In this document: one piece after another, positions 1 to 64,000 of the stretch
How the letters are laid out: the number at the start of each line of letters is the position of its first letter
Numbering within the stretch: the stretch's first letter is position 1
From: Emticicia agri
GTDB lineage: Bacteria > Bacteroidota > Bacteroidia > Cytophagales > Spirosomataceae
Length of the DNA: 64,000 bases
Direction: 5' to 3'
Assembly (NCBI GenBank): GCA_945860265.1
Contig: CAMAQF010000001.1
Span: 124,001-188,000, forward strand
Made by a program: the position numbers and the translations under genes
The notes under the pieces: generated by a model
The model's input: the letters and a program-made list of their open reading frames with translations, nothing else
Database searches by the model: none
What the model was told of the DNA's origin: nothing

Positions 1-1005
1 AAAAATGGTCAAATCGGAGCAACTTTACTCAATACCCAATTTGATGCTTCGCTTCAACGAAGTCCGTCTTTGTATAATAAATTTGAATTTTCGGGGAAAC
101 AGAATTTAGTAGTTGGCACGAACTTTACTTATACTTGGCAAAACTTCAATTTCTTTGGTGAAGCGGCTGGCTCAAGTAGCGGCGGAATTGGGGCAATTGG
201 TGGTTTTGTGGCAGCCCTCAGCCGACAAGTCGAATGGGCAGTAAATATCCGAAACTTCGATAAAAATTTTCATAGTTTTTATGCCAATGGATTAAGCGAA
301 GGAAGTAGAAATATCAACGAACGAGGTATTTATTGGGGACTGAAATATTCTCCCAAAAAGGGTTTAACTTTCAGTGCTTTCTATGACCGATTTCAGTTTC
401 CGTGGCTCAGATATTTGGTTGATGCTCCTTCTGATGGCTTTGATTATTTACTCCGAATGACATATCAGCCAAATAAAAAAACCTTGTTCTTTGTTCAATA
501 TCACGAAGAACATAAAGGTAAAAACTTGCCGAATAATGCAACTGTGACCGACGTTGTGGTTAATGTAATGCGACAAAGTATTTTAGCAAATTTTGAATAT
601 TCGGTTAATCGGGTTTTCAAGACTCAGACCCGCGTGCAGTTGAATACTTATCAGTACGCAACTCGCTCACAATCAAAGGGTTATGCAATTATGCAAGACC
701 TCGAAGGCTCAATAAGAAAGCTACAACTAAAAGGCAGAATCGCTTATTATAATACTGATGATTATGATTCGAGAATCTATGTTTATGAAAATGACGTCCT
801 TTATGCCGTTTCGTTGCCAGCTTATTCGGGAAAAGGTTTTCGTACTTATCTGATTGCTCGTTATGGCCTCACCCGAAACCTTGATTTGTGGGTACGTTAT
901 GCTCGTACACAACTCAATAATGCAAGCAAAATTGGCAGCGGCACAGACCAAATCAATGCTCCGAATCGCAGCGAAGTGAAAGCACAGATTAGGTATTCGT
1001 TTTAA
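1..1005 (+). CDS. C-terminal part of an outer-membrane beta-barrel protein (5' end outside window)
   Basis: The reading frame is open from base 1, so the start lies outside the window; 334 codons are visible. The visible part is rich in alternating aromatic and polar strands (for example TNFTYTWQNFNFFG and LIARYGLTRNLDLWVRYART) and ends in the residues RYSF, the terminal-aromatic signature of proteins folded by the BAM machinery. The strand pattern resembles the C-terminal barrel of large Bacteroidota proteins whose N-terminus carries helix-hairpin-helix repeats, but that N-terminus cannot be seen, so this is only a suggestion. A hairpin terminator follows directly, and the next gene is convergent. 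Barrel call fairly sure; function unknown. Confidence 0.75.
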   Translation, partial: KNGQIGATLLNTQFDASLQRSPSLYNKFEFSGKQNLVVGTNFTYTWQNFNFFGEAAGSSSGGIGAIGGFVAALSRQVEWAVNIRNFDKNFHSFYANGLSEGSRNINERGIYWGLKYSPKKGLTFSAFYDRFQFPWLRYLVDAPSDGFDYLLRMTYQPNKKTLFFVQYHEEHKGKNLPNNATVTDVVVNVMRQSILANFEYSVNRVFKTQTRVQLNTYQYATRSQSKGYAIMQDLEGSIRKLQLKGRIAYYNTDDYDSRIYVYENDVLYAVSLPAYSGKGFRTYLIARYGLTRNLDLWVRYARTQLNNASKIGSGTDQINAPNRSEVKAQIRYSF

Positions 1006-1009
1006 AACA

Positions 1010-1036
1010 CAAAAGCACCCCCGAAGGAATGCTTTT
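1010..1036. terminator. Bidirectional rho-independent terminator
   Basis: An AAAAGCA arm and a TGCTTTTT arm enclose a short C-rich/G-rich loop between two convergent genes. A-run on one side and T-run on the other let it serve both strands. Confidence 0.65.
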
Positions 1037-1059
1037 TGTGGCAATTGTGATGTTAGGGT

Positions 1060-4000
1060 TTAAAAGCTATATCTCAGACCTAACTGTACTAAATATGGTT
1101 CACCAGAAGGTGTAACGATACCCGCAGTATTTACACGATAATTGAATCTCTTATTTGCAGCATCAAAATTCGGAAGAGCAGCAGTTGTTCCGCTTGCAGG
1201 TACGCCCGTTGCGTAGAGTGCTTGCGAACCAAGCGATTTGTTTGATCCCCAAGTTTTCTTGAATAAATTACCTAAGTTGAAAATATCAGCCGATAACTCA
1301 ACGCCCTGCGATTTGTGAATCTTGAAACGTTTGCTGAGTCTCATATCAAATGTTCCGAAGAAACCGTTGATACCACCATTACGCATGGCCATTTGTCCCA
1401 TATATTTACTGATATAATCTTTGATACTTTGACTTGCATTTGGATTATCAAGAACTGCTTGTAAACCTGTACGCACATTTTGAGGAACGCTTGAGTCGTT
1501 AATGTCAAAAATATACGCTAAATCGTTTTGTCCTGCCACGAAATCAGCATTACTATTTGCTCCTGATAATAATGTATAACGAGTTCCACCAATACCCGAA
1601 TAACGTAAACCTACACTAACACCATAAAACGTTGGTAAAGTACCATAAAATACAACTTTATGACGGAACTGATTATCTGAATAAGTCATTTTTGATAAAT
1701 CACGTGGGTCGTCTTTTACTGGTAAAACTAAAGTAGAAGTATTGGCCACATTTCCGTTGAATGAAGTATTATCTTTAACATCATTATAAGTATAACTCAT
1801 CGTAATTTCACCATCTTTGAAATACTGATAAGTACCATCAAGCACTACTGCAAACTGATTTACTTTTCCAGTACTATTTAATTCAAGCACACGACCAACT
1901 TTTTTGCTAATACGCCCCTGTAACCAATCGCCCGAGCCATTACTTGGCATTGTGCTAAGTGGCACATATACTCCACGATTTGCCTCATTAGCCAATGTAA
2001 AAAACGGAGTTGTTGCCATGTTTCTGTCAACATATACATAGTTATTACGAGCCAAAGTTGCAAAACCAGTAATACCCACTCTAAATTTATCATTAATAAA
2101 ATGACTGTATGATAGGTTTGCCTTATAGACAACAGGCACACTCGCATCTTTACCATTTGTATTGATTGTTGCTGATTGGAAAGCAGCTAAAGTCGGAATC
2201 GAAGCCGGATTATTTCTATAAGCATTAAAATCAGCTACTGGAAGGTTGGGAGCTCTAACATCGACCGTAGCAGTATTGTTACCATCAAAATATAAGTTAT
2301 TAATAACCACATAGTTGTTGAGGTCAGACGAAAATACACCAGCACCTAAACGAATAAAATCTTTGTGTTTGTCGTTAATATCCCAAGATAATTGGATACG
2401 TGGCTGAACAATAAACGCACGAAGTTTATTATCAGTACGGATTCCTAATTCATCGAAAACCAATTGATTAAACTTAGCTTCAGGATATTTTGAATAATCT
2501 AAACGAATACCAGCTGTCATATCTAAACCCAATGCGAGTTTAGTTTGCATTTGACCGTAAAGACCTAAATTCCAGATATTACTCGTCACTCGTGGGTCTG
2601 CAACCAATGGTACTTCTCTGAAATAACGGTAAGGCTGATTATTTTCAAAGGCAGTTAAACCCAAATATTGAAAACGTCCATTTACTTCACTTCCATATTG
2701 CGATATACCATTTGTGTACATCAAATCTGCACCAAAAGTGTAATTTATTTTATTAGTGCTATAGTAGAAATTATCAACCAGTTGCAAAACATTGTTTTTG
2801 AAATTTTCTTGGGCAAAACGGTGTCCACCAATCTGAATGTTAGTTGAACGCACGGCACCAGCGATTGTAGAAGTTACATTTTCGACAATTGCTCTTGGAA
2901 TATTAGAAGATGGCAATTGGTCTCCTGGTGCACTATTTTGATACGTATAAAGGTGCTGTAATTTTAATTCGTTTGTTATTCTTGGGCCAGCCGTAGTACG
3001 AAGTGTAGCTAAAAAGCTATTGTCAACGTTAAAGTCATTACCTGTTGATTCATACAAGTTAATTGATGTATTATCTGTTAATCCTAACTTGTTTCTATCA
3101 TTCGTATAATTATTTCTGATAGTCAATAAATTATTGCCATTGATTTGCCAGTCGATACGACCAAAACCTGCATCAGAACCACGATTTTTATCAAACGCTC
3201 CGTATTGTGGAGTATTTGCAACACCATATTTACTACGTGCAATACCTACAAATTTATCAAGTGTTGCGTTAGTTACGTTGAAACGACTTTCATCATCAGC
3301 CGACTGAATATTTGCTATAACCAACGAACGTAGATCTTGTTGATGATCCCAAGCAGCAAAAAAATGAAGTTTGTCTTTGATGATTGGCCCGCCAAGTGAG
3401 AAACCATATTGATAGGTTGAGTAATTATTGAAACGTTTATTTCCTCTAATATCATAAGGACTTGCAAGCCAATTTGCACGACCAAAAGTAAATGCACTTC
3501 CGCTCAATGTATTAGTACCTGCTTTTGTTACTGCACTAACCGTACCACCTCCGCTACGTCCGTACGTGATATCATATTGATTTGTTACTACTTTAAATTC
3601 ACGAACAGCCTCAATCGAAATAGAATATGGTGCACCGCTTCGGCTTGTCGTCGAACCCGCCGATGTTGGATTCTTGGCGTTCATACCATCAATTGTGTAG
3701 TTTGTTGAAGAACCTAACTGCCCCGAAATACTTCCACCTCTTGCAAGTGGAGAGAGGTCTAATAAGGTAGTAAAATTACGACCATTTACTGGAAGTTTAG
3801 TAATTGACCTTGCTGAGACTGCAGTAGCAGCTCCGATATTTTCCACCTTGTTTTTCAAGCCAGATGCTACAACCTCCACTACTTCAAGCGTTTGTACGCT
3901 TTCAGCCATACTAATGTTTACTTTTATGGCATCACCTTGGTTGAGTGCATAACCTGTACGCTTTTGCTCACCATAGCCTATAAATGTAACATTTACAGAA

Positions 4001-4236
4001 TACGGCCCACCCAAAGGAAGTTCCTTAAAAATATACTCTCCAAGGGCATTTGTGAGTGTTCCTGTTGTAAAACCCGTTGATTCATTACGAACTTTAACCG
4101 AAGCTCCCGGAAGGAGTTGGCGTTGATTATCAGAAATTACCCCAGAAATTGAGGCTTGCGTCGTTTGTGCAGCCACTCTGTTGTTTATCAGAATACAACA
4201 CAATAGTAGTGATTTGATGAATAAATTTTTAAGCAT
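1060..4236 (-). CDS. TonB-dependent receptor, Oar-like, with N-terminal carboxypeptidase-regulatory-like domain
   Basis: 1058 residues. A signal peptide (residues 1-23, ending VAAQ) is followed by a carboxypeptidase-D regulatory-like beta-sandwich (about 26-115, containing LPGASVKVRNESTG and NALGEYIFKELPLGG), then a plug domain (about 125-240, with NGRNFTTLLDLSPLARGG and YTIDGMNAKNPTS) and a long barrel that ends in LGLRYSF. This order is that of Oar-type receptors of Bacteroidota and Myxococcota, which sit in the outer membrane and take up large or unknown ligands by TonB energy. No SusD partner is adjacent, which argues against a classical glycan-uptake pair. The gene stands alone: the next gene upstream on the same strand (4357) is separated by about 120 bases. 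The ATG is followed directly by a good signal peptide. Substrate unknown. Confidence 0.85.
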   Translation of the reverse strand: MLKNLFIKSLLLCCILINNRVAAQTTQASISGVISDNQRQLLPGASVKVRNESTGFTTGTLTNALGEYIFKELPLGGPYSVNVTFIGYGEQKRTGYALNQGDAIKVNISMAESVQTLEVVEVVASGLKNKVENIGAATAVSARSITKLPVNGRNFTTLLDLSPLARGGSISGQLGSSTNYTIDGMNAKNPTSAGSTTSRSGAPYSISIEAVREFKVVTNQYDITYGRSGGGTVSAVTKAGTNTLSGSAFTFGRANWLASPYDIRGNKRFNNYSTYQYGFSLGGPIIKDKLHFFAAWDHQQDLRSLVIANIQSADDESRFNVTNATLDKFVGIARSKYGVANTPQYGAFDKNRGSDAGFGRIDWQINGNNLLTIRNNYTNDRNKLGLTDNTSINLYESTGNDFNVDNSFLATLRTTAGPRITNELKLQHLYTYQNSAPGDQLPSSNIPRAIVENVTSTIAGAVRSTNIQIGGHRFAQENFKNNVLQLVDNFYYSTNKINYTFGADLMYTNGISQYGSEVNGRFQYLGLTAFENNQPYRYFREVPLVADPRVTSNIWNLGLYGQMQTKLALGLDMTAGIRLDYSKYPEAKFNQLVFDELGIRTDNKLRAFIVQPRIQLSWDINDKHKDFIRLGAGVFSSDLNNYVVINNLYFDGNNTATVDVRAPNLPVADFNAYRNNPASIPTLAAFQSATINTNGKDASVPVVYKANLSYSHFINDKFRVGITGFATLARNNYVYVDRNMATTPFFTLANEANRGVYVPLSTMPSNGSGDWLQGRISKKVGRVLELNSTGKVNQFAVVLDGTYQYFKDGEITMSYTYNDVKDNTSFNGNVANTSTLVLPVKDDPRDLSKMTYSDNQFRHKVVFYGTLPTFYGVSVGLRYSGIGGTRYTLLSGANSNADFVAGQNDLAYIFDINDSSVPQNVRTGLQAVLDNPNASQSIKDYISKYMGQMAMRNGGINGFFGTFDMRLSKRFKIHKSQGVELSADIFNLGNLFKKTWGSNKSLGSQALYATGVPASGTTAALPNFDAANKRFNYRVNTAGIVTPSGEPYLVQLGLRYSF

Positions 4237-4356
4237 TTGTGATTTTGTTTTTTGAATTACAAAATAAGTGCTGTAAAATTATCTCAATATCTCCTTTTAA
4301 TTATCTCTATATTATCTTAGCATAGCTGACTAAGAATTATCCAAAAACATCTTTAT

Positions 4357-5202
4357 TTAATTATTTAAGCAATATTCTACCAAACCATCTACAGGTGTTT
4401 TTAGTATTCTGCCAACGATAAGATGTTTCGTTTTAGCTACTTTTATCAAAACATCTTTGTAGTAAAAAGCCACCGAACCCACAAAATTCACATTGGTTTC
4501 GTAGCACATTGGGTATTTAAGAATATATCTTTCAAAAAATTGCAAGAAACAATTTTCTACTAAATTTCCACAAAAATCATCTTCGATATTATCAAACAAA
4601 AACCTTGAAAACGTAGCAAAATAACGATTCGGGAAAGGTTTATGATAGGCATTTTCGAGAACCGTCAGCCTATCCATCGTTCCATATTTTTCTTCAAATT
4701 TTGTTCTTATTTCGAGCGGCATTTCTTTGTGTAAATAAGTCAATATCAGGATTTTACCTAAATGCCCGCCACTGCCTTCGTCGCCCAACCAAAAACCCAA
4801 CGGTGGTACTTGAAAACCAGTTTTTTCGCCATCAAAATAGATGGAATTTGAGCCAGTTCCGAGAATACAGGCAATTCCTGCTGTTTTTCCACACACTGCT
4901 CGAGCCGCACCTACCACATCGCTTTGAGCTTCAATTTGCTCACAAGTCGGGAAAACTTGTAAGATTGCGTTTTTTATCACCTCAGCTTTTTCTTCATTAG
5001 TCACACCCGTTCCGTAATAAAAAACTTGTTTTATTTCTTTTGTGCAGAGTGGTAAAAGGTTAATCTTTAGTTCGTTGGCAATCGAATTGGCATCTTGGTA
5101 GTATGGATTAAATCCGACGGTCTGAGTTTGAGTAACTACTTTGTTTTGGTCTAAAATTCGCCAATCGGTTTTGGTTGAGCCGCTATCTGCAATGAGAATC
5201 AT
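4357..5202 (-). CDS. BadF/BadG/BcrA/BcrD-type ATPase, N-acetylglucosamine-kinase-like
   Basis: 281 residues, the usual size for the Bacteroidota form of this family. The N-terminus MILIADSGSTKTDWRILD is the phosphate-1 loop of the ASKHA (actin/hexokinase) fold; CILGTGSNSIYFDG (about 113-126) is the phosphate-2 region and LGFWLGDEGSGGHLGK (about 135-150) is the typical adenosine/sugar segment of N-acetylglucosamine kinase homologues. Such proteins phosphorylate amino sugars recovered from the cell wall in the cytoplasm. The true substrate cannot be read from sequence. It stands between the Oar-like receptor on its own strand and glnS on the other strand, and its start abuts a palindromic repeat that fills the gap to glnS. 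Confidence 0.8.
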   Translation of the reverse strand: MILIADSGSTKTDWRILDQNKVVTQTQTVGFNPYYQDANSIANELKINLLPLCTKEIKQVFYYGTGVTNEEKAEVIKNAILQVFPTCEQIEAQSDVVGAARAVCGKTAGIACILGTGSNSIYFDGEKTGFQVPPLGFWLGDEGSGGHLGKILILTYLHKEMPLEIRTKFEEKYGTMDRLTVLENAYHKPFPNRYFATFSRFLFDNIEDDFCGNLVENCFLQFFERYILKYPMCYETNVNFVGSVAFYYKDVLIKVAKTKHLIVGRILKTPVDGLVEYCLNN

Positions 5203-5237
5203 GTAAAGAAATGTTTTTTGATGTAAATGTCAGAAAT

Positions 5238-5321
5238 GTAGGACAGGTTTGCAACCTGTCGATATGTAGAAATAGTTTTTACTCATTATCTGATGTTGAC
5301 AGGTTGCAAAACATATTCTAC
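5238..5321. repeat. GACAGGTT palindromic repeat element, copy 1
   Basis: The left arm (5238-5260) begins GTAGGACAGG and contains TTGCAACCTGTC; the right arm (5298-5321) is its near inverse complement and ends TTCTAC. About 37 bases of unrelated sequence separate the arms. A second copy with the same arms lies at 51814-51879. Both copies sit in intergenic DNA. Likely a small dispersed palindromic (REP-like) element. Confidence 0.75.
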
Positions 5322-5450
5322 AAAAACATAATATTTTTAATTTTTTATTTCATTAATTCAATAAAATCTTGCGTTAAATGGATACTTCCCAACTTTAAAC
5401 TTAAAAAATAGTTAAATTCGCAAAATAGCAATATCACCACTTACAGAATC

Positions 5451-7121
5451 ATGGCAGAAGCGACTGAAAAACCATTAAATTTTATTGAACAAATTATCGA
5501 AGATGACCTCGCAGCAGGTAAAAACAACGGTCGAATTTTGACCCGTTTTCCTCCTGAGCCAAACGGCTACTTACATATTGGTCATGCTAAATCAATCTGT
5601 TTGAATTTTGGAGTTGCCCAGAAATACGGTGGAAAAACAAACCTTCGATTTGATGATACCAACCCAGTAACTGAAGAAACCGAATACGTTGAGTCTATCA
5701 AAGCCGATGTAAAATGGCTCGGTTTTGAGTGGGCAGAAGAACTTTATGCGTCTGATTATTTCGACCAACTATACGAATTTGCCTTAAATCTTATCAAAAA
5801 AGGTTTGGCTTACGTCGATGATAGTACATCCGAAGAAATGGCTGTTATGAAAGGTACCCCAACCTTGGCGGGCATTAATAGCTCTTATCGTGATGAGCGT
5901 AGTATCGAAGAAAATTTTGATCTATTTACTCGAATGAAAAATGGCGATTTTGCTGAAGGCACAAGAGTTTTGAGAGCCAAAATCAATATGGCTTCTACTA
6001 ATATGCTCATGCGTGACCCAATCATTTATCGCATAAAAATAGCGACCCATCACCGAACTGGTGATAAGTGGTGCATTTATCCCATGTATGATTTTGCTCA
6101 TGGACAATCTGATTCGATTGAGCAGATTACGCATTCAATCTGCACACTGGAGTTCGTGCCTCACCGTGAGCTTTACGATTGGTGTATCGAAAGTTTAGAA
6201 ATTTTCCCTTCAAAACAGTACGAATTTGCTCGTTTGAACCTTTCTTATGCAATTACGAGTAAAAGAAAACTTTTAAAATTAGTTACCGATAACTTCGTAA
6301 CAGGCTGGGACGACCCTCGTATGCCGACTATTTCGGGGATGCGTCGCCGAGGTTATTCTGCTCAATCGATTCGTGAGTTTTGCGACCGTATAGGTATCGC
6401 CAAGCGTGATAATTTGATTGACGTAAGTTTATTGGAGTTTTGTGTGCGTGAACACCTCAATAAAATTGCCACTCGTGTAATGGCCGTGCTTGACCCAATA
6501 AAACTCATTATTACGAATTATCCAGACAGACAAGTTGAAGAATTAAAGGCTGAAAATAACCCCGAAGACCACGAAAGCGGTTCAAGAATTATGCCATTTA
6601 GCCGTGAAATTTTGATTGAAAAAGATGATTTCATGGAAAATCCAACGAAAAAATATTTCCGTTTAGGGCCAGGTTTAATGGTGCGTTTGAAAAATGCTTA
6701 TATTATCAAATGTGATGATATTATAAAAGATGAGAACGGGGAAATCGTTGAAATTCATTGTTCATACATTGAAAACTCACGAAGCGGAAACGATACTTCG
6801 GGTATTAATGTAAAAGGAACAATTCACTGGGTTTCGGAAGCACAAGCCGTCGATGCTGAGGTTCGAATTTATGATCGACTCTTTAAAACAGAAGACCCAA
6901 GCCGTGAAGATGGCGATTTCAAAGAATATCTAAATCCAGAGTCGTTACAAGTGACTACGGCAAAAGTCGAGCCTGCACTCAAAAATGCAACTCTAAACAC
7001 ACCTTATCAATTCTTACGTAAAGGATATTTCTGTTTGGATGCTGATTCGACAACCGATAAATTGGTTTTCAATAAAACCGTTGGTTTGAAAGATACATGG
7101 GCAAAGGAAGCCGGTAAATAA
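5451..7121 (+). CDS. glnS: Glutamine--tRNA ligase
   Basis: 556 residues, matching the usual length of bacterial glutaminyl-tRNA synthetase. The class I signature [15 protein letters not shown] is at residues 35-48 (HIGH at 42-45), and TSKRK at 269-273 is the KMSKS equivalent. The segment [19 protein letters not shown] and the anticodon-binding beta-barrel C-terminus ([16 protein letters not shown] and the [10 protein letters not shown] end) are typical for GlnRS rather than GluRS. It charges tRNA-Gln with glutamine in the cytoplasm. The ATG follows about 50 bases of AT-rich leader; the gene is monocistronic as far as can be seen. Confidence 0.97.
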
Positions 7122-7141
7122 GGCTTCATAATAAACCATCT

Positions 7142-7185
7142 AAAACTTGCAAGGTTTAAAATTAGTCGCTTTGCAGGTTTTGCTA
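7142..7185 (+). terminator. Possible weak terminator after glnS
   Basis: An AAAACTTGCAA arm and a TTTGCAGGTTTT arm can pair imperfectly, about 20 bases after the glnS stop. There is no long T-run, so the call is weak. Confidence 0.35.
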
Positions 7186-7268
7186 TTTTATAAAAGAAAT
7201 TTTCAAATATAATTATACAAATTCTTCAAAAAAAACGTTTTTAATCACAACAAATAAAAATCCTTACG

Positions 7269-7994
7269 ATGAAAAACACAGCAATTAAAATCGTCGCTTT
7301 TATGATCATAAGTCTATGTACTTTTGCCCAAACCGCCGACGATATTTTCAAAAATCACCTAGACGCAACGGGCGGAAAGGCTCTTTGGGATAGCGTCTCT
7401 ACTTATTCAATTAAGCAAGCTTATCAAGGAAATTCGGCGGCTAATTATGATGTTGAGTTAAAAGGCTCATTTAGTGAAGCAGCTCTCTATAAAGCAAAAA
7501 CTATCTTGAAACGTACATTTATATTTGGCATAAAAGGTGCAGAAGGTTGGAGAAAAGTACCTCTTGGTAGTTCCGATAAAATAACGCAATACGAAACAAA
7601 TACATTGAGTGAGAAAGAGCAAGAGAATATGCGTAGAGAATTGAAAGAGAATATTCTACCATTTCTTGATTATGAAGAAAAAGGCTACATCGCAACGATG
7701 GTTGGTAGCGAAACCATCAATGGAGCCAAAACAACTCATGTAGAATTAAGTGGCAAAGTAGTAAAATACAATCTCTATTTTGATGAGATTACGGGACTTT
7801 TAACAAGAAAAAAACTTACTCTGAACACAGGTGAAGTAATTACGGAAGATTATACCAAATACGGCGATTCTGCCTACGGGTTGAAATTTCCGACCGAATC
7901 AAATTACTTAAGCAGCATCGACAAAAGAAATTTAAAAGTAAGCACTTCGGTTATTTTCAATGATATAATTGCACCTGCTTTTCTTACCCGATAA
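7269..7994 (+). CDS. Exported protein of unknown function, possibly LolA/outer-membrane lipoprotein-sorting-like
   Basis: 241 residues with a clear Sec signal peptide (MKNTAIKIVAFMIISLCTFA, cleavage near AQTADD). The mature part begins DDIFKNHLDATGGKALWDSVSTYSIK, a pattern common in Bacteroidota periplasmic proteins with the LolA-like half-barrel fold, followed by alternating strands (TTHVELSGKVVKYNLYFDEITGLLTRKKL). The fold assignment rests on pattern only. It has its own terminator and stands alone between glnS and the ECF sigma gene. No catalytic motif is visible; it may carry a hydrophobic ligand or have a structural role. Confidence 0.6.
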   Translation: MKNTAIKIVAFMIISLCTFAQTADDIFKNHLDATGGKALWDSVSTYSIKQAYQGNSAANYDVELKGSFSEAALYKAKTILKRTFIFGIKGAEGWRKVPLGSSDKITQYETNTLSEKEQENMRRELKENILPFLDYEEKGYIATMVGSETINGAKTTHVELSGKVVKYNLYFDEITGLLTRKKLTLNTGEVITEDYTKYGDSAYGLKFPTESNYLSSIDKRNLKVSTSVIFNDIIAPAFLTR

Positions 7995-8012
7995 GAAAAT
8001 TTATAAGGACTT

Positions 8013-8040
8013 AGCCTCTCAATTTTGAGGGGCTTTTTTT
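8013..8040 (+). terminator. Rho-independent terminator
   Basis: AGCCTCTC / GAGGGGCT stem with an AATTTT loop followed by a run of seven T, 18 bases after the stop at 7994. Confidence 0.85.
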
Positions 8041-8181
8041 GATTTTTTTTAGGAGAAAAATAAAGACTTATATTACTTTTTAAATATTTTCAACCAAATC
8101 CAACCATTTTAATAAAAATAGGGTCTTATTGTTAGTGCCCTATAAAATCTATTTGGTTGAAGCATAATATTTGCCTTTTTC

Positions 8182-8733
8182 ATGTATAGCGAACAAGAGT
8201 TAATAAAGGCTTGTATTCGCCAAGAACGATCAGCCCAACGGCAACTTTACGAGCGATTTGCAAGTAAGTTGTTTGCTACTGCTTTGCGTTATATGAAAAA
8301 TAGAAGCGATGCCGAAGATGTTTTGCAAGATTCGTTTATAAAGATTTACCAGAAAATAAATAGTTTCCGATTTGATTGTCCGATCGAAGCATGGCTCAGA
8401 AAAATAGTGGTCAATACGGCCTTGAAGCACTTACAAAGTCAGCCAAATTATATGCAACACACTGATAGCCAGTTGATTTGCGATGAAGTGGAGCTAGATG
8501 AATTTACGCTTTCGAATTTTGAGTTTAAGCAATTAATGGAAATAGTGCAGAGTTTACCCGATGGCTGTCGAACAATTTTTAACTTACACGCCATTGAAGG
8601 CTATCAACACAACGAAATCGCGGCCATGCTAAGTGTTGCAGAAGGTACATCAAAGTCGCAATATTCAAGGGCCAGAAATTTATTACAAGCTAAATTAAAA
8701 GCGATGGGAATAAGCCTCAAAGCAATGAAGTAA
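8182..8733 (+). CDS. RNA polymerase sigma factor, ECF family
   Basis: 183 residues. Region 2 spans about residues 20-85 (YMKNRSDAEDVLQDSFIKIY is the region 2.2 core contact helix and the FRFDCPIEAWLRKIVVNTALKH stretch is 2.3-2.4). Region 4 is at about 130-175, where GYQHNEIAAMLSVAEGTSKS forms the -35-recognising helix-turn-helix. No region 3 or 1.1, as expected for extracytoplasmic-function sigma factors. It is followed after 42 bases by a membrane protein with anti-sigma-like architecture, so the two probably form a regulatory pair. Target genes cannot be inferred. Confidence 0.92.
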   Translation: MYSEQELIKACIRQERSAQRQLYERFASKLFATALRYMKNRSDAEDVLQDSFIKIYQKINSFRFDCPIEAWLRKIVVNTALKHLQSQPNYMQHTDSQLICDEVELDEFTLSNFEFKQLMEIVQSLPDGCRTIFNLHAIEGYQHNEIAAMLSVAEGTSKSQYSRARNLLQAKLKAMGISLKAMK

Positions 8734-8775
8734 ATCATTTAAGCAAAAAATACAAAACTGTTTTCGTAGAAACAA

Positions 8776-10320
8776 ATGGACTCACAGAAGCCAAATAATT
8801 TTGAAAAAGAATGGCAAAAGGCACTTAATGATGCTTCTCTTGTTCCCCCAAGCGATATGTGGGAGCGAATTGAGCAAGATTTAGAGCGAAATAAACGCCG
8901 TCCTTTCTTATTTTTCTTTCGTCCATCAGCTATGCTTGCTGGTGTGGCTGCAACTTTAGTTTTGGCTTTGGGAGGAATCCTATTTTTCAATCAAAAAGAA
9001 TTGAAAAAACCATTGGCTGTTATTAATAAAAAATCATCAAATTCTAAAAATATCAATGCTCAAAAAAATAAATCTGATTCCAAGATTGATAATTTTGCTT
9101 TAGCAATACCGAGTTCTGCCGAACTAAATCTTTCAACTGAAAATAATGCCACAAAGCAAACATTTGCTTTGTCCGAAACAGATATAAATAAACGTGTTTC
9201 TAACCCAAAGACATCTACAATAAACAATCAGTTGACAGCCTTAGCTGCGGCACGTTTTGCTAACTCTATTGATAAGGGTACAAATGAACCTGTAAGCAAC
9301 AATCAACCATTGGGTAGTTATAATATACAAACACTTGATAATCAAACTAATAGAAGTATTTCAGTCGCTAAAAATGACAATGAAGCAATTGTAGATTTAA
9401 CTTTATTGAAATATCGTAACTACCAATATTTAGGAAGCCGCTATACTTTGAAGAGAAATAAATTGGTATTTGAAGCACAAGTAACCGAAGCACCAGTTGT
9501 GGCATCAGACGATTCTAAATTTTGGATGGGTGTTCAATCGGGAGTTTCGCCTTTTGACCCTAATATGAAACTAGGCGGACTAAATACCGTTGCAATGGCA
9601 CAAGCAGATGCTTTTGCCACTGCTTCCAACCGACCAATTTTGGGGCCTTCTCCATCTGTAAGCGAGCCGAAACCTAAGATTATGGTTTCTCCACCGCAAA
9701 ATACAATTAAGTCGGGAATTGGCATTAATGCAGGAGTAGCGATGGGCTATAAAATTTCAAAAAAATGGAATTTTGAAAGTGGAATCAGATATTTACGTGG
9801 AAATTCAACTTTGAATAGTAATACTTATTCTTTCCAGCAGAATGGCTATGTAAATACTTTTTTTGCCAATTATTTGACACAAAATTCATCAAATCAAGGG
9901 TTAAAAATTGCCAATGGTCAAGTCAATACAGTAATAGCGGATGCCTCGCAATTTGGAAATCGATATGAATATTTGATTATTCCGATGCAGGTTGGTTATG
10001 AAATCGGTTTATCGAAAAAGCTTGCTCTAAACATTTTAGCGGGTGTTTCAACTGATATTTTCTTGCAAAATACTATCATAAATGATAATAGTATCGTTCA
10101 AGAAAAAAGCACTTTTAATACATCAAGCAATATTTATAAGCCTTTGAATCTGAGTAGTTTAGGTGGTGTAAGAGCAAGCTACCTTATAAGTAAACATTGG
10201 CAGTTAAATTTAGGAAGCTATTATCAGCATTCCCTGTTTTCGGGTATTAATAACTCAACAGCTTTACAAATGCGTTTAAAAATGTTTGGCTTAAATTACG
10301 GCTTAAATTACCGTTTTTAA
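8776..10320 (+). CDS. Single-pass membrane protein with C-terminal beta-barrel-like domain, putative anti-sigma partner
   Basis: 514 residues. The first 45 residues are cytoplasmic and charged (FEKEWQKALNDASLVPPSDMWERIEQDLERNKRR), like the sigma-binding segment found next to ECF genes in this phylum. A transmembrane helix follows (about 51-71, AMLAGVAATLVLALGGILFF), then a long polar linker, then about 200 residues of outer-membrane-protein-like strands (GISAGVAMGYKISKKWNFESGIRYL-type pattern) ending in YGLNYRF. Position just after the sigma gene supports a role as its membrane-bound controller. How an inner-membrane helix and a barrel-like domain coexist is unexplained; the strands might form a small periplasmic domain instead. 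Confidence 0.7.
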   Translation: MDSQKPNNFEKEWQKALNDASLVPPSDMWERIEQDLERNKRRPFLFFFRPSAMLAGVAATLVLALGGILFFNQKELKKPLAVINKKSSNSKNINAQKNKSDSKIDNFALAIPSSAELNLSTENNATKQTFALSETDINKRVSNPKTSTINNQLTALAAARFANSIDKGTNEPVSNNQPLGSYNIQTLDNQTNRSISVAKNDNEAIVDLTLLKYRNYQYLGSRYTLKRNKLVFEAQVTEAPVVASDDSKFWMGVQSGVSPFDPNMKLGGLNTVAMAQADAFATASNRPILGPSPSVSEPKPKIMVSPPQNTIKSGIGINAGVAMGYKISKKWNFESGIRYLRGNSTLNSNTYSFQQNGYVNTFFANYLTQNSSNQGLKIANGQVNTVIADASQFGNRYEYLIIPMQVGYEIGLSKKLALNILAGVSTDIFLQNTIINDNSIVQEKSTFNTSSNIYKPLNLSSLGGVRASYLISKHWQLNLGSYYQHSLFSGINNSTALQMRLKMFGLNYGLNYRF

Positions 10321-10444
10321 GCCAAAATATTTAATAAAGCTATCGAGCGTCGGCTACTTTAGCACGGATTAAATATTAAAGATTTTTGAGTTTTGAGTTT
10401 TGAGGTAATCACATCCTCAATCAACAGCCTTTAATCATAAAATG

Positions 10445-11305
10445 CTAATTTTTAATTTCCTTCAATTTATGCTCGCTCATATAACTTAAATACTTCACAA
10501 CTGCGGTCGCTTCTTCAGGTTTTATGCCAAGCGTTGGCATTTTTACATTGTATCTATAACTCGCAGGATTCTGAATAAAAGCCTTCAAATCATCAGTTTT
10601 CCAATATTCGGTTACGCTTTTCGGATAGTTTAGTTCTGGCCCCATTTTTCCACCGATTTTATTGATTGCGTGGCAAGTTTGACAGCGATTTTTAAATAAT
10701 TCATAGCCAGCCAAAGTAGATTTATTTTTTGGTTTGAGAGCCTCATCGTTTTCGTGTAGCGGAGCAAGATGTATTTTTACTAAATTGTATGGCCATTTAT
10801 AACTTACATCATCACCCGAGACACCTTCATAAACTACATAAAAAGGCTCCATTTTTGATTCTTGGCCATTTTTCAAGAGAATTTCCCAATCACGACCCTT
10901 TAGAGCATCGACATCACTTACAGCCAAAAACGCTTTTGCCGAAAGTAATATTTCTAAAGGCATTTCGGGTTTGTAGCCGTCCTCACACTCAAAAACCACT
11001 TTCAAATCAGCCGCATTCATTCTTTTTATTGATGAATATTTTTCTAAAATATCTTTCAATGGCAAAGCATTAAATCGCTTATTTTTATGATATACTGGGT
11101 CAGGCTTAATCGAAACAATTTGGGTAACTTTCAATAAACCTCTATCCCTTAAATCCAACAAATCAATTATTAATGAATCATTGGCCGGAACTTCTTCAAT
11201 GGCCAACTTTGCAACTTGTAAAGAATCTTTATTTGCTTTTTTTTGTGAGCTATCACACGATAGATAGAGAATCGATAATAAAGTAAATGCAATAATTTTT
11301 TTCAT
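10445..11305 (-). CDS. Lipoprotein with molybdopterin-oxidoreductase-like domain and C-terminal cytochrome c domain
   Basis: 286 residues. The signal peptide ends in a lipobox with Cys17 (LYLSC), so the protein is a lipoprotein. Residues about 45-185 resemble the sulfite-oxidase-type molybdopterin-binding fold in outline (LPLKDILEKY, FECEDGYKPEMPLE, GRDWEILLKN), but without an evident cofactor cysteine beyond Cys107. Residues 195-280 form a monohaem cytochrome c: CQTCH at 208-212 binds haem and Met256 in YNVKMPTLG is the likely axial ligand. It probably shuttles electrons in the periplasm. It is isolated, with convergent and divergent neighbours. A partner enzyme is not seen nearby. Confidence 0.75.
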   Translation of the reverse strand: MKKIIAFTLLSILYLSCDSSQKKANKDSLQVAKLAIEEVPANDSLIIDLLDLRDRGLLKVTQIVSIKPDPVYHKNKRFNALPLKDILEKYSSIKRMNAADLKVVFECEDGYKPEMPLEILLSAKAFLAVSDVDALKGRDWEILLKNGQESKMEPFYVVYEGVSGDDVSYKWPYNLVKIHLAPLHENDEALKPKNKSTLAGYELFKNRCQTCHAINKIGGKMGPELNYPKSVTEYWKTDDLKAFIQNPASYRYNVKMPTLGIKPEEATAVVKYLSYMSEHKLKEIKN

Positions 11306-11434
11306 AAATAGCTATTTTAAAAGTGACCTTATATTTAATGATAAAAATAGTTAAAATGTTTCTTAAAATAGCGTATTATTCTTCTTCACCTAAAAAAATA
11401 CTATATTTATACTTGATTAAATAAATCTTGACCT

Positions 11435-13492
11435 ATGAGACAGACAAATCCGTGGCAGCACATTTGCAAACTGCTGCTTTTTATGAGTGTATTCACACAA
11501 ACGCTTGCACAATGGCAAATTTCAGCCAAAAACTTCGACCCCAATAATTATTATGGTGTAACTGTGGCCAATGGTATGGTCGGAATTACGTCTTCACCCG
11601 ACCCACTAAAAGTAAAGGAAATTGTACTTAATGGCACTTTCGACACTTACGGTCGTGGGCGTGTTGCCAATATCATGAAGGCATTTGAATTTGCTAACAT
11701 GGAGTTAATCATTGATAATCAAATGATTAACCGAAAATATATTAGCAATTTCGTACAAACGATGTATATGCAAAATGCCATTTTTACTACTACTTTCGAT
11801 ATGGGAAGTAAGGCAGCCGTCAAATCAAATGTACTTGCACTACGCCATTTACCACATTCAGCATTGATTGAAATGGAAATCACTGCCAAACAAGATATTG
11901 AATTTACGCCCATCAGCATCATGCAAACGCCCGATATGCTGCGTGATGTACAGAATTTCTTTCATACCATCGACCGACCGCATTCACTGATTCCGTTGAT
12001 GACTTCAGTGGCAAAAACTCCTACTGGAAAACACATAATTGCAGCATCAAATTCTTTTTTGTTTGAAGAAGAACGAGGAAAAGAACCGCAGTTGATTCAT
12101 GAAGAATGGGACAATGGAATGCACCGAATGAAGTTTACGAAAAAGCTAAAAGCGGGTGAAACCTACAAATTTTCGGTAGTTGGTTCGGTCATTTCGACCG
12201 CCCACGTAAGCGACCCACACAATGAAGCCGAGCGTTTGACAATTTTTGCGGCACTCGAAAAAAGAGAGCGTTTGGTCAAAAAACACAAAGAAGCATGGGC
12301 AAAACTTTGGGAGTCAGACATCATCATTGAAGGTGACGATGAAGCTCAACGTGCGGCACGTTTTTCTTTGTATAATCCGTATTCGTTTTGTCGTGAAGGA
12401 CACGCCTATAGTCTTTCACCGATGGGTTTATCGGGTTTAGGTTATAATGGCCACGTTTTTTGGGATACTGAAATTTGGATGTTACCTCCGCTATTGGCGA
12501 TGAAACCCGAATTGGCGAAATCACTACTCGAATATCGTTTTGAGCGTTTGCAAGCAGCCAAATATAATGCCAAAGCACATGGTTATCAAGGTGCAATGTT
12601 CCCTTGGGAATCAGATGATTCGGGGCAAGAATCTACACCTGTTTGGGCATTAACGGGGCCATTTCAGCACCATATCACGGGTGATGTAGGCTTTGCTTTC
12701 TGGAAATATTATCAAGTCACGAAAGACAAAATTTGGTTAAAAGACCGAGCCTACCCGATGCTGAAAGAGGTTGCCGATTTTTGGGTGAGCCGTGTAGAGA
12801 AAGGAAATGATGGAAAATATCACATTATTAATGTTGTATGTGCTGATGAATGGGCCGAAAATGTGGACGACAACGCCTATACAAATGGAATGGCCAAAGA
12901 AGTATTAGGTTATGCAATCCAAGCCGCCAAAGAACTCGGACTACCCGAAAATCCAAAATGGAAAGAAGTTCAAGATGGACTCATAATTTTGAAATTTCCT
13001 GATGGAACAACTCGTGAACACGCATCTTATAACGGCGAGCCTATCAAGCAAGGTGATGTAAATTTACTTTCGTATCCGATGAAGCAAATCACTGACCCGC
13101 TGATCATCAAGAAGGATTTAGATTTTTATTGGAAAGTTTTAGCTGATAATCTGCCAGGAAGAAAAGGACAAAGTCCAGCAATGGCACACGGTGTTTTTTC
13201 TATTTTAAATGTTCGTTTGGGAAATACCGAAACGGCTTATAAACAATACATGGATAGTTATAAACCCAACGAAGTTCCTCCATTTGGAGTTTTGGCCGAA
13301 ACTGCTGGCGGCACAAATCCATACTTTTCGACTGGTGCAGGTGGATATTTACAAACACTCATCAACGGTTGGGGCGGACTTGATTTTACCGATGCAGGTA
13401 TTATCCAACTAAAAACAAAACTTCCAAAACATTGGAAATCATTAACATTGAAAGGTGTTGGAGTTGAGAAAAAAACTTTTATTGTGAAATAA
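11435..13492 (+). CDS. Secreted glycoside hydrolase family 65 enzyme
   Basis: 685 residues with a signal peptide (residues about 1-25, ending QTLAQ). The N-terminal beta-sandwich (about 30-270) and the (alpha/alpha)6 catalytic barrel are those of family GH65, which contains trehalases, maltose/kojibiose/trehalose phosphorylases and glucosyl-galactosyl-hydroxylysine glucosidases. GYNGHVFWDTEIWMLPPLL is the sugar-binding motif, and CADEWAENVDDNAYTN holds the catalytic Glu in the same place as the family's DE-x(3)-NV-x-N-NAYTN signature. Export suggests a hydrolase acting on external or periplasmic glucosides rather than a cytoplasmic phosphorylase. No transporter is adjacent; a terminator follows. 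Confidence 0.88.
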   Translation: MRQTNPWQHICKLLLFMSVFTQTLAQWQISAKNFDPNNYYGVTVANGMVGITSSPDPLKVKEIVLNGTFDTYGRGRVANIMKAFEFANMELIIDNQMINRKYISNFVQTMYMQNAIFTTTFDMGSKAAVKSNVLALRHLPHSALIEMEITAKQDIEFTPISIMQTPDMLRDVQNFFHTIDRPHSLIPLMTSVAKTPTGKHIIAASNSFLFEEERGKEPQLIHEEWDNGMHRMKFTKKLKAGETYKFSVVGSVISTAHVSDPHNEAERLTIFAALEKRERLVKKHKEAWAKLWESDIIIEGDDEAQRAARFSLYNPYSFCREGHAYSLSPMGLSGLGYNGHVFWDTEIWMLPPLLAMKPELAKSLLEYRFERLQAAKYNAKAHGYQGAMFPWESDDSGQESTPVWALTGPFQHHITGDVGFAFWKYYQVTKDKIWLKDRAYPMLKEVADFWVSRVEKGNDGKYHIINVVCADEWAENVDDNAYTNGMAKEVLGYAIQAAKELGLPENPKWKEVQDGLIILKFPDGTTREHASYNGEPIKQGDVNLLSYPMKQITDPLIIKKDLDFYWKVLADNLPGRKGQSPAMAHGVFSILNVRLGNTETAYKQYMDSYKPNEVPPFGVLAETAGGTNPYFSTGAGGYLQTLINGWGGLDFTDAGIIQLKTKLPKHWKSLTLKGVGVEKKTFIVK

Positions 13493-13498
13493 GCAGTT

Positions 13499-13550
13499 TT
13501 TGAATAAGTGTCATTACAAGATTAAAAGTGGCACTTATTCAAATTTTTTA
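13499..13550 (+). terminator. Long-stem terminator after the GH65 gene
   Basis: TTTGAATAAGTGTC pairs with GGCACTTATTCAAA across an 18-base loop, followed by TTTTTT. Confidence 0.75.
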
Positions 13551-13614
13551 TCATAAAACCCCTGTTTGCCTTCATATTAGTAGTTTTAGTTAGGCTGAAT
13601 TCAGTCTGTTAATT

Positions 13615-13633
13615 TACCGTTCTCAGAACGGTA
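13615..13633. repeat. Short perfect hairpin next to the island border
   Basis: TACCGTTCTCAGAACGGTA is self-complementary. The same ACCGTTCTnAGAACGG core recurs inside the dispersed repeat at 18058, so this may be a detached piece of that element. Confidence 0.5.
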
Positions 13634-13670
13634 TTAAAAATAATCGTTTTGAATGATTTTTTGCTCATTC

Positions 13671-13781
13671 TCTACTGCCGTTTTAAAAACGGGAATTCCA
13701 TTGTGGCTAATACAGCGACTGATAGTTCCAATACGGTTTTAAAATCAGCGGAACTTGGTTACACTTCGACTAACTGAGTTT
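13671..13781. repeat. Dispersed palindromic repeat, copy A
   Basis: Contains TGCCGTTTTAAAAACGG, CGACTGATAGTTCCA, a run TACGGTTTTAAAATCAG, GAACTT and ACTTCGACTAACT. The same blocks in the same order occur at 18051-18130 and 20015-20122. ACTGAT/ATCAGC and the CCGTT/AACGG arms can fold back. This copy touches the 3' end of an intact CPBP gene, as copy C does. Confidence 0.7.
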
Positions 13782-14478
13782 ATACAGCTATATTTAACAT
13801 AAAAGATAGTAAATTATTTAAGATATGAATACTAACTGACCACATGAAACCAAGTTCTAATCTTATCTTCGTTAAATAATACCCTGCTATTAATTGGGGA
13901 ATAATAAGGAAAGGATATACAAATAAGATTTTAACATCTAGCGGTGTGTAGTTGGCTATGTGCATAAACCCAAATAAAGCGATAGATAGGAGTTTTGCAT
14001 AATTTAGGTTTTTACTACTAAATCTAACCATACTTTCATTGCTTATATCTTTCATAAACAACCAAAATATACCCGTAAGTACAGCTATGAAGGGAACTCT
14101 GAAAATAGACTCACAATACGTATCTAATAAACCACTGATAATGTACAACAAGAAAAAAAAACCTATTATCATATGATATTTCTTGAAACTGAGCCATAGC
14201 CGAAATGATATTTCTTCTAATATTGGCATGTGAAAACCAATAAAAAGTAATGTTTGCCACAACCCTTTTTGTTTGATGACAGCTTTTATACCTAAATTAT
14301 TTTGCCAAATAGAAACTCCATAATTACTTCTTACTAACCAATCTACCCAAATTGATAAAAAAGCCCATAAACATAGAAAAGAAATATTCATAGAATAGTA
14401 TTTAAAGGCTATTTTTGCATTAAATACTATTCTATGGAATATGTTTTTCAAGTGTATATTAAAATTAAAAAAAAACAT
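13780..14478 (-). CDS. CPBP-family intramembrane metalloprotease (CAAX-protease/bacteriocin-immunity type)
   Basis: 232 residues, six or more predicted membrane helices. All three motifs of the CPBP (Abi) family are present: EEISFR at 88-93 (EExxxR), FGFMH at 169-173 (FxxxH) and HILNN at 218-222 (HxxxN). In Gram-positive bacteria, members next to GG-leader bacteriocin genes give self-immunity (established for the family); others are CAAX-type peptidases. Here the gene starts only seven bases after the stop of a GG-leader peptide and follows a second one, so peptide immunity or peptide processing is the natural inference. It is the only intact copy of three in the island; homologues at 20137 and 20960 each carry one stop. 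Confidence 0.82.
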   Translation of the reverse strand: MFFFNFNIHLKNIFHRIVFNAKIAFKYYSMNISFLCLWAFLSIWVDWLVRSNYGVSIWQNNLGIKAVIKQKGLWQTLLFIGFHMPILEEISFRLWLSFKKYHMIIGFFFLLYIISGLLDTYCESIFRVPFIAVLTGIFWLFMKDISNESMVRFSSKNLNYAKLLSIALFGFMHIANYTPLDVKILFVYPFLIIPQLIAGYYLTKIRLELGFMWSVSIHILNNLLSFMLNIAV

Positions 14479-14484
14479 TAGTGC

Positions 14485-14694
14485 TTATTTAAGTAAATCG
14501 CCAGCTTTCGCTTGCATAACCCATGTTAATACACATTTGGCAGCACAAATAGTTGAACCAACTATTACTCCTACTGTCCAGCCCACTCTGTCAGCAATCG
14601 AACCATCCCCACCTCCATTAATTAATTCCAATTCGTTGAGAGACAATTCATTTACGTTAAAATCACTAAGATTACATTCTACTAAATTTTTCAT
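14485..14694 (-). CDS. Double-glycine leader peptide, bacteriocin-like (peptide 1)
   Basis: 69 residues from the ATG at 14694; a longer frame would need a TTG. The leader has the pattern of GG-type secretion leaders: NELSLNELELINGG (residues 18-31), with hydrophobic residues at the -4, -7 and -12 positions and cleavage expected after GG. The core is about 38 residues, GDGSIADRVGWTVGVIVGST and onward, hydrophobic, with a GxxxG motif and two cysteines (ICAAKC) that could form a disulfide. This looks like a class II bacteriocin-type peptide. It lies between peptide 2 upstream and the CPBP gene downstream on the same strand, with 7 bases to the latter, so they are probably co-transcribed and translationally coupled. 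Confidence 0.75.
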   Translation of the reverse strand: MKNLVECNLSDFNVNELSLNELELINGGGDGSIADRVGWTVGVIVGSTICAAKCVLTWVMQAKAGDLLK

Positions 14695-14762
14695 TTTAAA
14701 ATTCAATTAAATTGTTAATAAATAGTTTTTTACACTAAAGGCAAACTGTAAATATCTAAAAA

Positions 14763-14948
14763 TTAGCATTTGCAATTTTTTAATGCATCTGTTATACCCT
14801 CCCCGAAAGAGACAAAAAATGTATAAAGTGCTTTTCCCGCACTTCTAGCACTTGCATCTGAATATCCGTTAACAATTTCCCCACCATCAATAATCTTTAA
14901 CTCTTCTTGGTTCAATTCTTGTAAACCATTTAATTCCAACGTTTGCAT
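14763..14948 (-). CDS. Double-glycine leader peptide, bacteriocin-like (peptide 2)
   Basis: 61 residues. Leader QELNQEELKIIDGG (residues 10-23) aligns without gaps to the leaders of the other GG peptides here. The core of 38 residues (EIVNGYSDASARSAGKALY onward) ends in NCKC, a Cys-x-Cys terminus shared with peptide 5 at 21961 (EHCSCKINK), so the two are paralogues in matching positions of the two modules. It is the first gene of the left module and is preceded by a 140-base region that is also found before peptide 5. Confidence 0.78.
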   Translation of the reverse strand: MQTLELNGLQELNQEELKIIDGGEIVNGYSDASARSAGKALYTFFVSFGEGITDALKNCKC

Positions 14949-15085
14949 AATTTCTAAAATTTAAAAGTTAAAATTTAATACTCCAAACTTCTGCAGCTGT
15001 TTGTTGGTTCAAAAGTCATATTTAATCTTTTAATTGTCAAATTTTATTAGGACTAAATTATTCCTGTGAGGAATAATTTATGAAT
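14949..15085 (-). promoter_or_regulatory. Conserved upstream region of the left GG-peptide module
   Basis: About 137 bases upstream of peptide 2 match the region 22141-22291 upstream of peptide 5 almost throughout (shared blocks include ATTTCTAAAATTTAAAAG, AAACTTCTGCAG, TCAAAAGTCATATTTAATCT and AATTTTATTAGGACTAAA). The match ends exactly at the 18-bp direct repeat. A common promoter and 5' leader for both modules is the likely reason; I could not place a -7 box with certainty. Confidence 0.65.
15068..15085 (+). repeat. 18-bp island direct repeat R1
   Basis: GAGGAATAATTTATGAAT, first of six copies, all in the same orientation and all between 15 and 22.3 kb. Marks the outer end of the left GG-peptide upstream region. 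Confidence 0.8.
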
Positions 15086-15187
15086 GTACCATTTAAAAAT
15101 TTTTTTGCTTGGTTTAAATTAACTTTCTCCGTTTTTTTGTTTATTTGCAGTACTAACACTTTTATTCACAAAACAACCGCTGCAACA

Positions 15188-15526
15188 ATGAATAATATCA
15201 CCACAAAATTCCGAACGCTCAGCGAACTCCATAATTACAAACAAGATTACGATGCTTCCATACTTGGTATCACACAATCGGGCTACGCCAAATTATAAAA
15301 TGGTGATATTGGCAACATCAGCCTCAAATACCTTCAAAAACTCGCCGAACTTTATCAACTAAACTTAGAACAGCTTTTGGGCTAGGATGGTAAAATAAAT
15401 ATAGGAACTGTGAATGGCGTTAGGGTCAATCAAGGCACAACCCATTTGTATGCACCATCCGATGAGCGTATCAAAGAATTGGAAGAAAAAGTAGAAAATT
15501 TAATAGATGAGCTTAAAATGAATTAA
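15188..15526 (+). pseudogene. XRE-family helix-turn-helix regulator broken by two in-frame stops
   Basis: From the ATG at 15188 the frame encodes FRTLSELHNYKQDYDASILG, ITQSGYAKL, then TAA (15296-15298), then NGDIGNISLKYLQKLAELY and QLNLEQLLG, then TAG (15383-15385), then a tail with a coiled coil (ERIKELEEKVENLIDELK) to TAA at 15524. Ignoring the two stops, this is a continuous Cro/CI-type HTH protein of about 110 residues: residues where GAA (Glu) is expected are TAA. The frame is otherwise intact, so decay is recent. In its working state it may have regulated the neighbouring peptide module or the restriction-like gene downstream. Confidence 0.8.
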
Positions 15527-15620
15527 ATATCAATGTGATGGAAAAATTGACACACTAACAGATAAAAACACCTTGATTTTGCTCAAAAAAACTTATATTT
15601 GTCAATAAAACAATTAAAAA

Positions 15621-16217
15621 ATGTCGTATAGCAATTTTAGTTTGAGAGAGGTAAGAAAACGATTTAACCTTTCAGAGGAAAGGAAAACATTATTTTCTAA
15701 TACTATTGACCAAAACCCAAGCGATTGGCTACTACAAACATTAAAGTATAATGAAGATGCTGCCCTTATTAGCGATAAAGAACGTTCCGAACTTTTAGTT
15801 TCTCCGATTCTAACCGAGCTTCGCCAGCGAAACAATAAAATTTTCTCTGTTTATTCGGGTGCAAACTTAGATGCCGACGCTTCGCAGGGCTTAAACGGCG
15901 AATGTGATTTTATACTTACCAAAAGTCCACAATTAATTTCGGTCGAATCACCTATTTTTTGCTTAGTTGAAGCTAAAAAAGATGATATTATTAACGCCTT
16001 TGGGCAATGTGTAGCACAAATGCTTGGAGCAAGAATTTATAACCAAAACGATGGAAATTCCATTGATACTATCTACGGTTGTGTAACTACTGGCATCGAA
16101 TGGCAACTACTAAAACTCGAAAATAGTATTATTACGATTGACATGGAACTTTACTCGATACAAAACTTACCAACACTATTAGGAGCTTTACAGGCAGTTA
16201 TTGATGTTTATAAATGA
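15621..16217 (+). CDS. Conserved protein with a PD-(D/E)XK-nuclease-like core
   Basis: 198 residues, no signal peptide. The stretch GLNGECDFILTKSP (about 90-103) followed by VESPIFCLVEAKKDDIINA (about 108-126) has the arrangement of the PD-(D/E)xK core: an Asp in a strand and a Glu-x-Lys in the next. The rest (GQCVAQMLGARIYNQ, then IYGCVTTGIEWQLLKLE) looks like the usual strand and helix following the active site. Members of this type are found scattered in Bacteroidota and Cyanobacteria without known function; a restriction or repair nuclease is possible. The last 10 bases overlap the convergent hlyD-like gene. Function not known. Confidence 0.6.
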   Translation: MSYSNFSLREVRKRFNLSEERKTLFSNTIDQNPSDWLLQTLKYNEDAALISDKERSELLVSPILTELRQRNNKIFSVYSGANLDADASQGLNGECDFILTKSPQLISVESPIFCLVEAKKDDIINAFGQCVAQMLGARIYNQNDGNSIDTIYGCVTTGIEWQLLKLENSIITIDMELYSIQNLPTLLGALQAVIDVYK

Positions 16218-17377
16218 TTTTGCACCTTCGGATTTAGCCAATCATCGGTTTTGTCATACAATAGTTTATAAAGACTGCGTTTGGCTACTACAAATCTAGC
16301 CCAGAGCGTTAAGCCTTTTTTCAGAGGTGCAGCATAACCATTTTTGAGTTGCAGGGTTTTTTTGTCCAATTGGCATTTTACTATGAAAATCGGCTTTTCG
16401 TTGATTACCACAAAATCACGGGCGATGTCAATGATTTTACCTTGCACCAAGCCCCATTCGTTATAATTGAAAGCATCAATCTGAAAACTCACGGACATGT
16501 TTTTTCTTAAAAGTCCGATGTCGTTTGGGCTAACGTAGCACTCCGCAATGAGGCTCGAATCGGGCGAAATAATACCCAGCATTTCGCCTGTTTGCACGTA
16601 ACTGCCCTCATATTTACCCACAATTTGCTGAATATTGCCACCAATTGGGGCTTTTATTTCATAATATGTTTTCTGCTGTGTGAGTTGCTTGGCTTCACTT
16701 TGGAGTTGTTTCAAATCAAAACGATGTTTGTTTAGTTCAGCTTGCCATTGGCTCAACTGCCGCTGGAAAATTGATTCAAATTCAGCCACCAAGCGGTTCA
16801 TTTCGTATTCTTTAGCGTTGAGTTCTCGGCGAGCAATCACTTTTTCTTTATATAAATATCGGTCGGCATCTAATTCTTTCTTGATTTTCTGTTGGTGAAA
16901 GATATTTTCTTGCAATTGGCTACGAAAAGTATTGAGTTGTTGGGTATAGATGGGGGTTTGGGTAGAATGATTTCCAAAAATATTGTTTTTCCCGATTTGG
17001 GTTAGCACATCTAAATCATTGATAAAATCATTTTTTTCTTGCTTTTGAAAATCATTTGAATTGAGTTTAGTATCAATATCATCGGTAGCTACCACAAAAA
17101 GTGTACTGTTTTGCCTGACATTTTGATTCTCTGATACATTTACGGCTTTCACAGTACCCGAAATCAGCAATTTTATCTCGGTTTTTTCCGAAACTGTCCT
17201 GATGATTCCGTTGCTCTGAACCGATATGTCAATAAAAATAAAAGGTAAACTTACCAAAATACCAAAAATAGACAGTAGAATAAGAGTATAAATCAACTGA
17301 CTTCTAACCTCCACTTTGGGTAAATAAGCCTCAATGGTGCTTTGAATAATATCGGATGGAAAAAGTTGTTTTTGCAT
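16208..17377 (-). CDS. HlyD-family membrane fusion protein (peptide/bacteriocin export adaptor)
   Basis: 389 residues from the ATG at 17377 (upstream frame only opens at a TTG). One transmembrane helix near the N-terminus (about residues 25-50, IYTLILLSIFGILVSLPFIF), then a biotinyl-lipoyl half (VSGTVKAVNVSENQNV-like, here LISGTVKAVNVSENQNVRQN), a long coiled coil (about 110-240, ELNAKEYEMNRLVAEFE and KQLQSEAKQLTQQ), the second lipoyl half (IKAPIGGNIQQIVGKYEGSY) and a beta-barrel. This is the layout of adaptors that work with a C39-peptidase ABC transporter and an outer-membrane channel to cleave and export GG-leader peptides. It is the evident exporter part of this island, but no C39 ABC transporter is in the window. 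Its 5' half is duplicated at 18134-18680. Confidence 0.88.
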   Translation of the reverse strand: MQKQLFPSDIIQSTIEAYLPKVEVRSQLIYTLILLSIFGILVSLPFIFIDISVQSNGIIRTVSEKTEIKLLISGTVKAVNVSENQNVRQNSTLFVVATDDIDTKLNSNDFQKQEKNDFINDLDVLTQIGKNNIFGNHSTQTPIYTQQLNTFRSQLQENIFHQQKIKKELDADRYLYKEKVIARRELNAKEYEMNRLVAEFESIFQRQLSQWQAELNKHRFDLKQLQSEAKQLTQQKTYYEIKAPIGGNIQQIVGKYEGSYVQTGEMLGIISPDSSLIAECYVSPNDIGLLRKNMSVSFQIDAFNYNEWGLVQGKIIDIARDFVVINEKPIFIVKCQLDKKTLQLKNGYAAPLKKGLTLWARFVVAKRSLYKLLYDKTDDWLNPKVQNHL

Positions 17378-17429
17378 CGTACAAAAATGCAAAAAAAAGC
17401 GACACTCAAATACTAAAGTTTATGACTGT

Positions 17430-17447
17430 GAGGAATAATTTATGAAT
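17430..17447 (+). repeat. 18-bp island direct repeat R2
   Basis: GAGGAATAATTTATGAAT, left border of the HicAB cassette; its last T starts the -33 TTTG of the promoter. Confidence 0.8.
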
Positions 17448-17478
17448 TTGGAGAAGCATCGAAATTAATTTATATTTG
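17447..17478 (+). promoter_or_regulatory. Bacteroidota-type promoter of the hicAB module
   Basis: TTTG at 17447-17450 and TATATTTG at 17471-17478 are separated by 20 bases, an exact fit to TTTG-N19/21-TAnnTTTG. An identical promoter precedes the second toxin-antitoxin module (18750-18781). Confidence 0.75.
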
Positions 17479-17540
17479 CTAAAAATAAATAGGTCAGTAT
17501 TAGGCAGAAGTTGTAGCCCCAAGATGTAAAATAGGTAAAA

Positions 17541-17804
17541 ATGAGTAAAACAGATAAATTGATTTTAAAAGTACTGACGGGAAATGCTGATAATAATTTT
17601 CCGATGGACGAATTAAAGCGTTTACTTTTTATTTTAGGTTTTTTGGAAAGAAAGGGTGCAGGAAGCCATACCTTATACAAAAAAGAAGGTATTACAGACC
17701 TCATAAACATACAAAACTCAAAAGGAGGGAAGGCAAAACCTTATCAAGTTAGACAAATAAGAGAAATTATACTTAAATACAAACTTACACAAGATGAAAT
17801 ATGA
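17541..17804 (+). CDS. hicA: HicA-family mRNA interferase toxin
   Basis: 87 residues. The double-stranded-RNA-binding-like fold of HicA is recognisable: LKRLLFILGFLERKGAGSHTLYKKEG with the catalytic histidine at residue 43 (GSHTLY), and a C-terminal helix. The family cleaves mRNA and is held in check by HicB. It overlaps the hicB-like gene by 11 bases, the normal hicAB order, and has its own promoter copy upstream. It is about 20 residues longer than the shortest HicA proteins but typical for this subgroup. Sure of the pair, less of whether it is active. Confidence 0.85.
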   Translation: MSKTDKLILKVLTGNADNNFPMDELKRLLFILGFLERKGAGSHTLYKKEGITDLINIQNSKGGKAKPYQVRQIREIILKYKLTQDEI

Positions 17805-18000
17805 AGTAATAATATATTGGAGTAATGAAGACGATTGCTTTATTGCCGAAGTACCAGAACTCAAATCATTGATGGCACACGGCGAAACGCATCAAGAAGC
17901 CTTAACTAACGCCCAAGAGGCTATTAATTTGTGGCTTGAAGTAGCAAAAGTAGATGGTATTCTTATTCCTCAACCAAAAGGAAAGCTAATGTATGCTTAA
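17794..18000 (+). CDS. hicB: HicB-family antitoxin
   Basis: 68 residues with the degraded-RNase-H HicB fold: YEVIIYWSNEDDCFIAEVPELKSLMAHGETHQEALTNAQEAI is the signature stretch (first strand pair, then the GxTxxEAL helix). It is the short form that lacks a C-terminal DNA-binding domain, so autoregulation may depend on another factor. Translation starts inside hicA, which couples the two. The next feature is the 18-bp repeat R3. Confidence 0.87.
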   Translation: MKYEVIIYWSNEDDCFIAEVPELKSLMAHGETHQEALTNAQEAINLWLEVAKVDGILIPQPKGKLMYA

Positions 18001-18015
18001 TTATTTTATGAATTT

Positions 18016-18033
18016 GAGGAATAATTTATGAAT
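18016..18033 (+). repeat. 18-bp island direct repeat R3
   Basis: GAGGAATAATTTATGAAT, right border of the HicAB cassette. It belongs to a longer 29-base block (18003-18031) that is repeated at 19428-19456 after the second toxin gene. Confidence 0.8.
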
Positions 18034-18050
18034 TGGAAGATTGCATTTTC

Positions 18051-18130
18051 TCTACTGCCGTTCTGAGAACGGCTAACACAACGACTGATTTAAAAATCAG
18101 CCGAACTTACAGAACACTTCGGCTAACGGG
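18051..18130. repeat. Dispersed palindromic repeat, copy B
   Basis: Begins TCTACTGCCGTTCTGAGAACGG, then CGACTGAT, AAAAATCAGCCGAACTT and ACACTTCGGCTAAC. It ends in a run of G at the point where the duplicated hlyD fragment begins, so it marks a recombination junction. Shorter than copies A and C. Confidence 0.7.
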
Positions 18131-18680
18131 GGGGAGCAATCACTTTTTCTTTATATAAATATCGGTCGGCATCTAATTCTTTCTTGATTTTCTGTTGGTG
18201 AAAGATATTTTCTTGCAATTGGCTACGAAAGGTATTAAGTTGTTGGGCATAGATGGGGGTTTGGGTATAATGATTTCCAAAAATATTATTTTTCCCGATT
18301 TGAGTAAGTACATCTAAATCATTGACAAAATCATTTTTTTCTTGTTTTTGGAAATCATTTGCATTGAGTTTTGTATCAATATCATCGGTAGCCACCACAA
18401 AAAGTGTACTGTTTTGCGTGACATTTTGATTCTCCGATACATTTACGGCTTTCACAGTACCCGAAATCAACGATTTTATCTCGGTTTTTTCCGAAACTGT
18501 CCTGATGATTCCGTTGCATTGCACCGAAATGTCAATAAAAATAAAAGGTAAACTTACCAAAATACCAAAAATTGACAGTAGAATAAGTGTATAAATCAAC
18601 TGACTTCTAACCGCCACTTTGGGTAAATAAGCCTCAACGGTGCTTTGAATAATATCGGATGGAAAAAGTTGTTTTTGCAT
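18123..18680 (-). pseudogene. Truncated second copy of the HlyD-like adaptor
   Basis: Starts at the ATG at 18680 and matches the first about 180 residues of the adaptor at 16208-17377: membrane helix, first lipoyl half and the beginning of the coiled coil. The match stops after LYKEKVIA; only PPR and a stop follow, read from the junction with repeat copy B. The second half of the coiled coil, second lipoyl half and barrel are missing, so it cannot work as an adaptor alone. Confidence 0.9.
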
Positions 18681-18732
18681 GCTACAAAAATGCAAAAAAA
18701 AGCGACACTCAAATACTAAAGTTTATGACTGT

Positions 18733-18750
18733 GAGGAATAATTTATGAAT
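18733..18750 (+). repeat. 18-bp island direct repeat R4
   Basis: GAGGAATAATTTATGAAT, left border of the PIN cassette. Confidence 0.8.
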
Positions 18751-18781
18751 TTGTAGAAGCATCGAAATTAATTTATATTTG
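18750..18781 (+). promoter_or_regulatory. Bacteroidota-type promoter of the PIN toxin-antitoxin module
   Basis: TTTG at 18750-18753, 20 bases, TATATTTG at 18774-18781. Differs from the hicAB promoter by one base in the spacer. Confidence 0.75.
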
Positions 18782-18799
18782 CTAAAAATAAATAGACCA

Positions 18800-19036
18800 A
18801 TGACAACATTAATATTGGAAGTAAATACGGAGCAAAAGAAAGCTTTGAAAGGTATTTTGAAATATTTGAAAGTGAGTTTTCAAGAGCATAAGCTTAAGAA
18901 AATCAATGCCCGTGATTTTGCACAAAAGATTGATTATGGCATTCATCCAAATAAAGAAATTGATGCCAAACCATTCTCGAATATCGAAAGTAGTGCTGAT
19001 TATGTACGCAAACTCCGTACTGAAGAATGGAAATAA
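18800..19036 (+). CDS. Putative antitoxin of a PIN toxin pair
   Basis: 78 residues from the ATG at 18800; earlier codons of the frame would need a TTG inside the promoter region. It starts MTTLILEVNTEQKKALKGIL, a strand followed by a helix as in small antitoxins that bind DNA as dimers, and ends in a charged tail (SADYVRKLRTEEWK) typical of toxin-neutralising C-termini. It overlaps the PIN toxin gene by 10 bases. The family name is not certain from sequence; position and size are the main argument. Confidence 0.7.
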   Translation: MTTLILEVNTEQKKALKGILKYLKVSFQEHKLKKINARDFAQKIDYGIHPNKEIDAKPFSNIESSADYVRKLRTEEWK

Positions 19037-19413
19037 TCTTGGTTGATACTTGTATCTTGATTGACTATACTCGCCGAAAGCCAGAAGTTGTCGATTTTAT
19101 TGAACAAATTGGTAAAGACAATCTTTGTATTAATTCTATCATCGAAATGGAACTATTACAGGGTGCATTGAACGGCAAAGAACTCGAAAAAATTAAGAAA
19201 GATTTGCAACAATTTTTACTATTGCCCATTCAGCAAGAAATCATGAAAGATGCTACACAACTACTTTCTGCCTATAAACTATCTCACCAAGCCAAAATAC
19301 CCGATATGATTATTGCGGCTACGGCACGTTTCTACGAAATCGAATTACGCTCTTACAATCTCAAAGATTTTCGTTTTGTACATAATTTGAAGGTGAGTAG
19401 CGAACTGTTATGA
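19027..19413 (+). CDS. PIN-domain ribonuclease toxin, VapC-like
   Basis: 128 residues, the normal VapC size. The four acidic positions of the PIN active site can be placed: Asp7 in ILVDTCILIDY, Glu42 in IIEMELLQG, Asp93 in AKIPDMIIAATA and Asp114 in YNLKDFRFV. VapC toxins cut tRNA or rRNA and bind Mg2+ through these residues. Its start lies inside the antitoxin gene, so the two are translated together. The 29-base block with repeat R5 follows 14 bases after the stop. Confidence 0.88.
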   Translation: MEIILVDTCILIDYTRRKPEVVDFIEQIGKDNLCINSIIEMELLQGALNGKELEKIKKDLQQFLLLPIQQEIMKDATQLLSAYKLSHQAKIPDMIIAATARFYEIELRSYNLKDFRFVHNLKVSSELL

Positions 19414-19440
19414 AGCAAACAATACCTATTTTATGAATTT

Positions 19441-19458
19441 GAGGAATAATTTATGAGT
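19441..19458 (+). repeat. 18-bp island direct repeat R5
   Basis: GAGGAATAATTTATGAGT, one mismatch to the others; right border of the PIN cassette. Confidence 0.75.
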
Positions 19459-19459
19459 G

Positions 19460-19853
19460 TTACTTTCTCCTAATTGGCTGAAAGTAAAACTCTTCGTTAT
19501 AAATATAAACGATTTCTTTCAAGGCTCGATTGGCGGGGCGATGGAAAAATCCAGCATTGATTGCAGCTGCAGCACTAATACCCGCAAAAGACCAGTTAAT
19601 TTTTGGATTTGGACCGAACTCATCTTCTACCGTCAAAACTAAATCCTGCGACAGCAGTAAAGAATTCGGCAGAATGTTTCCGCCAGATATATTTTTTGTA
19701 GGCTTTCATGAGTTCTTGGGACTTTTGTTTTTCAAGAATCTTTTTTAATTCTCGTGGTCGTTTAATTACTTCATCGTTTAACGAAACTATGCCATTTTTA
19801 ACGTAAGTCATTTGTTGGGCTTGGCTATTGACCGTTATCAAGAATAAATAACT
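19460..19853 (-). pseudogene. Exported protein of unknown function, broken by a frameshift and lacking its start
   Basis: The 5' part reads SYLFLITVNSQAQ (a signal-peptide core, but with a stop before any ATG) and continues through NDEVIKRPRELKKILEKQKS and AEFFTAVAGFSFDGRR to a stop. Just before that stop the adjacent frame takes over with VEDEFGPNPKINWSFAGIS, AAAAINAGFFHRPANRA and ends EEFYFQPIRRK at 19460. Together they make one small exported protein with one frameshift near 19630. I do not recognise the family. Its 3' end abuts repeat R5. Confidence 0.65.
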
Positions 19854-20014
19854 GTTAATCTAATCAGTGTCATTAGGAAATATTTTTCACTTCTACAAAA
19901 ATGAGATTGAATCAATTTAAGATTGCATAAGAGTTTGAAGGTTTCTTAACGAAAAAGATAAAATCTTGAAATAATAATGTTAGTTTTCTCATTTTGTGAT
20001 GGATTTGCTTCAAA

Positions 20015-20122
20015 TTGCCATTTTGAAAACGGTTAAAAGTTCCACTGCGGCAACTCGACTGATAGCTCCACTACGGTTTAAAAATCAGATGAACTTATGA
20101 AAAACTTCGCCTAACTAGGTTT
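20015..20122. repeat. Dispersed palindromic repeat, copy C
   Basis: Blocks TGCCATTTTGAAAACGG, TCGACTGATAGCTCCACTAC, GGTTTAAAAATCAG, GAACTTATG and ACTTCGCCTAACT follow the same order as copy A. Lies 15 bases beyond the 3' end of the second broken CPBP gene, mirroring the place of copy A next to the intact one. Confidence 0.7.
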
Positions 20123-20136
20123 AAAACAACGAAATT

Positions 20137-20745
20137 TCAGGAATAACTAAAAAGAAACCCAAAGATTAATAGCCAAAAATTATGCAAAATGTGTAATAAA
20201 ATTGAAAACTTTAATCCATATATTACTCTTATATAGCCAAGCATTAATCCCCCAAAAAATATCGGGGTCAAAATGAGACAACAGTTTAAAATTAGGTAAT
20301 CGTCAAAGTCAAACTTGAAAATATGAATTAATGAGAAAACAACTGAAGAAAAATAATGTGCAACTTTAATTTTTTTTGAATCATAGTATAAGAATAATGG
20401 AAACCTAAAAATAAATTCTTCAATTACTGGAGATAGGAGTAACCCAAAAAATAGGGTGGATAATGAATATGCTTAATTAGAGGATTTATTTATAGGAAAT
20501 CTATTGAACCCTGAAACAACACTTAAATAAATTAGACCTAAAAAAACAAACGTGACAATAATAATAAAAATGAAATAGAATAAAATATCTGAGAGGTTAT
20601 CTTTAAAACTTTTGAGGTTAGTTTTAAAAGTAGGCTGTTTCAAAAACAAGAGAAATGTTTTTAGAAGTACAGTAAACTTTAAACTGAATATTGTAAAATC
20701 CCAAACTGCTAAAAGTTTGGGATTTTTTTCCTGTTTTTCAATCAT
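20137..20745 (-). pseudogene. CPBP-family membrane protease with one in-frame TAA (copy 2)
   Basis: 203 codons from the ATG at 20745 to the TGA at 20137-20139 stay in one frame apart from a TAA at 20473-20475 (codon 91). All family motifs lie after the stop and are intact: EEFIFR, FSLIH and HILHN. The N-terminal 90 residues contain two or three membrane helices and no catalytic residue. The start ATG overlaps the TGA of the upstream peptide (ATGA), as in a coupled operon. Either a recent nonsense mutation or a position read through; the former is simpler. Confidence 0.85.
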
Positions 20746-20985
20746 CTAATTCCACCGTGGTTTGATGAACTCATTATATCATGATAGGCTCCTGACCAGC
20801 CTTTATTTCCAACTACCTCGTCCGTTTTTCCCCAGGCATACTTGACTGCTTCCCAAGCGATAGCCCACCAAAAATCACTACCTGGCTTTGGTTGTCCACC
20901 ATCAGTTATGACCTCCCTCAATAAGTAATTGTTCTCCAGAAGTCATCTCAACTAGTAAATTAAAATAATGTAGTGAAATTATCAA
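20742..20985 (-). pseudogene. GG-leader bacteriocin-like peptide with a frameshift (peptide 3)
   Basis: One frame gives the leader NLLVEMTSGEQLLIEGG (matching the ELxxEELxxIxGG pattern of the other leaders without gaps) and then a stop two codons later. The neighbouring frame gives the core: DGGQPKPGSDFWWAIAWE, AVKYAWGKTDEVVGNKGW, SGAYHDIMSSSNHGGIR, ending in a TGA that overlaps the start of the CPBP gene. Leader and core are thus one gene split by a frameshift just after the GG site. The core start QPKPGSD resembles QAPGGDK of peptide 4. No ATG is seen; a TTG at 20985 is the best start. Confidence 0.65.
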
Positions 20986-21649
20986 TACAAAATACTACTG
21001 TATTGTAAAGGCTATGCTGTAAAATACACCATATCATACCATATTTTAACCTAATATAACCAAATAGAAAACCACAGATTGTTTGTGGTATAAATAATAC
21101 GGGAAGTATCCACAGGTTATCCAAAGGGTAAAGACTAAAATTAGTTAAATGAATAGCTCCAAAAATTAATGTAATGAAATATAAAAGATAGGTATAATTA
21201 TTATGTCAAAATTTTACTAATTTCTCTGGTAAATCCATAAATTTAAAAACAAGCATGAGTATTAAAATAATGACAAAAATTGTAATATCAAAATAAATGA
21301 TGGTTTTGTTGAGTAATAGAACAGTGCAAACAATAAATATACAAATTAAAAAATAATAAGACCACTTGGCTTTTTGAAGCGGAAATCTAAATACAATCTC
21401 TTCAATAATAGGAGCAAATATCAGTGAAAAGAATATTTTTGTTTCTGTACTTGTGTGAGTATAAGTATTGGCTGGAATATAATTTTTGTTGATAAATAGG
21501 AAACAAAAAAATGGAAATATCAAAATAAAATTTAAAGTCAATAATAAAAGCATGTGTAATAATTTAGTTTTAAATAATAAAACTTTATCATTTACAGTTG
21601 TAAATGGTTTCTTGCAAAACAAAATTAAATCGCTTATCAGCTCTATCAT
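20960..21649 (-). pseudogene. CPBP-family membrane protease with one in-frame TGA (copy 1)
   Basis: 230 codons from the ATG at 21649 to the TAA at 20960-20962 keep one frame except a TGA at 21206-21208 (codon 148). EEIVFR (EExxxR) lies before the stop; FGAIH (FxxxH) and HSLYN (HxxxN) lie after it, so the truncated 147-residue product would lack two of three metal-site motifs. Full length would be 229 residues, close to the 232 of the intact homologue at 13780. It follows peptide 4 by about 50 bases and was presumably its immunity or processing partner. Confidence 0.85.
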
Positions 21650-21702
21650 AACCTTTTATTAAATTATCGAGAAAACAATGCTTGTCTTCTCAATAAAATT
21701 CA

Positions 21703-21900
21703 TCAAAAAGAGGAAGGCTTATTCATAAAATTTGACATAGATGAATCCCATTTCCCAGCAACCCAGTTTTCAGCTACTGCAATTCCGCAGCCAAACAAAT
21801 TTCCAACGTTATACTTATCACCACCAGGAGCTTGTCCACCATTTTTGAAAACCAATTCTTCAAATGATAATTCTTCTAAACCTACTATTTTATTTTCCAT
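21703..21900 (-). CDS. Double-glycine leader peptide, bacteriocin-like (peptide 4)
   Basis: 65 residues. Leader MENKIVGLEELSFEELVFKNGG (EEL-SFEEL-VFKNGG) fits the GG consensus of its neighbours; cleavage after residue 22 would release a 43-residue core that starts QAPGGDKYNVGNLFGCGIAV and ends NKPSSF, glycine-rich with one cysteine. Lies between peptide 5 upstream and a CPBP gene downstream on the same strand. Likely a secreted class II-type peptide. Confidence 0.78.
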   Translation of the reverse strand: MENKIVGLEELSFEELVFKNGGQAPGGDKYNVGNLFGCGIAVAENWVAGKWDSSMSNFMNKPSSF

Positions 21901-21960
21901 TACAGATACTTTATTTATGTTTTACAAAATTCTTTTAAAAAACAACTCAGCTAAGTAATT

Positions 21961-22140
21961 TTACTTATTAATTTTACAACTACAATGTTCGTAACCTTGC
22001 AAAATATCTTTAAAAGCTTCTTTGATTTCAGTATATATGAAATTTATACTAAAAGATGGGAAAAGTCCCCCATCAACACTCACCAACTCAGTTGAATCCA
22101 TTTCAACCGTACCATAATTTTCTAACACTAAACTTTGCAT
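21961..22140 (-). CDS. Double-glycine leader peptide, bacteriocin-like (peptide 5)
   Basis: 59 residues, read directly from the sequence. Leader MQSLVLENYGTVEMDSTELV-SVDGG; the core of 34 residues is LFPSFSINFIYTEIKEAFKD and then ILQGYEHCSCKINK. Start MQ-L-L-N and the Cys-x-Cys near the C-terminus match peptide 2 (MQTLELNG, NCKC), and both are the first gene of their module with the same upstream region. Very probably paralogues. Confidence 0.75.
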   Translation of the reverse strand: MQSLVLENYGTVEMDSTELVSVDGGLFPSFSINFIYTEIKEAFKDILQGYEHCSCKINK

Positions 22141-22291
22141 AATTTCTAAAATTTAAAAGTTAAAATTTAAAACTACAAACTTCTGCAGCAGACTATGCGT
22201 CCCAATTTGTTACTTCAAAAGTCATATTTAATCTTTAAATTGTTAAATTTTATTAGGACTAAAATATGACTATAAGGAATAATTTATGAAT
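22141..22291 (-). promoter_or_regulatory. Conserved upstream region of the right GG-peptide module
   Basis: Homologous to 14949-15085 (see there), with a short insertion near 22195. Its outer end is repeat R6. Probable promoter and 5' leader of peptide 5. Confidence 0.65.
22274..22291 (+). repeat. 18-bp island direct repeat R6
   Basis: AAGGAATAATTTATGAAT, first base differs; outermost right copy and the island border next to the ppiD-like terminator. Confidence 0.75.
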
Positions 22292-22302
22292 GAGACCACA
22301 AA

Positions 22303-22338
22303 AAAAGGAGAAATACCTTTCGATATTTCTCCTTTTTT
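22303..22338. terminator. Terminator of the PpiD-like gene
   Basis: AAAAAGGAGAAATA pairs with TATTTCTCCTTTTTT across ACCTTTCGA. Flanked by A-run and T-run, so it can act on both strands. Confidence 0.8.
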
Positions 22339-22360
22339 AAATTATATCTTTTAATATTTA

Positions 22361-24499
22361 TCAGAAGAATTTAGCTCTGTTATCTTTGATATTTGCATTG
22401 TCACGGATAGCTTGATTTGCCATGTACGAAGCACCATACCCTCCATTACGTTGTGTGATTTGGTTTTTGTACTGTGTATAATCAGCAATTTCAGGAGCTT
22501 TTACAAGTTTTGTTGTTTCGACTACAAATACACCGTTTTCACCAACGAACGGTTTAGAACGTTTACCAGTTTGTAAACCGAAGATTTTTCCAATTGCTAT
22601 CGGGTCGATCCCTGGAGATGTCAACATTCCTGCCATTAGGTTAATTTCAGTTGCAGTTTCAACCAAAGCACCGGCACCATATTTTTGAGCTGCTTGCTCT
22701 AAAGGACCAGAAGGAGTTCCAAGTTTTTTCAAGATTTGCTCTGCTTTCACTTCATTACGGACTTTAGCAGTAATCGCATCTTTAAAATCATCTGCTTTAG
22801 GGCTATCTTTTTCAGTTTTAGCAGTTACAGCCGCAATGATAAAATTATCACCCACTTCAAATACACGGTCAGAAACTTCGCCCACACTTGTATCATTATT
22901 AAATGCCCATAACACAACTTCACGAGCATTTTGGATAGTATTGAATGTAGATGCTTCTGGGAAAATCTTATCGGCTTTCAAGATAAACAATTTACCATCT
23001 TTCTTAACTGCCGCTTCAAATGCATCTCTAGAATTATTACTTGCACGCAATGTTTCGGCTTTTTGATAAATTGCATTTCTTGTACTTTCGCTCGCTTGCA
23101 ATTCACGGCTGATGGTAGCAATTTTATACTTAGTGTTTGATTTTCCTTCAGTTACTTTAATAATGTGGAAACCAAAGTCTGTTTCAACTACGTTAGGTAC
23201 TAAACCAACACCACCCATTGCAAAAACCGCAGATTCAAATGGTTTTACCATCGCACCGTTATTTTTGAATGTGCCTAAATCTCCACCTTGTTGAGCCGAA
23301 CCATCTTGGCTGTTTGCACGAGCCAATGTAGCGAAATCAGCTCCTTGATTTAATTGACTTAATATATCTTGTGCTTTAGCACGAGCAATTACTTTTACCG
23401 AATCTGGAGCCGTTTTATCGGCACGGATTAAGATATGACTTGCACGAGCAGAGTAAAGTGAGTCAATAGCATTACCTTCATATTTGTAAATCGAATAAGT
23501 ATTGTCTTCTTTGAATGGCCCAATCACTGCACCTTGAATGGCGGTAGATAAAGCAACTTTTAATGTAGGCGTCAATTCGTTGGCACTACGCTCATAAGGC
23601 ACACGGCTATCTGAGTTAAGAGCAGCATAAGCTTTCGCATCTTTAGCAGCAGCTAAACCTTTGGCAAAACTCTTGATGTCTTCATATAAAGCTGCACTAT
23701 CATCTTTGGTTGGCATTACTTGATACACCACGTAATCAAGTGAGCGGCTATCGTAACCTTTATATTCTTTTTTGTGCTTACTCAAATAATCTGACAATTG
23801 GCTATCGGTAACTTTGATAGTGGTGTCGATTATACTTGTGAAAGGTACATATAAATAACGGGCATCTGCTTTGGTCGCTGTTGCATCGTACTCTCTTTTT
23901 GCTTCGTCACCTGTTATAAATGACGATGAAGAAAGCAAAGCGTTATATTTCTCCAACAAACGTTGTTGAATTGCCTGTTCTTTAATTTGGTCCCAAGCTG
24001 CTTTTTGTGGAGCAGGCAATTGATTGGCAGCGGCAGCATTGATAAATTCAATGTGACGATTACGATCATACTGTCCAGTTTGTGGGTCAGTAAATTGTTG
24101 TTTAATGATTGGGCTAAGGGTTTTAGTACCTTGAACCATCTCACGAAGCTCATCTGGTGTAACTTTCAAACCGAGTTTCTCGAATTCAGTTTTATAAGTA
24201 ATGTCAAAAATCATTTGTTCCCAAACTTGGCTGCGTAATTGCTGAATTTCTTGCTCTTGCAAAGCTCTTCCAGCTTGTTGCTCATAATTAGCACGAGCTA
24301 CATCTAATTTTACTTGAAATGCTTGGTAGTCAATACTGGTACCTGCGATTTCACCAATTTTATTATCATTACTACTAAACAAGCCACTTTTACCATTTCC
24401 TCCGAATAAATCTCCTCCGACAATGAATAAAATGAGTGCAACTGCGATAACTACGACTGCAACACCTGAACGCTCACGAATTTTGTTTATTAAAGCCAT
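22361..24499 (-). CDS. Membrane-anchored periplasmic foldase, PpiD/SurA-like peptidyl-prolyl isomerase
   Basis: 712 residues. MALINKIRERSGVAVVVIAVALILFIVGGDLF is an N-terminal signal anchor as in PpiD. A SurA/PpiD N-terminal chaperone domain (about 40-230, ending in the GDEAKREYDATATKADARY region), then a parvulin domain (about 345-440: SARASHILIRADKTAPDS, GADFATLARANSQDGSAQQG, GDLGTFKNNGAMVKPFESAV and FGFHIIKV), then a degenerate second isomerase-like region. The family assists folding of exported and outer-membrane proteins at the periplasmic face of the inner membrane. It is divergent from gldB across a 368-base gap. Confidence 0.9.
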   Translation of the reverse strand: MALINKIRERSGVAVVVIAVALILFIVGGDLFGGNGKSGLFSSNDNKIGEIAGTSIDYQAFQVKLDVARANYEQQAGRALQEQEIQQLRSQVWEQMIFDITYKTEFEKLGLKVTPDELREMVQGTKTLSPIIKQQFTDPQTGQYDRNRHIEFINAAAANQLPAPQKAAWDQIKEQAIQQRLLEKYNALLSSSSFITGDEAKREYDATATKADARYLYVPFTSIIDTTIKVTDSQLSDYLSKHKKEYKGYDSRSLDYVVYQVMPTKDDSAALYEDIKSFAKGLAAAKDAKAYAALNSDSRVPYERSANELTPTLKVALSTAIQGAVIGPFKEDNTYSIYKYEGNAIDSLYSARASHILIRADKTAPDSVKVIARAKAQDILSQLNQGADFATLARANSQDGSAQQGGDLGTFKNNGAMVKPFESAVFAMGGVGLVPNVVETDFGFHIIKVTEGKSNTKYKIATISRELQASESTRNAIYQKAETLRASNNSRDAFEAAVKKDGKLFILKADKIFPEASTFNTIQNAREVVLWAFNNDTSVGEVSDRVFEVGDNFIIAAVTAKTEKDSPKADDFKDAITAKVRNEVKAEQILKKLGTPSGPLEQAAQKYGAGALVETATEINLMAGMLTSPGIDPIAIGKIFGLQTGKRSKPFVGENGVFVVETTKLVKAPEIADYTQYKNQITQRNGGYGASYMANQAIRDNANIKDNRAKFF

Positions 24500-24867
24500 T
24501 TGTTTTTTTTATTAATTACTGGACTTTTAGGATTTTTTAAATGTCTGATAATTGTTTTTTAATTTCCTTCAAAAAAATTGAGGTGCAAAAATAAGCAGAT
24601 TAATATAGATTATCAAGAAAATCCAATTGATATATTAGCTTATTTTAACAAGTTTATGCCAAATATAGCTTTTTGCTTCTGAAACTATGTTCAGTCCTTA
24701 AATATTGACAAAAAAAAGTCTACGTAAAAAAATGTTTTGTAATTTACCTAATTTTATCAATCAAGCCTCCTATAAAATTGTGTTTGAATTGCAACCCTTA
24801 AAATTAGATCATTCGAGCCAAATATTTATCTATTTTTGTGCGTTTTAAAAAAAACATTTAACTATTT
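24500..24867. promoter_or_regulatory. Divergent intergenic region between the PpiD-like gene and gldB
   Basis: 368 bases, AT-rich, no gene seen. TATTTTTG at 24831-24838 is an exact TAnnTTTG -7 box about 30 bases before the gldB ATG; no clear -33 TTTG at the right distance. Confidence 0.5.
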
Positions 24868-25866
24868 ATGAAATTACTTTTCGTTGGCTCTACTGCTATT
24901 GGCTTAATAGTGGGCTTTTTTTTCTTGATCTCATGTCAAAACTCTGAAACTATAGATACTTCTGATATCTTAGTAAAAGTTGATATTATGAGATTTGATG
25001 AGGCAATGATGCGATTAAAAACCAAAGAACAGATAAAAGAATTTTTATTGAAAAACACTAAGTTTGTCAATCAGTTTTATCAGACTTATCCCCAAGATAC
25101 TGCACTCATTAATAGGTTGTATTTGATTCATAATAACTCGGATACTCAGGCATTTTACGAAGACACAAAGAAATCATTTGGAAATCTTAGTGATTTGAAA
25201 AATCAGCTAGAAACTGCTTACAAGCATATTAAATACTATTATCCCGATTTTAAAGAGCCACAAATTATCACTACTTTTACGGCACTTGATTTGGAGCTAG
25301 TGGTATCTAACGATATGATTGTAATACCTCTTGAAACGTTCCTTGGACCGAAAGCAAAATACCGACCGCAATATCCTCAATATCTTCTTCAAAGGTTTGA
25401 TAAGCCCTATATCGTACCGTCGATACTGACAATTTTATCAAAAAAGTACAATTCAATCGACCCTAATGACCATTCGCTTTTGAGTGATATGGTTTACTAC
25501 GGAAAAAGCTATGAGTTTACTCGTGCGATATTGCCTGATGTAGCCGACTCGCTCGTGATTGCGTACCCGGACTCAAACATGACCAAAATTTGGAATTCAC
25601 AAGATTTGGTTTGGGGGTATTTTATTGATAATAAATTACTTTACGAAACCAATGCTCGCACCAAAGAAAAATACCTCGGCGACCGTCCGAAGGTGCAAGA
25701 AATAGGAAACGATTGCCCTGGCCGCATCGCTCAATGGCTCGGATGGCGAATTGTGAGCCGTTACCGAACCGAAAACCCTTCAATTTCGTTGATGGATTTG
25801 ATGAAAAACTCAAATGCCCGTGACATTTTCGAGAAATCGAAATACAAAGGACAATTGGAAGATTAA
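24868..25866 (+). CDS. gldB: Gliding motility lipoprotein GldB
   Basis: 332 residues. Lipoprotein signal peptide with FFFLISC (lipid Cys near residue 24). The sequence follows the GldB family: DILVKVDIMRFDEAMMRLKT near the N-terminus, ITTFTALDLELVVSNDMIVIPLETFLGP in the middle (the family resembles M48-like substrate-binding folds without the metal site), and GRIAQWLGWRIVSRY near the C-terminus. GldB is needed for gliding and type IX secretion in Flavobacterium; many non-gliding Bacteroidota keep it. It leads a likely operon with the ABC exporter (103-base gap) and the Fur-family regulator. Confidence 0.88.
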   Translation: MKLLFVGSTAIGLIVGFFFLISCQNSETIDTSDILVKVDIMRFDEAMMRLKTKEQIKEFLLKNTKFVNQFYQTYPQDTALINRLYLIHNNSDTQAFYEDTKKSFGNLSDLKNQLETAYKHIKYYYPDFKEPQIITTFTALDLELVVSNDMIVIPLETFLGPKAKYRPQYPQYLLQRFDKPYIVPSILTILSKKYNSIDPNDHSLLSDMVYYGKSYEFTRAILPDVADSLVIAYPDSNMTKIWNSQDLVWGYFIDNKLLYETNARTKEKYLGDRPKVQEIGNDCPGRIAQWLGWRIVSRYRTENPSISLMDLMKNSNARDIFEKSKYKGQLED

Positions 25867-25969
25867 AAAGTTGGCAGTAATAAAGTACACAGTTGGCAAT
25901 ATTATTTTTTATCGAAGACAAAATTTATTTTAAGGATAGCATTTAACGACCGTTGTAAGGTAAATAATC

Positions 25970-27886
25970 ATGGCAAAAAGAAGTAGTAGTTTTGGAGCGG
26001 GTGTTTCGGAAGTAGATAAAAAAAAAGTTACAAAAGAAGGTTTCAAGAAAGCATTAAAGATTTTTAGATTTACATTACCCTATAAAGGTACATTTGCCAT
26101 CGGTTTTATATTCTTAGTTTTGTCGCAAATAACCTCCATGAGTGTGCCTTTGTTGATGGGGCAAATGGTTGGAGCCATTGTTTCGCCTAAAAAACTATCA
26201 GCCGCTGTGCAAACGCCAAATATGATGGGCGGAAACATTGGAATTCAAAAGTTCCAGAACATTTTTAGTTCAACTAATAACCTCACTCTCAACGAAGTAA
26301 CATTTCTTTTTGTTGCTTTGCTAATCATGCAAGCGGCGTTTTCATTTCTACGAGTTTATACTTTTTCAAGAGTTTCGGAGCGTTCGATGCGTGATTTACG
26401 TAAAGAACTTTATACAAAAATTATCACTTTGCCGATTTCGTTTTTTGAAAAAAGCCGAGTTGGCGAACACATGAGCCGCATCACATCAGATGTTACTCAG
26501 CTTCAAGATGTACTTTCTATAACGCTCGCCGAATTATTCCGCCAAGTTTTTACGCTTGTTGGCGGAGTAGTACTGATTTCTATGCTTTCGGGAAAACTCA
26601 CACTTTTTATGCTTTCTACATTTCCATTTTTGGTATTAGCGGCCATTGTTTTTGGGAAATTTATTAGAAAAAATTCTAAAAAAGTACAAGACGAATTGGC
26701 TCAAACAAACATCATCGTAGAAGAAACACTTCAATCTGTCAATGTTGTAAAAGCATTTACAAATGAGCGTTTGGAAGTAAATCGCTATGATACTTCTATC
26801 CAAAGAGTAGTTGATTATGCCCTAAAAGCAGCAACATTCAGAGGTGGTTTTATTTCGTTTATTATATCGGTTTTATTTGGTGGCGTTGTGGGTGTTGTTT
26901 GGTATGGTGGAAATTTAGTATTAACAGGCGAACTTGCCTTTCAAGATTTATTTACTTTTATACTTTATACTGGTTTTATTGGTGGTTCGGTTGGTGGCTT
27001 GGGCGATATGTATGCTCAAATTCAACGCACGGTTGGAGCTTCAGAGAGAATTCTGGAGATTTTGGACGAAGAATCAGAGGTTGATGTAAGTAAAAAACTA
27101 GTATTCAAGAAAGCTGATGGAAATATCATATTCGATAAAGTGGGTTTTGCGTATCCTTCTCGTCCCGATGTAACAGTTTTGAAAGAATTATCGCTTACAA
27201 TCAAATCGGGTGAAAAAATAGCTATCGTTGGTCATAGCGGAGCAGGAAAATCAACCATTGTACAGCTATTAATGAAACTTTACCCACTTAAAAATGGCAA
27301 AATAACCATCGACGGACAAAACATTGCTACGCAAGACGTAACCGAGCTTCGAAGTAATATTGCAATTGTACCACAAGAAGTAATGCTTTTTGGCGGAACT
27401 ATCTACGAGAACATTGCCTACGGAAAACCTAATGCCACTCACCAAGAAGTACTGGATGCTGCCCAAAAAGCAAATGCTTATGAGTTTATTGAATCTTTCC
27501 CTGATAAATTTGAGACAGTTGTAGGTGAACGTGGCGTGAAACTTTCGGGAGGACAACGCCAGCGTGTAGCTATTGCCCGTGCGATTTTGAAAGACCCTTC
27601 GATTTTGATTCTTGACGAAGCCACAAGTGCTTTAGATTCTGAATCAGAAAAATTAGTGCAAGACGCCCTCGATGAATTGATGAAAAACCGCACGACTATC
27701 ATCATTGCTCACAGATTGGCTACGATTAGAAATGTTGATACAATTTATGTTTTGAAAGATGGTGAAATCGCCGAATCGGGAAGTCACGATGAATTGATTT
27801 TGAAAGCAGAAAATAGCCCCGAAGGTGGAATTTATGCAAACTTGGTGAAATTACAGTTTGATAACGTAAATTTTTTAGTCGAATAA
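25970..27886 (+). CDS. ABC exporter, fused permease and ATPase (MsbA/BmrA-like)
   Basis: 638 residues. Six transmembrane helices (about 40-335) followed by an ATP-binding domain with Walker A GHSGAGKST (about 425), Q-loop region VPQEVMLFGGTIYENIAYG, signature LSGGQRQRVAIARAI, Walker B ILILDEATSALD and the H-loop IIAHRLATI. N-terminus has no C39 peptidase domain, so this is not the missing GG-peptide exporter of the island. Exports lipid or drug-like substrates as a homodimer. Starts 103 bases after gldB and ends 12 bases before the Fur-like gene. Confidence 0.92.
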   Translation: MAKRSSSFGAGVSEVDKKKVTKEGFKKALKIFRFTLPYKGTFAIGFIFLVLSQITSMSVPLLMGQMVGAIVSPKKLSAAVQTPNMMGGNIGIQKFQNIFSSTNNLTLNEVTFLFVALLIMQAAFSFLRVYTFSRVSERSMRDLRKELYTKIITLPISFFEKSRVGEHMSRITSDVTQLQDVLSITLAELFRQVFTLVGGVVLISMLSGKLTLFMLSTFPFLVLAAIVFGKFIRKNSKKVQDELAQTNIIVEETLQSVNVVKAFTNERLEVNRYDTSIQRVVDYALKAATFRGGFISFIISVLFGGVVGVVWYGGNLVLTGELAFQDLFTFILYTGFIGGSVGGLGDMYAQIQRTVGASERILEILDEESEVDVSKKLVFKKADGNIIFDKVGFAYPSRPDVTVLKELSLTIKSGEKIAIVGHSGAGKSTIVQLLMKLYPLKNGKITIDGQNIATQDVTELRSNIAIVPQEVMLFGGTIYENIAYGKPNATHQEVLDAAQKANAYEFIESFPDKFETVVGERGVKLSGGQRQRVAIARAILKDPSILILDEATSALDSESEKLVQDALDELMKNRTTIIIAHRLATIRNVDTIYVLKDGEIAESGSHDELILKAENSPEGGIYANLVKLQFDNVNFLVE

Positions 27887-27898
27887 ACGTAGACAAAT

Positions 27899-28315
27899 AT
27901 GAATCCTTTTAAAGATACACTTAAAGAATATGACCTTCGCCACACTGGCTGTCGGGCAGATATTTTGCAATCTTTCCAAAATAATAACCACGCACTTTCG
28001 CATGGAGATTTGGAAGCACTATTTGGGCAACGCTTCGATCGTGTTACAATCTATCGTACGCTCAAAACTTTTGTCGAAAAAGGTATTGTACATAAAGTTT
28101 TAGATGACGAGGGTGGTACAAAATACGCCATCTGTAAAGTATCGGAGTGTAGCCATGAAAACCATCATCATGACCACGTACATTTCAAATGCTTAGTGTG
28201 TAATAATACTACTTGCATCGAAAGTTTGCATATTCCTTCCATTAACTTGCCAGAAGGCTATAAACGTACCGAAGTAAATATGTTGATACAGGGAACTTGC
28301 CCTACTTGCGTTTAG
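27899..28315 (+). CDS. Fur-family transcriptional regulator
   Basis: 138 residues. A winged helix (RHTGCRADILQSFQNNNHALSHGDLEALF, then DRVTIYRTLKTFVEKGIVHKV) precedes the dimerisation domain with a His cluster (CSHENHHHDHVHF) and two CxxC pairs (KCLVC and TCPTC) that bind structural zinc. Could be Fur, Zur or PerR; the motifs do not decide. Twelve bases after the ABC exporter, so probably co-transcribed with it. Confidence 0.88.
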   Translation: MNPFKDTLKEYDLRHTGCRADILQSFQNNNHALSHGDLEALFGQRFDRVTIYRTLKTFVEKGIVHKVLDDEGGTKYAICKVSECSHENHHHDHVHFKCLVCNNTTCIESLHIPSINLPEGYKRTEVNMLIQGTCPTCV

Positions 28316-28545
28316 TGAATCGTAGTAATATACATTACTTAACTTCTAAACAAGGTATCGAATTAGATTTCAAATTATTCATTTTTTATCTTTATGTATT
28401 ATTATAAAAGTTTGTCTTTTATGGTAATGATTTAGGCACTGAAGTTGTGTTATTTTTTGTTGTCAAGAATAAGATTTGATGGAATTTTATCAAATCTATA
28501 TGATAATATTATGGTTTTGATAATAATATTATTGATTGTATTCAA

Positions 28546-31500
28546 ATGCTTCAAAAATCGGATAAACTTTTATTAATTGCTTTATCCGTGGGATTAGTTT
28601 TCCATGGTACTATCTTTTTTTTTACATTCGATGAAACTTACGATTCTTTTGTACATATATTCTTCGCCGACCATTATGCCCGCTCATGGTTTGAGCCTTG
28701 GGACAATCGATGGTACACAGGCTTTAACGTAACTAGCTATCCTCCTTTAGTACATCAGCTTACGGCATTGTTATCTTTTGTATTTGGTTTAAGGATCGGT
28801 TTCGTATTATTGGCAATTTGTACCGTACAATTGCTAATAGTTGGGGCTTATCGCTTCTCTAAGCTTTGGACAACCCCAAGAGCTGCTGGATATGCTGCTA
28901 TTTTTACTTGTTTTGTATCATCAATTATTGAAACCTTACATTTGTTTGGACAAGTACCAACCTTAATGGGCATTTCGTGTCTATTAAATGCCCTTCCCGA
29001 AATATATAGATGGATTCGCTATGGAAAGCATTATCGCCTAGCAACCGCTTTGTCGATTATGGCTGTAGGTGTCACATCTCATCATGTAACTACTATTTTT
29101 GGAATGGTTTTTTTTGTGGCTCCTGTCATTGGTTTAGCCGTACTTGACAGTCGAATCGAAAAAAATAAGGTTGAAAATCAAAATAACTGGGGGCTAAGTC
29201 TCTCAATGCGAGAAGTTCTGAAACATGGATCTTTGCCCTTAAAAATTACAATTTTAGATTTCCTCAAAGAAACTTGGCTAAAACGTAAACAAATTATGCT
29301 ATTCGGTTTGGCAATACCCATTGTGATGATGTTTGTGTTTCCTTATTTTTATTGGTCAAAAACCGACCCCATCACTCAGGTATCAATCCCACATGGCTCG
29401 CGTGACTCATTTATAGAAGTTCCATCGTCTGGGCTAATGTTTTTTTTAATTCCACTTGGTATAGACCTACTCTTGCTTCCTTACATATTTTCGAGAGTTT
29501 TGACAAAACGAAATATTTTTATTGGCTTATCTTTTACACTCCTACTTTTATTTGGCACGGGCGGAACAACGCCTATTCCAAAGTTAATGCTTGGCGAGGA
29601 TGCCTTTAATATTCTCACACTTGATAGGTTTACTTTTTGGGCTTCAATTATTGCTATTCCTTTCATTGGAGAGTTTTTCTATCGCCTGATCGAAGGAGAC
29701 TTTAGGGACTATTTACGTTTACAAATTGGTATCTGGCCATATCATTTAATTTGGAGCTTTATAACTTTAGGCTGCATTACATTGGTCATATTTATTATAA
29801 ATTTAAGCACATTTAGACCTTTACAGCCCTCTACAATTGATACAAAGCCTATTATTCAGTTTTTGGAGAGAGACCAGCATGATAAATGGAGATTTTTGAC
29901 TTTAGGGTTTGGCGACCAAATGGCATGGCTCTCGGCTCAAACAGTTTCACAGTCGGTTGATGGCAATTACCATTCTGCCAGAAGGCTACCCGAAATGACT
30001 ACTCGACCACTCGAACGCCTCGAAAACTCAAAATTCAAGGGAATTCAAGGTTTAGGTTCGCTGCAACAGTTTCTAACAATACCAGAAAAATATTATTTGA
30101 AATTCGTTTTTTCAAACGATAAGTTCTACGATCCTATCTTATATTTTTCAGGATGGGAACGTATTCAAAGACTCGAAAATGGGATAATGGTTTGGCAAAA
30201 ACAAGATATCCCACCATTACCTTCAGTGTTGCCTGAAAAAAACCTACCAAAATTTGTAAAAATTTACTGGGGAATAATGCCTTTATTAGCCTTATTATTG
30301 GCCTTTAGCATTAATTTACTTTTTGTTTGGTATGCTCGTTTTCAGAAAAAAAGCAAGTATGAAGACGGCTACGAAAAGGATTTCCTAACCCTACCCACTA
30401 TCAAAACACGATTGTTTATTTTAATGGGTATTTGGATATTTACCCTCTCAACAATTATTATTACTGTATTTGTCAGATTATTATTAAGTTCGCCCAACGA
30501 TTCTCCAACAAAAGTCCTAACCGCTTATTATGATGCCGTTGACTTTAAGTATTTCACAACAGCTCACGGATATTTTAACCCCAAAACTCGTTCATCATTT
30601 GAAGATTATTTTATCAAACTTTCAGTAGAAGATGGGATTTTAGCTTCATACGCTAAATTAGATAACTTATACATTGTAGAAACCAAAATAGACGATGAAA
30701 CCTATGAATTAAAGGCAACTGCGGAGTGGATTACCCCTGTTGAGCAGTATATTACAGAAAATATTCACAAAGCAGTAAGATATAATGGCAAATGGTATAT
30801 TGAGCAACCAAAGTTTGACCCAACAACTCCTCCCGATACATTTATTGATGAGGCGTTTTTGAGTATATTCGGTCATGGAAAAAGGAAAGCAGGAGTCGAG
30901 CCAACTGCTCATGAAGATTTTATCGACCGCCCTGAATTAAAAATATTGAGTGCCCGAATGATAAAACTTGACAGTACTTATGTTGTGGTTGGAGAGCTTC
31001 AAAATATTGATAATCAGCCTGCTCATATTACTATCCAAGCTAATTTATTTGACGAATATAAACGCCGTTTGGTAAGCTATAATGCTAAGTATGTGACCAT
31101 ACATCGAATCATGCCGAAAGAAACAATACCATTCAGAATTGAATTTGAAGAAACTGCTTGGGTAAAAAAAGATGATTTAGACCCAGCCAAATTTAATCCA
31201 AAAGAGTTTACTAAATTTGATTTTAAGATTCCTCCTAAAATATTCAAATTAATGGTAAAAGCGGTGGTGAATAAAAATGATGTTTATCGGTCGGTCGGTG
31301 TGCAAAGTGTAAAAGAAGATGGCACCAAAATAGTGGGTGATGTGCTAAATTATGGCACGGAAGAGGTAAGTATACCTAAACTTTTGATAGCCTTTTATGA
31401 TAAAAACAATAAAGTAAAATGGGTAGATACACATTTTTTAAGATATAGTATAAGACAACAACGCATGAGAGGTTTTGTTATTGAACGAAGTATTCCTAAA

Positions 31501-31677
31501 AATTATAAGGATGTTTATATAGGTACAGATGATGATTTTTATGTAAACGGATTACCGAATAGCTCATTCCATGTACCAGCCCAAACGAAGATGCTTGAAA
31601 ATCATATTTTACTAAAAAATTTAGAAAGCGTAAGTATTCGGGTAGATGCTTTCATCGGCAACCCAACCATTTATTGA
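28546..31677 (+). CDS. Large polytopic membrane protein, GT-C-like, with C-terminal NTF2-like and FxLYD-like domains
   Basis: 1043 residues. The first 600 hold about ten to twelve membrane helices. The first periplasmic loop DETYDSFVHIFFADHYARSW with FEPWDNRWYTGFNVTSYPPL has the acidic motif and YPP turn common in GT-C glycosyltransferases and in the 6-pyruvoyl-tetrahydropterin-synthase-related membrane family. After a helix near 620-650 comes an NTF2-like segment (TKVLTAYYDAVDFKYFTTAHGYF) and an FxLYD-like beta domain (STYVVVGELQNIDNQPAHIT). First gene of an overlapping operon with glycan enzymes, so a role in making or exporting a surface glycan is inferred. Acceptor and donor unknown. Confidence 0.65.
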   Translation: MLQKSDKLLLIALSVGLVFHGTIFFFTFDETYDSFVHIFFADHYARSWFEPWDNRWYTGFNVTSYPPLVHQLTALLSFVFGLRIGFVLLAICTVQLLIVGAYRFSKLWTTPRAAGYAAIFTCFVSSIIETLHLFGQVPTLMGISCLLNALPEIYRWIRYGKHYRLATALSIMAVGVTSHHVTTIFGMVFFVAPVIGLAVLDSRIEKNKVENQNNWGLSLSMREVLKHGSLPLKITILDFLKETWLKRKQIMLFGLAIPIVMMFVFPYFYWSKTDPITQVSIPHGSRDSFIEVPSSGLMFFLIPLGIDLLLLPYIFSRVLTKRNIFIGLSFTLLLLFGTGGTTPIPKLMLGEDAFNILTLDRFTFWASIIAIPFIGEFFYRLIEGDFRDYLRLQIGIWPYHLIWSFITLGCITLVIFIINLSTFRPLQPSTIDTKPIIQFLERDQHDKWRFLTLGFGDQMAWLSAQTVSQSVDGNYHSARRLPEMTTRPLERLENSKFKGIQGLGSLQQFLTIPEKYYLKFVFSNDKFYDPILYFSGWERIQRLENGIMVWQKQDIPPLPSVLPEKNLPKFVKIYWGIMPLLALLLAFSINLLFVWYARFQKKSKYEDGYEKDFLTLPTIKTRLFILMGIWIFTLSTIIITVFVRLLLSSPNDSPTKVLTAYYDAVDFKYFTTAHGYFNPKTRSSFEDYFIKLSVEDGILASYAKLDNLYIVETKIDDETYELKATAEWITPVEQYITENIHKAVRYNGKWYIEQPKFDPTTPPDTFIDEAFLSIFGHGKRKAGVEPTAHEDFIDRPELKILSARMIKLDSTYVVVGELQNIDNQPAHITIQANLFDEYKRRLVSYNAKYVTIHRIMPKETIPFRIEFEETAWVKKDDLDPAKFNPKEFTKFDFKIPPKIFKLMVKAVVNKNDVYRSVGVQSVKEDGTKIVGDVLNYGTEEVSIPKLLIAFYDKNNKVKWVDTHFLRYSIRQQRMRGFVIERSIPKNYKDVYIGTDDDFYVNGLPNSSFHVPAQTKMLENHILLKNLESVSIRVDAFIGNPTIY

Positions 31678-32939
31678 TGTATCTTAAAAACAAAAAATAT
31701 CTTTGGGGATTATTTCCAATCTTTTTGGTTGGAATTGTGATTGCTTATTTTTTGTTTTTTCAAAGAAAAGTCATCATTTCTACTTCATCAGATAGTCAAT
31801 TTTTTTTTCAATTTAACTTACCTAATTCCTTATATGCGGGCAGTAAACTTTCAATAAAATTACCCCAACATACTCCAAACTGCCAACTATTATTAAACTC
31901 ATCGTGGGGAACATGGTGGTTAGACCTTTCCAAAAATGAGTTCTATATTCCAGATTCTGTAATGATGCAATCGGGCTTACTTGATATTAGTTTATTTTAC
32001 AACAAAAACATAATCGCCGAAACACAAATTTTCATAAAACCGCTTCAAGCATTCGAGCCACTGGAAACATTTTTGGGTTCTAAATCAATTATTGCCGATG
32101 GAGGTGAACATTGGTCTATGATTACGGCTATTCCTACAGATAAATTTATCAATCCAGTTTATGAAAACACACCAGTGCATTTTAGCTTTAAACGCCCAAA
32201 TGGGAATTCTGAAGCCTACGATATTCCGACAAAGCACTTAGTTTCCTTCAAAAAAATATATAGTCAACAAAAAGTTGGTAAAACAATTATAAGTATGAAG
32301 GCAGCAAATGCCGCTGGAAAAGAAAAAGAGTTACTTGAGATTCCTGGATATCCAAGGCCCTTTAATATTGAAAACGACGAGTTATATCCTTATGCCGATG
32401 CTCGTCAATATTTTAAATTAAAAACTGGCATTATTAAAGATAAGTTTGAAAACGTTGTAAGCAATGGAACGTTGGTCTCCATAAATATTAAAGACACTGA
32501 TGGTTCATATCGGCAACTTACCTCATACACAATTGGTGGCATTGCAAGGTTGATGATTCAAAACCCTAATATAGCTGGCACAATGCAGATTTCTGCAAAT
32601 ATCTACGGCGATGTTGAAAGCAATCAATTAAATATTCAATTTCAAGAAACTATAAAAGATTTTAAGATCAGTTATAATAAGCAAACCGAAGTACTAAAGA
32701 TTGGCCCATTTATTGGTGCGATGGGCCAATACATAGCCGATGGTGCTGAAGTGGAAGTAGTACTAAATCCACGACAGGAAAACCTTAAAGCCTTGGTAAT
32801 TGAGGGATATGCAAAATTTAATCTCAAACAAGAACAACATCCAATTGGCGAAATGACTATTAGGTTCGCAGGTATTGAAAAACGTATTAATATTCAATTA
32901 GAGGTTAAGGATAAAAACAAAAATGATAAAAGACCGTAA
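31677..32939 (+). CDS. Membrane-anchored extracytoplasmic protein, Ig-like, polysaccharide locus
   Basis: 420 residues from the ATG at 31677, which overlaps the previous stop (TGATG). An N-terminal anchor helix (residues about 8-27, YLWGLFPIFLVGIVIAYFLF) is followed only by beta-rich segments, likely several Ig-like domains (for example KFENVVSNGTLVSINIKDTDG and KIGPFIGAMGQYIADGAEVE, which resemble invasin-type and bacterial Ig repeats). No enzyme motif visible. It is translationally coupled to the gene before and overlaps the next by 17 bases; it may scaffold the assembly or modification of the polymer. Confidence 0.6.
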   Translation: MYLKNKKYLWGLFPIFLVGIVIAYFLFFQRKVIISTSSDSQFFFQFNLPNSLYAGSKLSIKLPQHTPNCQLLLNSSWGTWWLDLSKNEFYIPDSVMMQSGLLDISLFYNKNIIAETQIFIKPLQAFEPLETFLGSKSIIADGGEHWSMITAIPTDKFINPVYENTPVHFSFKRPNGNSEAYDIPTKHLVSFKKIYSQQKVGKTIISMKAANAAGKEKELLEIPGYPRPFNIENDELYPYADARQYFKLKTGIIKDKFENVVSNGTLVSINIKDTDGSYRQLTSYTIGGIARLMIQNPNIAGTMQISANIYGDVESNQLNIQFQETIKDFKISYNKQTEVLKIGPFIGAMGQYIADGAEVEVVLNPRQENLKALVIEGYAKFNLKQEQHPIGEMTIRFAGIEKRINIQLEVKDKNKNDKRP

Positions 32940-34605
32940 ATTTTTTAAGGTGATTTTTTTCTTAGGGATAATCCTATTATTGGCCGTCGTTACTGGTGGC
33001 GTAGGGAAGGTATTGGTATTTCTGAGTAAAGGTGGCAATCGAGCGGATTTACTGAATATTCCACCAGAATTACCATCAGAATATACACCAAAGGTTATCT
33101 GGTTAAATGATGACACCGATACTGGCCGCCCGATGGAAAGTTCTAATAGAAATATAATTGCGAAAGACTACGTGAGAGCGTTGTATCAACGCAATTTGAG
33201 TTTACTTACCGCCAAACCTGATGGAATCAAAGAATATTATACCCTTGCTGCTCGTCCGAAAATATTTGCCCAAATTAACTTAGTAGCTAGTTCTGAGACG
33301 AGTATCGAAAGAGCCGAAATTAATCATAATTTAAAACTACACTTTTATTCAGCCGATGGGCAATTGGTGTCATTTACTGACCGTTTTGTTGAAAGTCGAG
33401 AGCGTGTAAAAAACAAAGAAGGTCGATTATTGGCCTCGAAAGTAGAATACGCTGACTTTAATACTTTGATGCAGTTGGATGATGGATATTGGCGAATCAA
33501 ACACGTGGTGCGAATGCCACCTAACACCATTCCCGATACGCTCATAGCTGATAGCACTAATCGAAAAGCTTTTTTTTTAGAAAAACTCAAAAGCATTAAA
33601 GGTATCAACTATTATCCCAGAGATACCCCTTGGAAAGATTTCTGGATAACCTATAATTCTGTTACTACTCAAAAAGATTTTAAACTAATCAAGAAATTAG
33701 GGTTTAATACTATACGAATTTTTGTAAATTTTGAGCAATTTGGAAAAGGCAACGTTGTGCCCGAAATGATTCAAAGACTTGAGAATGTATTAAATACAGC
33801 TACGGCAAATAACCTTTCATTAATTGTTACGCTATTTGATTTCAATTCAAATTACTCATTGCTCAATTTTCCTGCCACCGACCGCCAACTCGAAACACTG
33901 CTCACTACATTCAAAAACCACCCTGCCCTATTGGCCTGGGATTTGAAAAATGAAGCAGACCTTGACTTTTTCTATCAAAATCGAGAAGAAGTAAAGGAAT
34001 GGTTAAAGTTTATTATTAAAAAAGCCAAAAAATATGATTCAATACACCCGATTACTGTTGGGTGGGCATATCCAGAAAATGCCGATTATTTAGCCGACGA
34101 ATTTGACTTCGTGTCATTTCACTATTATAAAGAAGCAACAAAACTTGGAGAAGCAATTGATAGTTTAAGAAAAAAAGTCAATAATAAACCACTCGTTTTA
34201 AGTGAATTTGGCTTATCGTCTTACAGGAGCAAAGTGTTTCCTTATAATCAGACCGAAACTCAGCAGGCCGAATATTTTAGAGATATTCAGGAAGTCTTAA
34301 AACAAAAAGGAAATATACCATCAATCTATTGGACTTTATACGACTTTACATCGGTTTCGTCTGATATTGCTGGTTGGAGACCTTGGCAACGCAACAATCA
34401 AAAATATTTTGGCATTATCGGTGCGGATGGATCATTGAAAAAGATTGGAAATATTATTATTCACCCTGAACAAATAATTAAAAAATCTTTCATTGAATCA
34501 TTTCCACATTACTCATTCCTCTATATAATTATTTTTTTATTTTTGGTAGCTGCTTTTATAAAGCGAAATTTTATTTTTAGTTTATTTAACAAAATACTGA
34601 AATGA
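32923..34605 (+). CDS. Membrane-anchored GH5-like (cellulase-fold) glycoside hydrolase
   Basis: 560 residues with helices at both ends (about 8-33 and 530-548). Residues about 75-200 form an NTF2-like region; 225-500 form a TIM barrel with GH5/clan-A features: FNTIRIFVNFEQFG (strand 2), LAWDLKNEADL with the acid/base Glu344, HYYKEA, and PLVLSEFGLSS with the nucleophile Glu428, then YWTLYDF. Such enzymes cut beta-linked glucans or mannans. Within a biosynthetic operon it more likely edits or releases the nascent polymer, as cellulase BcsZ does, than feeds on it (inference). Both termini in the membrane is unusual. Confidence 0.78.
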   Translation: MIKDRKFFKVIFFLGIILLLAVVTGGVGKVLVFLSKGGNRADLLNIPPELPSEYTPKVIWLNDDTDTGRPMESSNRNIIAKDYVRALYQRNLSLLTAKPDGIKEYYTLAARPKIFAQINLVASSETSIERAEINHNLKLHFYSADGQLVSFTDRFVESRERVKNKEGRLLASKVEYADFNTLMQLDDGYWRIKHVVRMPPNTIPDTLIADSTNRKAFFLEKLKSIKGINYYPRDTPWKDFWITYNSVTTQKDFKLIKKLGFNTIRIFVNFEQFGKGNVVPEMIQRLENVLNTATANNLSLIVTLFDFNSNYSLLNFPATDRQLETLLTTFKNHPALLAWDLKNEADLDFFYQNREEVKEWLKFIIKKAKKYDSIHPITVGWAYPENADYLADEFDFVSFHYYKEATKLGEAIDSLRKKVNNKPLVLSEFGLSSYRSKVFPYNQTETQQAEYFRDIQEVLKQKGNIPSIYWTLYDFTSVSSDIAGWRPWQRNNQKYFGIIGADGSLKKIGNIIIHPEQIIKKSFIESFPHYSFLYIIIFLFLVAAFIKRNFIFSLFNKILK

Positions 34606-35795
34606 GGCATAAGCGACTTAAAGTAGCTATAATTTCGAGCTACCCACCCGGCAAACGTACACTCAATGAGTATGGCTATTATATGGTAAAACATTTTAGA
34701 GCCAAGCCCGATGACTACGAAAAAATAATACTAATTTCTGATGAACTGCCCGATGGACAAAAATACAATTTTCCGAATGCCTCAGTGCCCATAATTGAAG
34801 AGCAAGTTTGGAACTTTAATCGATGGACAAACCCACTCAAAATCTTAGCGGCAGTTCGTAGATCAAAGCCCGACGTAGTTTTATACAATATTCAGTTTCT
34901 TACATTTGGTGATAAAAAAATACCTGCAGCCTTAGGCTTGCTTACGCCGCTGCTCACTAAACTTTCGGGTTATCCATCGGTTGTGTTGTTGCATAATATT
35001 TTAGAGCAGGTAGATCTGAATGCCGCTGGTATTACTCAAAATAAAATCTTAGTTAAGATATACAACTTTATAGGGTCATTGCTCACACGGTTTATCTTAT
35101 CGGCAGACTTATTGGCGGTAACTATACCCAAATACGTAGAAATTTTGGAAGAAAAATATAAGGCTAAAAATGTAGTATTGATTCCACATGGAAGTTTTGA
35201 AATACCACCAATGCCCGATTTTAGTCAAGTAGTAAAACCTTTTCAGGTAATGGCATTTGGTAAGTTTGGCACCTACAAAAAGGTAGAAACTATGATTGAA
35301 TCCGTAGAATTAATAAGAAAACGAACCAAACTTTCGATAGAAATAGTAGTTGCAGGCACTGACAGCCCCAATACTCCAGGATATTTGAAAAGCATAGAAA
35401 AGCAGTTTTCTAATGTAGAAAACCTTAGATTTACGGGTTATGTAGCCGAAGAAGACGTACCACGAATTTTCAACGAAAGTGCCTTAGTTGTTTTTCCATA
35501 TACCTCCACAACCGGCAGCTCAGGTGTATTGCACCAGGCTGGTAGCTATGGAAAGCCCGCCATAATGCCAAATCTCGGCGACTTGGCGATGTTGGTAAAG
35601 GAAGAAGGGTACGGCGGAGAATTTTTCGAACCAAACGATGTCGAAAGTTTAGCAAACGCCATTCAAAAAGTTTTGGAAGATGATGAATATAGGATTCGTC
35701 TCGGACGCCAAAACTATTTTGCCGCCGCTTCTTTGCCAATGGAAGACCTCATCGATTGGTATTATTTACACTTTCAACGCTTCTTGAAAAAATGA
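34602..35795 (+). CDS. Glycosyltransferase family 4
   Basis: 397 residues, GT-B fold. N-terminal domain opens VAIISSYPPGKRTLNEYGYY; the C-terminal domain contains the donor-binding segment FTGYVAEEDVPRIFNESALV and the sequence FPYTSTTGSSGVLHQAGSYG, where the E-x7-E motif is altered to TTGSSGVLHQA. ATG overlaps the previous stop (ATGA), so it is the last gene of the 28.5-35.8 kb operon. It transfers a sugar from a nucleotide donor in the cytoplasm. The end overlaps the convergent flippase gene by 22 bases. Confidence 0.88.
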   Translation: MRHKRLKVAIISSYPPGKRTLNEYGYYMVKHFRAKPDDYEKIILISDELPDGQKYNFPNASVPIIEEQVWNFNRWTNPLKILAAVRRSKPDVVLYNIQFLTFGDKKIPAALGLLTPLLTKLSGYPSVVLLHNILEQVDLNAAGITQNKILVKIYNFIGSLLTRFILSADLLAVTIPKYVEILEEKYKAKNVVLIPHGSFEIPPMPDFSQVVKPFQVMAFGKFGTYKKVETMIESVELIRKRTKLSIEIVVAGTDSPNTPGYLKSIEKQFSNVENLRFTGYVAEEDVPRIFNESALVVFPYTSTTGSSGVLHQAGSYGKPAIMPNLGDLAMLVKEEGYGGEFFEPNDVESLANAIQKVLEDDEYRIRLGRQNYFAAASLPMEDLIDWYYLHFQRFLKK

Positions 35796-36994
35796 AAACA
35801 TACCATCGTGACAAACAAAACTAACATCAATAATATTTGTACATGAATTACTTGTTTAAAACTTTGATGATAGTTTGAAATAAGTGCAATCTGAGCGATT
35901 CCGGCAATGATGGTAATCCAGACAGGCTGATGCTGGTCAAGACTAAGATGATAATAAACAAAAACATTTGAACAAGCAAAGAGTGCCGTTGCAACTGCAT
36001 ATTGCCATAGCAATGGAGCAATAGTTAAATATTCTTTTCCAAATAAAATAGAAACTAAAATTTCTGGGTAAAAATAACAAAACCCTACGATTGCAGCTGC
36101 CAATGTAGCAACCAATCCGAGTCCACCAAAGAAATACTTTATGTGGCTTTTTCCTTCTTTTTCAAGTTTTATTACTATTGGAAAAAGCATGGTAACTACC
36201 GTCCAAGTACCAAAATAAACAATTCTACCGATGAGTGCCAAGGCAGCATATAGCCCAGCTTCAAAAGGTTGATAAAAGTGTTTGACTAATAGAATATCGC
36301 TATTGTTGATTAGTATTTGACTGCACTCATAGGCCAATATAGTTAGTAAAAATTTGGTGATACTTTTATATTCAATGTTAATTTTTGGGGATAATTTAGA
36401 ATAATGAACTTTCGAAAACCACCAAGTTACCAAAAAAGAAACTATCAGTCCAATCGCCACACCATTCACACCGTACCCTGCATAAACTAAGGCAATACTT
36501 ACAAAAAGCCTTACCCACATTTCATATTGATAATTAAATGCTAATTTTTTGTAGTTGAGTAAGCCTTGTAAAACGCCACGGTTTACACTCATTAGAAGAT
36601 AAACTGGAAGCCCAAGTCCAAAGATAATGAATGGAAAATAGGAGCTTGTTTGAAAGAAATCTTGCAAAAAAAATGATAAAATCAGTACGAAAAGCATTAA
36701 GATAAAGCCAACGAATAGAGCTTTTTTGATCAACCAACCAATAAAAGCTCCTTTTAATTGTAGATTTGTATCACCTTCAAATGTAGCTATATACTTTGCG
36801 GCAGTAAGCTGAAAAGCCAATGCAAAAAAAGAAACCATCAACATAAACGTTATAATCAAGCTCGCCTCCGAAAAATCGCTTGGTCCTAGCCATCTTCCAA
36901 GTACAAGGTTTATGGAATAATTTCCCGCACTTACAACAAGCGTGCTTACGAATAAAAAACTTCCGCTCGTTACAAGTTTCTTTTCGTCGTTCAT
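35774..36994 (-). CDS. Polysaccharide flippase, MVF/Wzx-type
   Basis: 406 residues from the ATG at 36994 (an upstream TTG would only add five codons). About twelve helices. N-terminus SGSFLFVSTLVVSAGNYSIN, then LVLGRWLGPSDFSEASLIIT, is the usual opening of O-antigen and exopolysaccharide flippases. It would move lipid-linked glycan across the inner membrane. Its ATG shares one base with the stop of the STAS gene (TAATG), so they are coupled. Together with the GT2 fusion upstream it forms a three-gene operon opposite the GT-C operon. Confidence 0.87.
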   Translation of the reverse strand: MNDEKKLVTSGSFLFVSTLVVSAGNYSINLVLGRWLGPSDFSEASLIITFMLMVSFFALAFQLTAAKYIATFEGDTNLQLKGAFIGWLIKKALFVGFILMLFVLILSFFLQDFFQTSSYFPFIIFGLGLPVYLLMSVNRGVLQGLLNYKKLAFNYQYEMWVRLFVSIALVYAGYGVNGVAIGLIVSFLVTWWFSKVHYSKLSPKINIEYKSITKFLLTILAYECSQILINNSDILLVKHFYQPFEAGLYAALALIGRIVYFGTWTVVTMLFPIVIKLEKEGKSHIKYFFGGLGLVATLAAAIVGFCYFYPEILVSILFGKEYLTIAPLLWQYAVATALFACSNVFVYYHLSLDQHQPVWITIIAGIAQIALISNYHQSFKQVIHVQILLMLVLFVTMVCFHFFKKR

Positions 36995-37269
36995 TACAGT
37001 TGCAGCCAAATGATAGCTGTAAATTTAGTAATGTGTAATAATCGTTGAAGTTCACTATTTTTATTGAGCTTCACAATCATTGATCCTCCTTTATCGGTTA
37101 TTATTTTTTGAGTTGTGGCCAGTGCATTCACACCTACAATATCGGTTGCACTTACTTTTCGGGCATCAATTGTTAAATTCGAATATTTCCTTGCCAAGTC
37201 ATTCAATTTTTCTTTATAAACCAATGCCCGTTCAGTCGTAAAATCTCCATCAAGTTCAATAAATTCCAT
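36994..37269 (-). CDS. STAS-domain protein without the usual phospho-serine
   Basis: 91 residues, the size of a bare STAS domain (anti-sigma-factor-antagonist fold). NLTIDARKVSATDIVGVNAL lines up with the conserved loop DLSxVxxIDSSGLxAL, but the acceptor Ser after Asp is Ile here, so regulation by phosphorylation as in SpoIIAA seems impossible. It sits between a response-regulator/GT2 fusion and a flippase, which suggests a protein-protein role in controlling glycan synthesis rather than a sigma switch. No anti-sigma kinase is nearby. Confidence 0.75.
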   Translation of the reverse strand: MEFIELDGDFTTERALVYKEKLNDLARKYSNLTIDARKVSATDIVGVNALATTQKIITDKGGSMIVKLNKNSELQRLLHITKFTAIIWLQL

Positions 37270-37282
37270 GTGTTTTGATGTT

Positions 37283-38425
37283 TTAGTATTTTCTGGCTAT
37301 TTCTGATAGTTGCCCTAAAATTTTTATAGAATCCTTAAATGAAAACTTCGAGCCACATTCGTGTACCCATCTTTTAAGCGGTTGTTCACAGATAAGTTTC
37401 TTAACGATTTCGGCTCCATAATACTTTTTCATTCTCAAAAATATCTCAACATCAAACAACCAGCTAGTAAGAAATGGCGTATTAAACATATTTTCGGCCA
37501 CTTCACGTTTCATGATTTTTGCTCCGCATTGAGTATCCTGTATTTCCAGTCGCAAAATAGTACGAATTATTTTATTGATAATCTTACTGATTATGTCTCT
37601 CGAAGATTGTTTAATAATGTTTGCACCCATTCGATTGATTCTCGAACCTGCCACAAGTTTATAATCAGACGCAGATAATGTTTTGGCCAAATCATCAAAA
37701 TCAGCAAAATCGGTCGATAAATCGGCATCTAGGAAACCAATATAATCGAGTGATTTATCATTCACTAAATATAGAATACCTAGACGAACCGCTTCGGCTT
37801 TTCCACCGTTTTTTTCACAATCGTAAATAGAAATATATCCTTCTTTACCTTGTTGAAATTCTTTCAAGACTTCAAGAGTTTTATCTTTGCTTCCATCATT
37901 TACAAAACAAATATGATACCCATGATTATTGCTAACAAAATTTGCAAATTCTTTTGTTTTGAGCCTTTTCTCCTCGTTATAGCATGGAATAACAACACCG
38001 ATGCCATTTTTTATCAATAAGCCCGACTTTACTACTCCTTTTTGTTGTAGTTCGTTAACGTTAATTTTTATATTCAACAAGCGTTTAACTCTTACGATTA
38101 CTTCATTTATTCTTACGGGTTTTTCTATATAATCATTTACACCCATATTGAAAACTTCAACAATTGTTTTCTCTTCGTTTTCGCCCGACATAATTATAAT
38201 CGGTATATTTGAAGAGAGTGCCGTTCGGATATAATCAATTACCTCATAACCAGATTTGATAGGCATATTAAGGTCAATGATAGCCAGATCGGGTTGATGA
38301 GAATCAAAAAAATCAATTGCCTCTTGGCCATTGCTGGCACTGAGTACCTCGAAACCAACCTCAATGAGCTTATATTCAATTGATTTCAAAATCATTGGCT
38401 GGTCATCAGCGGCAAGTATTAGCAT
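37283..38425 (-). CDS. Response-regulator receiver domain fused to a GT2 glycosyltransferase
   Basis: 380 residues from the ATG at 38425 (the longer frame starts with a TTG). Residues 1-115 are a CheY-like receiver: acidic pair DD at 7-8, phospho-acceptor Asp51 in LAIIDLNMP, Lys102 in DYIEKPVR. Residues about 140-380 are a dolichyl-phosphate-mannose-synthase-like GT2: GVVIPCYNEEKRL, FVNDGSKDKT, DADLSTD (233-239) and DTQCGAKIMKR. A direct fusion of receiver and glycosyltransferase means glycan priming may be switched by phosphorylation. No histidine kinase is adjacent. Lies 13 bases before the STAS gene. Confidence 0.88.
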   Translation of the reverse strand: MLILAADDQPMILKSIEYKLIEVGFEVLSASNGQEAIDFFDSHQPDLAIIDLNMPIKSGYEVIDYIRTALSSNIPIIIMSGENEEKTIVEVFNMGVNDYIEKPVRINEVIVRVKRLLNIKINVNELQQKGVVKSGLLIKNGIGVVIPCYNEEKRLKTKEFANFVSNNHGYHICFVNDGSKDKTLEVLKEFQQGKEGYISIYDCEKNGGKAEAVRLGILYLVNDKSLDYIGFLDADLSTDFADFDDLAKTLSASDYKLVAGSRINRMGANIIKQSSRDIISKIINKIIRTILRLEIQDTQCGAKIMKREVAENMFNTPFLTSWLFDVEIFLRMKKYYGAEIVKKLICEQPLKRWVHECGSKFSFKDSIKILGQLSEIARKY

Positions 38426-38653
38426 TTTTTTAATTTTTTTCAAATCCCTATTTGAATAATTTGATTACTAAGACGAAAATAATCGTCAAAACCATATTTA
38501 TTAATTTGTTAATAATCAAATTTTTAAGGCTGCGGCGAATAGTCGCTTCAGCGAAACTTCTCACATTACGTATCTAATTCCTTATGTCTCATTACTGAAA
38601 AAGTAAATAATCAGTATATAAAACACAGCAATCTTCAGTCCTCAAAAGGTAAA

Positions 38654-38690
38654 AAAAAGGCTTTTCCTTACCAATTTGAGCATTTTTACT
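38654..38690 (+). repeat. Imperfect direct repeat, copy 1
   Basis: AAAAAGGCTTTTC, then TTTGAGCATTTTTACT. Second copy at 38825-38862 with the same two blocks; the middle differs. Confidence 0.55.
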
Positions 38691-38824
38691 AGCTCTTTAC
38701 AATTATTGGATATAAAATTTAGCTTTCTCAGTACTAATTGATACTGAAATATTCATGAATAAATAAATTGGCATTTAAAAGATTTTGGCATCGACATGTC
38801 AATAACGATACCAGTTTTATAGCC

Positions 38825-38862
38825 AAAAAGGCTTTTCATTTTTCATTTTGAGCATATTTACT
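38825..38862 (+). repeat. Imperfect direct repeat, copy 2
   Basis: AAAAAGGCTTTTC, then TTTGAGCATATTTACT; see 38654. Function unknown. Confidence 0.55.
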
Positions 38863-39295
38863 CAAAGTATTTTCTTACCATTAAGATTTTTATAAATTTC
38901 TTAGATGAACCAATAATTTGGCATGGGTTCTATAATTTGCTTAATTTTACTTTTTTTAATTATACATAAATAAAAATCTCTTAAATTAAAAAGTATTGGA
39001 TGCAATATGCAATTATGCTTAATTGCTAATAATGACGTCATAAATATCCTATAAAGGTCTTTTACTAAACATTATCGTTTTATTGTAGACATTAAATGAG
39101 ATTTGAAGACAACATTTAATAAACGCTTAGGAGTATTATTATTAAGTCTATAAAGATCCGAAGCTAATTTGAAGCAGATTTACTTTCCGATTTAAAAAAA
39201 TAATCCCATCCAAAGGGTATGGCTATTTTGCTTTGTGTTGAGTGAATGGTTTATTGAGAACAAACCAAATTAAAACTCCACATCCACGAGTTTGA

Positions 39296-39469
39296 TTACA
39301 CAAAATAGTCTTTTGAGTTATCAGAAAAGACAAAAATATCATTTGAATTCACAATAAAAGTCACCAACAAAGGAGGTAAATTTATACCCTTAACTTGCAA
39401 ATAAGTGCTAAATATGTAACCGTCATACGTTCCTTTAATATTGACATCAAGAGATAAAAAAAACTTCAA
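39296..39469 (-). pseudogene. Possible gene remnant
   Basis: A 57-residue minus-strand frame starting at a TTG directly after a stop reads SLDVNIKGTYDGYIFSTYLQ, then VKGINLPPLLVTFIVNSNDI and a polar end. The beta-strand pattern looks protein-like in otherwise gene-free DNA. No ATG and no partner frame, so either the tail of an eroded gene or chance. Confidence 0.25.
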
Positions 39470-40127
39470 TTAAGTACTAATACGAAAATAATCAAAAAAA
39501 TAAAATAGTTAATTTATTGATATTCAGTATTTTATCGCTGAGGAGAACCGTCTCGAATACTTTATATCATTTATTGTGTCGTAGTACTTAAAGTTTAAAA
39601 TAAGTGAAAAAATCACTCCCGAAAGAGATGTGCCTTTTTTTTCTGACTAAACTAACTCACAATAAGCTACATGCTAACATTATTTGGACGATAACTCCTA
39701 TAAATAGTACGTAAAAGTTTGCCTTTTTTTATCTAAAAAGTTCATAATTAATTTTGAAAAATCACACCAATAGGATGAGATTTTTCTAACATTGCTATGA
39801 GATTTAATACAAATCCTTGAATTCGGACAAAATTAGGAAACAACAATACATACATTTTAGACATTTATTATATCCGTTTAGCCATAAGATTTTATAGAAC
39901 GGTAAATATTGGACAAGTCCACAGAAAGGTAATAAGCTGATAGACAACGATTTAGCTATAGATAAATAAATCAATTAAAATCATTTTATTACTTATTTCA
40001 AAAACTTTAAGATATTTGTTTAAAATATTTTAGTCTTAAATTCTTTTAATAGAAGTATTAATGGAAAAGTCAACTTTAAAAAATTATACCCTCAAGAATA
40101 TCAATTCGATATATAAAAAATCAGATA

Positions 40128-40892
40128 ATGCCATTTACACTTTCGCATACACTTGCTATTTATCCATTCAGAAAGTTCTGTGGTAAGTATCTATCTTTTT
40201 CGGGTTTATTTATGGGTAGTATGGTGCCAGATTTCGAATTTTTCTTCAGAGTTACCCTTTACGCCGTATGGAGTCATACTTTTTGGGGAGTATTTTTGTT
40301 TGATTTGCCCCTTGCCCTTTTATTGGTATTAATTTTTCATCAATGGACAAAAAAAGCATTGATTTTACACCTTCCCACTTTTCTTTTTCAACGTTTTTTT
40401 AATCGTGTAAATGAAAATTGGTGGCTATTTTTCAAAAAATCCCTGTTTAAAGTTATTATTTCTATACTTATTGGCATTTTTACGCATTTTGCTTGGGATA
40501 ATTTTACGCATGAACCGAATTATATTTCTCCTATATATTTTGATTTTCTTGAATCAGATTTAAACATTTTTTCAATAAAAATCAAGTTGTATCAATTTTT
40601 GCAAGGGCTTAGCTCAATCATCGGCATGGCAGGATTTTTGCTTGCTGTTTATATGACCCCACAAAAAAATGTGAAAGATATTATTACGAAAAAAGCTAAA
40701 ACAGGATATTGGCTTAGAATAATGAGCTGTTCTCTTTTAATAATCATTGTTCGATATTTAATAGGCGTACCAAGCGAAAAACCTTTTGGACAGATTATTG
40801 TCATTTCAATTAGTGCCTTTCTCATAAGTACAATCATTGTGTCTTGGGTTTACAAAAACAGTCATAACCAATTATCAGATGAAACTTCCTAG
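40128..40892 (+). CDS. DUF4184 family membrane protein
   Basis: 254 residues with about six membrane helices. N-terminus MPFTLSHTLAIYPFRKFCGK with GSMVPDFEFFFR is the signature of DUF4184, where PFTLSHP and GsxxPDxE are conserved; THFAWDNFTHEPNY gives further His/Asp residues that look like a metal site, as in the distantly similar zinc-phospholipase-C-like and YdjM-type membrane hydrolases. Function unknown. Overlaps the start of the next gene by 14 bases, so they form an operon. Confidence 0.82.
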   Translation: MPFTLSHTLAIYPFRKFCGKYLSFSGLFMGSMVPDFEFFFRVTLYAVWSHTFWGVFLFDLPLALLLVLIFHQWTKKALILHLPTFLFQRFFNRVNENWWLFFKKSLFKVIISILIGIFTHFAWDNFTHEPNYISPIYFDFLESDLNIFSIKIKLYQFLQGLSSIIGMAGFLLAVYMTPQKNVKDIITKKAKTGYWLRIMSCSLLIIIVRYLIGVPSEKPFGQIIVISISAFLISTIIVSWVYKNSHNQLSDETS

Positions 40893-42906
40893 TTTATTGT
40901 TGACTCTACTTATTTTGCCAATGATGGTGTATTCACAATCAGCAATGGATAAGGGCTTCCGAATGCTTGAAACTGGAAAGTTTGCCGACGCGGCAATTTT
41001 TTTTCATGATTATCTAAAAAAAGACTCACTCAACCAAACAGCACTTATTTGCTACGCTCGTGGCGTTGGGCTTTCGGGTAAAACCGACATAGCTAAAGAC
41101 GTTCTTAAAAAGCTTCAGACAAGATTTCCGAACAACTACGAAATCGACATAAATATGGCAGAGGCTCAAATGTGGAGCAAAGATTTTGTGAAGGCTCTCG
41201 CTTTGTATGATGATTTGGTTAGGCGTGATACGACGAGTTTTGCTGCACTTTTGGGCTACGCAAATGCTTTTTCAGAATCTAAAAAATACATTGAAGCATT
41301 AAATTATGTAGAGAAAGCGTTGAAAGTAAGCCCAAATAACGCAAATGCAATGATGAGTCGAAAGTTTATGAGGTTGGGTAGAGGTGGAATTTTGGCCAAT
41401 GATGGAAAATTTGATGAAGCTATTGCTCTGTACAATCTAATTATGGCAGAAAATAGCAAAGATATTGATGCTTTGGTCAATATAGCCCAGGTTTTGATGA
41501 CTGCCGAACGGTATATTGAGGCGAAAAGTATTCATGAGATTTTGGTTGGTTTACCATCCAAAAAAACCGACGGCTATTTAGGCTTATCAATGGTTACAAA
41601 TAAATTAAAAAATAATGATAGTGCTTTATTTTGGGCGAAAAAAGCCGTAGAAACGGCTGATTCTACCAATACTTTAAAGGCATATTTGGGTTTGGTGAAT
41701 GCTTATGCATGGAAGAAAGACTTTAAATCTGCATTTGTGCAGCTTGAAAAACTCAGAACGGCGTATCCGAATGATGTGGATGTGATTTCGGCATACGGAC
41801 GAATTAATATTTGGAGCAAAGAATTTACGAAAGCATCAAAATATTATCAAAAATTACTGTCGTTGGTTCCATCTTCATTCGATGGAAATTTAGGTTATGC
41901 AGATGTTAGCCATGCACAAGGACTTGATAATGAGTCGTTTAAGTATGTAAGAAAAACCTTGGAATACTTCCCTAATCAGAGAGATGCCCTCCAGTTTTTG
42001 GAAAAACTACACATAGCTCATGACCCTACAATTTTTACACACGTTTTTTTTAGTAAAGATAATGGCGGAAATGTATCTCAAAATTATCGTGCAAAAATAA
42101 GCCTTGACCCTCACGCTCTTATAAAGATATGGTCTACTTACTATCAGCGTTCAGCACAAAACTTAAAAGAATCTAATAGTACTTTATCCAGTATCCAGCA
42201 AATAAGTACAGGTGCGAGCTATCGAATATCTGGTGCAATCAAATTGTTTGCAGAAGCCACTTTGGTTTCAACACTCAAATATAACCGAATCATTGGCGAT
42301 GCTGGTTTGGAACTAAATATTGGAAAGTACCAAATTTTAGAATTAAAGTTTTATAACGAAATGCAATCTTTTACGGCAAGCCTCATTGATAGAAATATTA
42401 GAATGGATAACATTCAAGCAAATTATAATCTAAGTTTGCCATTTAAAGTGGGACTTTACTCTCAAATGATAAATACCCGCATTTCGGATGATAATCAAAG
42501 AAATTTATTATTTTTATCGGTTTATTATGACTTATTACAATCTCCTATCCTCAAAGCAGGAATTAATTTAAGTATTTTTAGTTTCAAAAAACAAGTACCT
42601 AAAGTTTATTTTAGTCCCAATATTTTTAAAGGATACGAACTATTTGCTGCATCCGAAAACGTTAATGAGCCCAAAGCAAAAAAACTGTATCAGATTACTG
42701 TTGCGGGAGGAGTTCAAAAAATAAGTAACGAAAAGTTTCAGAATATTTATCGTTTTGATATAAAAGCAGGGTGGCGTTTTAATAAGCGACTTTGGGCAAT
42801 GCTCTATTTTATGCGGTCAAATTCTGCCGCCTCATCTGTTCAAGGTTTTACTTACAACGAAACGGGCATAAGAGCTCAATATATCATTCCAACAAGGCTT
42901 CTTTGA
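40879..42906 (+). CDS. TPR protein with C-terminal YaiO/BcsC-like outer-membrane barrel
   Basis: 675 residues from the ATG at 40879, chosen because it opens a clean signal peptide (MKLPSLLLTLLILPMMVYSQ); earlier codons lie inside the previous gene. Residues about 25-385 are ten or so tetratricopeptide repeats (for example AEAQMWSKDFVKALALYDDL and YIEALNYVEKALKVSPNNANA). Residues 395-675 are an outer-membrane barrel with end LL after IRAQYIIPTR. This TPR-plus-barrel layout is that of secretins for exopolysaccharides such as BcsC, PgaA and AlgK/E, so export of the locus's polymer is inferred. Confidence 0.75.
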   Translation: MKLPSLLLTLLILPMMVYSQSAMDKGFRMLETGKFADAAIFFHDYLKKDSLNQTALICYARGVGLSGKTDIAKDVLKKLQTRFPNNYEIDINMAEAQMWSKDFVKALALYDDLVRRDTTSFAALLGYANAFSESKKYIEALNYVEKALKVSPNNANAMMSRKFMRLGRGGILANDGKFDEAIALYNLIMAENSKDIDALVNIAQVLMTAERYIEAKSIHEILVGLPSKKTDGYLGLSMVTNKLKNNDSALFWAKKAVETADSTNTLKAYLGLVNAYAWKKDFKSAFVQLEKLRTAYPNDVDVISAYGRINIWSKEFTKASKYYQKLLSLVPSSFDGNLGYADVSHAQGLDNESFKYVRKTLEYFPNQRDALQFLEKLHIAHDPTIFTHVFFSKDNGGNVSQNYRAKISLDPHALIKIWSTYYQRSAQNLKESNSTLSSIQQISTGASYRISGAIKLFAEATLVSTLKYNRIIGDAGLELNIGKYQILELKFYNEMQSFTASLIDRNIRMDNIQANYNLSLPFKVGLYSQMINTRISDDNQRNLLFLSVYYDLLQSPILKAGINLSIFSFKKQVPKVYFSPNIFKGYELFAASENVNEPKAKKLYQITVAGGVQKISNEKFQNIYRFDIKAGWRFNKRLWAMLYFMRSNSAASSVQGFTYNETGIRAQYIIPTRLL

Positions 42907-43153
42907 TTTAGCTTACTCATAAATTGGGTAAAATTTAGTACTAATCGGATGTGCTTAGAAATAGTATGCTTACAAATCTGAACCTACCTGACAAACGATG
43001 TCCGACTATACCAATCATTTATTGCTGATAAAATTGTAACTTTGCTATCTTTCAATTGACTGCTGAATATTGATGTAAGTAAGTTATTTTGGTAATAGCT
43101 ATGCTTGAAAAATATTTAATGTTTATCCAATCTTGATTAGTTAAAGCTCCTTG

Positions 43154-44068
43154 ATGTCTCAAAAAACAAAAATACTTATTGCTCTCGGAATCGTCTATGT
43201 CGTTTGGGGTTCTACTTACTTGGGTGTCAAAATCGCTCTTCATACTTTGCCTCCGATGCTAATTTCATGTACACGGTTTTTGATTGGTGGCTCGCTTTTA
43301 TTTGCGTTTACGCTACTCAGAGGACAAGGAATGCCTACGCTACAAGAAACTCGTAATGCAGCATTTATCGGTGTGCTGCTCAGTGGTATAGGCAATTGTG
43401 CAGTAGCTTATGCACTCATGAAGATACCTTCTGGTTTGGTAGCTCTTTTGGCAGCAACATTGCCTGCATGGATGATTTTGCTTGATTTTTTGTTTTTTAG
43501 TAAGGAAAAACCTTCCATGATTGGTATAATTGGTTTGGTTTTGGGCTTAGTTGGAATGGCCGTTTTACTTAATCCTTTTCAACAAATTGGCCAGCAAGAA
43601 GTTCCTGTTTTGGCAGCATTAATTGTTTTTCTTGGTTCAATTGCTTGGGCTTTTGGCTCGCTCAAATCTCCTTATATAGTATTACCGGATTCGCTGCAAT
43701 CAACGGCTATTCAGATGGTAGTAGGTGGTTGTTTTTCTTTAATAATGAGCATTATTTTTGAGAAGAACCAATTTCAAGCCTTTCAGAATATGACTACAGA
43801 AACATATTTGGCGATGATTTATCTCGTACTAATTGGCTCTTATGTGGGGTATACTGCCTACGTTTGGTTGATAAATCATGCTCCGCCGCAGTTAATAGCC
43901 ACATATGCGTATGTAAACCCAGTGGTAGCAATTTTCTTAGGTTGGATTTTCTTAGATGAACGTCTTACTTCTCGCTCAATGTTGGCATCAGCAATAATCT
44001 TGGCTGGCGTAGTAATGATGACTTTAGGCCGAAAAAGAAGACCAAAAGAGTTAGACATAAAACAGTAG
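43154..44068 (+). CDS. EamA-family (drug/metabolite) transporter
   Basis: 304 residues from the ATG at 43154 (a TTG precedes it). Ten membrane helices in two EamA repeats: VYVVWGSTYLGVKIALHTLP in the first, and GSYVGYTAYVWLINHAPPQL with PVVAIFLGWIFLDERLT in the second. These two repeats are the hallmark of RhaT/YdcZ-like exporters of amino acids or other metabolites. Substrate unknown. Stands alone. Confidence 0.9.
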   Translation: MSQKTKILIALGIVYVVWGSTYLGVKIALHTLPPMLISCTRFLIGGSLLFAFTLLRGQGMPTLQETRNAAFIGVLLSGIGNCAVAYALMKIPSGLVALLAATLPAWMILLDFLFFSKEKPSMIGIIGLVLGLVGMAVLLNPFQQIGQQEVPVLAALIVFLGSIAWAFGSLKSPYIVLPDSLQSTAIQMVVGGCFSLIMSIIFEKNQFQAFQNMTTETYLAMIYLVLIGSYVGYTAYVWLINHAPPQLIATYAYVNPVVAIFLGWIFLDERLTSRSMLASAIILAGVVMMTLGRKRRPKELDIKQ

Positions 44069-44072
44069 TTTT

Positions 44073-44199
44073 CTACCTCAAAACTGCCATCAATTTCTTC
44101 GCATATTCATTATTTGGCTTTATTTGCAAAGCCTTTTGACTGTGCTTGCGAAACAGCAGTTTTCATACCCAATTTTTGATAGGGTTCGGCTAATTTAGT
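44073..44199 (-). pseudogene. Remnant of a TPR-protein C-terminus
   Basis: The minus strand reads KLAEPYQKLG in one frame and KLLFRKHSQKALQIKPNNEYAKKLMAVLR plus stop in the next. QKALQIKPNNEYAKK is a standard TPR second helix plus linker, so this is the last repeat of a lost TPR protein with a frameshift. Nothing gene-like remains further upstream; the rest of the gap up to 44530 shows nothing recognisable. Confidence 0.5.
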
Positions 44200-44529
44200 T
44201 GACTTTTAAAACTTTGGATTTGATTTGCGTGATTGCATCGCTGCGAAAATTCTTTTAAGGGAAATAAAAAATAAGACAATGAATTTATAAAGTCCTGAGA
44301 CAAAAGACATGAAACGGTTTTCCGCATTGGTTAGAGATAAGAGAAATTTCGCAGCAGCGACGATTCGCCGTTGCGACGATTCTCCGCCACGATAAAATAC
44401 TAACTAATAATAAGTTACATCATTTCAATTTGTCAATTAATATTGCCTCATTACTTATATCCTTCATTACGAATAAAGAATGGGTAACTAAAAAACGTTT
44501 ACAGAGTGCTTTGAATTGTGAATTCAACA

Positions 44530-44555
44530 AAAAAGACGCCCTTTGAGCGTCGTTT
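44530..44555 (-). terminator. Terminator of the collagen-like gene
   Basis: On the minus strand GACGCTCAAAGGGCGTC is followed by TTTTTT, about 55 bases after the stop of the gene at 44607. Confidence 0.85.
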
Positions 44556-44606
44556 CTGTAATTTAGCTCCAAAGAAATTTTAAATATTTTTTTGAAACAC
44601 TATGTT

Positions 44607-45299
44607 TTATTTCGGAATGCCGAAGGCTTTGGCCACCTCATCAAAATTTGTATAGTCAACATTAGCTCGTGATTTTACCCCTCCAGGAATAATAACATAA
44701 CGATAAACTAAGCCAGTAGTTGGTTTTCCTTGAATATCGAGTAATTCATTAAATGTGAAATTTATCCTTCCTAAAGCCACCGATATATTATAGATAGTTA
44801 AGCCAGAATTTGTTTCGAGCATCATTGGCAATAGATAGGTCGGGCCATTTAAAAATATTCGGCTATATGCCAATACGACCCCTTTATCAATAATATCTTG
44901 TGTAATTTTTACATCATTAATTCTAAATAAATAATTTTTTTCGTTGATTTTCTGCCAATCTTCAAAAGAGGGAGTAAACCAATCAGAATAGATGACATTG
45001 ATTATTCCACCTGTTCCCGATACTCCCGTTGTTCCTGTCGCTCCAGAACCTGGGTCTCCTTTTGGGCCAGTTGCACCTGTAGCACCCGTTGCACCTGTTG
45101 CCCCAGTCGCCCCTTGTGGTCCTGCCGGACCAGTCGGCCCTGTTGCTCCAACTGTACCTGTTTCACCTTTGAGTCCTGGTATTCCTTGTGGCCCTGGGTC
45201 ACCTTTTACACCTTGTGGACCTTCTGGCCCTTCACAACTGCTTAATGCTAAGCATCCCATCAACAGAATGCTGAAAGTAATTTTTTTCTTGATTTTCAT
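44607..45299 (-). CDS. Collagen-like triple-helix lipoprotein
   Basis: 230 residues from the ATG at 45299; that start puts a lipoprotein signal ([22 protein letters not shown]) at the N-terminus, whereas the longer frame would place 12 charged residues before it. Right after the lipid Cys comes an uninterrupted Gly-X-Y tract of about 25 triplets ([15 protein letters not shown] and so on, with five GAT triplets in a row), then a 130-residue globular C-terminal domain ([20 protein letters not shown] and onward), as in many Bacteroidota surface lipoproteins. Bacterial collagen-like stalks can form trimers without hydroxyproline. Likely a surface-exposed fibre with a trimerising head. Monocistronic. 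Confidence 0.85.
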
Positions 45300-45493
45300 G
45301 ATTTGGGTTAGGCTGGTTTTTGTTATTGGGAACAACCTTTATAACAAGTATTGTCAAAATTTATTCTAATTTATTTATATTAACCTTTTTTACTTAAAAA
45401 AATTATAAATTCCTAATAATCAGTTATTAAAAACAAAATAAACGCTAAACATAATTATTTTACCAAGCGTTTTCCTCTATAAATATCACCTTA

Positions 45494-46039
45494 TCAAATA
45501 GGCTTTGAAATTTGTATAAATTTAACTTCTAAGCCTCTATCAAGTTTATTTTTTACAACCTTTATACTTACCTTACCTTTAGATTTTATTTCCCAAGTAG
45601 GTGTTTCGGCATTAGCCAGTGGCTGACCGTAAAGAGAAGTAAATTGTTTTGTCAATTCATTTTTAAGACTATCGTTCGAGACTTCAGTATTCATATAAAT
45701 ATCTAATTCGATACCTGAAACACGATTTTGTTTGTCCTTTTGGTAGAGAATATCAATAGTTTCAAGATTATCACTGTCAAAGGAGTAGCCAATATGAGAT
45801 TCTTCTTCTTCAAAAAGTTCGGCTTTTTCTTTCTTTTTAACATTGCTAATATCATCGCCAAAATCAATGCCTCGGAGCATACCTTCGCCCGTACCCATAA
45901 TTGTATGCAGGAGTTTCTGAACGTTACTTGTAGAAGCGTTCTTTGCTGAGGGAGGGCTTAAAACTTGCACTGTTTCAGCTTTTTCTGAGCTATTGCACTC
46001 AATAATAAACAAAGATAAAATTAAATAGTAAATTTTCAT
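45494..46039 (-). CDS. Lipoprotein of unknown function
   Basis: 181 residues. Short signal peptide MKIYYLILSLFIIEC with a lipid Cys at 15, then about 35 low-complexity residues and one globular domain with alternating strands (IGYSFDSDNLETIDILYQKD, NRVSGIELDIYMNTEVSND). I do not recognise a family. Separate from the Omp85 gene upstream by 57 bases on the same strand, so the two may be co-transcribed. Confidence 0.6.
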   Translation of the reverse strand: MKIYYLILSLFIIECNSSEKAETVQVLSPPSAKNASTSNVQKLLHTIMGTGEGMLRGIDFGDDISNVKKKEKAELFEEEESHIGYSFDSDNLETIDILYQKDKQNRVSGIELDIYMNTEVSNDSLKNELTKQFTSLYGQPLANAETPTWEIKSKGKVSIKVVKNKLDRGLEVKFIQISKPI

Positions 46040-46096
46040 ATTTTATGAATTAAAGGTATATTGTGAAATCACAAAATTTTAGTGAGTGGATTGGTA

Positions 46097-47491
46097 TTAG
46101 AATTCACGAGAGAGATTGAAAAATATCCTTTTTTCACCCACTCCGTTAATAGAATAATTTAATCGACCTACTACATTGTACCAAGTCACTATATCAAGTC
46201 CGACCCCTCCACCAAATAACCATTTATTTGCAAATTTAGTATTATTTAGCTCGGGAAAGCTATTTTTTACATATCCAACATCAAAAAAAGTATTTATGTA
46301 TGCTGCAACAGGTAAAGCATTAAATTGTTTCACCTTCAGATAATGGCTCAAATCAAAGATTTTATCAAACATTCGATACTTCATATTTGTCTTTAATAAA
46401 CCATAACTTCGGCCATCAATTACATAAAGTTCGTAGCCTCTAACCAAATCATTTCTATAGCCCAATCCTTGGGTTTGTAAAAAAGGTTGTTTTTCAGGAA
46501 AAGATGACTTAGCTCTAAGACTATAATTTCCGTAAAAGTTTCGGCCTAAAGAAAAGTATTGGCTAACTGTCCCGCTTAAAACAAATTGATTGATATCGTC
46601 ATGTGCCGAAAGCCCATATTTGATAGCATCAAAGCTTAGTCGATATCCTTTAAGAGCATATTGGCGATTGTCTCGACGGTCAAAAACGTAAGAATAACTA
46701 ATTAAAAGATATTTCTGTTGGGTTCGTCCATCTAGAAAATAATTAGGATTTAGGCGAGCAATAGTATCGGCAATTTGAGTTTTGTTATAAGTAATTTGTA
46801 GATATTGATTTTGAAAAAAGCCTGTTCGGCGAGCAAGAACTGCATACAAATTAAGGCGTTCACGTTGGCGTTTTTCACTATCAAAAAATTGAAATTTATC
46901 TTGCGAACTTCTATAAACCATCGTTTTGTTAATGCCGTAATATCCACCAACCGAAAAAGTTGTTTGCAGGGTTTTATCAAGATAAGGCGTGCTGTAAGAA
47001 ATCTCAAAATTGGGAATAAAACCTGCTTCCGCCCTGATTTTTAGTTGGTCGTTATTGCCCGTAAGGTTTGAATGTTTCCCGTAAAGGCCATAAATTGTAC
47101 GGTTCAAATCATGTCCACGTTCGAACCACCATTCGTTAAAATTGCGGTCGGCTAAATAAAATACTGGTAGTACAACTAAATAGAGTCGTTCTTTTACTTC
47201 TACAATTACATCAATTTGCTGATTATCAACTTCTTCCGAAGTAACTTTTACCGTAACAAAGAGATTATTATTTAAGATTTTCTTACGGTCGGCTTCAAAA
47301 AAATGGGACAGTTTAGCTTTTTTAAGAATATCACCTACTTTTATAGCCATATCTCTAAAAATAATCTTTTCTTTTGTGCGGAGATTACCAACTATTTTTA
47401 TCTGACGAACGACCAAAGAATCATTAGCAAAAGATTGATAATGAATACTCTGTAAAAGGAGAAGGTAAATAAAAAATAGTCGTTTGGTCAT
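46097..47491 (-). CDS. Small Omp85-superfamily protein with a single POTRA domain
   Basis: 464 residues. Signal peptide ends at SFANDS; one POTRA domain (about 25-100, VVRQIKIVGNLRTKEKIIFR and KILNNNLFVTVKVTSEEV) precedes a surface-antigen barrel (about 120-464) ending FFNLSREF with terminal Phe. Typical features of the L6 loop region appear at GLGYRNDLVRGYELYVIDGR (the VRGY motif). BamA has five POTRA domains; a single one is found in TamA-like and patatin-associated forms. Its job (protein insertion or transport) cannot be fixed from sequence. Confidence 0.85.
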   Translation of the reverse strand: MTKRLFFIYLLLLQSIHYQSFANDSLVVRQIKIVGNLRTKEKIIFRDMAIKVGDILKKAKLSHFFEADRKKILNNNLFVTVKVTSEEVDNQQIDVIVEVKERLYLVVLPVFYLADRNFNEWWFERGHDLNRTIYGLYGKHSNLTGNNDQLKIRAEAGFIPNFEISYSTPYLDKTLQTTFSVGGYYGINKTMVYRSSQDKFQFFDSEKRQRERLNLYAVLARRTGFFQNQYLQITYNKTQIADTIARLNPNYFLDGRTQQKYLLISYSYVFDRRDNRQYALKGYRLSFDAIKYGLSAHDDINQFVLSGTVSQYFSLGRNFYGNYSLRAKSSFPEKQPFLQTQGLGYRNDLVRGYELYVIDGRSYGLLKTNMKYRMFDKIFDLSHYLKVKQFNALPVAAYINTFFDVGYVKNSFPELNNTKFANKWLFGGGVGLDIVTWYNVVGRLNYSINGVGEKRIFFNLSREF

Positions 47492-47677
47492 TAATAATCG
47501 GCTATAAATAGTGGTGTTTTGAATAATATACGCGGTTTTTACACTATTGTAAACGTCAAATTTAAACTATTTTTTAAGAAAAGCCATAATATATTGTATC
47601 ATCAAAATTGTAAAACTAACTTTAAGCAATATTTATGAAACCAACCGCTTCGGTAGTCTGATTAAAAACAAATAAGA

Positions 47678-48892
47678 ATGGAAACTCTATTTATAACCGA
47701 AAAACTGAAAGATTTATTGCCAAAAATCAAGGCTTTTGTAGAAAACGAACTATATCCACTCGAAACTACAGAGAACCTTGCCCATAACTTCTCGTTTGTT
47801 GAACCAATTTTACAAGAAAAAAGAGCTTTAGTAAAAAATGCTGGCCTTTGGGGTTTGCATCTACCCGAAGAAGACGGCGGCCTTGGACTTACGCTCTGTG
47901 AATTTGGACAAATCAGTGAGGTACTGGCAAGTTCGCCTTTTGGGCATTTTGTGTTTAATACACAAGCTCCAGACATTGGCAATACTGAATTGATGCACAA
48001 ATATGCTCCTAAACACCTCAAAGACAAATATTTAAAGCCTTTGATGGATGGCGAAATTAGAAGTTGTTTCTCAATGACCGAACCCGAATTTGCTGGCTCA
48101 AATCCTACTCGAATGGGAACAACGGCCGTAAAAGATGGTGATGATTATATTATTAATGGACATAAATGGTTTACGTCTTCGGCCGATGGTGCTGCTTTTG
48201 CAGTTGTTATGGCCGTGACAAACCCTGATGCGGCTCCGCACAAGCGAGCAAGTCAGATTATCGTACCGCTTGATACTGAAGGTTACAAATTTATAAGAAA
48301 TATTCCAATCATGGGACATGCAGGCGATAGCTGGGCAAGCCACGCTGAGGTAATTTATGAAAATGTGCGAGTTCCACAAGCCAATCTAATCGGTATGGAA
48401 GGTGCAGGTTTTTTACTGGCACAAGAACGCCTCGGGCCAGGTCGCATTCACCACTGTATGCGTTTTATCGGTATTGCCGAGCGTAGTTTTGATTTAATGT
48501 GTCGCTATGCCGCATCAAGAGAAATGGCCGAAGGAGTGATGCTGGGCGAAATGCAATTTATTCAAGGATTTATTGCCGAAAGTAGAGCCGAAATTGAAGC
48601 TGCCCGCCTTTTGGTGCTTCGCACGGCAAAAAATATCGACGAACAAGGAGCAGCTGCCGTGCGTGATGAAATATCGATGATTAAATTTTTTACTGCCAAT
48701 ATGATGCTCCGAGTAATCGACCGAGCAATTCAAACGCATGGTGCATTAGGAATGACGAGCGATATTTTGCTTTCGTACTGGTATGCTCACGAACGTGCAG
48801 CCCGAATCTATGATGGAGCAGATGAAGTACATAAATCAGCCCTAGCTCGTGGTATTTTGAAAGGTTATGGGCTAGATAAACGCAAAAAATAA
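47678..48892 (+). CDS. Acyl-CoA dehydrogenase
   Basis: 404 residues. N-terminal helical domain (GLWGLHLPEEDGGLGLTLCE), middle beta domain with FSMTEPEFAGSNPTRMGTTA and WFTSSADGAAFAVVM, and a C-terminal helical domain including IQTHGALGMTSDILLSYWYAHERAARIYDGADEVH, which positions the catalytic base region and FAD contacts. Length and the ADEVHKSALAR ending fit the ACAD10/11-like subgroup. It oxidises an acyl-CoA at the alpha-beta bond and passes electrons to ETF. Stands alone; chain length unknown. Confidence 0.92.
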   Translation: METLFITEKLKDLLPKIKAFVENELYPLETTENLAHNFSFVEPILQEKRALVKNAGLWGLHLPEEDGGLGLTLCEFGQISEVLASSPFGHFVFNTQAPDIGNTELMHKYAPKHLKDKYLKPLMDGEIRSCFSMTEPEFAGSNPTRMGTTAVKDGDDYIINGHKWFTSSADGAAFAVVMAVTNPDAAPHKRASQIIVPLDTEGYKFIRNIPIMGHAGDSWASHAEVIYENVRVPQANLIGMEGAGFLLAQERLGPGRIHHCMRFIGIAERSFDLMCRYAASREMAEGVMLGEMQFIQGFIAESRAEIEAARLLVLRTAKNIDEQGAAAVRDEISMIKFFTANMMLRVIDRAIQTHGALGMTSDILLSYWYAHERAARIYDGADEVHKSALARGILKGYGLDKRKK

Positions 48893-48897
48893 AAAAA

Positions 48898-48937
48898 ATT
48901 GGAGGTACATCTGAGTTAGTTGTGCCTCCATTTATTT
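48898..48937. terminator. Bidirectional terminator
   Basis: TGGAGGTAC pairs with GTGCCTCCA, flanked by A-run and T-run, between the convergent acyl-CoA dehydrogenase and sensor kinase genes. Confidence 0.75.
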
Positions 48938-50138
48938 AAACTGTATCCAACAAAATCCTAAATGTTGTACCTTTATCAACTTGGGTTTCTTTCACAAAAA
49001 GTTTGCCTTGGTGGTAGTTTTCGATAATACGTTTCGCTAAAGTAAGTCCTAAACCCCAACCTCGTTTTTTTGTACTAAAACCTGGTTTGAAAACCTTCCG
49101 AACATTCATTTTAGAGATCCCTTTTCCTGTGTCTCGTATATCAATCGCAATCGTTTTTTTTCCAGTTGGCGTAATCGTAACAAATAATTCCCCGATTCCA
49201 CCCATCGCATCTACGGCATTCTTGCACAGATTTTCCACAACCCATTCCATTAAGTTTTTATTTAAGCTAACTTTCACATTATCAAATACTTTACTTTCGA
49301 AATGTACTTTTACTTTTGTAGAAATTCGACGCCCTAAATAAGCAAGTGTCTGTTGCACCAAAGGAGCGATTTCTTCTTCACTCATCTGCGGTACCGAACC
49401 AATATTGGAAAAACGAGTAGTGATAGTTTCAAGACGCTTAACATCCTTTTCCATTTCATCCCCAATGCTCCCATCAAAGTTCGGTTCAGAGCGAAGTACC
49501 TCCACCCAAGCCATCAAGGCCGAAATCGGTGTACCTAGTTGATGAGCGGTTTCTTTGGCCAACCCTACCCAAACTCTGTTTTGTTCGGCTTTGCGAGAAG
49601 AACTGTAAGCGATAAATGCCAACGAACCAAAAATCAAGAATGTGCCCAATAAAATATATGGAAAAAAACGTAATTGTTTGGCTACCAACGAATTACTATA
49701 AAAAAGTGATGTTTTATCCTTCCCTATCGAAAATTCAAAAGGTGGGTGTTCGTTAGCCATTTCCGAAATTTTGGTATATAAAATAGTTTCTTGTTCCTTT
49801 TGCTTCCAAGTTCGGGTTGAGTCTTTAAATTCTGAAATATTTATATTAGCAATAGGTACACCATTCTGAACAATAATAGCAGGAATAGTTTCGTTTGCAT
49901 CTAAAACTTCTTGCACAAACGTATAGTCACAAGTATTTTCCAAACTCATTTCGATAAACGCTTTAATACTTGCAGCGTATAAAGTAACGTATCTTTTCTC
50001 TCGCTCTTCTACTTGTTGAGCGAGTTGATTAAAATAATATAAAACGCCAATTCCAATTGTAAGCAAAACCGCTATCGCCACAAACCGCCAACCTGTAATT
50101 TGCTCATAAATATTTACAAAAACTTCTCTTTTTGCCAT
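48936..50138 (-). CDS. Membrane sensor histidine kinase
   Basis: 400 residues. Two membrane helices (about 16-36 and 160-182) enclose a periplasmic sensing domain of about 120 residues. The kinase core has the phospho-acceptor His in GLAKETAHQLGTPISAL (about residue 199), the N box VVENLCKNAVDAMGG, G1 IRDTGKGIS and G2 KRGWGLGLTLAKRIIENYH. This HQLGTP subtype is common in Bacteroidota. No response regulator is adjacent. It might pair with a distant regulator; the receiver-GT2 fusion at 37283 is one candidate, but there is no direct evidence. Confidence 0.9.
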   Translation of the reverse strand: MAKREVFVNIYEQITGWRFVAIAVLLTIGIGVLYYFNQLAQQVEEREKRYVTLYAASIKAFIEMSLENTCDYTFVQEVLDANETIPAIIVQNGVPIANINISEFKDSTRTWKQKEQETILYTKISEMANEHPPFEFSIGKDKTSLFYSNSLVAKQLRFFPYILLGTFLIFGSLAFIAYSSSRKAEQNRVWVGLAKETAHQLGTPISALMAWVEVLRSEPNFDGSIGDEMEKDVKRLETITTRFSNIGSVPQMSEEEIAPLVQQTLAYLGRRISTKVKVHFESKVFDNVKVSLNKNLMEWVVENLCKNAVDAMGGIGELFVTITPTGKKTIAIDIRDTGKGISKMNVRKVFKPGFSTKKRGWGLGLTLAKRIIENYHQGKLFVKETQVDKGTTFRILLDTV

Positions 50139-50553
50139 AAATCTTAAATTTACCTTGAATAAAAACGCTCAATATCAAATCACAATTTAGTAAAACTATT
50201 TAGAAGTATTCTAAATTAAACATATTTCATTTATTTATTTAGCTTTGGGCAAACTATTTAACGCTTATTGTCGTAAGTAATTATAACTAAGTAACTAGTA
50301 AAAGCTTGTCAAATAAGCCAAAACTTGTCTTTTAAAGTATTTCTTTCAATTAAATACATACAATAATTTTGAACCATCACACAGATTAACTAAAAAACTG
50401 TTTTTAAAATGCTTTTGAATTTTTGTATTTTTTTAAGTTAAACACGAAATAAACATTAAATTAATTTAGAACAATTCTAAATAAAAAAAACTGACAGAAA
50501 TCTTATCGTTCGTAATGATTCTGACCGTAAATTTGCAAACTATTTTATATAAT
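50139..50553. promoter_or_regulatory. Divergent intergenic region with a hemA promoter
   Basis: 415 bases, AT-rich, no gene seen. TAAATTTG at 50528-50535 is an exact TAnnTTTG box 19 bases before the ATG at 50554; this favours that ATG over the one at 50515, which lies before the promoter. Confidence 0.5.
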
Positions 50554-51810
50554 ATGCACGGATTATTTAAAGCAATAACAATTTCGCATAAAAAAGCCTC
50601 CTTAAAGTTAAGAGGACAAATTGCACTTAACGAAGAAGAATCTAAAGTATTGATGCTTAAGATTCGTGAATCGTTTGAGGTATCGGAAGTGCTTGTGCTT
50701 TCTACTTGCAATCGCACTGAGGTTTATTATGTTTCAGAAAATAATTTAGGTGAAGAAATTATTCGCTTAATCGCCAGCCAAAAAGTACTTAGCTCATACG
50801 AAATTCTGCCTTTATTTGAAATAATTCATGACCATAACGAAGCCGTAAGATATTTGTTTGAAGTTTCAATTGGCTTGCACTCGCAGGTAATTGGCGATTT
50901 GCAGATACCGAACCAAGTAAAACACGCTTACCAATGGTCGGCGGATGTACAAATGGCGGGGCCGTTTTTGCATCGTTTACTTCACACTATTTTCTTTACA
51001 AACAAAAAAATCGTTCAAGAAACTTCGTTCCATGATGGAGCGGCATCTACTTCTTACGCAACCGTAGAAGTAATGGAAACTTTCTTGCCACTTTTGAGCA
51101 ATCCAAAAGTTTTGGTAGTTGGTTTGGGCGAAATCGGTGAAGATATTTGTAGAACTTTGGCCGATAAAGGTTATAAAAATATCACGATTACAAATCGTAC
51201 TTTAGAAAAAGCACAAAAACTGGCTAACGTATTAGGCTTTGAAGTAGCTGATTATCAACTCGTTAATCAGAATATTTTAGAAGCTGATATTGTTATTTCG
51301 TCAGTACGTTGCGAGTCGCCAATTATTACGAAAGAAACACTTAAAGATAAAACGCTCGCCGTAAAATATTTGATTGACCTTTCGTTACCAAATAGCATTG
51401 CGACTGATATTGAGGAAGTTACGGGAGTTGTTGCGTATGATTTGGACCAAATCCAGCGTAGGGCTAATGAGGCTATTCAACGCCGCATGGAAGCGATCCC
51501 GCAAGTATTTAGCATTATCAGCGATGCAATTGGAGAGTTTGATAATTGGTCCCATGAAATGATTGTTTCGCCAACGATTCAGAAATTGAAAGGGGCTTTA
51601 GAACAAATCAGAAAAGAAGAAATGGCTCGTTTTGTGAAAGACCTTTCGGCCGAAGAAGTAGAAAAGATGGACAAAATTACTTCGAGTATGATGCAAAAAA
51701 TAATCAAATTGCCAGTAATTCAGCTAAAAGCAGCCTGTAAACGTGGCGAAGCAGAAACACTAATTGATGTTTTGAATGATTTATTCAATTTGGAGAAACA
51801 AACTGTGTAA
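50554..51810 (+). CDS. hemA: Glutamyl-tRNA reductase
   Basis: 418 residues from the ATG at 50554. The active-site Cys lies in VLVLSTCNRTEVYYV (about residue 50), the family signature HSQVIGDLQIPNQVKHAY follows, and the NADPH-binding domain has VVGLGEIGEDICRTL with ITNRTLEKA; the helical dimerisation domain ends the protein. It makes glutamate-1-semialdehyde from Glu-tRNA, the first step of the C5 haem pathway. Standalone; a start at 50515 would precede the -7 box and add residues unlike the family. Followed by a palindromic repeat and a terminator. Confidence 0.95.
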   Translation: MHGLFKAITISHKKASLKLRGQIALNEEESKVLMLKIRESFEVSEVLVLSTCNRTEVYYVSENNLGEEIIRLIASQKVLSSYEILPLFEIIHDHNEAVRYLFEVSIGLHSQVIGDLQIPNQVKHAYQWSADVQMAGPFLHRLLHTIFFTNKKIVQETSFHDGAASTSYATVEVMETFLPLLSNPKVLVVGLGEIGEDICRTLADKGYKNITITNRTLEKAQKLANVLGFEVADYQLVNQNILEADIVISSVRCESPIITKETLKDKTLAVKYLIDLSLPNSIATDIEEVTGVVAYDLDQIQRRANEAIQRRMEAIPQVFSIISDAIGEFDNWSHEMIVSPTIQKLKGALEQIRKEEMARFVKDLSAEEVEKMDKITSSMMQKIIKLPVIQLKAACKRGEAETLIDVLNDLFNLEKQTV

Positions 51811-51813
51811 ATC

Positions 51814-51879
51814 GTAGGACAGGTTTGCAACCTGTCAATCGTAGTAACTAAAAACAGACAGGTTAGAAACCTGTCCTAC
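51814..51879. repeat. GACAGGTT palindromic repeat element, copy 2
   Basis: Left arm 51814-51836 begins GTAGGACAGGTTTGCAAC; right arm 51857-51879 is the inverse complement (GACAGGTTAGAAACCTGTCC and so on), 20 bases apart. Same arms as at 5238-5321; better conserved here. Confidence 0.8.
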
Positions 51880-51888
51880 AAAATATTA

Positions 51889-51923
51889 AAAGGCGTAATT
51901 TCTGTGGAAATTACGCCTTTTTT
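51889..51923 (+). terminator. Terminator after hemA
   Basis: AAAGGCGTAATTTC pairs with GAAATTACGCCTTTTTT across TGTG; long perfect stem with T-run. Confidence 0.88.
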
Positions 51924-51975
51924 GTAAGGTAGATTTTCTACATGTCACTATCAAAATAAAACTAATGTAAAAGCT

Positions 51976-52308
51976 CTAAATAAATTCAAGATGATTTTCC
52001 ATATCTGAACCATTTAAAACTTGCGAAATGAGCATCAAGCCTTGAATAATTTGACCAATTGAAGTACGTTGATGTGCATAAACAATGCCTTTATGGAAAA
52101 CTTGTTGGGCATGAAATTTAAGAAAATCATCATCTTGAGTAAAAATTACCCTATTTTCTTTAATAGCTAATGCCAGATGTTGTTCATCAGAGGCAGCAAG
52201 CATATTTGCATCATTGCAACTCAAAACATCAATTCCTCTACGACGAAGTCCTTCAATTACGGCTGGATGGACATGTTCATCGGTATAGAATTTAATATTA
52301 TTCGCCAT
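51976..52308 (-). CDS. DUF5615 PIN-like protein
   Basis: 110 residues. Starts NIKFYTDEHVHPAVIEGLRRRGIDV and continues VIFTQDDDFLKFHAQ: the DEHV and QDDDF acidic motifs are those of the Mut7-C/DUF5615 branch of PIN-like nucleases. It is translated from inside the DUF433 gene (11-base overlap). DUF433/DUF5615 pairs are thought to be toxin-antitoxin systems by analogy; direct proof for this family is thin. Confidence 0.83.
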   Translation of the reverse strand: MANNIKFYTDEHVHPAVIEGLRRRGIDVLSCNDANMLAASDEQHLALAIKENRVIFTQDDDFLKFHAQQVFHKGIVYAHQRTSIGQIIQGLMLISQVLNGSDMENHLEFI

Positions 52309-52600
52309 TCAGTTTTAGCTTCAACTTTGAAGGATTCTGTTCTTTCAAAATCTCAATAAATCTTTCAGAATCATTCATTGAGATTTCGATAAGGTGCTGA
52401 TTATCAAAATAGTATGCCAATGCTGCATATACATCAACAAGGCTAATGTGATATTGTGTAGCGATTTCATCTGCCGAAAACCCCTTCATTTCGTGCCATA
52501 CAACAATATCAGCTACTGTAATGCGATGCCCTGCAATATGAGGTTTTCCTCCCCGAATATTCAGATTAGTGACAATATGTGCATCTAATGTTTGGACCAT
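52298..52600 (-). CDS. DUF433 domain protein, putative antitoxin
   Basis: 100 residues. IRGGKPHIAGHRITVADIVVWHEMKGFSADEIATQYHISLVDVYAALAYYFDN is the helix-turn-helix-like DUF433 core (GKPxIxGxRItVxxI). Comes first in the pair with the PIN-like DUF5615 gene, as is usual. Likely DNA-binding and autoregulating. Confidence 0.85.
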   Translation of the reverse strand: MVQTLDAHIVTNLNIRGGKPHIAGHRITVADIVVWHEMKGFSADEIATQYHISLVDVYAALAYYFDNQHLIEISMNDSERFIEILKEQNPSKLKLKLNGE

Positions 52601-52676
52601 TTTAAAAATATATTTTTACTTTAAAGGTATTAATAAAAATTTGCTGTGTCAAAATAAATTTCTACATTTCAAAAAT

Positions 52677-53285
52677 TCAACCTAAAATCGTTGCTTCTAC
52701 TCTTTTCTTGGCTTCTTCGATGGCGGCTTTTGCTTCGTTTTGTAGGTTTTTTGCTTGTTGTCTGATGTTTGTGATTTCTGTAACAATCTTTTCTTGAATT
52801 TAGAGTGCAGGGAGCGGAAAAGTAGTAGTACCTATTTCGTCTAAATTAATATTTGCACGGGCAACTGGTCTTTTTAGTCTATCTAAAACGCCCTTACCTG
52901 CTGAATAAAATTGGATTGATTTAAAGAATTCTGGTAAAACATCTTCACCAAATCGAACGAGAGCTAAGGCTTGATTAATATTTGCTTCTTTATCAGATTC
53001 ATAAATTGTGACCTGTCCAATTGTTGCCCCAACAATTGCAATTAAAGTATCGTTGAATTTTAATTGTGAACTTTTGAGCATTTTTTCATGAACTTCTCTT
53101 TTTATATAAAGACAATTTTCAAAATCAATCTCATTAAGCTCGTTTATTTCTCCGCTTCTAATAAAAGGAACTCCAAGCTCCCGTTTTGTATAATCATCAC
53201 CTCCAGAAAGCGGCGTTGCCCCACTTATAATTTTAACTGCTTTTTGATTTACTTTAACAATCGGAAATTTACTCTTTTGTCTCTA
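52677..53285 (-). pseudogene. Type I restriction specificity subunit (HsdS) fragment with an in-frame stop
   Basis: The frame is open from a TAG at 53283-53285 through KFPIVKVNQKAVKIISGATP, GVPFIRSGEINELNEIDFEN, LIAIVGATIGQVTIYESDKE, ANINQALALV, RLKRPVARANINLDEIGTTTFPLPAL, then TAA (52800-52802) and IQEKIVTEITNIRQQAKNLQ to the TGA at 52677-52679. This is one target-recognition domain plus the following conserved helix of an HsdS protein, with one stop where Glu or Gln is expected. The first domain and the rest of a type I system (HsdM, HsdR) are absent, so it is an orphan remnant. Confidence 0.82.
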
Positions 53286-53311
53286 AAAAATCAAAGCCTG
53301 TTACATAAAGT

Positions 53312-53350
53312 AAAACAACGCCCACGATGACCGTAGGCGTTTATTGCTTT
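53312..53350. terminator. Imperfect hairpin terminator
   Basis: AACGCCCACG pairs with CGTAGGCGTT across a short loop, between the HsdS remnant and the next gene. Confidence 0.55.
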
Positions 53351-53599
53351 ACTCCCTGTTTACTGTAATTTTCGACTTTTCAGAGGTAGGATTTTTAAGC
53401 TAAACGCAAAAATTTATATGTCGTTTTTTTAGATTTTTTCTATAAAATGAATGTTGGTTTGAGTGCAAATATAGGTCAAAAAATGCAGAATATATAGTTT
53501 GGCAAAAACGAGTAGCTTTTGATTAAACAAATAAATTACGTTCCTTTTTTCCTCCCCAATTTTTCTCTACATTTCGTAAAAATTCAACCTTCTATCAAT

Positions 53600-55045
53600 A
53601 TGAACAACACTTACGATAAAAAACAACAAAACTCACGCCGTAATTTCCTCAAAACCAGCACTTTGGCCTCCGCAGGCTTTATGATTGTGCCTCGTCATGT
53701 GTTGGGCAAAGGCTTCGTTGCACCGAGTGATAAACTCAATATTGCGGCCGTTGGCTGTGGCGGGAAAGCCGATTTTAATATTCCGCAGGCTTATAATAAT
53801 GGTTCTGATAATATCGTAGCTCTTTGCGATGTTGATGATAGACAATCGGCCAAGTTTCGAGCGAAATTTCCGAATGCTCCGTATTTCAGAGATTACCGAA
53901 AAATGTTGGAGTCGGAAGGCAAAAATATTGATGCCGTAATCGTGACTACGCCCGACCACATGCACTACCCAATTGCGATGTCGGCTATGCAACTTGGCAA
54001 GCACGTTTATTGCGAAAAACCATTGACCCACGATATTTGGGAAGCACGCCAAATGACTGAAGGTGCGATGAAATACAAGGTCGTTACACAAATGGGCAAC
54101 CAAGGAAGTAGCGGAAAAGGAACAAGAGTTACCGAAGCAATTGTGCAAAATGGCATGATTGGCGAAGTTCACACAGTAGAAGTTTGGACAAATCGCCCTG
54201 TTTGGCCGCAAGGGGTACAATCGCCAAAAGATAAAAGAGAAAAACAACCAATTCCGAACGAAGTTGACTGGAATTTATGGCTCGGTACTGCCCCAATGCG
54301 AGATTACCACGAAGCTTATATGCCATTCCGCTGGCGTGGTTATTGGGATTTCGGTACGGGTGCTTTGGGCGACATGGGCTGTCATTTTATTGATGTACCT
54401 TTCCGTACACTCAAATTAGGTTATCCAAGTTCAGTTGAATGTTCGGTCGGGCAAGTCTATGCCGATTTTTTCAAAGAAGCATTTTTTGATGATAGTTGTC
54501 CACCGTCGTCGGCAATTCACCTTAAATTTCCTAATCCAACCAGCAAAAACTATAAAGAATTGAGCCTTTCGTGGTATGATGGTGGTATTCGCCCAAAACT
54601 TCCTGAAGGTTGCGATTATGAAAAGGTTTTCGCCAATATTGACGGTGGAATCATGTTTATTGGCACAAAAGGAATCTTAGCTTGTGAGCTTTTTGGCAAT
54701 AATCCAAAGCTATTTGCCAATGGAAAACTGCAAGATGTGAAGTTTCCAGACCCAAAACGTGCCTTAGTTGATGGCGACACAAATGGCCATCAACAACAAT
54801 GGGTAAAAGCCTGTAAATCGGGTTTTGGAACTTATACAAGTTCGTCGTTCGACCAATCTGGGCCTTTGACCGAAACAGTTTTGATGGGAAATTTGGCCGT
54901 TCGTTCGTTTTTGATGAGAAATTCTAAAGATAAATTTATCGGAAGAAAAAAACTTTTGTGGGATGGCAAAAATATGAAAATCACCAATTTTGATGAAGCA
55001 AATGCTTTCATAAAGCGAGAATATCGTGCAGGTGGCTGGATTTAA
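53600..55045 (+). CDS. Tat-exported Gfo/Idh/MocA-family oxidoreductase
   Basis: 481 residues from the ATG at 53600. It opens with a twin-arginine signal (NSRRNFLKTSTLASAGFMIV), so it is folded with its cofactor before export. The Rossmann domain has LNIAAVGCGGKADFNIPQAY, followed by VALCDVDDRQSAKF, TTPDHMHYPIAMSAMQLGKHVYCEKPLTHD (with the EKP motif) and the C-terminal alpha/beta domain. Members act on sugars or inositol with bound NAD(P). Bacteroidota have many such exported copies, often for glycan degradation. No sugar genes adjoin it here. Confidence 0.92.
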   Translation: MNNTYDKKQQNSRRNFLKTSTLASAGFMIVPRHVLGKGFVAPSDKLNIAAVGCGGKADFNIPQAYNNGSDNIVALCDVDDRQSAKFRAKFPNAPYFRDYRKMLESEGKNIDAVIVTTPDHMHYPIAMSAMQLGKHVYCEKPLTHDIWEARQMTEGAMKYKVVTQMGNQGSSGKGTRVTEAIVQNGMIGEVHTVEVWTNRPVWPQGVQSPKDKREKQPIPNEVDWNLWLGTAPMRDYHEAYMPFRWRGYWDFGTGALGDMGCHFIDVPFRTLKLGYPSSVECSVGQVYADFFKEAFFDDSCPPSSAIHLKFPNPTSKNYKELSLSWYDGGIRPKLPEGCDYEKVFANIDGGIMFIGTKGILACELFGNNPKLFANGKLQDVKFPDPKRALVDGDTNGHQQQWVKACKSGFGTYTSSSFDQSGPLTETVLMGNLAVRSFLMRNSKDKFIGRKKLLWDGKNMKITNFDEANAFIKREYRAGGWI

Positions 55046-55053
55046 CTTCATAT

Positions 55054-55094
55054 AAAAAACGTCGGCATAGCTTTGAGCTATGCCGACGCTATAA
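55054..55094. terminator. Strong 13-bp-stem hairpin between convergent genes
   Basis: CGTCGGCATAGCT pairs with AGCTATGCCGACG across TTG. On the minus strand it is followed by TTTTTT, so it ends the TonB-receptor gene; on the plus strand it may help end the oxidoreductase gene. Confidence 0.85.
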
Positions 55095-55096
55095 TA

Positions 55097-57316
55097 TTAA
55101 AGTCTCACTTTCACTGCCAACAAAAAGTTTGTACCTGCTTGTGGATAGTAGAAGTTTTCGGTAGTTACTTGATTATCGTAGATATAGCTATAAGTATAGC
55201 CATTTGATTCATACAAGTGATTAAAAATATTATTGACTAGTAAACTGAAAGTCAACTCTTTGACAAACTTAGGTTTCAGCGAATAACTCGCTCTAATATC
55301 ATTCACAAAAAACGCATTAAGACTTCGGTTATCGTCGGCTGTATTATCCAAATATTGCTTACTTACGTATTTAGTCATCAATGCTAACTCCACGTTTTTG
55401 GTGGGTGCATAAAAAATTTGTCCGCCAGAAATCATGTTTGGCGAGAACGAAATGTCGGTTTTAGCAAACTTATTAATTTTATCAGCATCGCCGTCGTAGT
55501 TGACCACGGTTTCTGTAAAATCCTTAATTTTATTTTGGCTTAAAGTAGTATTAGCTACCAATTTCCATTTTTCAGCTAACTTGACAGTTGCCGATAATTC
55601 TAAACCAGCACGATAACTTTTAGGAACATTTACCCTAATCGCCTCTCCTACTCCATTTATTTGTCCCGTAAGTACTAATTGATTTTTGTAATTCATGTAA
55701 TAGAAATTAGCATCAAAACTCAATTTTGTTCCTGCCAAACGATAACCAACTTCTAAATCTTGTAGATTTTCGGCCAAAGGTGCTTTAGGAGCATTATCCA
55801 CAAAATCTTGACGGCTTGGCTCCTTATTTCCAACCGCATACGACGCGTACACCGAAGTGTTTTTGTTTACTTGATAGTTCATACCAAATTTCGGATTAAA
55901 AAATTGATAGTGCGAAAACCCGCCCGCAGACTTTTGTGTAATATCTTGGCGTTTATCTCCAGTACCTTTCATAGTATAATCTACGGTTCTATACTGTAAA
56001 TCAGCAAAGAAATTCAATGCTTCTGACATTTGATAATAGCCCTTTGTGTAGATATTAAAATCTGTTTTTAAAGCATTACTTTCGTACCAACGATAACGTA
56101 AATCGGCCGTTGAAGCATTTTTAGCCCAAATAATTTCACCAAAATGGTCGCCATCGTATTTATTCCAAGCACCGCCAATATTTGCTGAAAACTTTTTATT
56201 AGATTGATAATCAAGCGAATATGTTGCTCCATAAAAATCATTATTCAACCATTTACGACGAATAATATCTGTTTGCTTAAGCGTCGTTGTACCTATCACG
56301 ACATTTGGCAAACCATAATTTAAATATTTATCTTCTGGCTTAAATTGCTCATAAAAACCTCTTCCTTTGGTATAATGAAGTATCGGATTGAATGCCCAAT
56401 TATTATTTAATTTAAACGAAGAAATCAACTGATAATGGTCTTGCTGATAATCATCGACTTGGTTATCATAAGTGTAAAAATTGAAAGTACGATTAGTTTT
56501 TAATAAACTTTCTGGCACACCTTCCCAAGCCTGATAGGTTTTTTCTTTTCCAGAAAAAGCATTAAAACGTACAAAGTTATATTTACCATAATACCCTGCC
56601 GAAACATAAAACGATTTTAGGTCAGAAGAAGCACGATCGATATAGCCGTCAGAACTCAGTTTCGACAAACGAGCATCAACCACGAAGTGACCATTCAACA
56701 AGCCTGTACTTGCCAAAACATTTGTTTTAAGGGTATTAAATGACCCAACAGTAAAATTAGTTTCTCCGTAAGCATCTTGCTCATAACCCAAAGTATTGAT
56801 ATTAATACTTGCCCCAAATGCCCCTGCACCGTTGGTCGAAGTTCCTACTCCGCGTTGCACCTGAATACTTTGTGCGGACGAAGCAAAATCGGGCATATTC
56901 ACCCAATATGTTCCTTGCGACTCAGAATCATTATAAGGCACGCCATTTAGCGTTACGTTGATACGCGTCGGGTCGGTGCCCCGAATACGAATACCAGTAT
57001 AGCCCACGCCCGCACCGGCATCCGAACTCACAACTACCGAAGGCAATTGATTGAGCAAAAATGGCATATCTTGCCCCAAATTAACTTTTTTGATGTCTTT
57101 TCGATAAACATTCGTAAAAGCCATACCCGTTTTTTGATTGGCACGAGTAGCATTTACAACCACATCATTGAGTTGTCGAATTGAAGTAGAATCTTGAGCA
57201 TTTACAATTATCAATGAACAATTACCTATTATCAGAGAAATAATAAATTTTCTGATTAATACGTCAAATCGTTGATAATTGATAATTGATAATTGAAACG
57301 TTGTTAATTTTTTCAT
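55097..57316 (-). CDS. TonB-dependent receptor for thiamine or a precursor
   Basis: 739 residues from the ATG at 57316. After a long signal region (cleavage near IIVNAQDSTS) there is no extra domain: a plug (LNDVVVNATRANQKTGMAFT, GAGVGYTGIRIRGTDPTRIN, GAFGASININTL) is followed by a barrel with end LLAVKVRL. The key evidence for substrate is a TPP riboswitch about 165 bases upstream on the same strand. Riboswitch-controlled receptors of this type are known as thiamine transporters in Bacteroides. A 7-bp tandem repeat lies between start and signal core. Confidence 0.85.
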   Translation of the reverse strand: MKKLTTFQLSIINYQRFDVLIRKFIISLIIGNCSLIIVNAQDSTSIRQLNDVVVNATRANQKTGMAFTNVYRKDIKKVNLGQDMPFLLNQLPSVVVSSDAGAGVGYTGIRIRGTDPTRINVTLNGVPYNDSESQGTYWVNMPDFASSAQSIQVQRGVGTSTNGAGAFGASININTLGYEQDAYGETNFTVGSFNTLKTNVLASTGLLNGHFVVDARLSKLSSDGYIDRASSDLKSFYVSAGYYGKYNFVRFNAFSGKEKTYQAWEGVPESLLKTNRTFNFYTYDNQVDDYQQDHYQLISSFKLNNNWAFNPILHYTKGRGFYEQFKPEDKYLNYGLPNVVIGTTTLKQTDIIRRKWLNNDFYGATYSLDYQSNKKFSANIGGAWNKYDGDHFGEIIWAKNASTADLRYRWYESNALKTDFNIYTKGYYQMSEALNFFADLQYRTVDYTMKGTGDKRQDITQKSAGGFSHYQFFNPKFGMNYQVNKNTSVYASYAVGNKEPSRQDFVDNAPKAPLAENLQDLEVGYRLAGTKLSFDANFYYMNYKNQLVLTGQINGVGEAIRVNVPKSYRAGLELSATVKLAEKWKLVANTTLSQNKIKDFTETVVNYDGDADKINKFAKTDISFSPNMISGGQIFYAPTKNVELALMTKYVSKQYLDNTADDNRSLNAFFVNDIRASYSLKPKFVKELTFSLLVNNIFNHLYESNGYTYSYIYDNQVTTENFYYPQAGTNFLLAVKVRL
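57273..57297. repeat. 7-bp tandem repeat in the 5' end of the TonB-receptor gene
   Basis: TTGATAA is present three times in a row plus part of a fourth, translated as QLSIINYQ on the minus strand. The same unit occurs two and a half times before mutL (60033-60050). Confidence 0.6.
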
Positions 57317-57479
57317 TGTTTTTGAAAGTTTTAACAACAGGAAAAAGGAGCAAAATCCTGTCGAAACTGCATAAGTCGCACGGAGATTCCGTTGGCTTGC
57401 TGTTTTTGGTTAGACAAAATTTTAAATTCATTAAATTTAAGTACATTTCCGAAAGTCATGACTTTCCTAAATGCACTCT

Positions 57480-57560
57480 ATTTCCCTGCGGCGGCATTAT
57501 CCGTGTACAGGTTCAATGGGTATAATCTCAGCCCGTTATATTAAGGCACCCCTTTTGAGA
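57480..57560 (-). promoter_or_regulatory. TPP (thiamine pyrophosphate) riboswitch
   Basis: On the minus strand: GGGGTGCC, then GGCTGAGAT, TACCCATTGAACCTG, ACACGGATAATGCC and GCAGGGAA. These are the conserved blocks of the THI element in the right order and spacing. It lies in the leader of the receptor gene and would shut it off when TPP is plentiful. The arm lengths are short, as usual in Bacteroidota. Very sure. Confidence 0.95.
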
Positions 57561-57712
57561 TAAGTTATACAAAGTAAACGTTTTTTTAGAAAACTTGTTT
57601 ATATTAGTGTAGAAATTTATCATAAAAACAAGTTCAATTACCTTCAAATTACTGATTATAAACCATTTGTATTTCAATTGATTGAATTAAACAACAAGCC
57701 CACGAGAGATTT

Positions 57713-58009
57713 ATGAGCCAATTTATGGTAGAGTTTGATTTGCCAAACCCATTTCCAGAGAAATTAATTATAAAAATTCCACAACAAAGGATGATGGTAA
57801 ATCAGCTTTTGGAAGATGGGAAAATACAATCTTATGCACTCTCGATGGAGCGTGACCGCCTTTGGTGTGTAGTCAATGCCGATGACGAATTGGAAGTAAT
57901 GCGAATTATCGGAGAATTTCCATTGATTGATTTTATGCAACCCACTATTACCGAACTAATGTTCAATAATGCAATCGTGATGAAAGTACCCGCATTTTCG
58001 TTGAATTAA
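57713..58009 (+). CDS. Small protein with muconolactone-isomerase-like ferredoxin fold
   Basis: 98 residues, no signal. MSQFMVEFDLPNPFPEKLII starts a strand; VNQLLEDGKIQSYALSMERDRLWCVVNADDELEVMRIIGEFPLIDFM has the helix and the FPLxxFM motif of the dimeric alpha/beta barrel family, similar in layout to muconolactone delta-isomerase and YciI-like proteins. Catalytic residues are not clear, so enzyme activity is open. Ends 15 bases before the barnase-like gene but on the same strand, so possibly co-transcribed. Confidence 0.6.
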   Translation: MSQFMVEFDLPNPFPEKLIIKIPQQRMMVNQLLEDGKIQSYALSMERDRLWCVVNADDELEVMRIIGEFPLIDFMQPTITELMFNNAIVMKVPAFSLN

Positions 58010-58024
58010 ATATAGAATAGTCTC

Positions 58025-58495
58025 ATGAATACAATTTTGAAAAACATACTTTTAATGCTACTGCTTACAAGCCAAACTCTTTTGGGTTGTCGCCAAGCAA
58101 GCAAACAAGAGTCTTTTAAATCCACTGTGCCATCTGCTCAACAAACGGAGAAAAAAGAAAAGGAGACCAAGACTAAGAGAAAAACTGATAAGAAAGACAA
58201 TGATTATCAGACAAATAAACAAAATAAGATTCCGCAGAAAGTTTATGAAGTGCTTAAGTATGTTAAAGAAAATGGTACTGCACCCGATGGCTACGTTGGT
58301 GGACGTAAATTTGGAAATTATGAAAAACAACTTCCGCAAAAAGATGAAAACGGTCGCCGAATAAATTACCAAGAATGGGATGTTAATCCAAAGCAGAAAG
58401 GTAGAAACAGAGGAACTGAACGACTTGTAACTGGCTCAAATAGTAAAGCGTATTTTACCAAAAATCACTATAAAAGTTTTATCGAAATCGAATAA
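58025..58495 (+). CDS. Barnase-family ribonuclease lipoprotein
   Basis: 156 residues. Signal peptide with lipid Cys22 (TLLGC), then about 45 Lys/Glu/Thr-rich linker residues, then a microbial RNase (N1/T1/barnase) domain from about 70: VYEVLKYVKENGTAPDGYVG, RRINYQEWDVN with catalytic Glu117, RGTERLVTGSNSKAYFTKNHYKSFIEI with Arg133 and His148. These match Glu73, Arg87 (or 83) and His102 of barnase in place. A secreted, membrane-tethered guanyl-specific RNase is unusual. The next gene encodes its inhibitor. Confidence 0.88.
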   Translation: MNTILKNILLMLLLTSQTLLGCRQASKQESFKSTVPSAQQTEKKEKETKTKRKTDKKDNDYQTNKQNKIPQKVYEVLKYVKENGTAPDGYVGGRKFGNYEKQLPQKDENGRRINYQEWDVNPKQKGRNRGTERLVTGSNSKAYFTKNHYKSFIEIE

Positions 58496-58547
58496 TTGTG
58501 GCATAAACCAATTGTTCGCCATAAAATATTATTTTAATTTAAAATCA

Positions 58548-58970
58548 ATGGCTAATTTCCTTATAAGCAATAATTTAGAATCACTAAACGGCTATTATAT
58601 CGCAAAGATTGATGGGTCAAAAGCACATACATTAAGGGGGTTCTACGAAGAAGTTGCCAAAGCTCTTAATTTTCCCGAATACTTTGGTTTTAATCTCGAT
58701 TCGTTCGACGAAATGCTTAATGATTTGTCGTGGTTTGAGCAGACTAAAATTGCGATTTATATCACAAATTCAGAGTCATTCGTAGAAAAAGAACGAAATC
58801 CTGATAAATTACCAACTTTGCTTGATTTGCTCGATGCCACTTGCGAAGACTGGGAATGGAGTGATGAAGAAGACGAACGCCCGAAAAAAGAATTGATTAT
58901 AGCATTTTCGCCAAGCGAACGAATTACAAAACTACTTGATAGTCAGGAGATTAGTTATGATATGAAATAA
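58548..58970 (+). CDS. Barstar-family ribonuclease inhibitor
   Basis: 140 residues from the ATG at 58548 (the frame opens 12 codons earlier, but those residues are unlike the family). YYIAKIDGSKAHTLRGFYEEVAKALNFPEYFGFNLDSFDEMLNDLSW is the barstar core; Tyr/Trp and Asp residues of the GFNxDxxDExLxDL-type loop that plug the RNase active site are present. Located 52 bases after the barnase-like gene; expected to protect the cytoplasm before export of the RNase. Confidence 0.9.
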   Translation: MANFLISNNLESLNGYYIAKIDGSKAHTLRGFYEEVAKALNFPEYFGFNLDSFDEMLNDLSWFEQTKIAIYITNSESFVEKERNPDKLPTLLDLLDATCEDWEWSDEEDERPKKELIIAFSPSERITKLLDSQEISYDMK

Positions 58971-59167
58971 AGTATTAAACAACTTTATACATGATTATTA
59001 ATTGCAATAATTTCGCAGCTTTTGAAGTTCATTCTTCAATTGTATTCAAAAGTTCATCTACTATTTCCATTTTCTTAAAATCAGTTAAAATCTGCGTTGC
59101 TTGCATCCGTTTTATCTTTATGCTATTTTCTTGAGCGATGAACCTATTTTTGTAAAATTTCGGGCAA

Positions 59168-59206
59168 ATAAAAACTCTCATAAAATTTTTACGAGAGTTT
59201 TTATAT
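59168..59206. terminator. Bidirectional terminator
   Basis: AAAAACTCTC pairs with GAGAGTTTTT; directly beyond the stop of the DUF2911 gene. Confidence 0.85.
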
Positions 59207-59217
59207 TTACCGCATAT

Positions 59218-59742
59218 TTACAAACTAATCGGTACTTTTACTTCAGTATTATCCCAACGCAAAATCATTTCTGCACCAGTAGCCGCAGCGGCAAAATCAA
59301 TTTTAAATTGTTCTATTAATTCGGCTGATTTTCCAACAGGCACTTCCACACGCACTACATCTTTTTTCTCATCATAAGTGGTTCCCCATTGTCCAATTTC
59401 ACTGTTTAAAATTACAGTCCATTTATCAGCATTCGGAATCGTCCAAAGTGTATATTTCCCTGCTTTTAGAGTTTTATCGCCTATTTTAATATCTTGTTTT
59501 ACATCAAAAATCGTGGCTTCGTTTGCACCTGTACGCCAAACTTGGCCATAAGGTAATAGTTTTCCGAAAATCTCACGCCCTTTTTTATAAGGTCGGCTGT
59601 AATCAACTTGTACGGTCAATCCATTTTGGTCGAAATTAGTGGTTTCGGCTGGGCTTTTACTTTTGGTAAAACTTTTCAAACCAAAGAAAGCAATCACCAA
59701 AACGACCGCAATAATCAAAATAATTTTTACGATTTTATTCAT
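59218..59742 (-). CDS. DUF2911 domain protein, membrane-anchored
   Basis: 174 residues from the ATG at 59742. Signal anchor (about 3-25, IVKIILIIAVVLVIAFFGLK), then the DUF2911 beta-sandwich: YSRPYKKGREIFGKLLPYGQVWRTGANEATIF is the family signature, and KLKAGKYTLWTIP is its second conserved block (here KTLKAGKYTLWTIPNADKWT). Function unknown; common in Bacteroidota. Monocistronic. Confidence 0.92.
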   Translation of the reverse strand: MNKIVKIILIIAVVLVIAFFGLKSFTKSKSPAETTNFDQNGLTVQVDYSRPYKKGREIFGKLLPYGQVWRTGANEATIFDVKQDIKIGDKTLKAGKYTLWTIPNADKWTVILNSEIGQWGTTYDEKKDVVRVEVPVGKSAELIEQFKIDFAAAATGAEMILRWDNTEVKVPISL

Positions 59743-60032
59743 TTTTGAGAAAGGTTTAATTTTATTAAGAAACAAGACATTGTATTAGAATAGTTCAATG
59801 AAAACTCCACATAATGCTTTCTTATTCCATAAATGGCTAAAATATATTTCGGCTTCCCTAACCTTAAAAGTCTATTTTAGGGTTTCCCGTAAAAAAAATC
59901 AGATTATTCAATGATTTCCCCTCGAAAAGCGACAAATTTGTACTAAGAGAACAGTTTTGGTTTTTTTAATGTTTTGAAGTTGATCCTTAGCTAAGGACTG
60001 ATAAACGGAGTGCAGCCCAGCGAATGCCGCCC

Positions 60033-60050
60033 GTTGATAATTGATAATTG
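60033..60050. repeat. 7-bp tandem repeat before mutL
   Basis: TTGATAA repeated two and a half times just before the ATG at 60056; see 57273. The rest of the 280-base gap upstream shows nothing else. Confidence 0.5.
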
Positions 60051-60055
60051 AATCT

Positions 60056-61999
60056 ATGCTTGATATTATTCATTTACTACCCGACTCGATAGCCAATCAG
60101 ATTGCGGCAGGTGAAGTAGTGCAACGACCAGCGTCGGTAGTGAAAGAGCTTATGGAAAACTCGATTGACGCTCAGGCCAATTATATACAGTTGATTGTAA
60201 AAGATGCTGGTCGCACGCTCATTCAAGTAATTGACGACGGCATGGGAATGTCGGCTACTGATGCTCGTATGAGTTTTGAGCGGCACGCCACTTCAAAAAT
60301 TCGCACCGCTGATGACCTTTTTTCGATTCTGACGATGGGTTTTCGTGGCGAGGCATTGGCTTCTATTGCGGCCATCTCCCAAGTAGAATTACGCAGCCGC
60401 CGAATGATTGACGAAGTAGGCACAATGATTCGTATCGAAGGCTCAGAAATAAATAGCCAAGAGTCAGTTTCCTGCACAAAAGGCACGAATTTTCAAGTAA
60501 AAAACCTATTTTTTAATGTTCCTGCTCGACGAAACTTTCTAAAATCGAATCCCGTCGAGATGAAACATATTCTTGATGAATTCCAAAGAGTTTCGTTGGC
60601 TCACCCAGAAATTACTTTTACACTTTATCATAATGATGTAGAAGTTTATAACCTTCCTGCGGGAAAACTTAGCCGAAGAATTGTTGATATTTTCGGAAAA
60701 ACTTACCGAGAACAACTGGCAAGTTGCGAAGAAGAAACGCCATTTGTGAATATTTCGGGCTACTTAGGCAAACCAGAATCAGCAAAAAAAGGGCGTGGTG
60801 AACAGTTTTTCTTTGTAAATAAACGTTTTATCAAGCACAATTATTTACACCATGCCGTTCTGAGTGCTTTTGAGTCAACGATTCCGGAGGGTAGCAGCCC
60901 ATTTTATGTGTTGTTTATCGAAATCAATCCTTCGCACATTGATATAAATATTCATCCGACTAAAACTGAGATAAAATTTGACGACGAACGAGCCGTTTAT
61001 GCCATTATTCGCTCGGCAGTCCGAAGAGCCATCGGAGTTTATAATCTTACCCCTACGATAGATTTTGATTCGGATATAAATTTTGCAAATCTGACGAATA
61101 CCAATCGTTTCAGCGATTCGCCAAATCCAGTTAAGCCTTCATTTTCGGGTTTAAACGATTTTGAAAATGCTCGTAATTCATCACAGCAAGGCACTTATCA
61201 GCCACAACAAGTTGATCATTATCGAGAAAAACGGGGTGCCGTCCAACGGGGTGCCGGCCAACGCGATAACGCATCTTCAACTCCCGAAAATTGGCGAAAA
61301 CTTTTTGAAGGTTTAGAGAGCTTTAAACCTAATAATCAATCAACTTTGGGGTTTGATTCAGAACAAATGACTATGGGAAGTAAGGCCAACGTTATTTCGG
61401 ACGAAAGCCGCAGAATTGCGGAAATACAAGAAATTAGTGCGATTCAGATACAAAATCGTTTTATAATAGCCCAAGCCAAAAGTGGATTGATGCTCATCGA
61501 CCAGCGAGCGGCTTATGAGCGAATTTTATACGAAAAATATTATAACAATTTAAATAATAAAAAATCGTTTACTCAACAACTCCTCTTTCCAAAAACCTTA
61601 GATTTACAACCATCCGATTATCAGTTGGTTATAGAAATTCAAGAGGAGATAAAGGCATTGGGCTTTTCGTTTGAAGAATTTGGACAGCATACTATTAAAA
61701 TTAATGGTGTTCCGCCTGAAGTACAAGAAGAAAACGAAAAAGAGATTTTTGAGGGTTTAGTACAACAATTTAAAACTAATCAGACTGATTTACAGTTAGA
61801 TAGAATAGAAAACGTAGCACGTTCGTTTTCGAAGCGTTCGTCATCGAAATACATGGGTGAACTCTCAATAATTGAGATAAACCTGCTGATTCACCAGCTT
61901 TTTGAGACCGCCTTGCCGAGCTACACACCTAATGGTGAACCAATTATGACAATTTTGTCATTAGACCAACTAGCCGAATTACTGAATCACAAACAGTAA
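60056..61999 (+). CDS. mutL: DNA mismatch repair protein MutL
   Basis: 647 residues from the ATG at 60056, which starts MLDIIHLLPDSIANQIAAGEVVQRPASVVKELMENSIDAQA, the usual GHKL opening; the frame itself opens five codons before. Further ATPase motifs are DDGMGM and GFRGEALASI. The linker (about 350-440) contains two GAVQRG/GAGQRD repeats. The C-terminal domain has DQRAAYERILYE, matching the endonuclease motif DQHAxxExxxxE except His to Arg, so nicking activity is uncertain. Coordinates repair after MutS recognises a mismatch. Confidence 0.95.
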   Translation: MLDIIHLLPDSIANQIAAGEVVQRPASVVKELMENSIDAQANYIQLIVKDAGRTLIQVIDDGMGMSATDARMSFERHATSKIRTADDLFSILTMGFRGEALASIAAISQVELRSRRMIDEVGTMIRIEGSEINSQESVSCTKGTNFQVKNLFFNVPARRNFLKSNPVEMKHILDEFQRVSLAHPEITFTLYHNDVEVYNLPAGKLSRRIVDIFGKTYREQLASCEEETPFVNISGYLGKPESAKKGRGEQFFFVNKRFIKHNYLHHAVLSAFESTIPEGSSPFYVLFIEINPSHIDINIHPTKTEIKFDDERAVYAIIRSAVRRAIGVYNLTPTIDFDSDINFANLTNTNRFSDSPNPVKPSFSGLNDFENARNSSQQGTYQPQQVDHYREKRGAVQRGAGQRDNASSTPENWRKLFEGLESFKPNNQSTLGFDSEQMTMGSKANVISDESRRIAEIQEISAIQIQNRFIIAQAKSGLMLIDQRAAYERILYEKYYNNLNNKKSFTQQLLFPKTLDLQPSDYQLVIEIQEEIKALGFSFEEFGQHTIKINGVPPEVQEENEKEIFEGLVQQFKTNQTDLQLDRIENVARSFSKRSSSKYMGELSIIEINLLIHQLFETALPSYTPNGEPIMTILSLDQLAELLNHKQ

Positions 62000-62041
62000 T
62001 TTTAAGTTTAACGAAAAAGCTTTTTTAACCAAAATTACGAT

Positions 62042-62680
62042 ATGTTTCAAGTTACACCTGTTGTTCGTAACTTATTGATAGCAAATATTGCTGTTTATTT
62101 AGTACAGAGTTTTTTGAGAATTGATTTAGCCACAATTTTTGGTTATCATACATTTTCGCTACAAGAAATGGGGCTTTTCAACCCTATTCAGGTTTTTACG
62201 TATATGTTTCTGCATTCAGGCACGAGTCATATTTTTAGTAATATGTTTGGTTTGTTTATGTTTGGTCCGATGCTAGAAAATTTCTTAGGTAGCAAGCGTT
62301 TTTTGATTTTATATATTGTGTCAGGAGTTGGAGCGTGTTTACTTCATGGAGGCATCAGTCTTTACGAAATTTCTCAATTTCCTCTTGATTCTGCCGAATA
62401 TACAATGATGATGAGTACTCCTATGGTTGGAGCTTCGGGAGCGATTTTTGGAATGTTGGGAGCTTTTGCAAGATTATTTCCGAATACTGAAATGATAATT
62501 TTTCCGCTTCCAATACCTGTCAAGGCAAAATATTTAGTATCTTTATATGCACTTTTCGAGATTTTCTCGGGTTTCTACAACGTTATGCCTGGCGTTGCAC
62601 ATTTTGCCCACATAGGTGGCTTGATTTTTGGAATATTATTGATTAATTACTGGAACAAAAAAAAGGATAGATTTTACTAG
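62042..62680 (+). CDS. Rhomboid-family intramembrane serine protease (first)
   Basis: 212 residues, six membrane helices. Ser132 in GASGAIFGMLGAF (the GxSG motif) and His190 in FAHIGGLIFG form the catalytic dyad; FLHSGTSHIFSNMFGLFMFGPMLE carries the conserved loop His and Asn. Cleaves membrane helices of unknown substrates. The next rhomboid gene starts two bases after the stop, so they are one operon. Confidence 0.93.
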   Translation: MFQVTPVVRNLLIANIAVYLVQSFLRIDLATIFGYHTFSLQEMGLFNPIQVFTYMFLHSGTSHIFSNMFGLFMFGPMLENFLGSKRFLILYIVSGVGACLLHGGISLYEISQFPLDSAEYTMMMSTPMVGASGAIFGMLGAFARLFPNTEMIIFPLPIPVKAKYLVSLYALFEIFSGFYNVMPGVAHFAHIGGLIFGILLINYWNKKKDRFY

Positions 62681-62682
62681 CA

Positions 62683-63591
62683 GTGGCAAGTTTCATAGAC
62701 GACATAAAAAGTCCATTTAGGAAAGGAAATACATTGGTGCAACTCATGCTCATCAATGCTGCAGTTTTTTTGTCTCTGATTTTAATAGGTTTTATCTTTT
62801 CTTTTTCCCCTAGTGGTGGATTAATCAAAAAAACCATCGCTGATAATTTTGATTTGATTGCTCCAATTAATTCTTTTATCCGCAAACCTTGGACTCTCCT
62901 TACCTATTGCTTTACGCACGACGGTTTTTTTCATTTACTGTTCAATATGCTTTCGTTGTTTTGGTTTGGAACTTTGGTACAAGAGTTTGTCGGAAGTAGA
63001 AAATTATTAAATATTTATCTGATTGGTGGAATAATCAGCGGTTTGATTTACGTAGCTGTTTATAATTTATTGGCTTTATCGCCTAAGATAAACAATATTA
63101 GTCCAACTATTTTAGGTGCTTCAGCGGCGGTTTATGCGGTGATGTTTGCAGCCGTTGCTTTGCTTCCCGAATATGAGTTTTATTTATTTGGAATTATACT
63201 TATTAAAATCAAATACCTCGCTGGGGCTTTCTTGATAATATCGTTTGTAGTACCAAGTAGTGGAGTCTCTCATTTAGGCGGAGCAATAGCTGGTTATTCA
63301 TACATTTATTTATTACGTCGAGGCACAGATTTAGGAAGTCCGATAGAAGCCGTTAGCTATTGGTGGAGCAACCTTTGGAAACCAAAACAAAAAGTAAAAA
63401 TTCCGCAAAGAAAATACAGCGAGTCAACGGTTGCGAACAAAAATGGCAGTAATTCAAACGCTGATGCTAATTATTTCCCTGACCAAGATGAAGTAGATTC
63501 TATTTTGGATAAAATAGGCAAATCAGGATACGAAAGTCTAACAAAAGAAGAAAAGCAAAAACTCTACCGAGCAAGTCAAAAGAAAGATTAA
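62683..63591 (+). CDS. Rhomboid-family protein (second, GTG start)
   Basis: 302 residues. GTG at 62683 is two bases after the previous stop; no ATG is available before LMLINAA (helix 1). Ser147 lies in GASAAVYAVMF, where the usual GxSG is GASA, and His197 in GVSHLGGAIAG. TYCFTHDGFFHLLFNMLSLFWFG holds the family's loop His and Asn. The extra 80 residues at the C-terminus are polar with a conserved-looking end (DQDEVDSILDKIGKSGYESLTKEEKQKLYRASQ), as in many Bacteroidota homologues. The dyad is kept, so activity is likely. Confidence 0.9.
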   Translation: MASFIDDIKSPFRKGNTLVQLMLINAAVFLSLILIGFIFSFSPSGGLIKKTIADNFDLIAPINSFIRKPWTLLTYCFTHDGFFHLLFNMLSLFWFGTLVQEFVGSRKLLNIYLIGGIISGLIYVAVYNLLALSPKINNISPTILGASAAVYAVMFAAVALLPEYEFYLFGIILIKIKYLAGAFLIISFVVPSSGVSHLGGAIAGYSYIYLLRRGTDLGSPIEAVSYWWSNLWKPKQKVKIPQRKYSESTVANKNGSNSNADANYFPDQDEVDSILDKIGKSGYESLTKEEKQKLYRASQKKD

Positions 63592-63760
63592 AATTTCTAA
63601 ATTTTCTGTACATTTGTAATCTATTGCAAACTTCAAAGGCTAAACCTTTTAAGATTGAAAAAGTAATGTTTACCTATGAGTAAATTTTCCTTTTCAAATC
63701 GAACAATTTTAGCTCTACTAAGTTTTAAAAAGACAATCTAACCTTTATTGGTCAAAAGAT

Positions 63761-64000
63761 ATGCTCATAACGCCCGGTGAAATACTAAAAAACATCTATA
63801 TTCCTTCAGATTTACGAAACGTTGACCGAACGAAACTTCCACAAGTTGCCGATGAACTCCGTCAATACATCATCGATATGGTTTCTGTCTATGGTGGACA
63901 CTTCAGCTCAAGCCTCGGTGTCGTTGAACTTACTGTTGCTTTGCACTATGTTTTTAATACGCCCGATGACCAACTCGTATGGGATGTAGGCCACCAAGCC
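63761..64000 (+). CDS. dxs: 1-Deoxy-D-xylulose-5-phosphate synthase, N-terminal part (runs off the window)
   Basis: 80 codons from the ATG at 63761: [33 protein letters not shown] and LVWDVGHQA are the DXS thiamine-pyrophosphate domain start ([18 protein letters not shown], DVGHQ). It starts the MEP pathway to isoprenoids. The 3' end is cut by the window edge. The 170-base gap upstream contains TACATTTG at 63609, a possible -7 box far from the ATG. Confidence 0.95.

Follow-up and report, generated by a model that had tools for sequence, protein, structure and literature searches.

Loci for class IIb two-peptide bacteriocins of Lactiplantibacillus, such as plantaricin EF with PlnI and plantaricin JK with PlnL, contain two adjacent double-glycine (GG) precursor genes and then one CPBP gene (the plnEFI layout). 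Their peptides carry GxxxG motifs, their exporter is a C39-ABC protein with a HlyD-family accessory protein and, in lactobacilli, a peptide-pheromone two-component system is found at such loci. A review counts SkkI (for sakacin 23K), PlnI and PlnL (for plantaricins EF and JK), all immunity proteins, among the homologs of the Abi family (PMC8538875). A CPBP protein is not always an immunity protein: in Streptococcus anginosus, SilX works in the production of a bacteriocin via the signal peptide, and a mutant that lacks SilX was not sensitive (PMC9298176). Bacteroidetocins, from Bacteroides, are single class IIa-like peptides of 42 amino acids with four cysteines and a GG leader of 15–16 residues, accompanied by a C39-type ABC exporter, a thiol oxidoreductase and a five-TM partner; the authors found no immunity protein (PMC6671954). 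Cdz of Caulobacter (CdzC/CdzD/CdzI) is described as a two-protein bacteriocin with a G[G/A/S] leader end, glycine zippers and type I secretion, in which CdzC and CdzD consist to 75% of glycine and small hydrophobic residues, CdzC forms surface aggregates and immunity comes from CdzI, a small transmembrane protein of the inner membrane (PMC5380434). The nap island of Neisseria gonorrhoeae has GG peptides that are cationic and act in autolysis, a LagD-like exporter, a membrane immunity-like protein and a small DNA-binding peptide (PMC11798529).

The window analysed here is a stretch of 64,000 nucleotides of Emticicia agri (GCA_945860265.1, contig CAMAQF010000001.1, positions 124,001–188,000 of the forward strand). 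It contains four intact GG-leader peptide genes, all on the minus strand: pepA (14763..14948; 61 amino acids, leader MQTLELNGLQELNQEELKIIDGG, 38-residue core ending in NCKC; 23.8 bits with our leader matrix), pepB (14485..14706; 41-residue core with a tandem GxxxG, GWTVGVIVG, and CAAKC; 26.6 bits), pepA' (21961..22140; 34-residue core with HCSC close to its end; 29.3 bits) and pepB' (21703..21900; 43-residue core with GNLFG; 21.3 bits). The matrix was trained on 30 leaders, all from other genera; only these four of the 323 short ORFs of the window reach 12 bits (range 21.3–29.3), while 60 dinucleotide shuffles gave none at or above 12 (maximum 11.8). The minus-strand GG peptides, the Cys-x-Cys motif of the first peptide of each module and the similarity of the upstream regions (90% identity between pepA and pepA', repeats D3 and D4), all proposed in a preliminary description of this DNA, are well founded. 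Two precursor genes adjoin twice, as pepA/pepB and pepA'/pepB'. Leaders are 22–32 residues long, there are one or two cysteines per peptide, and the core charges, 0 to +1, are low for a bacteriocin. All window peptides stay below the cut-offs of curated family models (best TIGR03949, 18.1 vs 21.5), so that we liken them to class IIb in their working only and do not file them as members. At the relative locus L103, which has the same plan with a pepA counterpart ending in NCAC, the pepB counterpart clears TIGR03949 (22.0 vs 21.5); a peptide of locus L035 just misses it (21.2 vs 21.5), and one of L086 matches the lactococcin G-beta model with E 6e-4, under the cut-off.

The left peptide pair is followed, 7 bp behind the 3' end of pepB, by an intact gene for a CPBP-type (Rce1/Abi-like) intramembrane protease of 232 amino acids (13780..14478, minus strand). 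Its matches to NF052640 (E 4.5e-10, 39.8 bits vs a cut-off of 220) and PF02517 (E 0.002, 18.8 vs 22.4 bits) are both sub-cut-off, and we classify it, from its predicted sequence, as a divergent relative of the PF02517 family. It keeps E88, E89 and R93 (EExxxR), F169 and H173 (FxxxH) and H218 and N222 (HxxxN), positions that are invariant in all 21 rows of alignment A2; in alignment A1 (25 rows, one of them C-terminally shortened) the last four are at least 90% conserved. The predicted model (pLDDT 89.8) is all helical, with ten helices, and in hhalign its FGxxH and HxxxN stretches line up with a canonical PF02517 protein (E 5e-4, at a probability of only 31%). The right side carries two CPBP genes on the minus strand, both broken: gene 1 (20960..21649) by one in-frame TGA at about 21207, and gene 2 (20137..20745) by one in-frame TAA at about 20474; L035 holds an intact homolog of the latter (6869–7477). 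A peptide pair and then a CPBP gene are therefore present on both sides, as the preliminary description had it, but the right CPBP genes carry in-frame stops and, as written, the right module is not functional. The additional right peptide–CPBP pair noted there also exists as genes, but its peptide gene (about 20742..20950, minus strand) has leader and core in separate frames, and its CPBP gene is the one with the TAA. The third-peptide gene of L035 also appears frameshifted, at a different place; the intact CPBP gene behind it is the pattern expected of orphan immunity.

Between the two modules lies an intact gene for a HlyD-family membrane fusion protein (16208..17392, minus strand; PF13437, 48.3 bits vs a cut-off of 22.2), whose likely start is 15 bp inside the listed ORF. 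A second, truncated hlyD copy (18123..18695, minus strand) is 94% identical over residues 1–188, and DNA matches indicate that it was copied along with its upstream element. Of 61 HlyD relatives, 55 have a C39-ABC gene on the strand of hlyD, within 200 bp in 52 cases, in agreement with the expected co-occurrence of these two exporter components. The window island has neither a C39-ABC exporter nor the 287-aa CAAX gene, both of which are carried by the G006 island, where the exporter gene lies between the peptides and a GH65-type gene, and by L035, where it is 2.6 kb behind hlyD. C39 matches elsewhere in this genome number four, one with stops, and contig C53 encodes a same-clade C39-ABC that shares 74% identity with the exporter of the G006 island. 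The C53 gene starts at the contig end, and no partner gene is seen with it. Divergent from pepA is an XRE-type regulator pseudogene with two in-frame stops (15080..15498, plus strand); the gene is intact beside the peptides in both L035 (HTH_3, E 1.8e-13) and G006.

The 'dispersed repeat' of the preliminary description proved to be two separate things. One is element E (TCATAAATTATTCCTCA, 17 bp), found by a pattern search upstream of peptide and hlyD genes and, in relatives, also of the exporter gene. It is island-specific: six copies with at most one mismatch to a 19-base pattern, all within 15.07–22.29 kb. These copies, all on the minus strand, lie upstream of pepA (15067..15083), of hlyD (17429..17445), of the truncated hlyD (18732..18748) and, with one mismatch, of pepA' (22273..22289), and past the 3' ends of a HicAB-like cassette (18015..18031) and a VapBC-like cassette (19440..19456). 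The copy at 19440..19456 has a 47-bp match to the exporter-gene copy (94% in L035, 91% in G006); for the flank of that at 18015..18031, such a likeness was seen by eye only. The other repeat is intergenic; it follows both CPBP ends and the truncated hlyD, and partial copies of it occur at other places in this genome. The front, made up of element E and the roughly 135 nt that follow it, is 85–97% identical between the window and L035, and 76–81% between the window and G006. Cores differ between modules and between close relatives, behind this common front. Expansion by duplication, as previously suggested, is borne out for the promoter/leader front and hlyD, but cores and CPBP proteins differ (left CPBP and right CPBP 1 share 29% of residues over 77–228), and exchange behind a common front fits better.

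A survey of relatives supports the view that GG peptides, CPBP and HlyD belong together, since among 61 HlyD relative loci 42 have a GG peptide, 12 a CPBP of the window family and 11 both; the same module was found elsewhere in Cytophagales, for example at L103, L173 and L175. The association is not strict: of 42 HlyD/C39 loci with leaders, 31 lack this CPBP family, and 12 of 17 regions with the CPBP family outside this genome have neither GG peptide nor ABC, which counts in part against the module idea of the preliminary description and makes the module one kind of locus and no obligatory trio. Similarly, of 59 intact CPBP genes of the A1 family, only 18 are preceded within 700 bp by a GG peptide gene in the same orientation, and 41 are not. 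The idea that each peptide has its own CPBP is not supported as a rule, as two or three matrix-recognised peptides precede 14 of these 18 genes and a single one precedes four, with the proviso that several of the 18 loci also supplied training leaders. Of the 15 regions from other genomes in a phylum-wide draw, which contributed no training leaders, 4 show two upstream peptides, and two of these regions are near-copies. In favour of the one-to-one claim, each CPBP at locus C6, also in this genome, has by eye one GG-type peptide, with a leader kind missed by the matrix. The unit in the window is a peptide pair with one CPBP, a plan that recurs in other Bacteroidota loci.

Glycines at a spacing of four are strongly over-represented in the 37 CPBP-linked cores (36 observed vs 15.4 ± 3.5 shuffled), with no excess at spacings 1–3 or 5–7. 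The eight cores of the phylum-wide draw all carry GxxxG (12 vs 3.6 expected), spacing 6 being somewhat raised too (7 vs 3.3, a value reached in 133 of 4000 shuffles). In the four window cores alone GxxxG is not enriched (3 vs 1.6); it is present in pepB and pepB', and its strict form is absent from pepA and pepA'.

The predicted anatomy, here in Gram-negatives, matches class IIb two-peptide bacteriocins and their Abi/CPBP immunity, and we consider it fairly probable that the locus is a bacteriocin-type island combining a membrane-active peptide pair with CPBP protease immunity. Each working unit would provide two GG precursors and one CPBP membrane protease; a C39 peptidase-ABC would cleave the precursors behind GG and send them out through the adaptor HlyD and a channel of the outer membrane. 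The mature pair would act jointly on closely related bacteria, as helices packed through GxxxG in their inner membrane, presumably forming pores and killing the cell, while the CPBP in the producer's membrane would guard that cell, probably because it cuts or binds the two peptides. Element E probably coordinates expression, perhaps as a binding site of the divergent XRE regulator. The order of genes is shared with class IIb, as are GxxxG motifs in pepB, pepB' and the wider set of cores and, in relatives of the window locus, the C39-ABC exporter with its HlyD-family protein. The differences are an outer membrane to cross, near-neutral cores that pass no curated model, a C-terminal Cys-x-Cys in one peptide of the pair, and an XRE gene with element E in place of a peptide-pheromone two-component system. 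Membership of the bacteroidetocins, which share the phylum, the GG leader and the exporter type, was rejected, as the window has pairs, leaders of 22–32 instead of 15–16 residues, one or two cysteines instead of Cys pairs, and a CPBP. Membership of Cdz, a Gram-negative two-protein system with GG-type leaders, type I secretion and inner-membrane immunity, was also rejected, as the window cores are mixed in composition (by eye) and their partner is a CPBP, not CdzI.

Several observations speak against a toxin pair: the CPBP genes and regions with no peptide neighbour (41 of 59 and 12 of 17), the low core charges, the missing strict GxxxG in pepA and pepA', the C6 layout, which slightly lowers the odds of this reading, the sub-cut-off scores of the window peptides, and Foldseek and VIA searches with the left CPBP model, which returned no CAAX protease among their matches. 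The peptides might instead be pheromones that the CPBP processes or helps to export, as with SilX, a reading that we find unlikely. The SilX precedent (PMC9298176) and the C6 locus favour it, as do the XRE gene that neighbours the peptides in both G006 and L035 and small HTH proteins with a GG-leader-like stretch, in Dyadobacter and other loci, several of them encoded directly before CPBP or GG-peptide genes. However, paired peptides and GxxxG-rich cores suit membrane insertion better than pheromones, leader cleavage is already supplied by the C39 domain, and no histidine kinase was seen by eye among the listed ORFs of the window, L035 and G006 islands. That the peptides serve autolysis of the producer itself seems very improbable: the gonococcal island has similar parts in a Gram-negative and Naps show no detectable antimicrobial activity, but NapI is likened to LagC and not to a CPBP (PMC11798529), and variable cores behind a common front suit competition better than an internal programme. 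We give scarcely any credence to the idea that the CPBP works for the cell envelope and has nothing to do with the peptides. Among named models NF052640 (the M949_0222 family) comes closest to it, and a CPBP gene of Riemerella anatipestifer, M949_RS01035, a name that we do not equate with M949_0222, is reported to be involved in LPS synthesis (PMC6142336); but the score falls far below the cut-off of that model, and on a CPBP tree the proteins linked to peptide/exporter loci group apart from 12 unlinked ones (4 label changes vs 10.8 in 500 shuffles). Nine of the 12 unlinked rows form one clade, although L178 pairs with a linked row and the bootstrap is not settled.

A separate question, compatible with a bacteriocin-type island for the family, is whether the island is dead in this strain, with no export and a left unit merely not yet mutated, which we regard as a substantial possibility. 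What is intact in this genome is limited to the left unit, the right pair of peptides and a single HlyD; otherwise the island is decaying, with two stops in the XRE gene, both right CPBP genes stopped, the third peptide frameshifted, one hlyD truncated, and the exporter and 287-aa CAAX genes missing but kept in G006 and L035. With the local exporter gone, export in this genome would need another, for example the same-clade C39-ABC of contig C53, even if that gene has no visible partner. Against a dead remnant, pepA, pepB, the left CPBP and HlyD have full frames, and in an assembly of 174 contigs at 90% completeness missing genes prove little.

If the bacteriocin-type reading is true, Bacteroidota gain a class of bacteriocins known mainly from Gram-positives, and its protease-type immunity would contrast with the bacteroidetocins of the same phylum, for which the authors of PMC6671954 found no immunity protein. 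The CPBP would then be a ready selection marker, and the system would allow one to test if immunity through a CPBP acts by proteolysis. Members could be sought as two GG peptide genes, the nearer ending about 0–350 bp before the gene of an EExxxR/HxxxN membrane protease. More tentatively, judging from the compared sequences, a Gram-negative counterpart of plantaricins EF/JK may extend across Bacteroidota as recombining cassettes of a peptide pair and protease immunity, with a common promoter/leader front and exchanged cores and CPBPs, so that close relatives would differ in toxin/immunity type; our literature searches found no published description of such Bacteroidota cassettes. Other members may couple export to expression by means of GG-tailed HTH regulators.

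The island is flanked by a SurA/PPIase gene at 22361-24499 and by a GH65-type gene at 11435-13492, and its double-glycine (GG) leader peptides, CPBP genes (for Rce1/Abi-like intramembrane proteases) and HlyD (membrane fusion protein) are all encoded on the minus strand. The left unit runs in the order pepA (14763-14948), pepB (14485-14706) and CPBP (13780-14478), pepB ending 7 bp ahead of the CPBP gene; the mature peptides would measure 38 aa (pepA) and 41 aa (pepB). The right unit is composed of pepA' (21961-22140), pepB' (21703-21900), a first CPBP gene interrupted by a single in-frame TGA, a third peptide gene with leader and core split over two frames, and another CPBP gene interrupted by an in-frame TAA. 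A leader matrix that had been trained on loci of other genera (30 leaders) gave 12 bits or more to exactly four of the 323 short ORFs of the window (29.3, 26.6, 23.8 and 21.3), the top score in dinucleotide-preserving shuffles (n = 60) being 11.8 bits. At 13 bits or more this matrix, which is blind to some leader kinds such as the MKRLSLEELK type, detected no short ORF in the window outside 13-23 kb or in 61 kb of other sequence of the window genome (L006-L009). Neither Rfam nor tRNA scanning of the window gave a result. The closest named relative locus belongs to an Emticicia sp. MAG, whose hlyD product is 94% identical to that of the window; that of G006, another genome of the genus, is 91% identical, and the window hlyD was found in 2 of the 11 genomes of the genus searched, window genome counted.

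The two units share their fronts. About 150 bp ahead of the first peptide are 90% identical between left and right, the left front matches those of two peptide genes of L035, a relative's locus, at 97%, and the cores and CPBPs behind the fronts diverge. We reject duplication of a whole module, because the left and first right CPBPs are 29% identical and front DNA identity ends some 10-30 nt inside the first peptide gene. The left-module plan recurs at L103, a locus of another relative (G016), with a first peptide ending in NCAC and a second carrying a CxxKC stretch, followed by CPBP, HlyD and C39-ABC (peptidase-ABC exporter). A Dyadobacter, CY345 (L038), likewise combines peptides and CPBP with HlyD and C39-ABC. 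An intergenic repeat at 13600-13779, 18041-18130 and 19950-20115 has partial copies elsewhere in the genome.

Element E (TCATAAATTATTCCTCA; 17 bp, for which the search used a 19-base pattern of the opposite strand) had been counted in the preliminary description as a dispersed repeat; a genome-wide spread is not borne out: all six genome-wide copies with at most one mismatch are confined to the island, 8 further matches have three mismatches each, and a reversed-pattern control gave 5 matches. The element sits upstream of both hlyD copies and of the peptide gene that leads each unit; in L035 and G006 it is also found upstream of the C39-ABC gene and in the gap that separates the XRE gene from the first peptide that follows. 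For the copy at 19440, 47 bp match the exporter-gene copy of L035 as well as that of G006, and the copy at 18015 resembles the exporter-gene copy by eye; the two sit at the 3' end of a VapBC-like and a HicAB-like cassette, respectively. We read element E as a putative control site common to a peptide-export regulon and as the probable place where modules are exchanged. The plus strand carries a HicAB-like pair (17541-18000) and a VapBC-like pair (18779-19413), each of them enclosed by two E copies and placed ahead of an hlyD copy; in L035 the same VapBC-like cassette lies between E copies ahead of a GG peptide gene.

The generality of the pairing was addressed with three samples. Among 61 loci collected by HlyD similarity, a same-strand C39-ABC is present in 55 (at most 200 bp away in 52), and the remaining six hold a same-family ABC without a recognised C39 motif (4 loci) or no ABC (2 loci); a GG peptide of at least 13 bits occurs in 42 of the 61, a CPBP of the window family in 12, and both in 11. 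When 61 genomes of the taxonomic family were searched with the CPBP profile, 16 matched, window genome counted, and the 17 regions from outside the window genome divide into 5 with ABC or GG peptides and 12 with neither. In 392 genomes of the phylum, 15 matched at E 1e-25 or better, again counting the window genome; in 4 of the 15 regions from outside it a pair of GG peptides lies immediately upstream (two of these four being near-copies), one region has a single doubtful GG peptide and 10 have none inside the flank examined, counts that are lower bounds since 7 candidates were scored per genome with 1.5-kb flanks. Overall, of 59 intact CPBP genes, among which named loci and other genomes may overlap, 41 lack a GG peptide in the 700 bp upstream. 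The other 18, in which the L083 pair includes an HTH-fused leader, have two peptides (12 genes), three (2 genes) or one (4 genes). By these counts the CPBP family serves more than one purpose and, where it occurs with GG peptides, mostly accompanies a pair. The proposal that each CPBP has its own single peptide as a rule therefore does not hold (two or three in 14/18). Counter to the pair pattern, L005, a locus on contig C6 of the window genome, has one GG-type peptide per CPBP as judged by eye. This second peptide-export locus of the genome contains C39-ABC and HlyD genes, a pair of CPBP genes, two GG-type peptides whose leaders are of the MKRLSLEELK type, and several proteins of 373-388 aa, two of which were scanned and have no Pfam or NCBIfam match.

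The cores of these peptides show a glycine periodicity. In 37 CPBP-linked cores (39 before removal of cores outside 18-70 aa; the set includes 2 cores from the window, related rows and an overlapping pair of ORFs, and the right-module cores are excluded by a distance rule), G-G pairs at spacing four number 36, compared with 15.4 +- 3.5 expected, with no excess at spacings 1-3 and 5-7. In 8 cores of the phylum sample, from which a doubtful L194 row and two cores belonging to the window had been removed, there are 12 such pairs versus 3.6, present in 8/8, and spacing 6 is raised as well, though less (7 versus 3.3). PMC5380434 mentions GxxxG in many bacteriocins of class IIb. In the window it is found in pepB and pepB' and is absent in its strict form from pepA and pepA', four cores being too few to show enrichment, and the core charges are 0 to +1. 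TIGR03949 (cut-off 21.5) is passed by L103 pepB (22.0) and approached by an L035 peptide (21.2). As the window peptides score under the curated-model cut-offs and GxxxG occurs in its strict form in one peptide per pair, we keep the island outside class IIb.

The left CPBP is a distant member of its family: PF02517 (E 0.002) is under its cut-off, and NF052640 gives E 4.5e-10 with 39.8 bits against a cut-off of 220. Across 21 relatives, that is, a 25-row alignment minus two L005 rows, one L103 row and a shortened L040 row, P85, E88, E89, R93, F169, H173, G199, H218 and N222 are invariant; among them are the EExxxR, FxxxH and HxxxN positions of the CPBP protease family. Alignment by hhalign to the canonical PF02517 protein of L035 superposes the second and third motifs (E 5e-4, with a probability of only 31%). 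The predicted model is all helical (pLDDT 89.8); Foldseek and VIA listed no CAAX protease for it, to which we give no weight either way, and a profile search of solved structures gave no result. In a tree of 43 CPBPs, those linked to peptides or exporters cluster apart from unlinked ones (4 label changes versus 10.8 in shuffles, the bootstrap not being settled). One clade holds 9 of the 12 unlinked CPBPs, unlinked L178 pairs with linked L175, and the window row is a long branch of unsure placement.

In the mechanism that we propose, the precursors would be cleaved at GG and exported via C39-ABC with HlyD, the peptide pair would act in the membrane of relatives, and the CPBP would shield the producer. 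We regard this toxin-immunity reading as reasonably probable for the family, our estimate having been lowered slightly because the C6 locus was weighed. CPBP immunity has precedents in SkkI, PlnI and PlnL (PMC8538875). The counter-precedent is SilX, on which bacteriocin activity depends by way of the signal peptide and which is not required for immunity (PMC9298176). L035 has an intact CPBP behind an apparently frameshifted peptide gene, which leans to immunity. The systems described in other Gram-negatives differ: in the accessible portions of the sources, bacteroidetocins are single class IIa-like peptides for which the authors found no immunity protein (PMC6671954), Cdz consists of two proteins and has a small transmembrane protein for immunity (PMC5380434), the nap island is another GG-peptide locus (PMC11798529), and in none of the three, as described there, do peptides go with a CPBP. 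Peptides of the GG or class II-like type are already known from Gram-negatives, one survey having Bacteroides among its sources (PMC7494827). In the literature searched, with most subscription papers outside it, we found no description of GG-peptide pairs with CPBP in Bacteroidota, and the portions available of PMC9200625, PMC11879956 and PMC5524665 contain nothing on CPBP pairs.

The island shows signs of decay. In G006 the order is PPIase, hlyD, a divergent XRE gene, a peptide, a gene for a 641-aa protein, a 287-aa canonical CAAX gene, C39-ABC and the GH65-type gene; L035 follows the same order (hlyD, XRE, peptides, 287-aa gene, C39-ABC), with extra modules ahead of hlyD. Both the 287-aa CAAX gene and the exporter are absent from the window island, the XRE gene has two in-frame stops and the second hlyD copy is truncated. 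We reject stop-codon recoding for the broken genes, as the stops are TGA, TAA and TAG, L035 has an intact second CPBP and XRE, and G006 an intact XRE. Four C39 matches lie elsewhere in the window genome, one with stops. The C39-ABC of contig C53 groups with the exporters of the window HlyD group and is 74% identical to that of G006; it starts at the contig end, which leaves its partner out of view. That the island is already non-functional in the window strain is a tentative reading, to which we give somewhat less than even credence. Decay also shows in a 139-aa gene, whose window copy (19456-19841) carries a frameshift and whose L035 copy (7755-8174) is intact. A 198-aa ORF on the plus strand (15621-16217), between hlyD and the XRE pseudogene, has no Pfam or NCBIfam match; its EAKKDD stretch may recall restriction-type nucleases. 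On the wider background, a 2010 study by Kjos reportedly deals with Abi immunity, and Dirix is said to have surveyed GG peptides in Gram-negatives in 2004.

A GG-leader-like stretch was also observed in small winged-HTH proteins (L040:5408-5752, L041:1080-1412, L042:5543-5857, L083:8228-8548; also L200, L203, L204 and L223). It is mostly C-terminal with a short tail; L083, and L201 as its copy, have it at the N-terminus (30.8 bits). Several of these genes directly precede GG-peptide or CPBP genes. Such a protein could be a regulator-pheromone fusion, the look of an export precursor being odd for a regulator. In an order-wide search 41 of 192 genomes matched, and among 30 HTH proteins in 30 loci three reach 13 bits, with L204 and L223 at 12-13.
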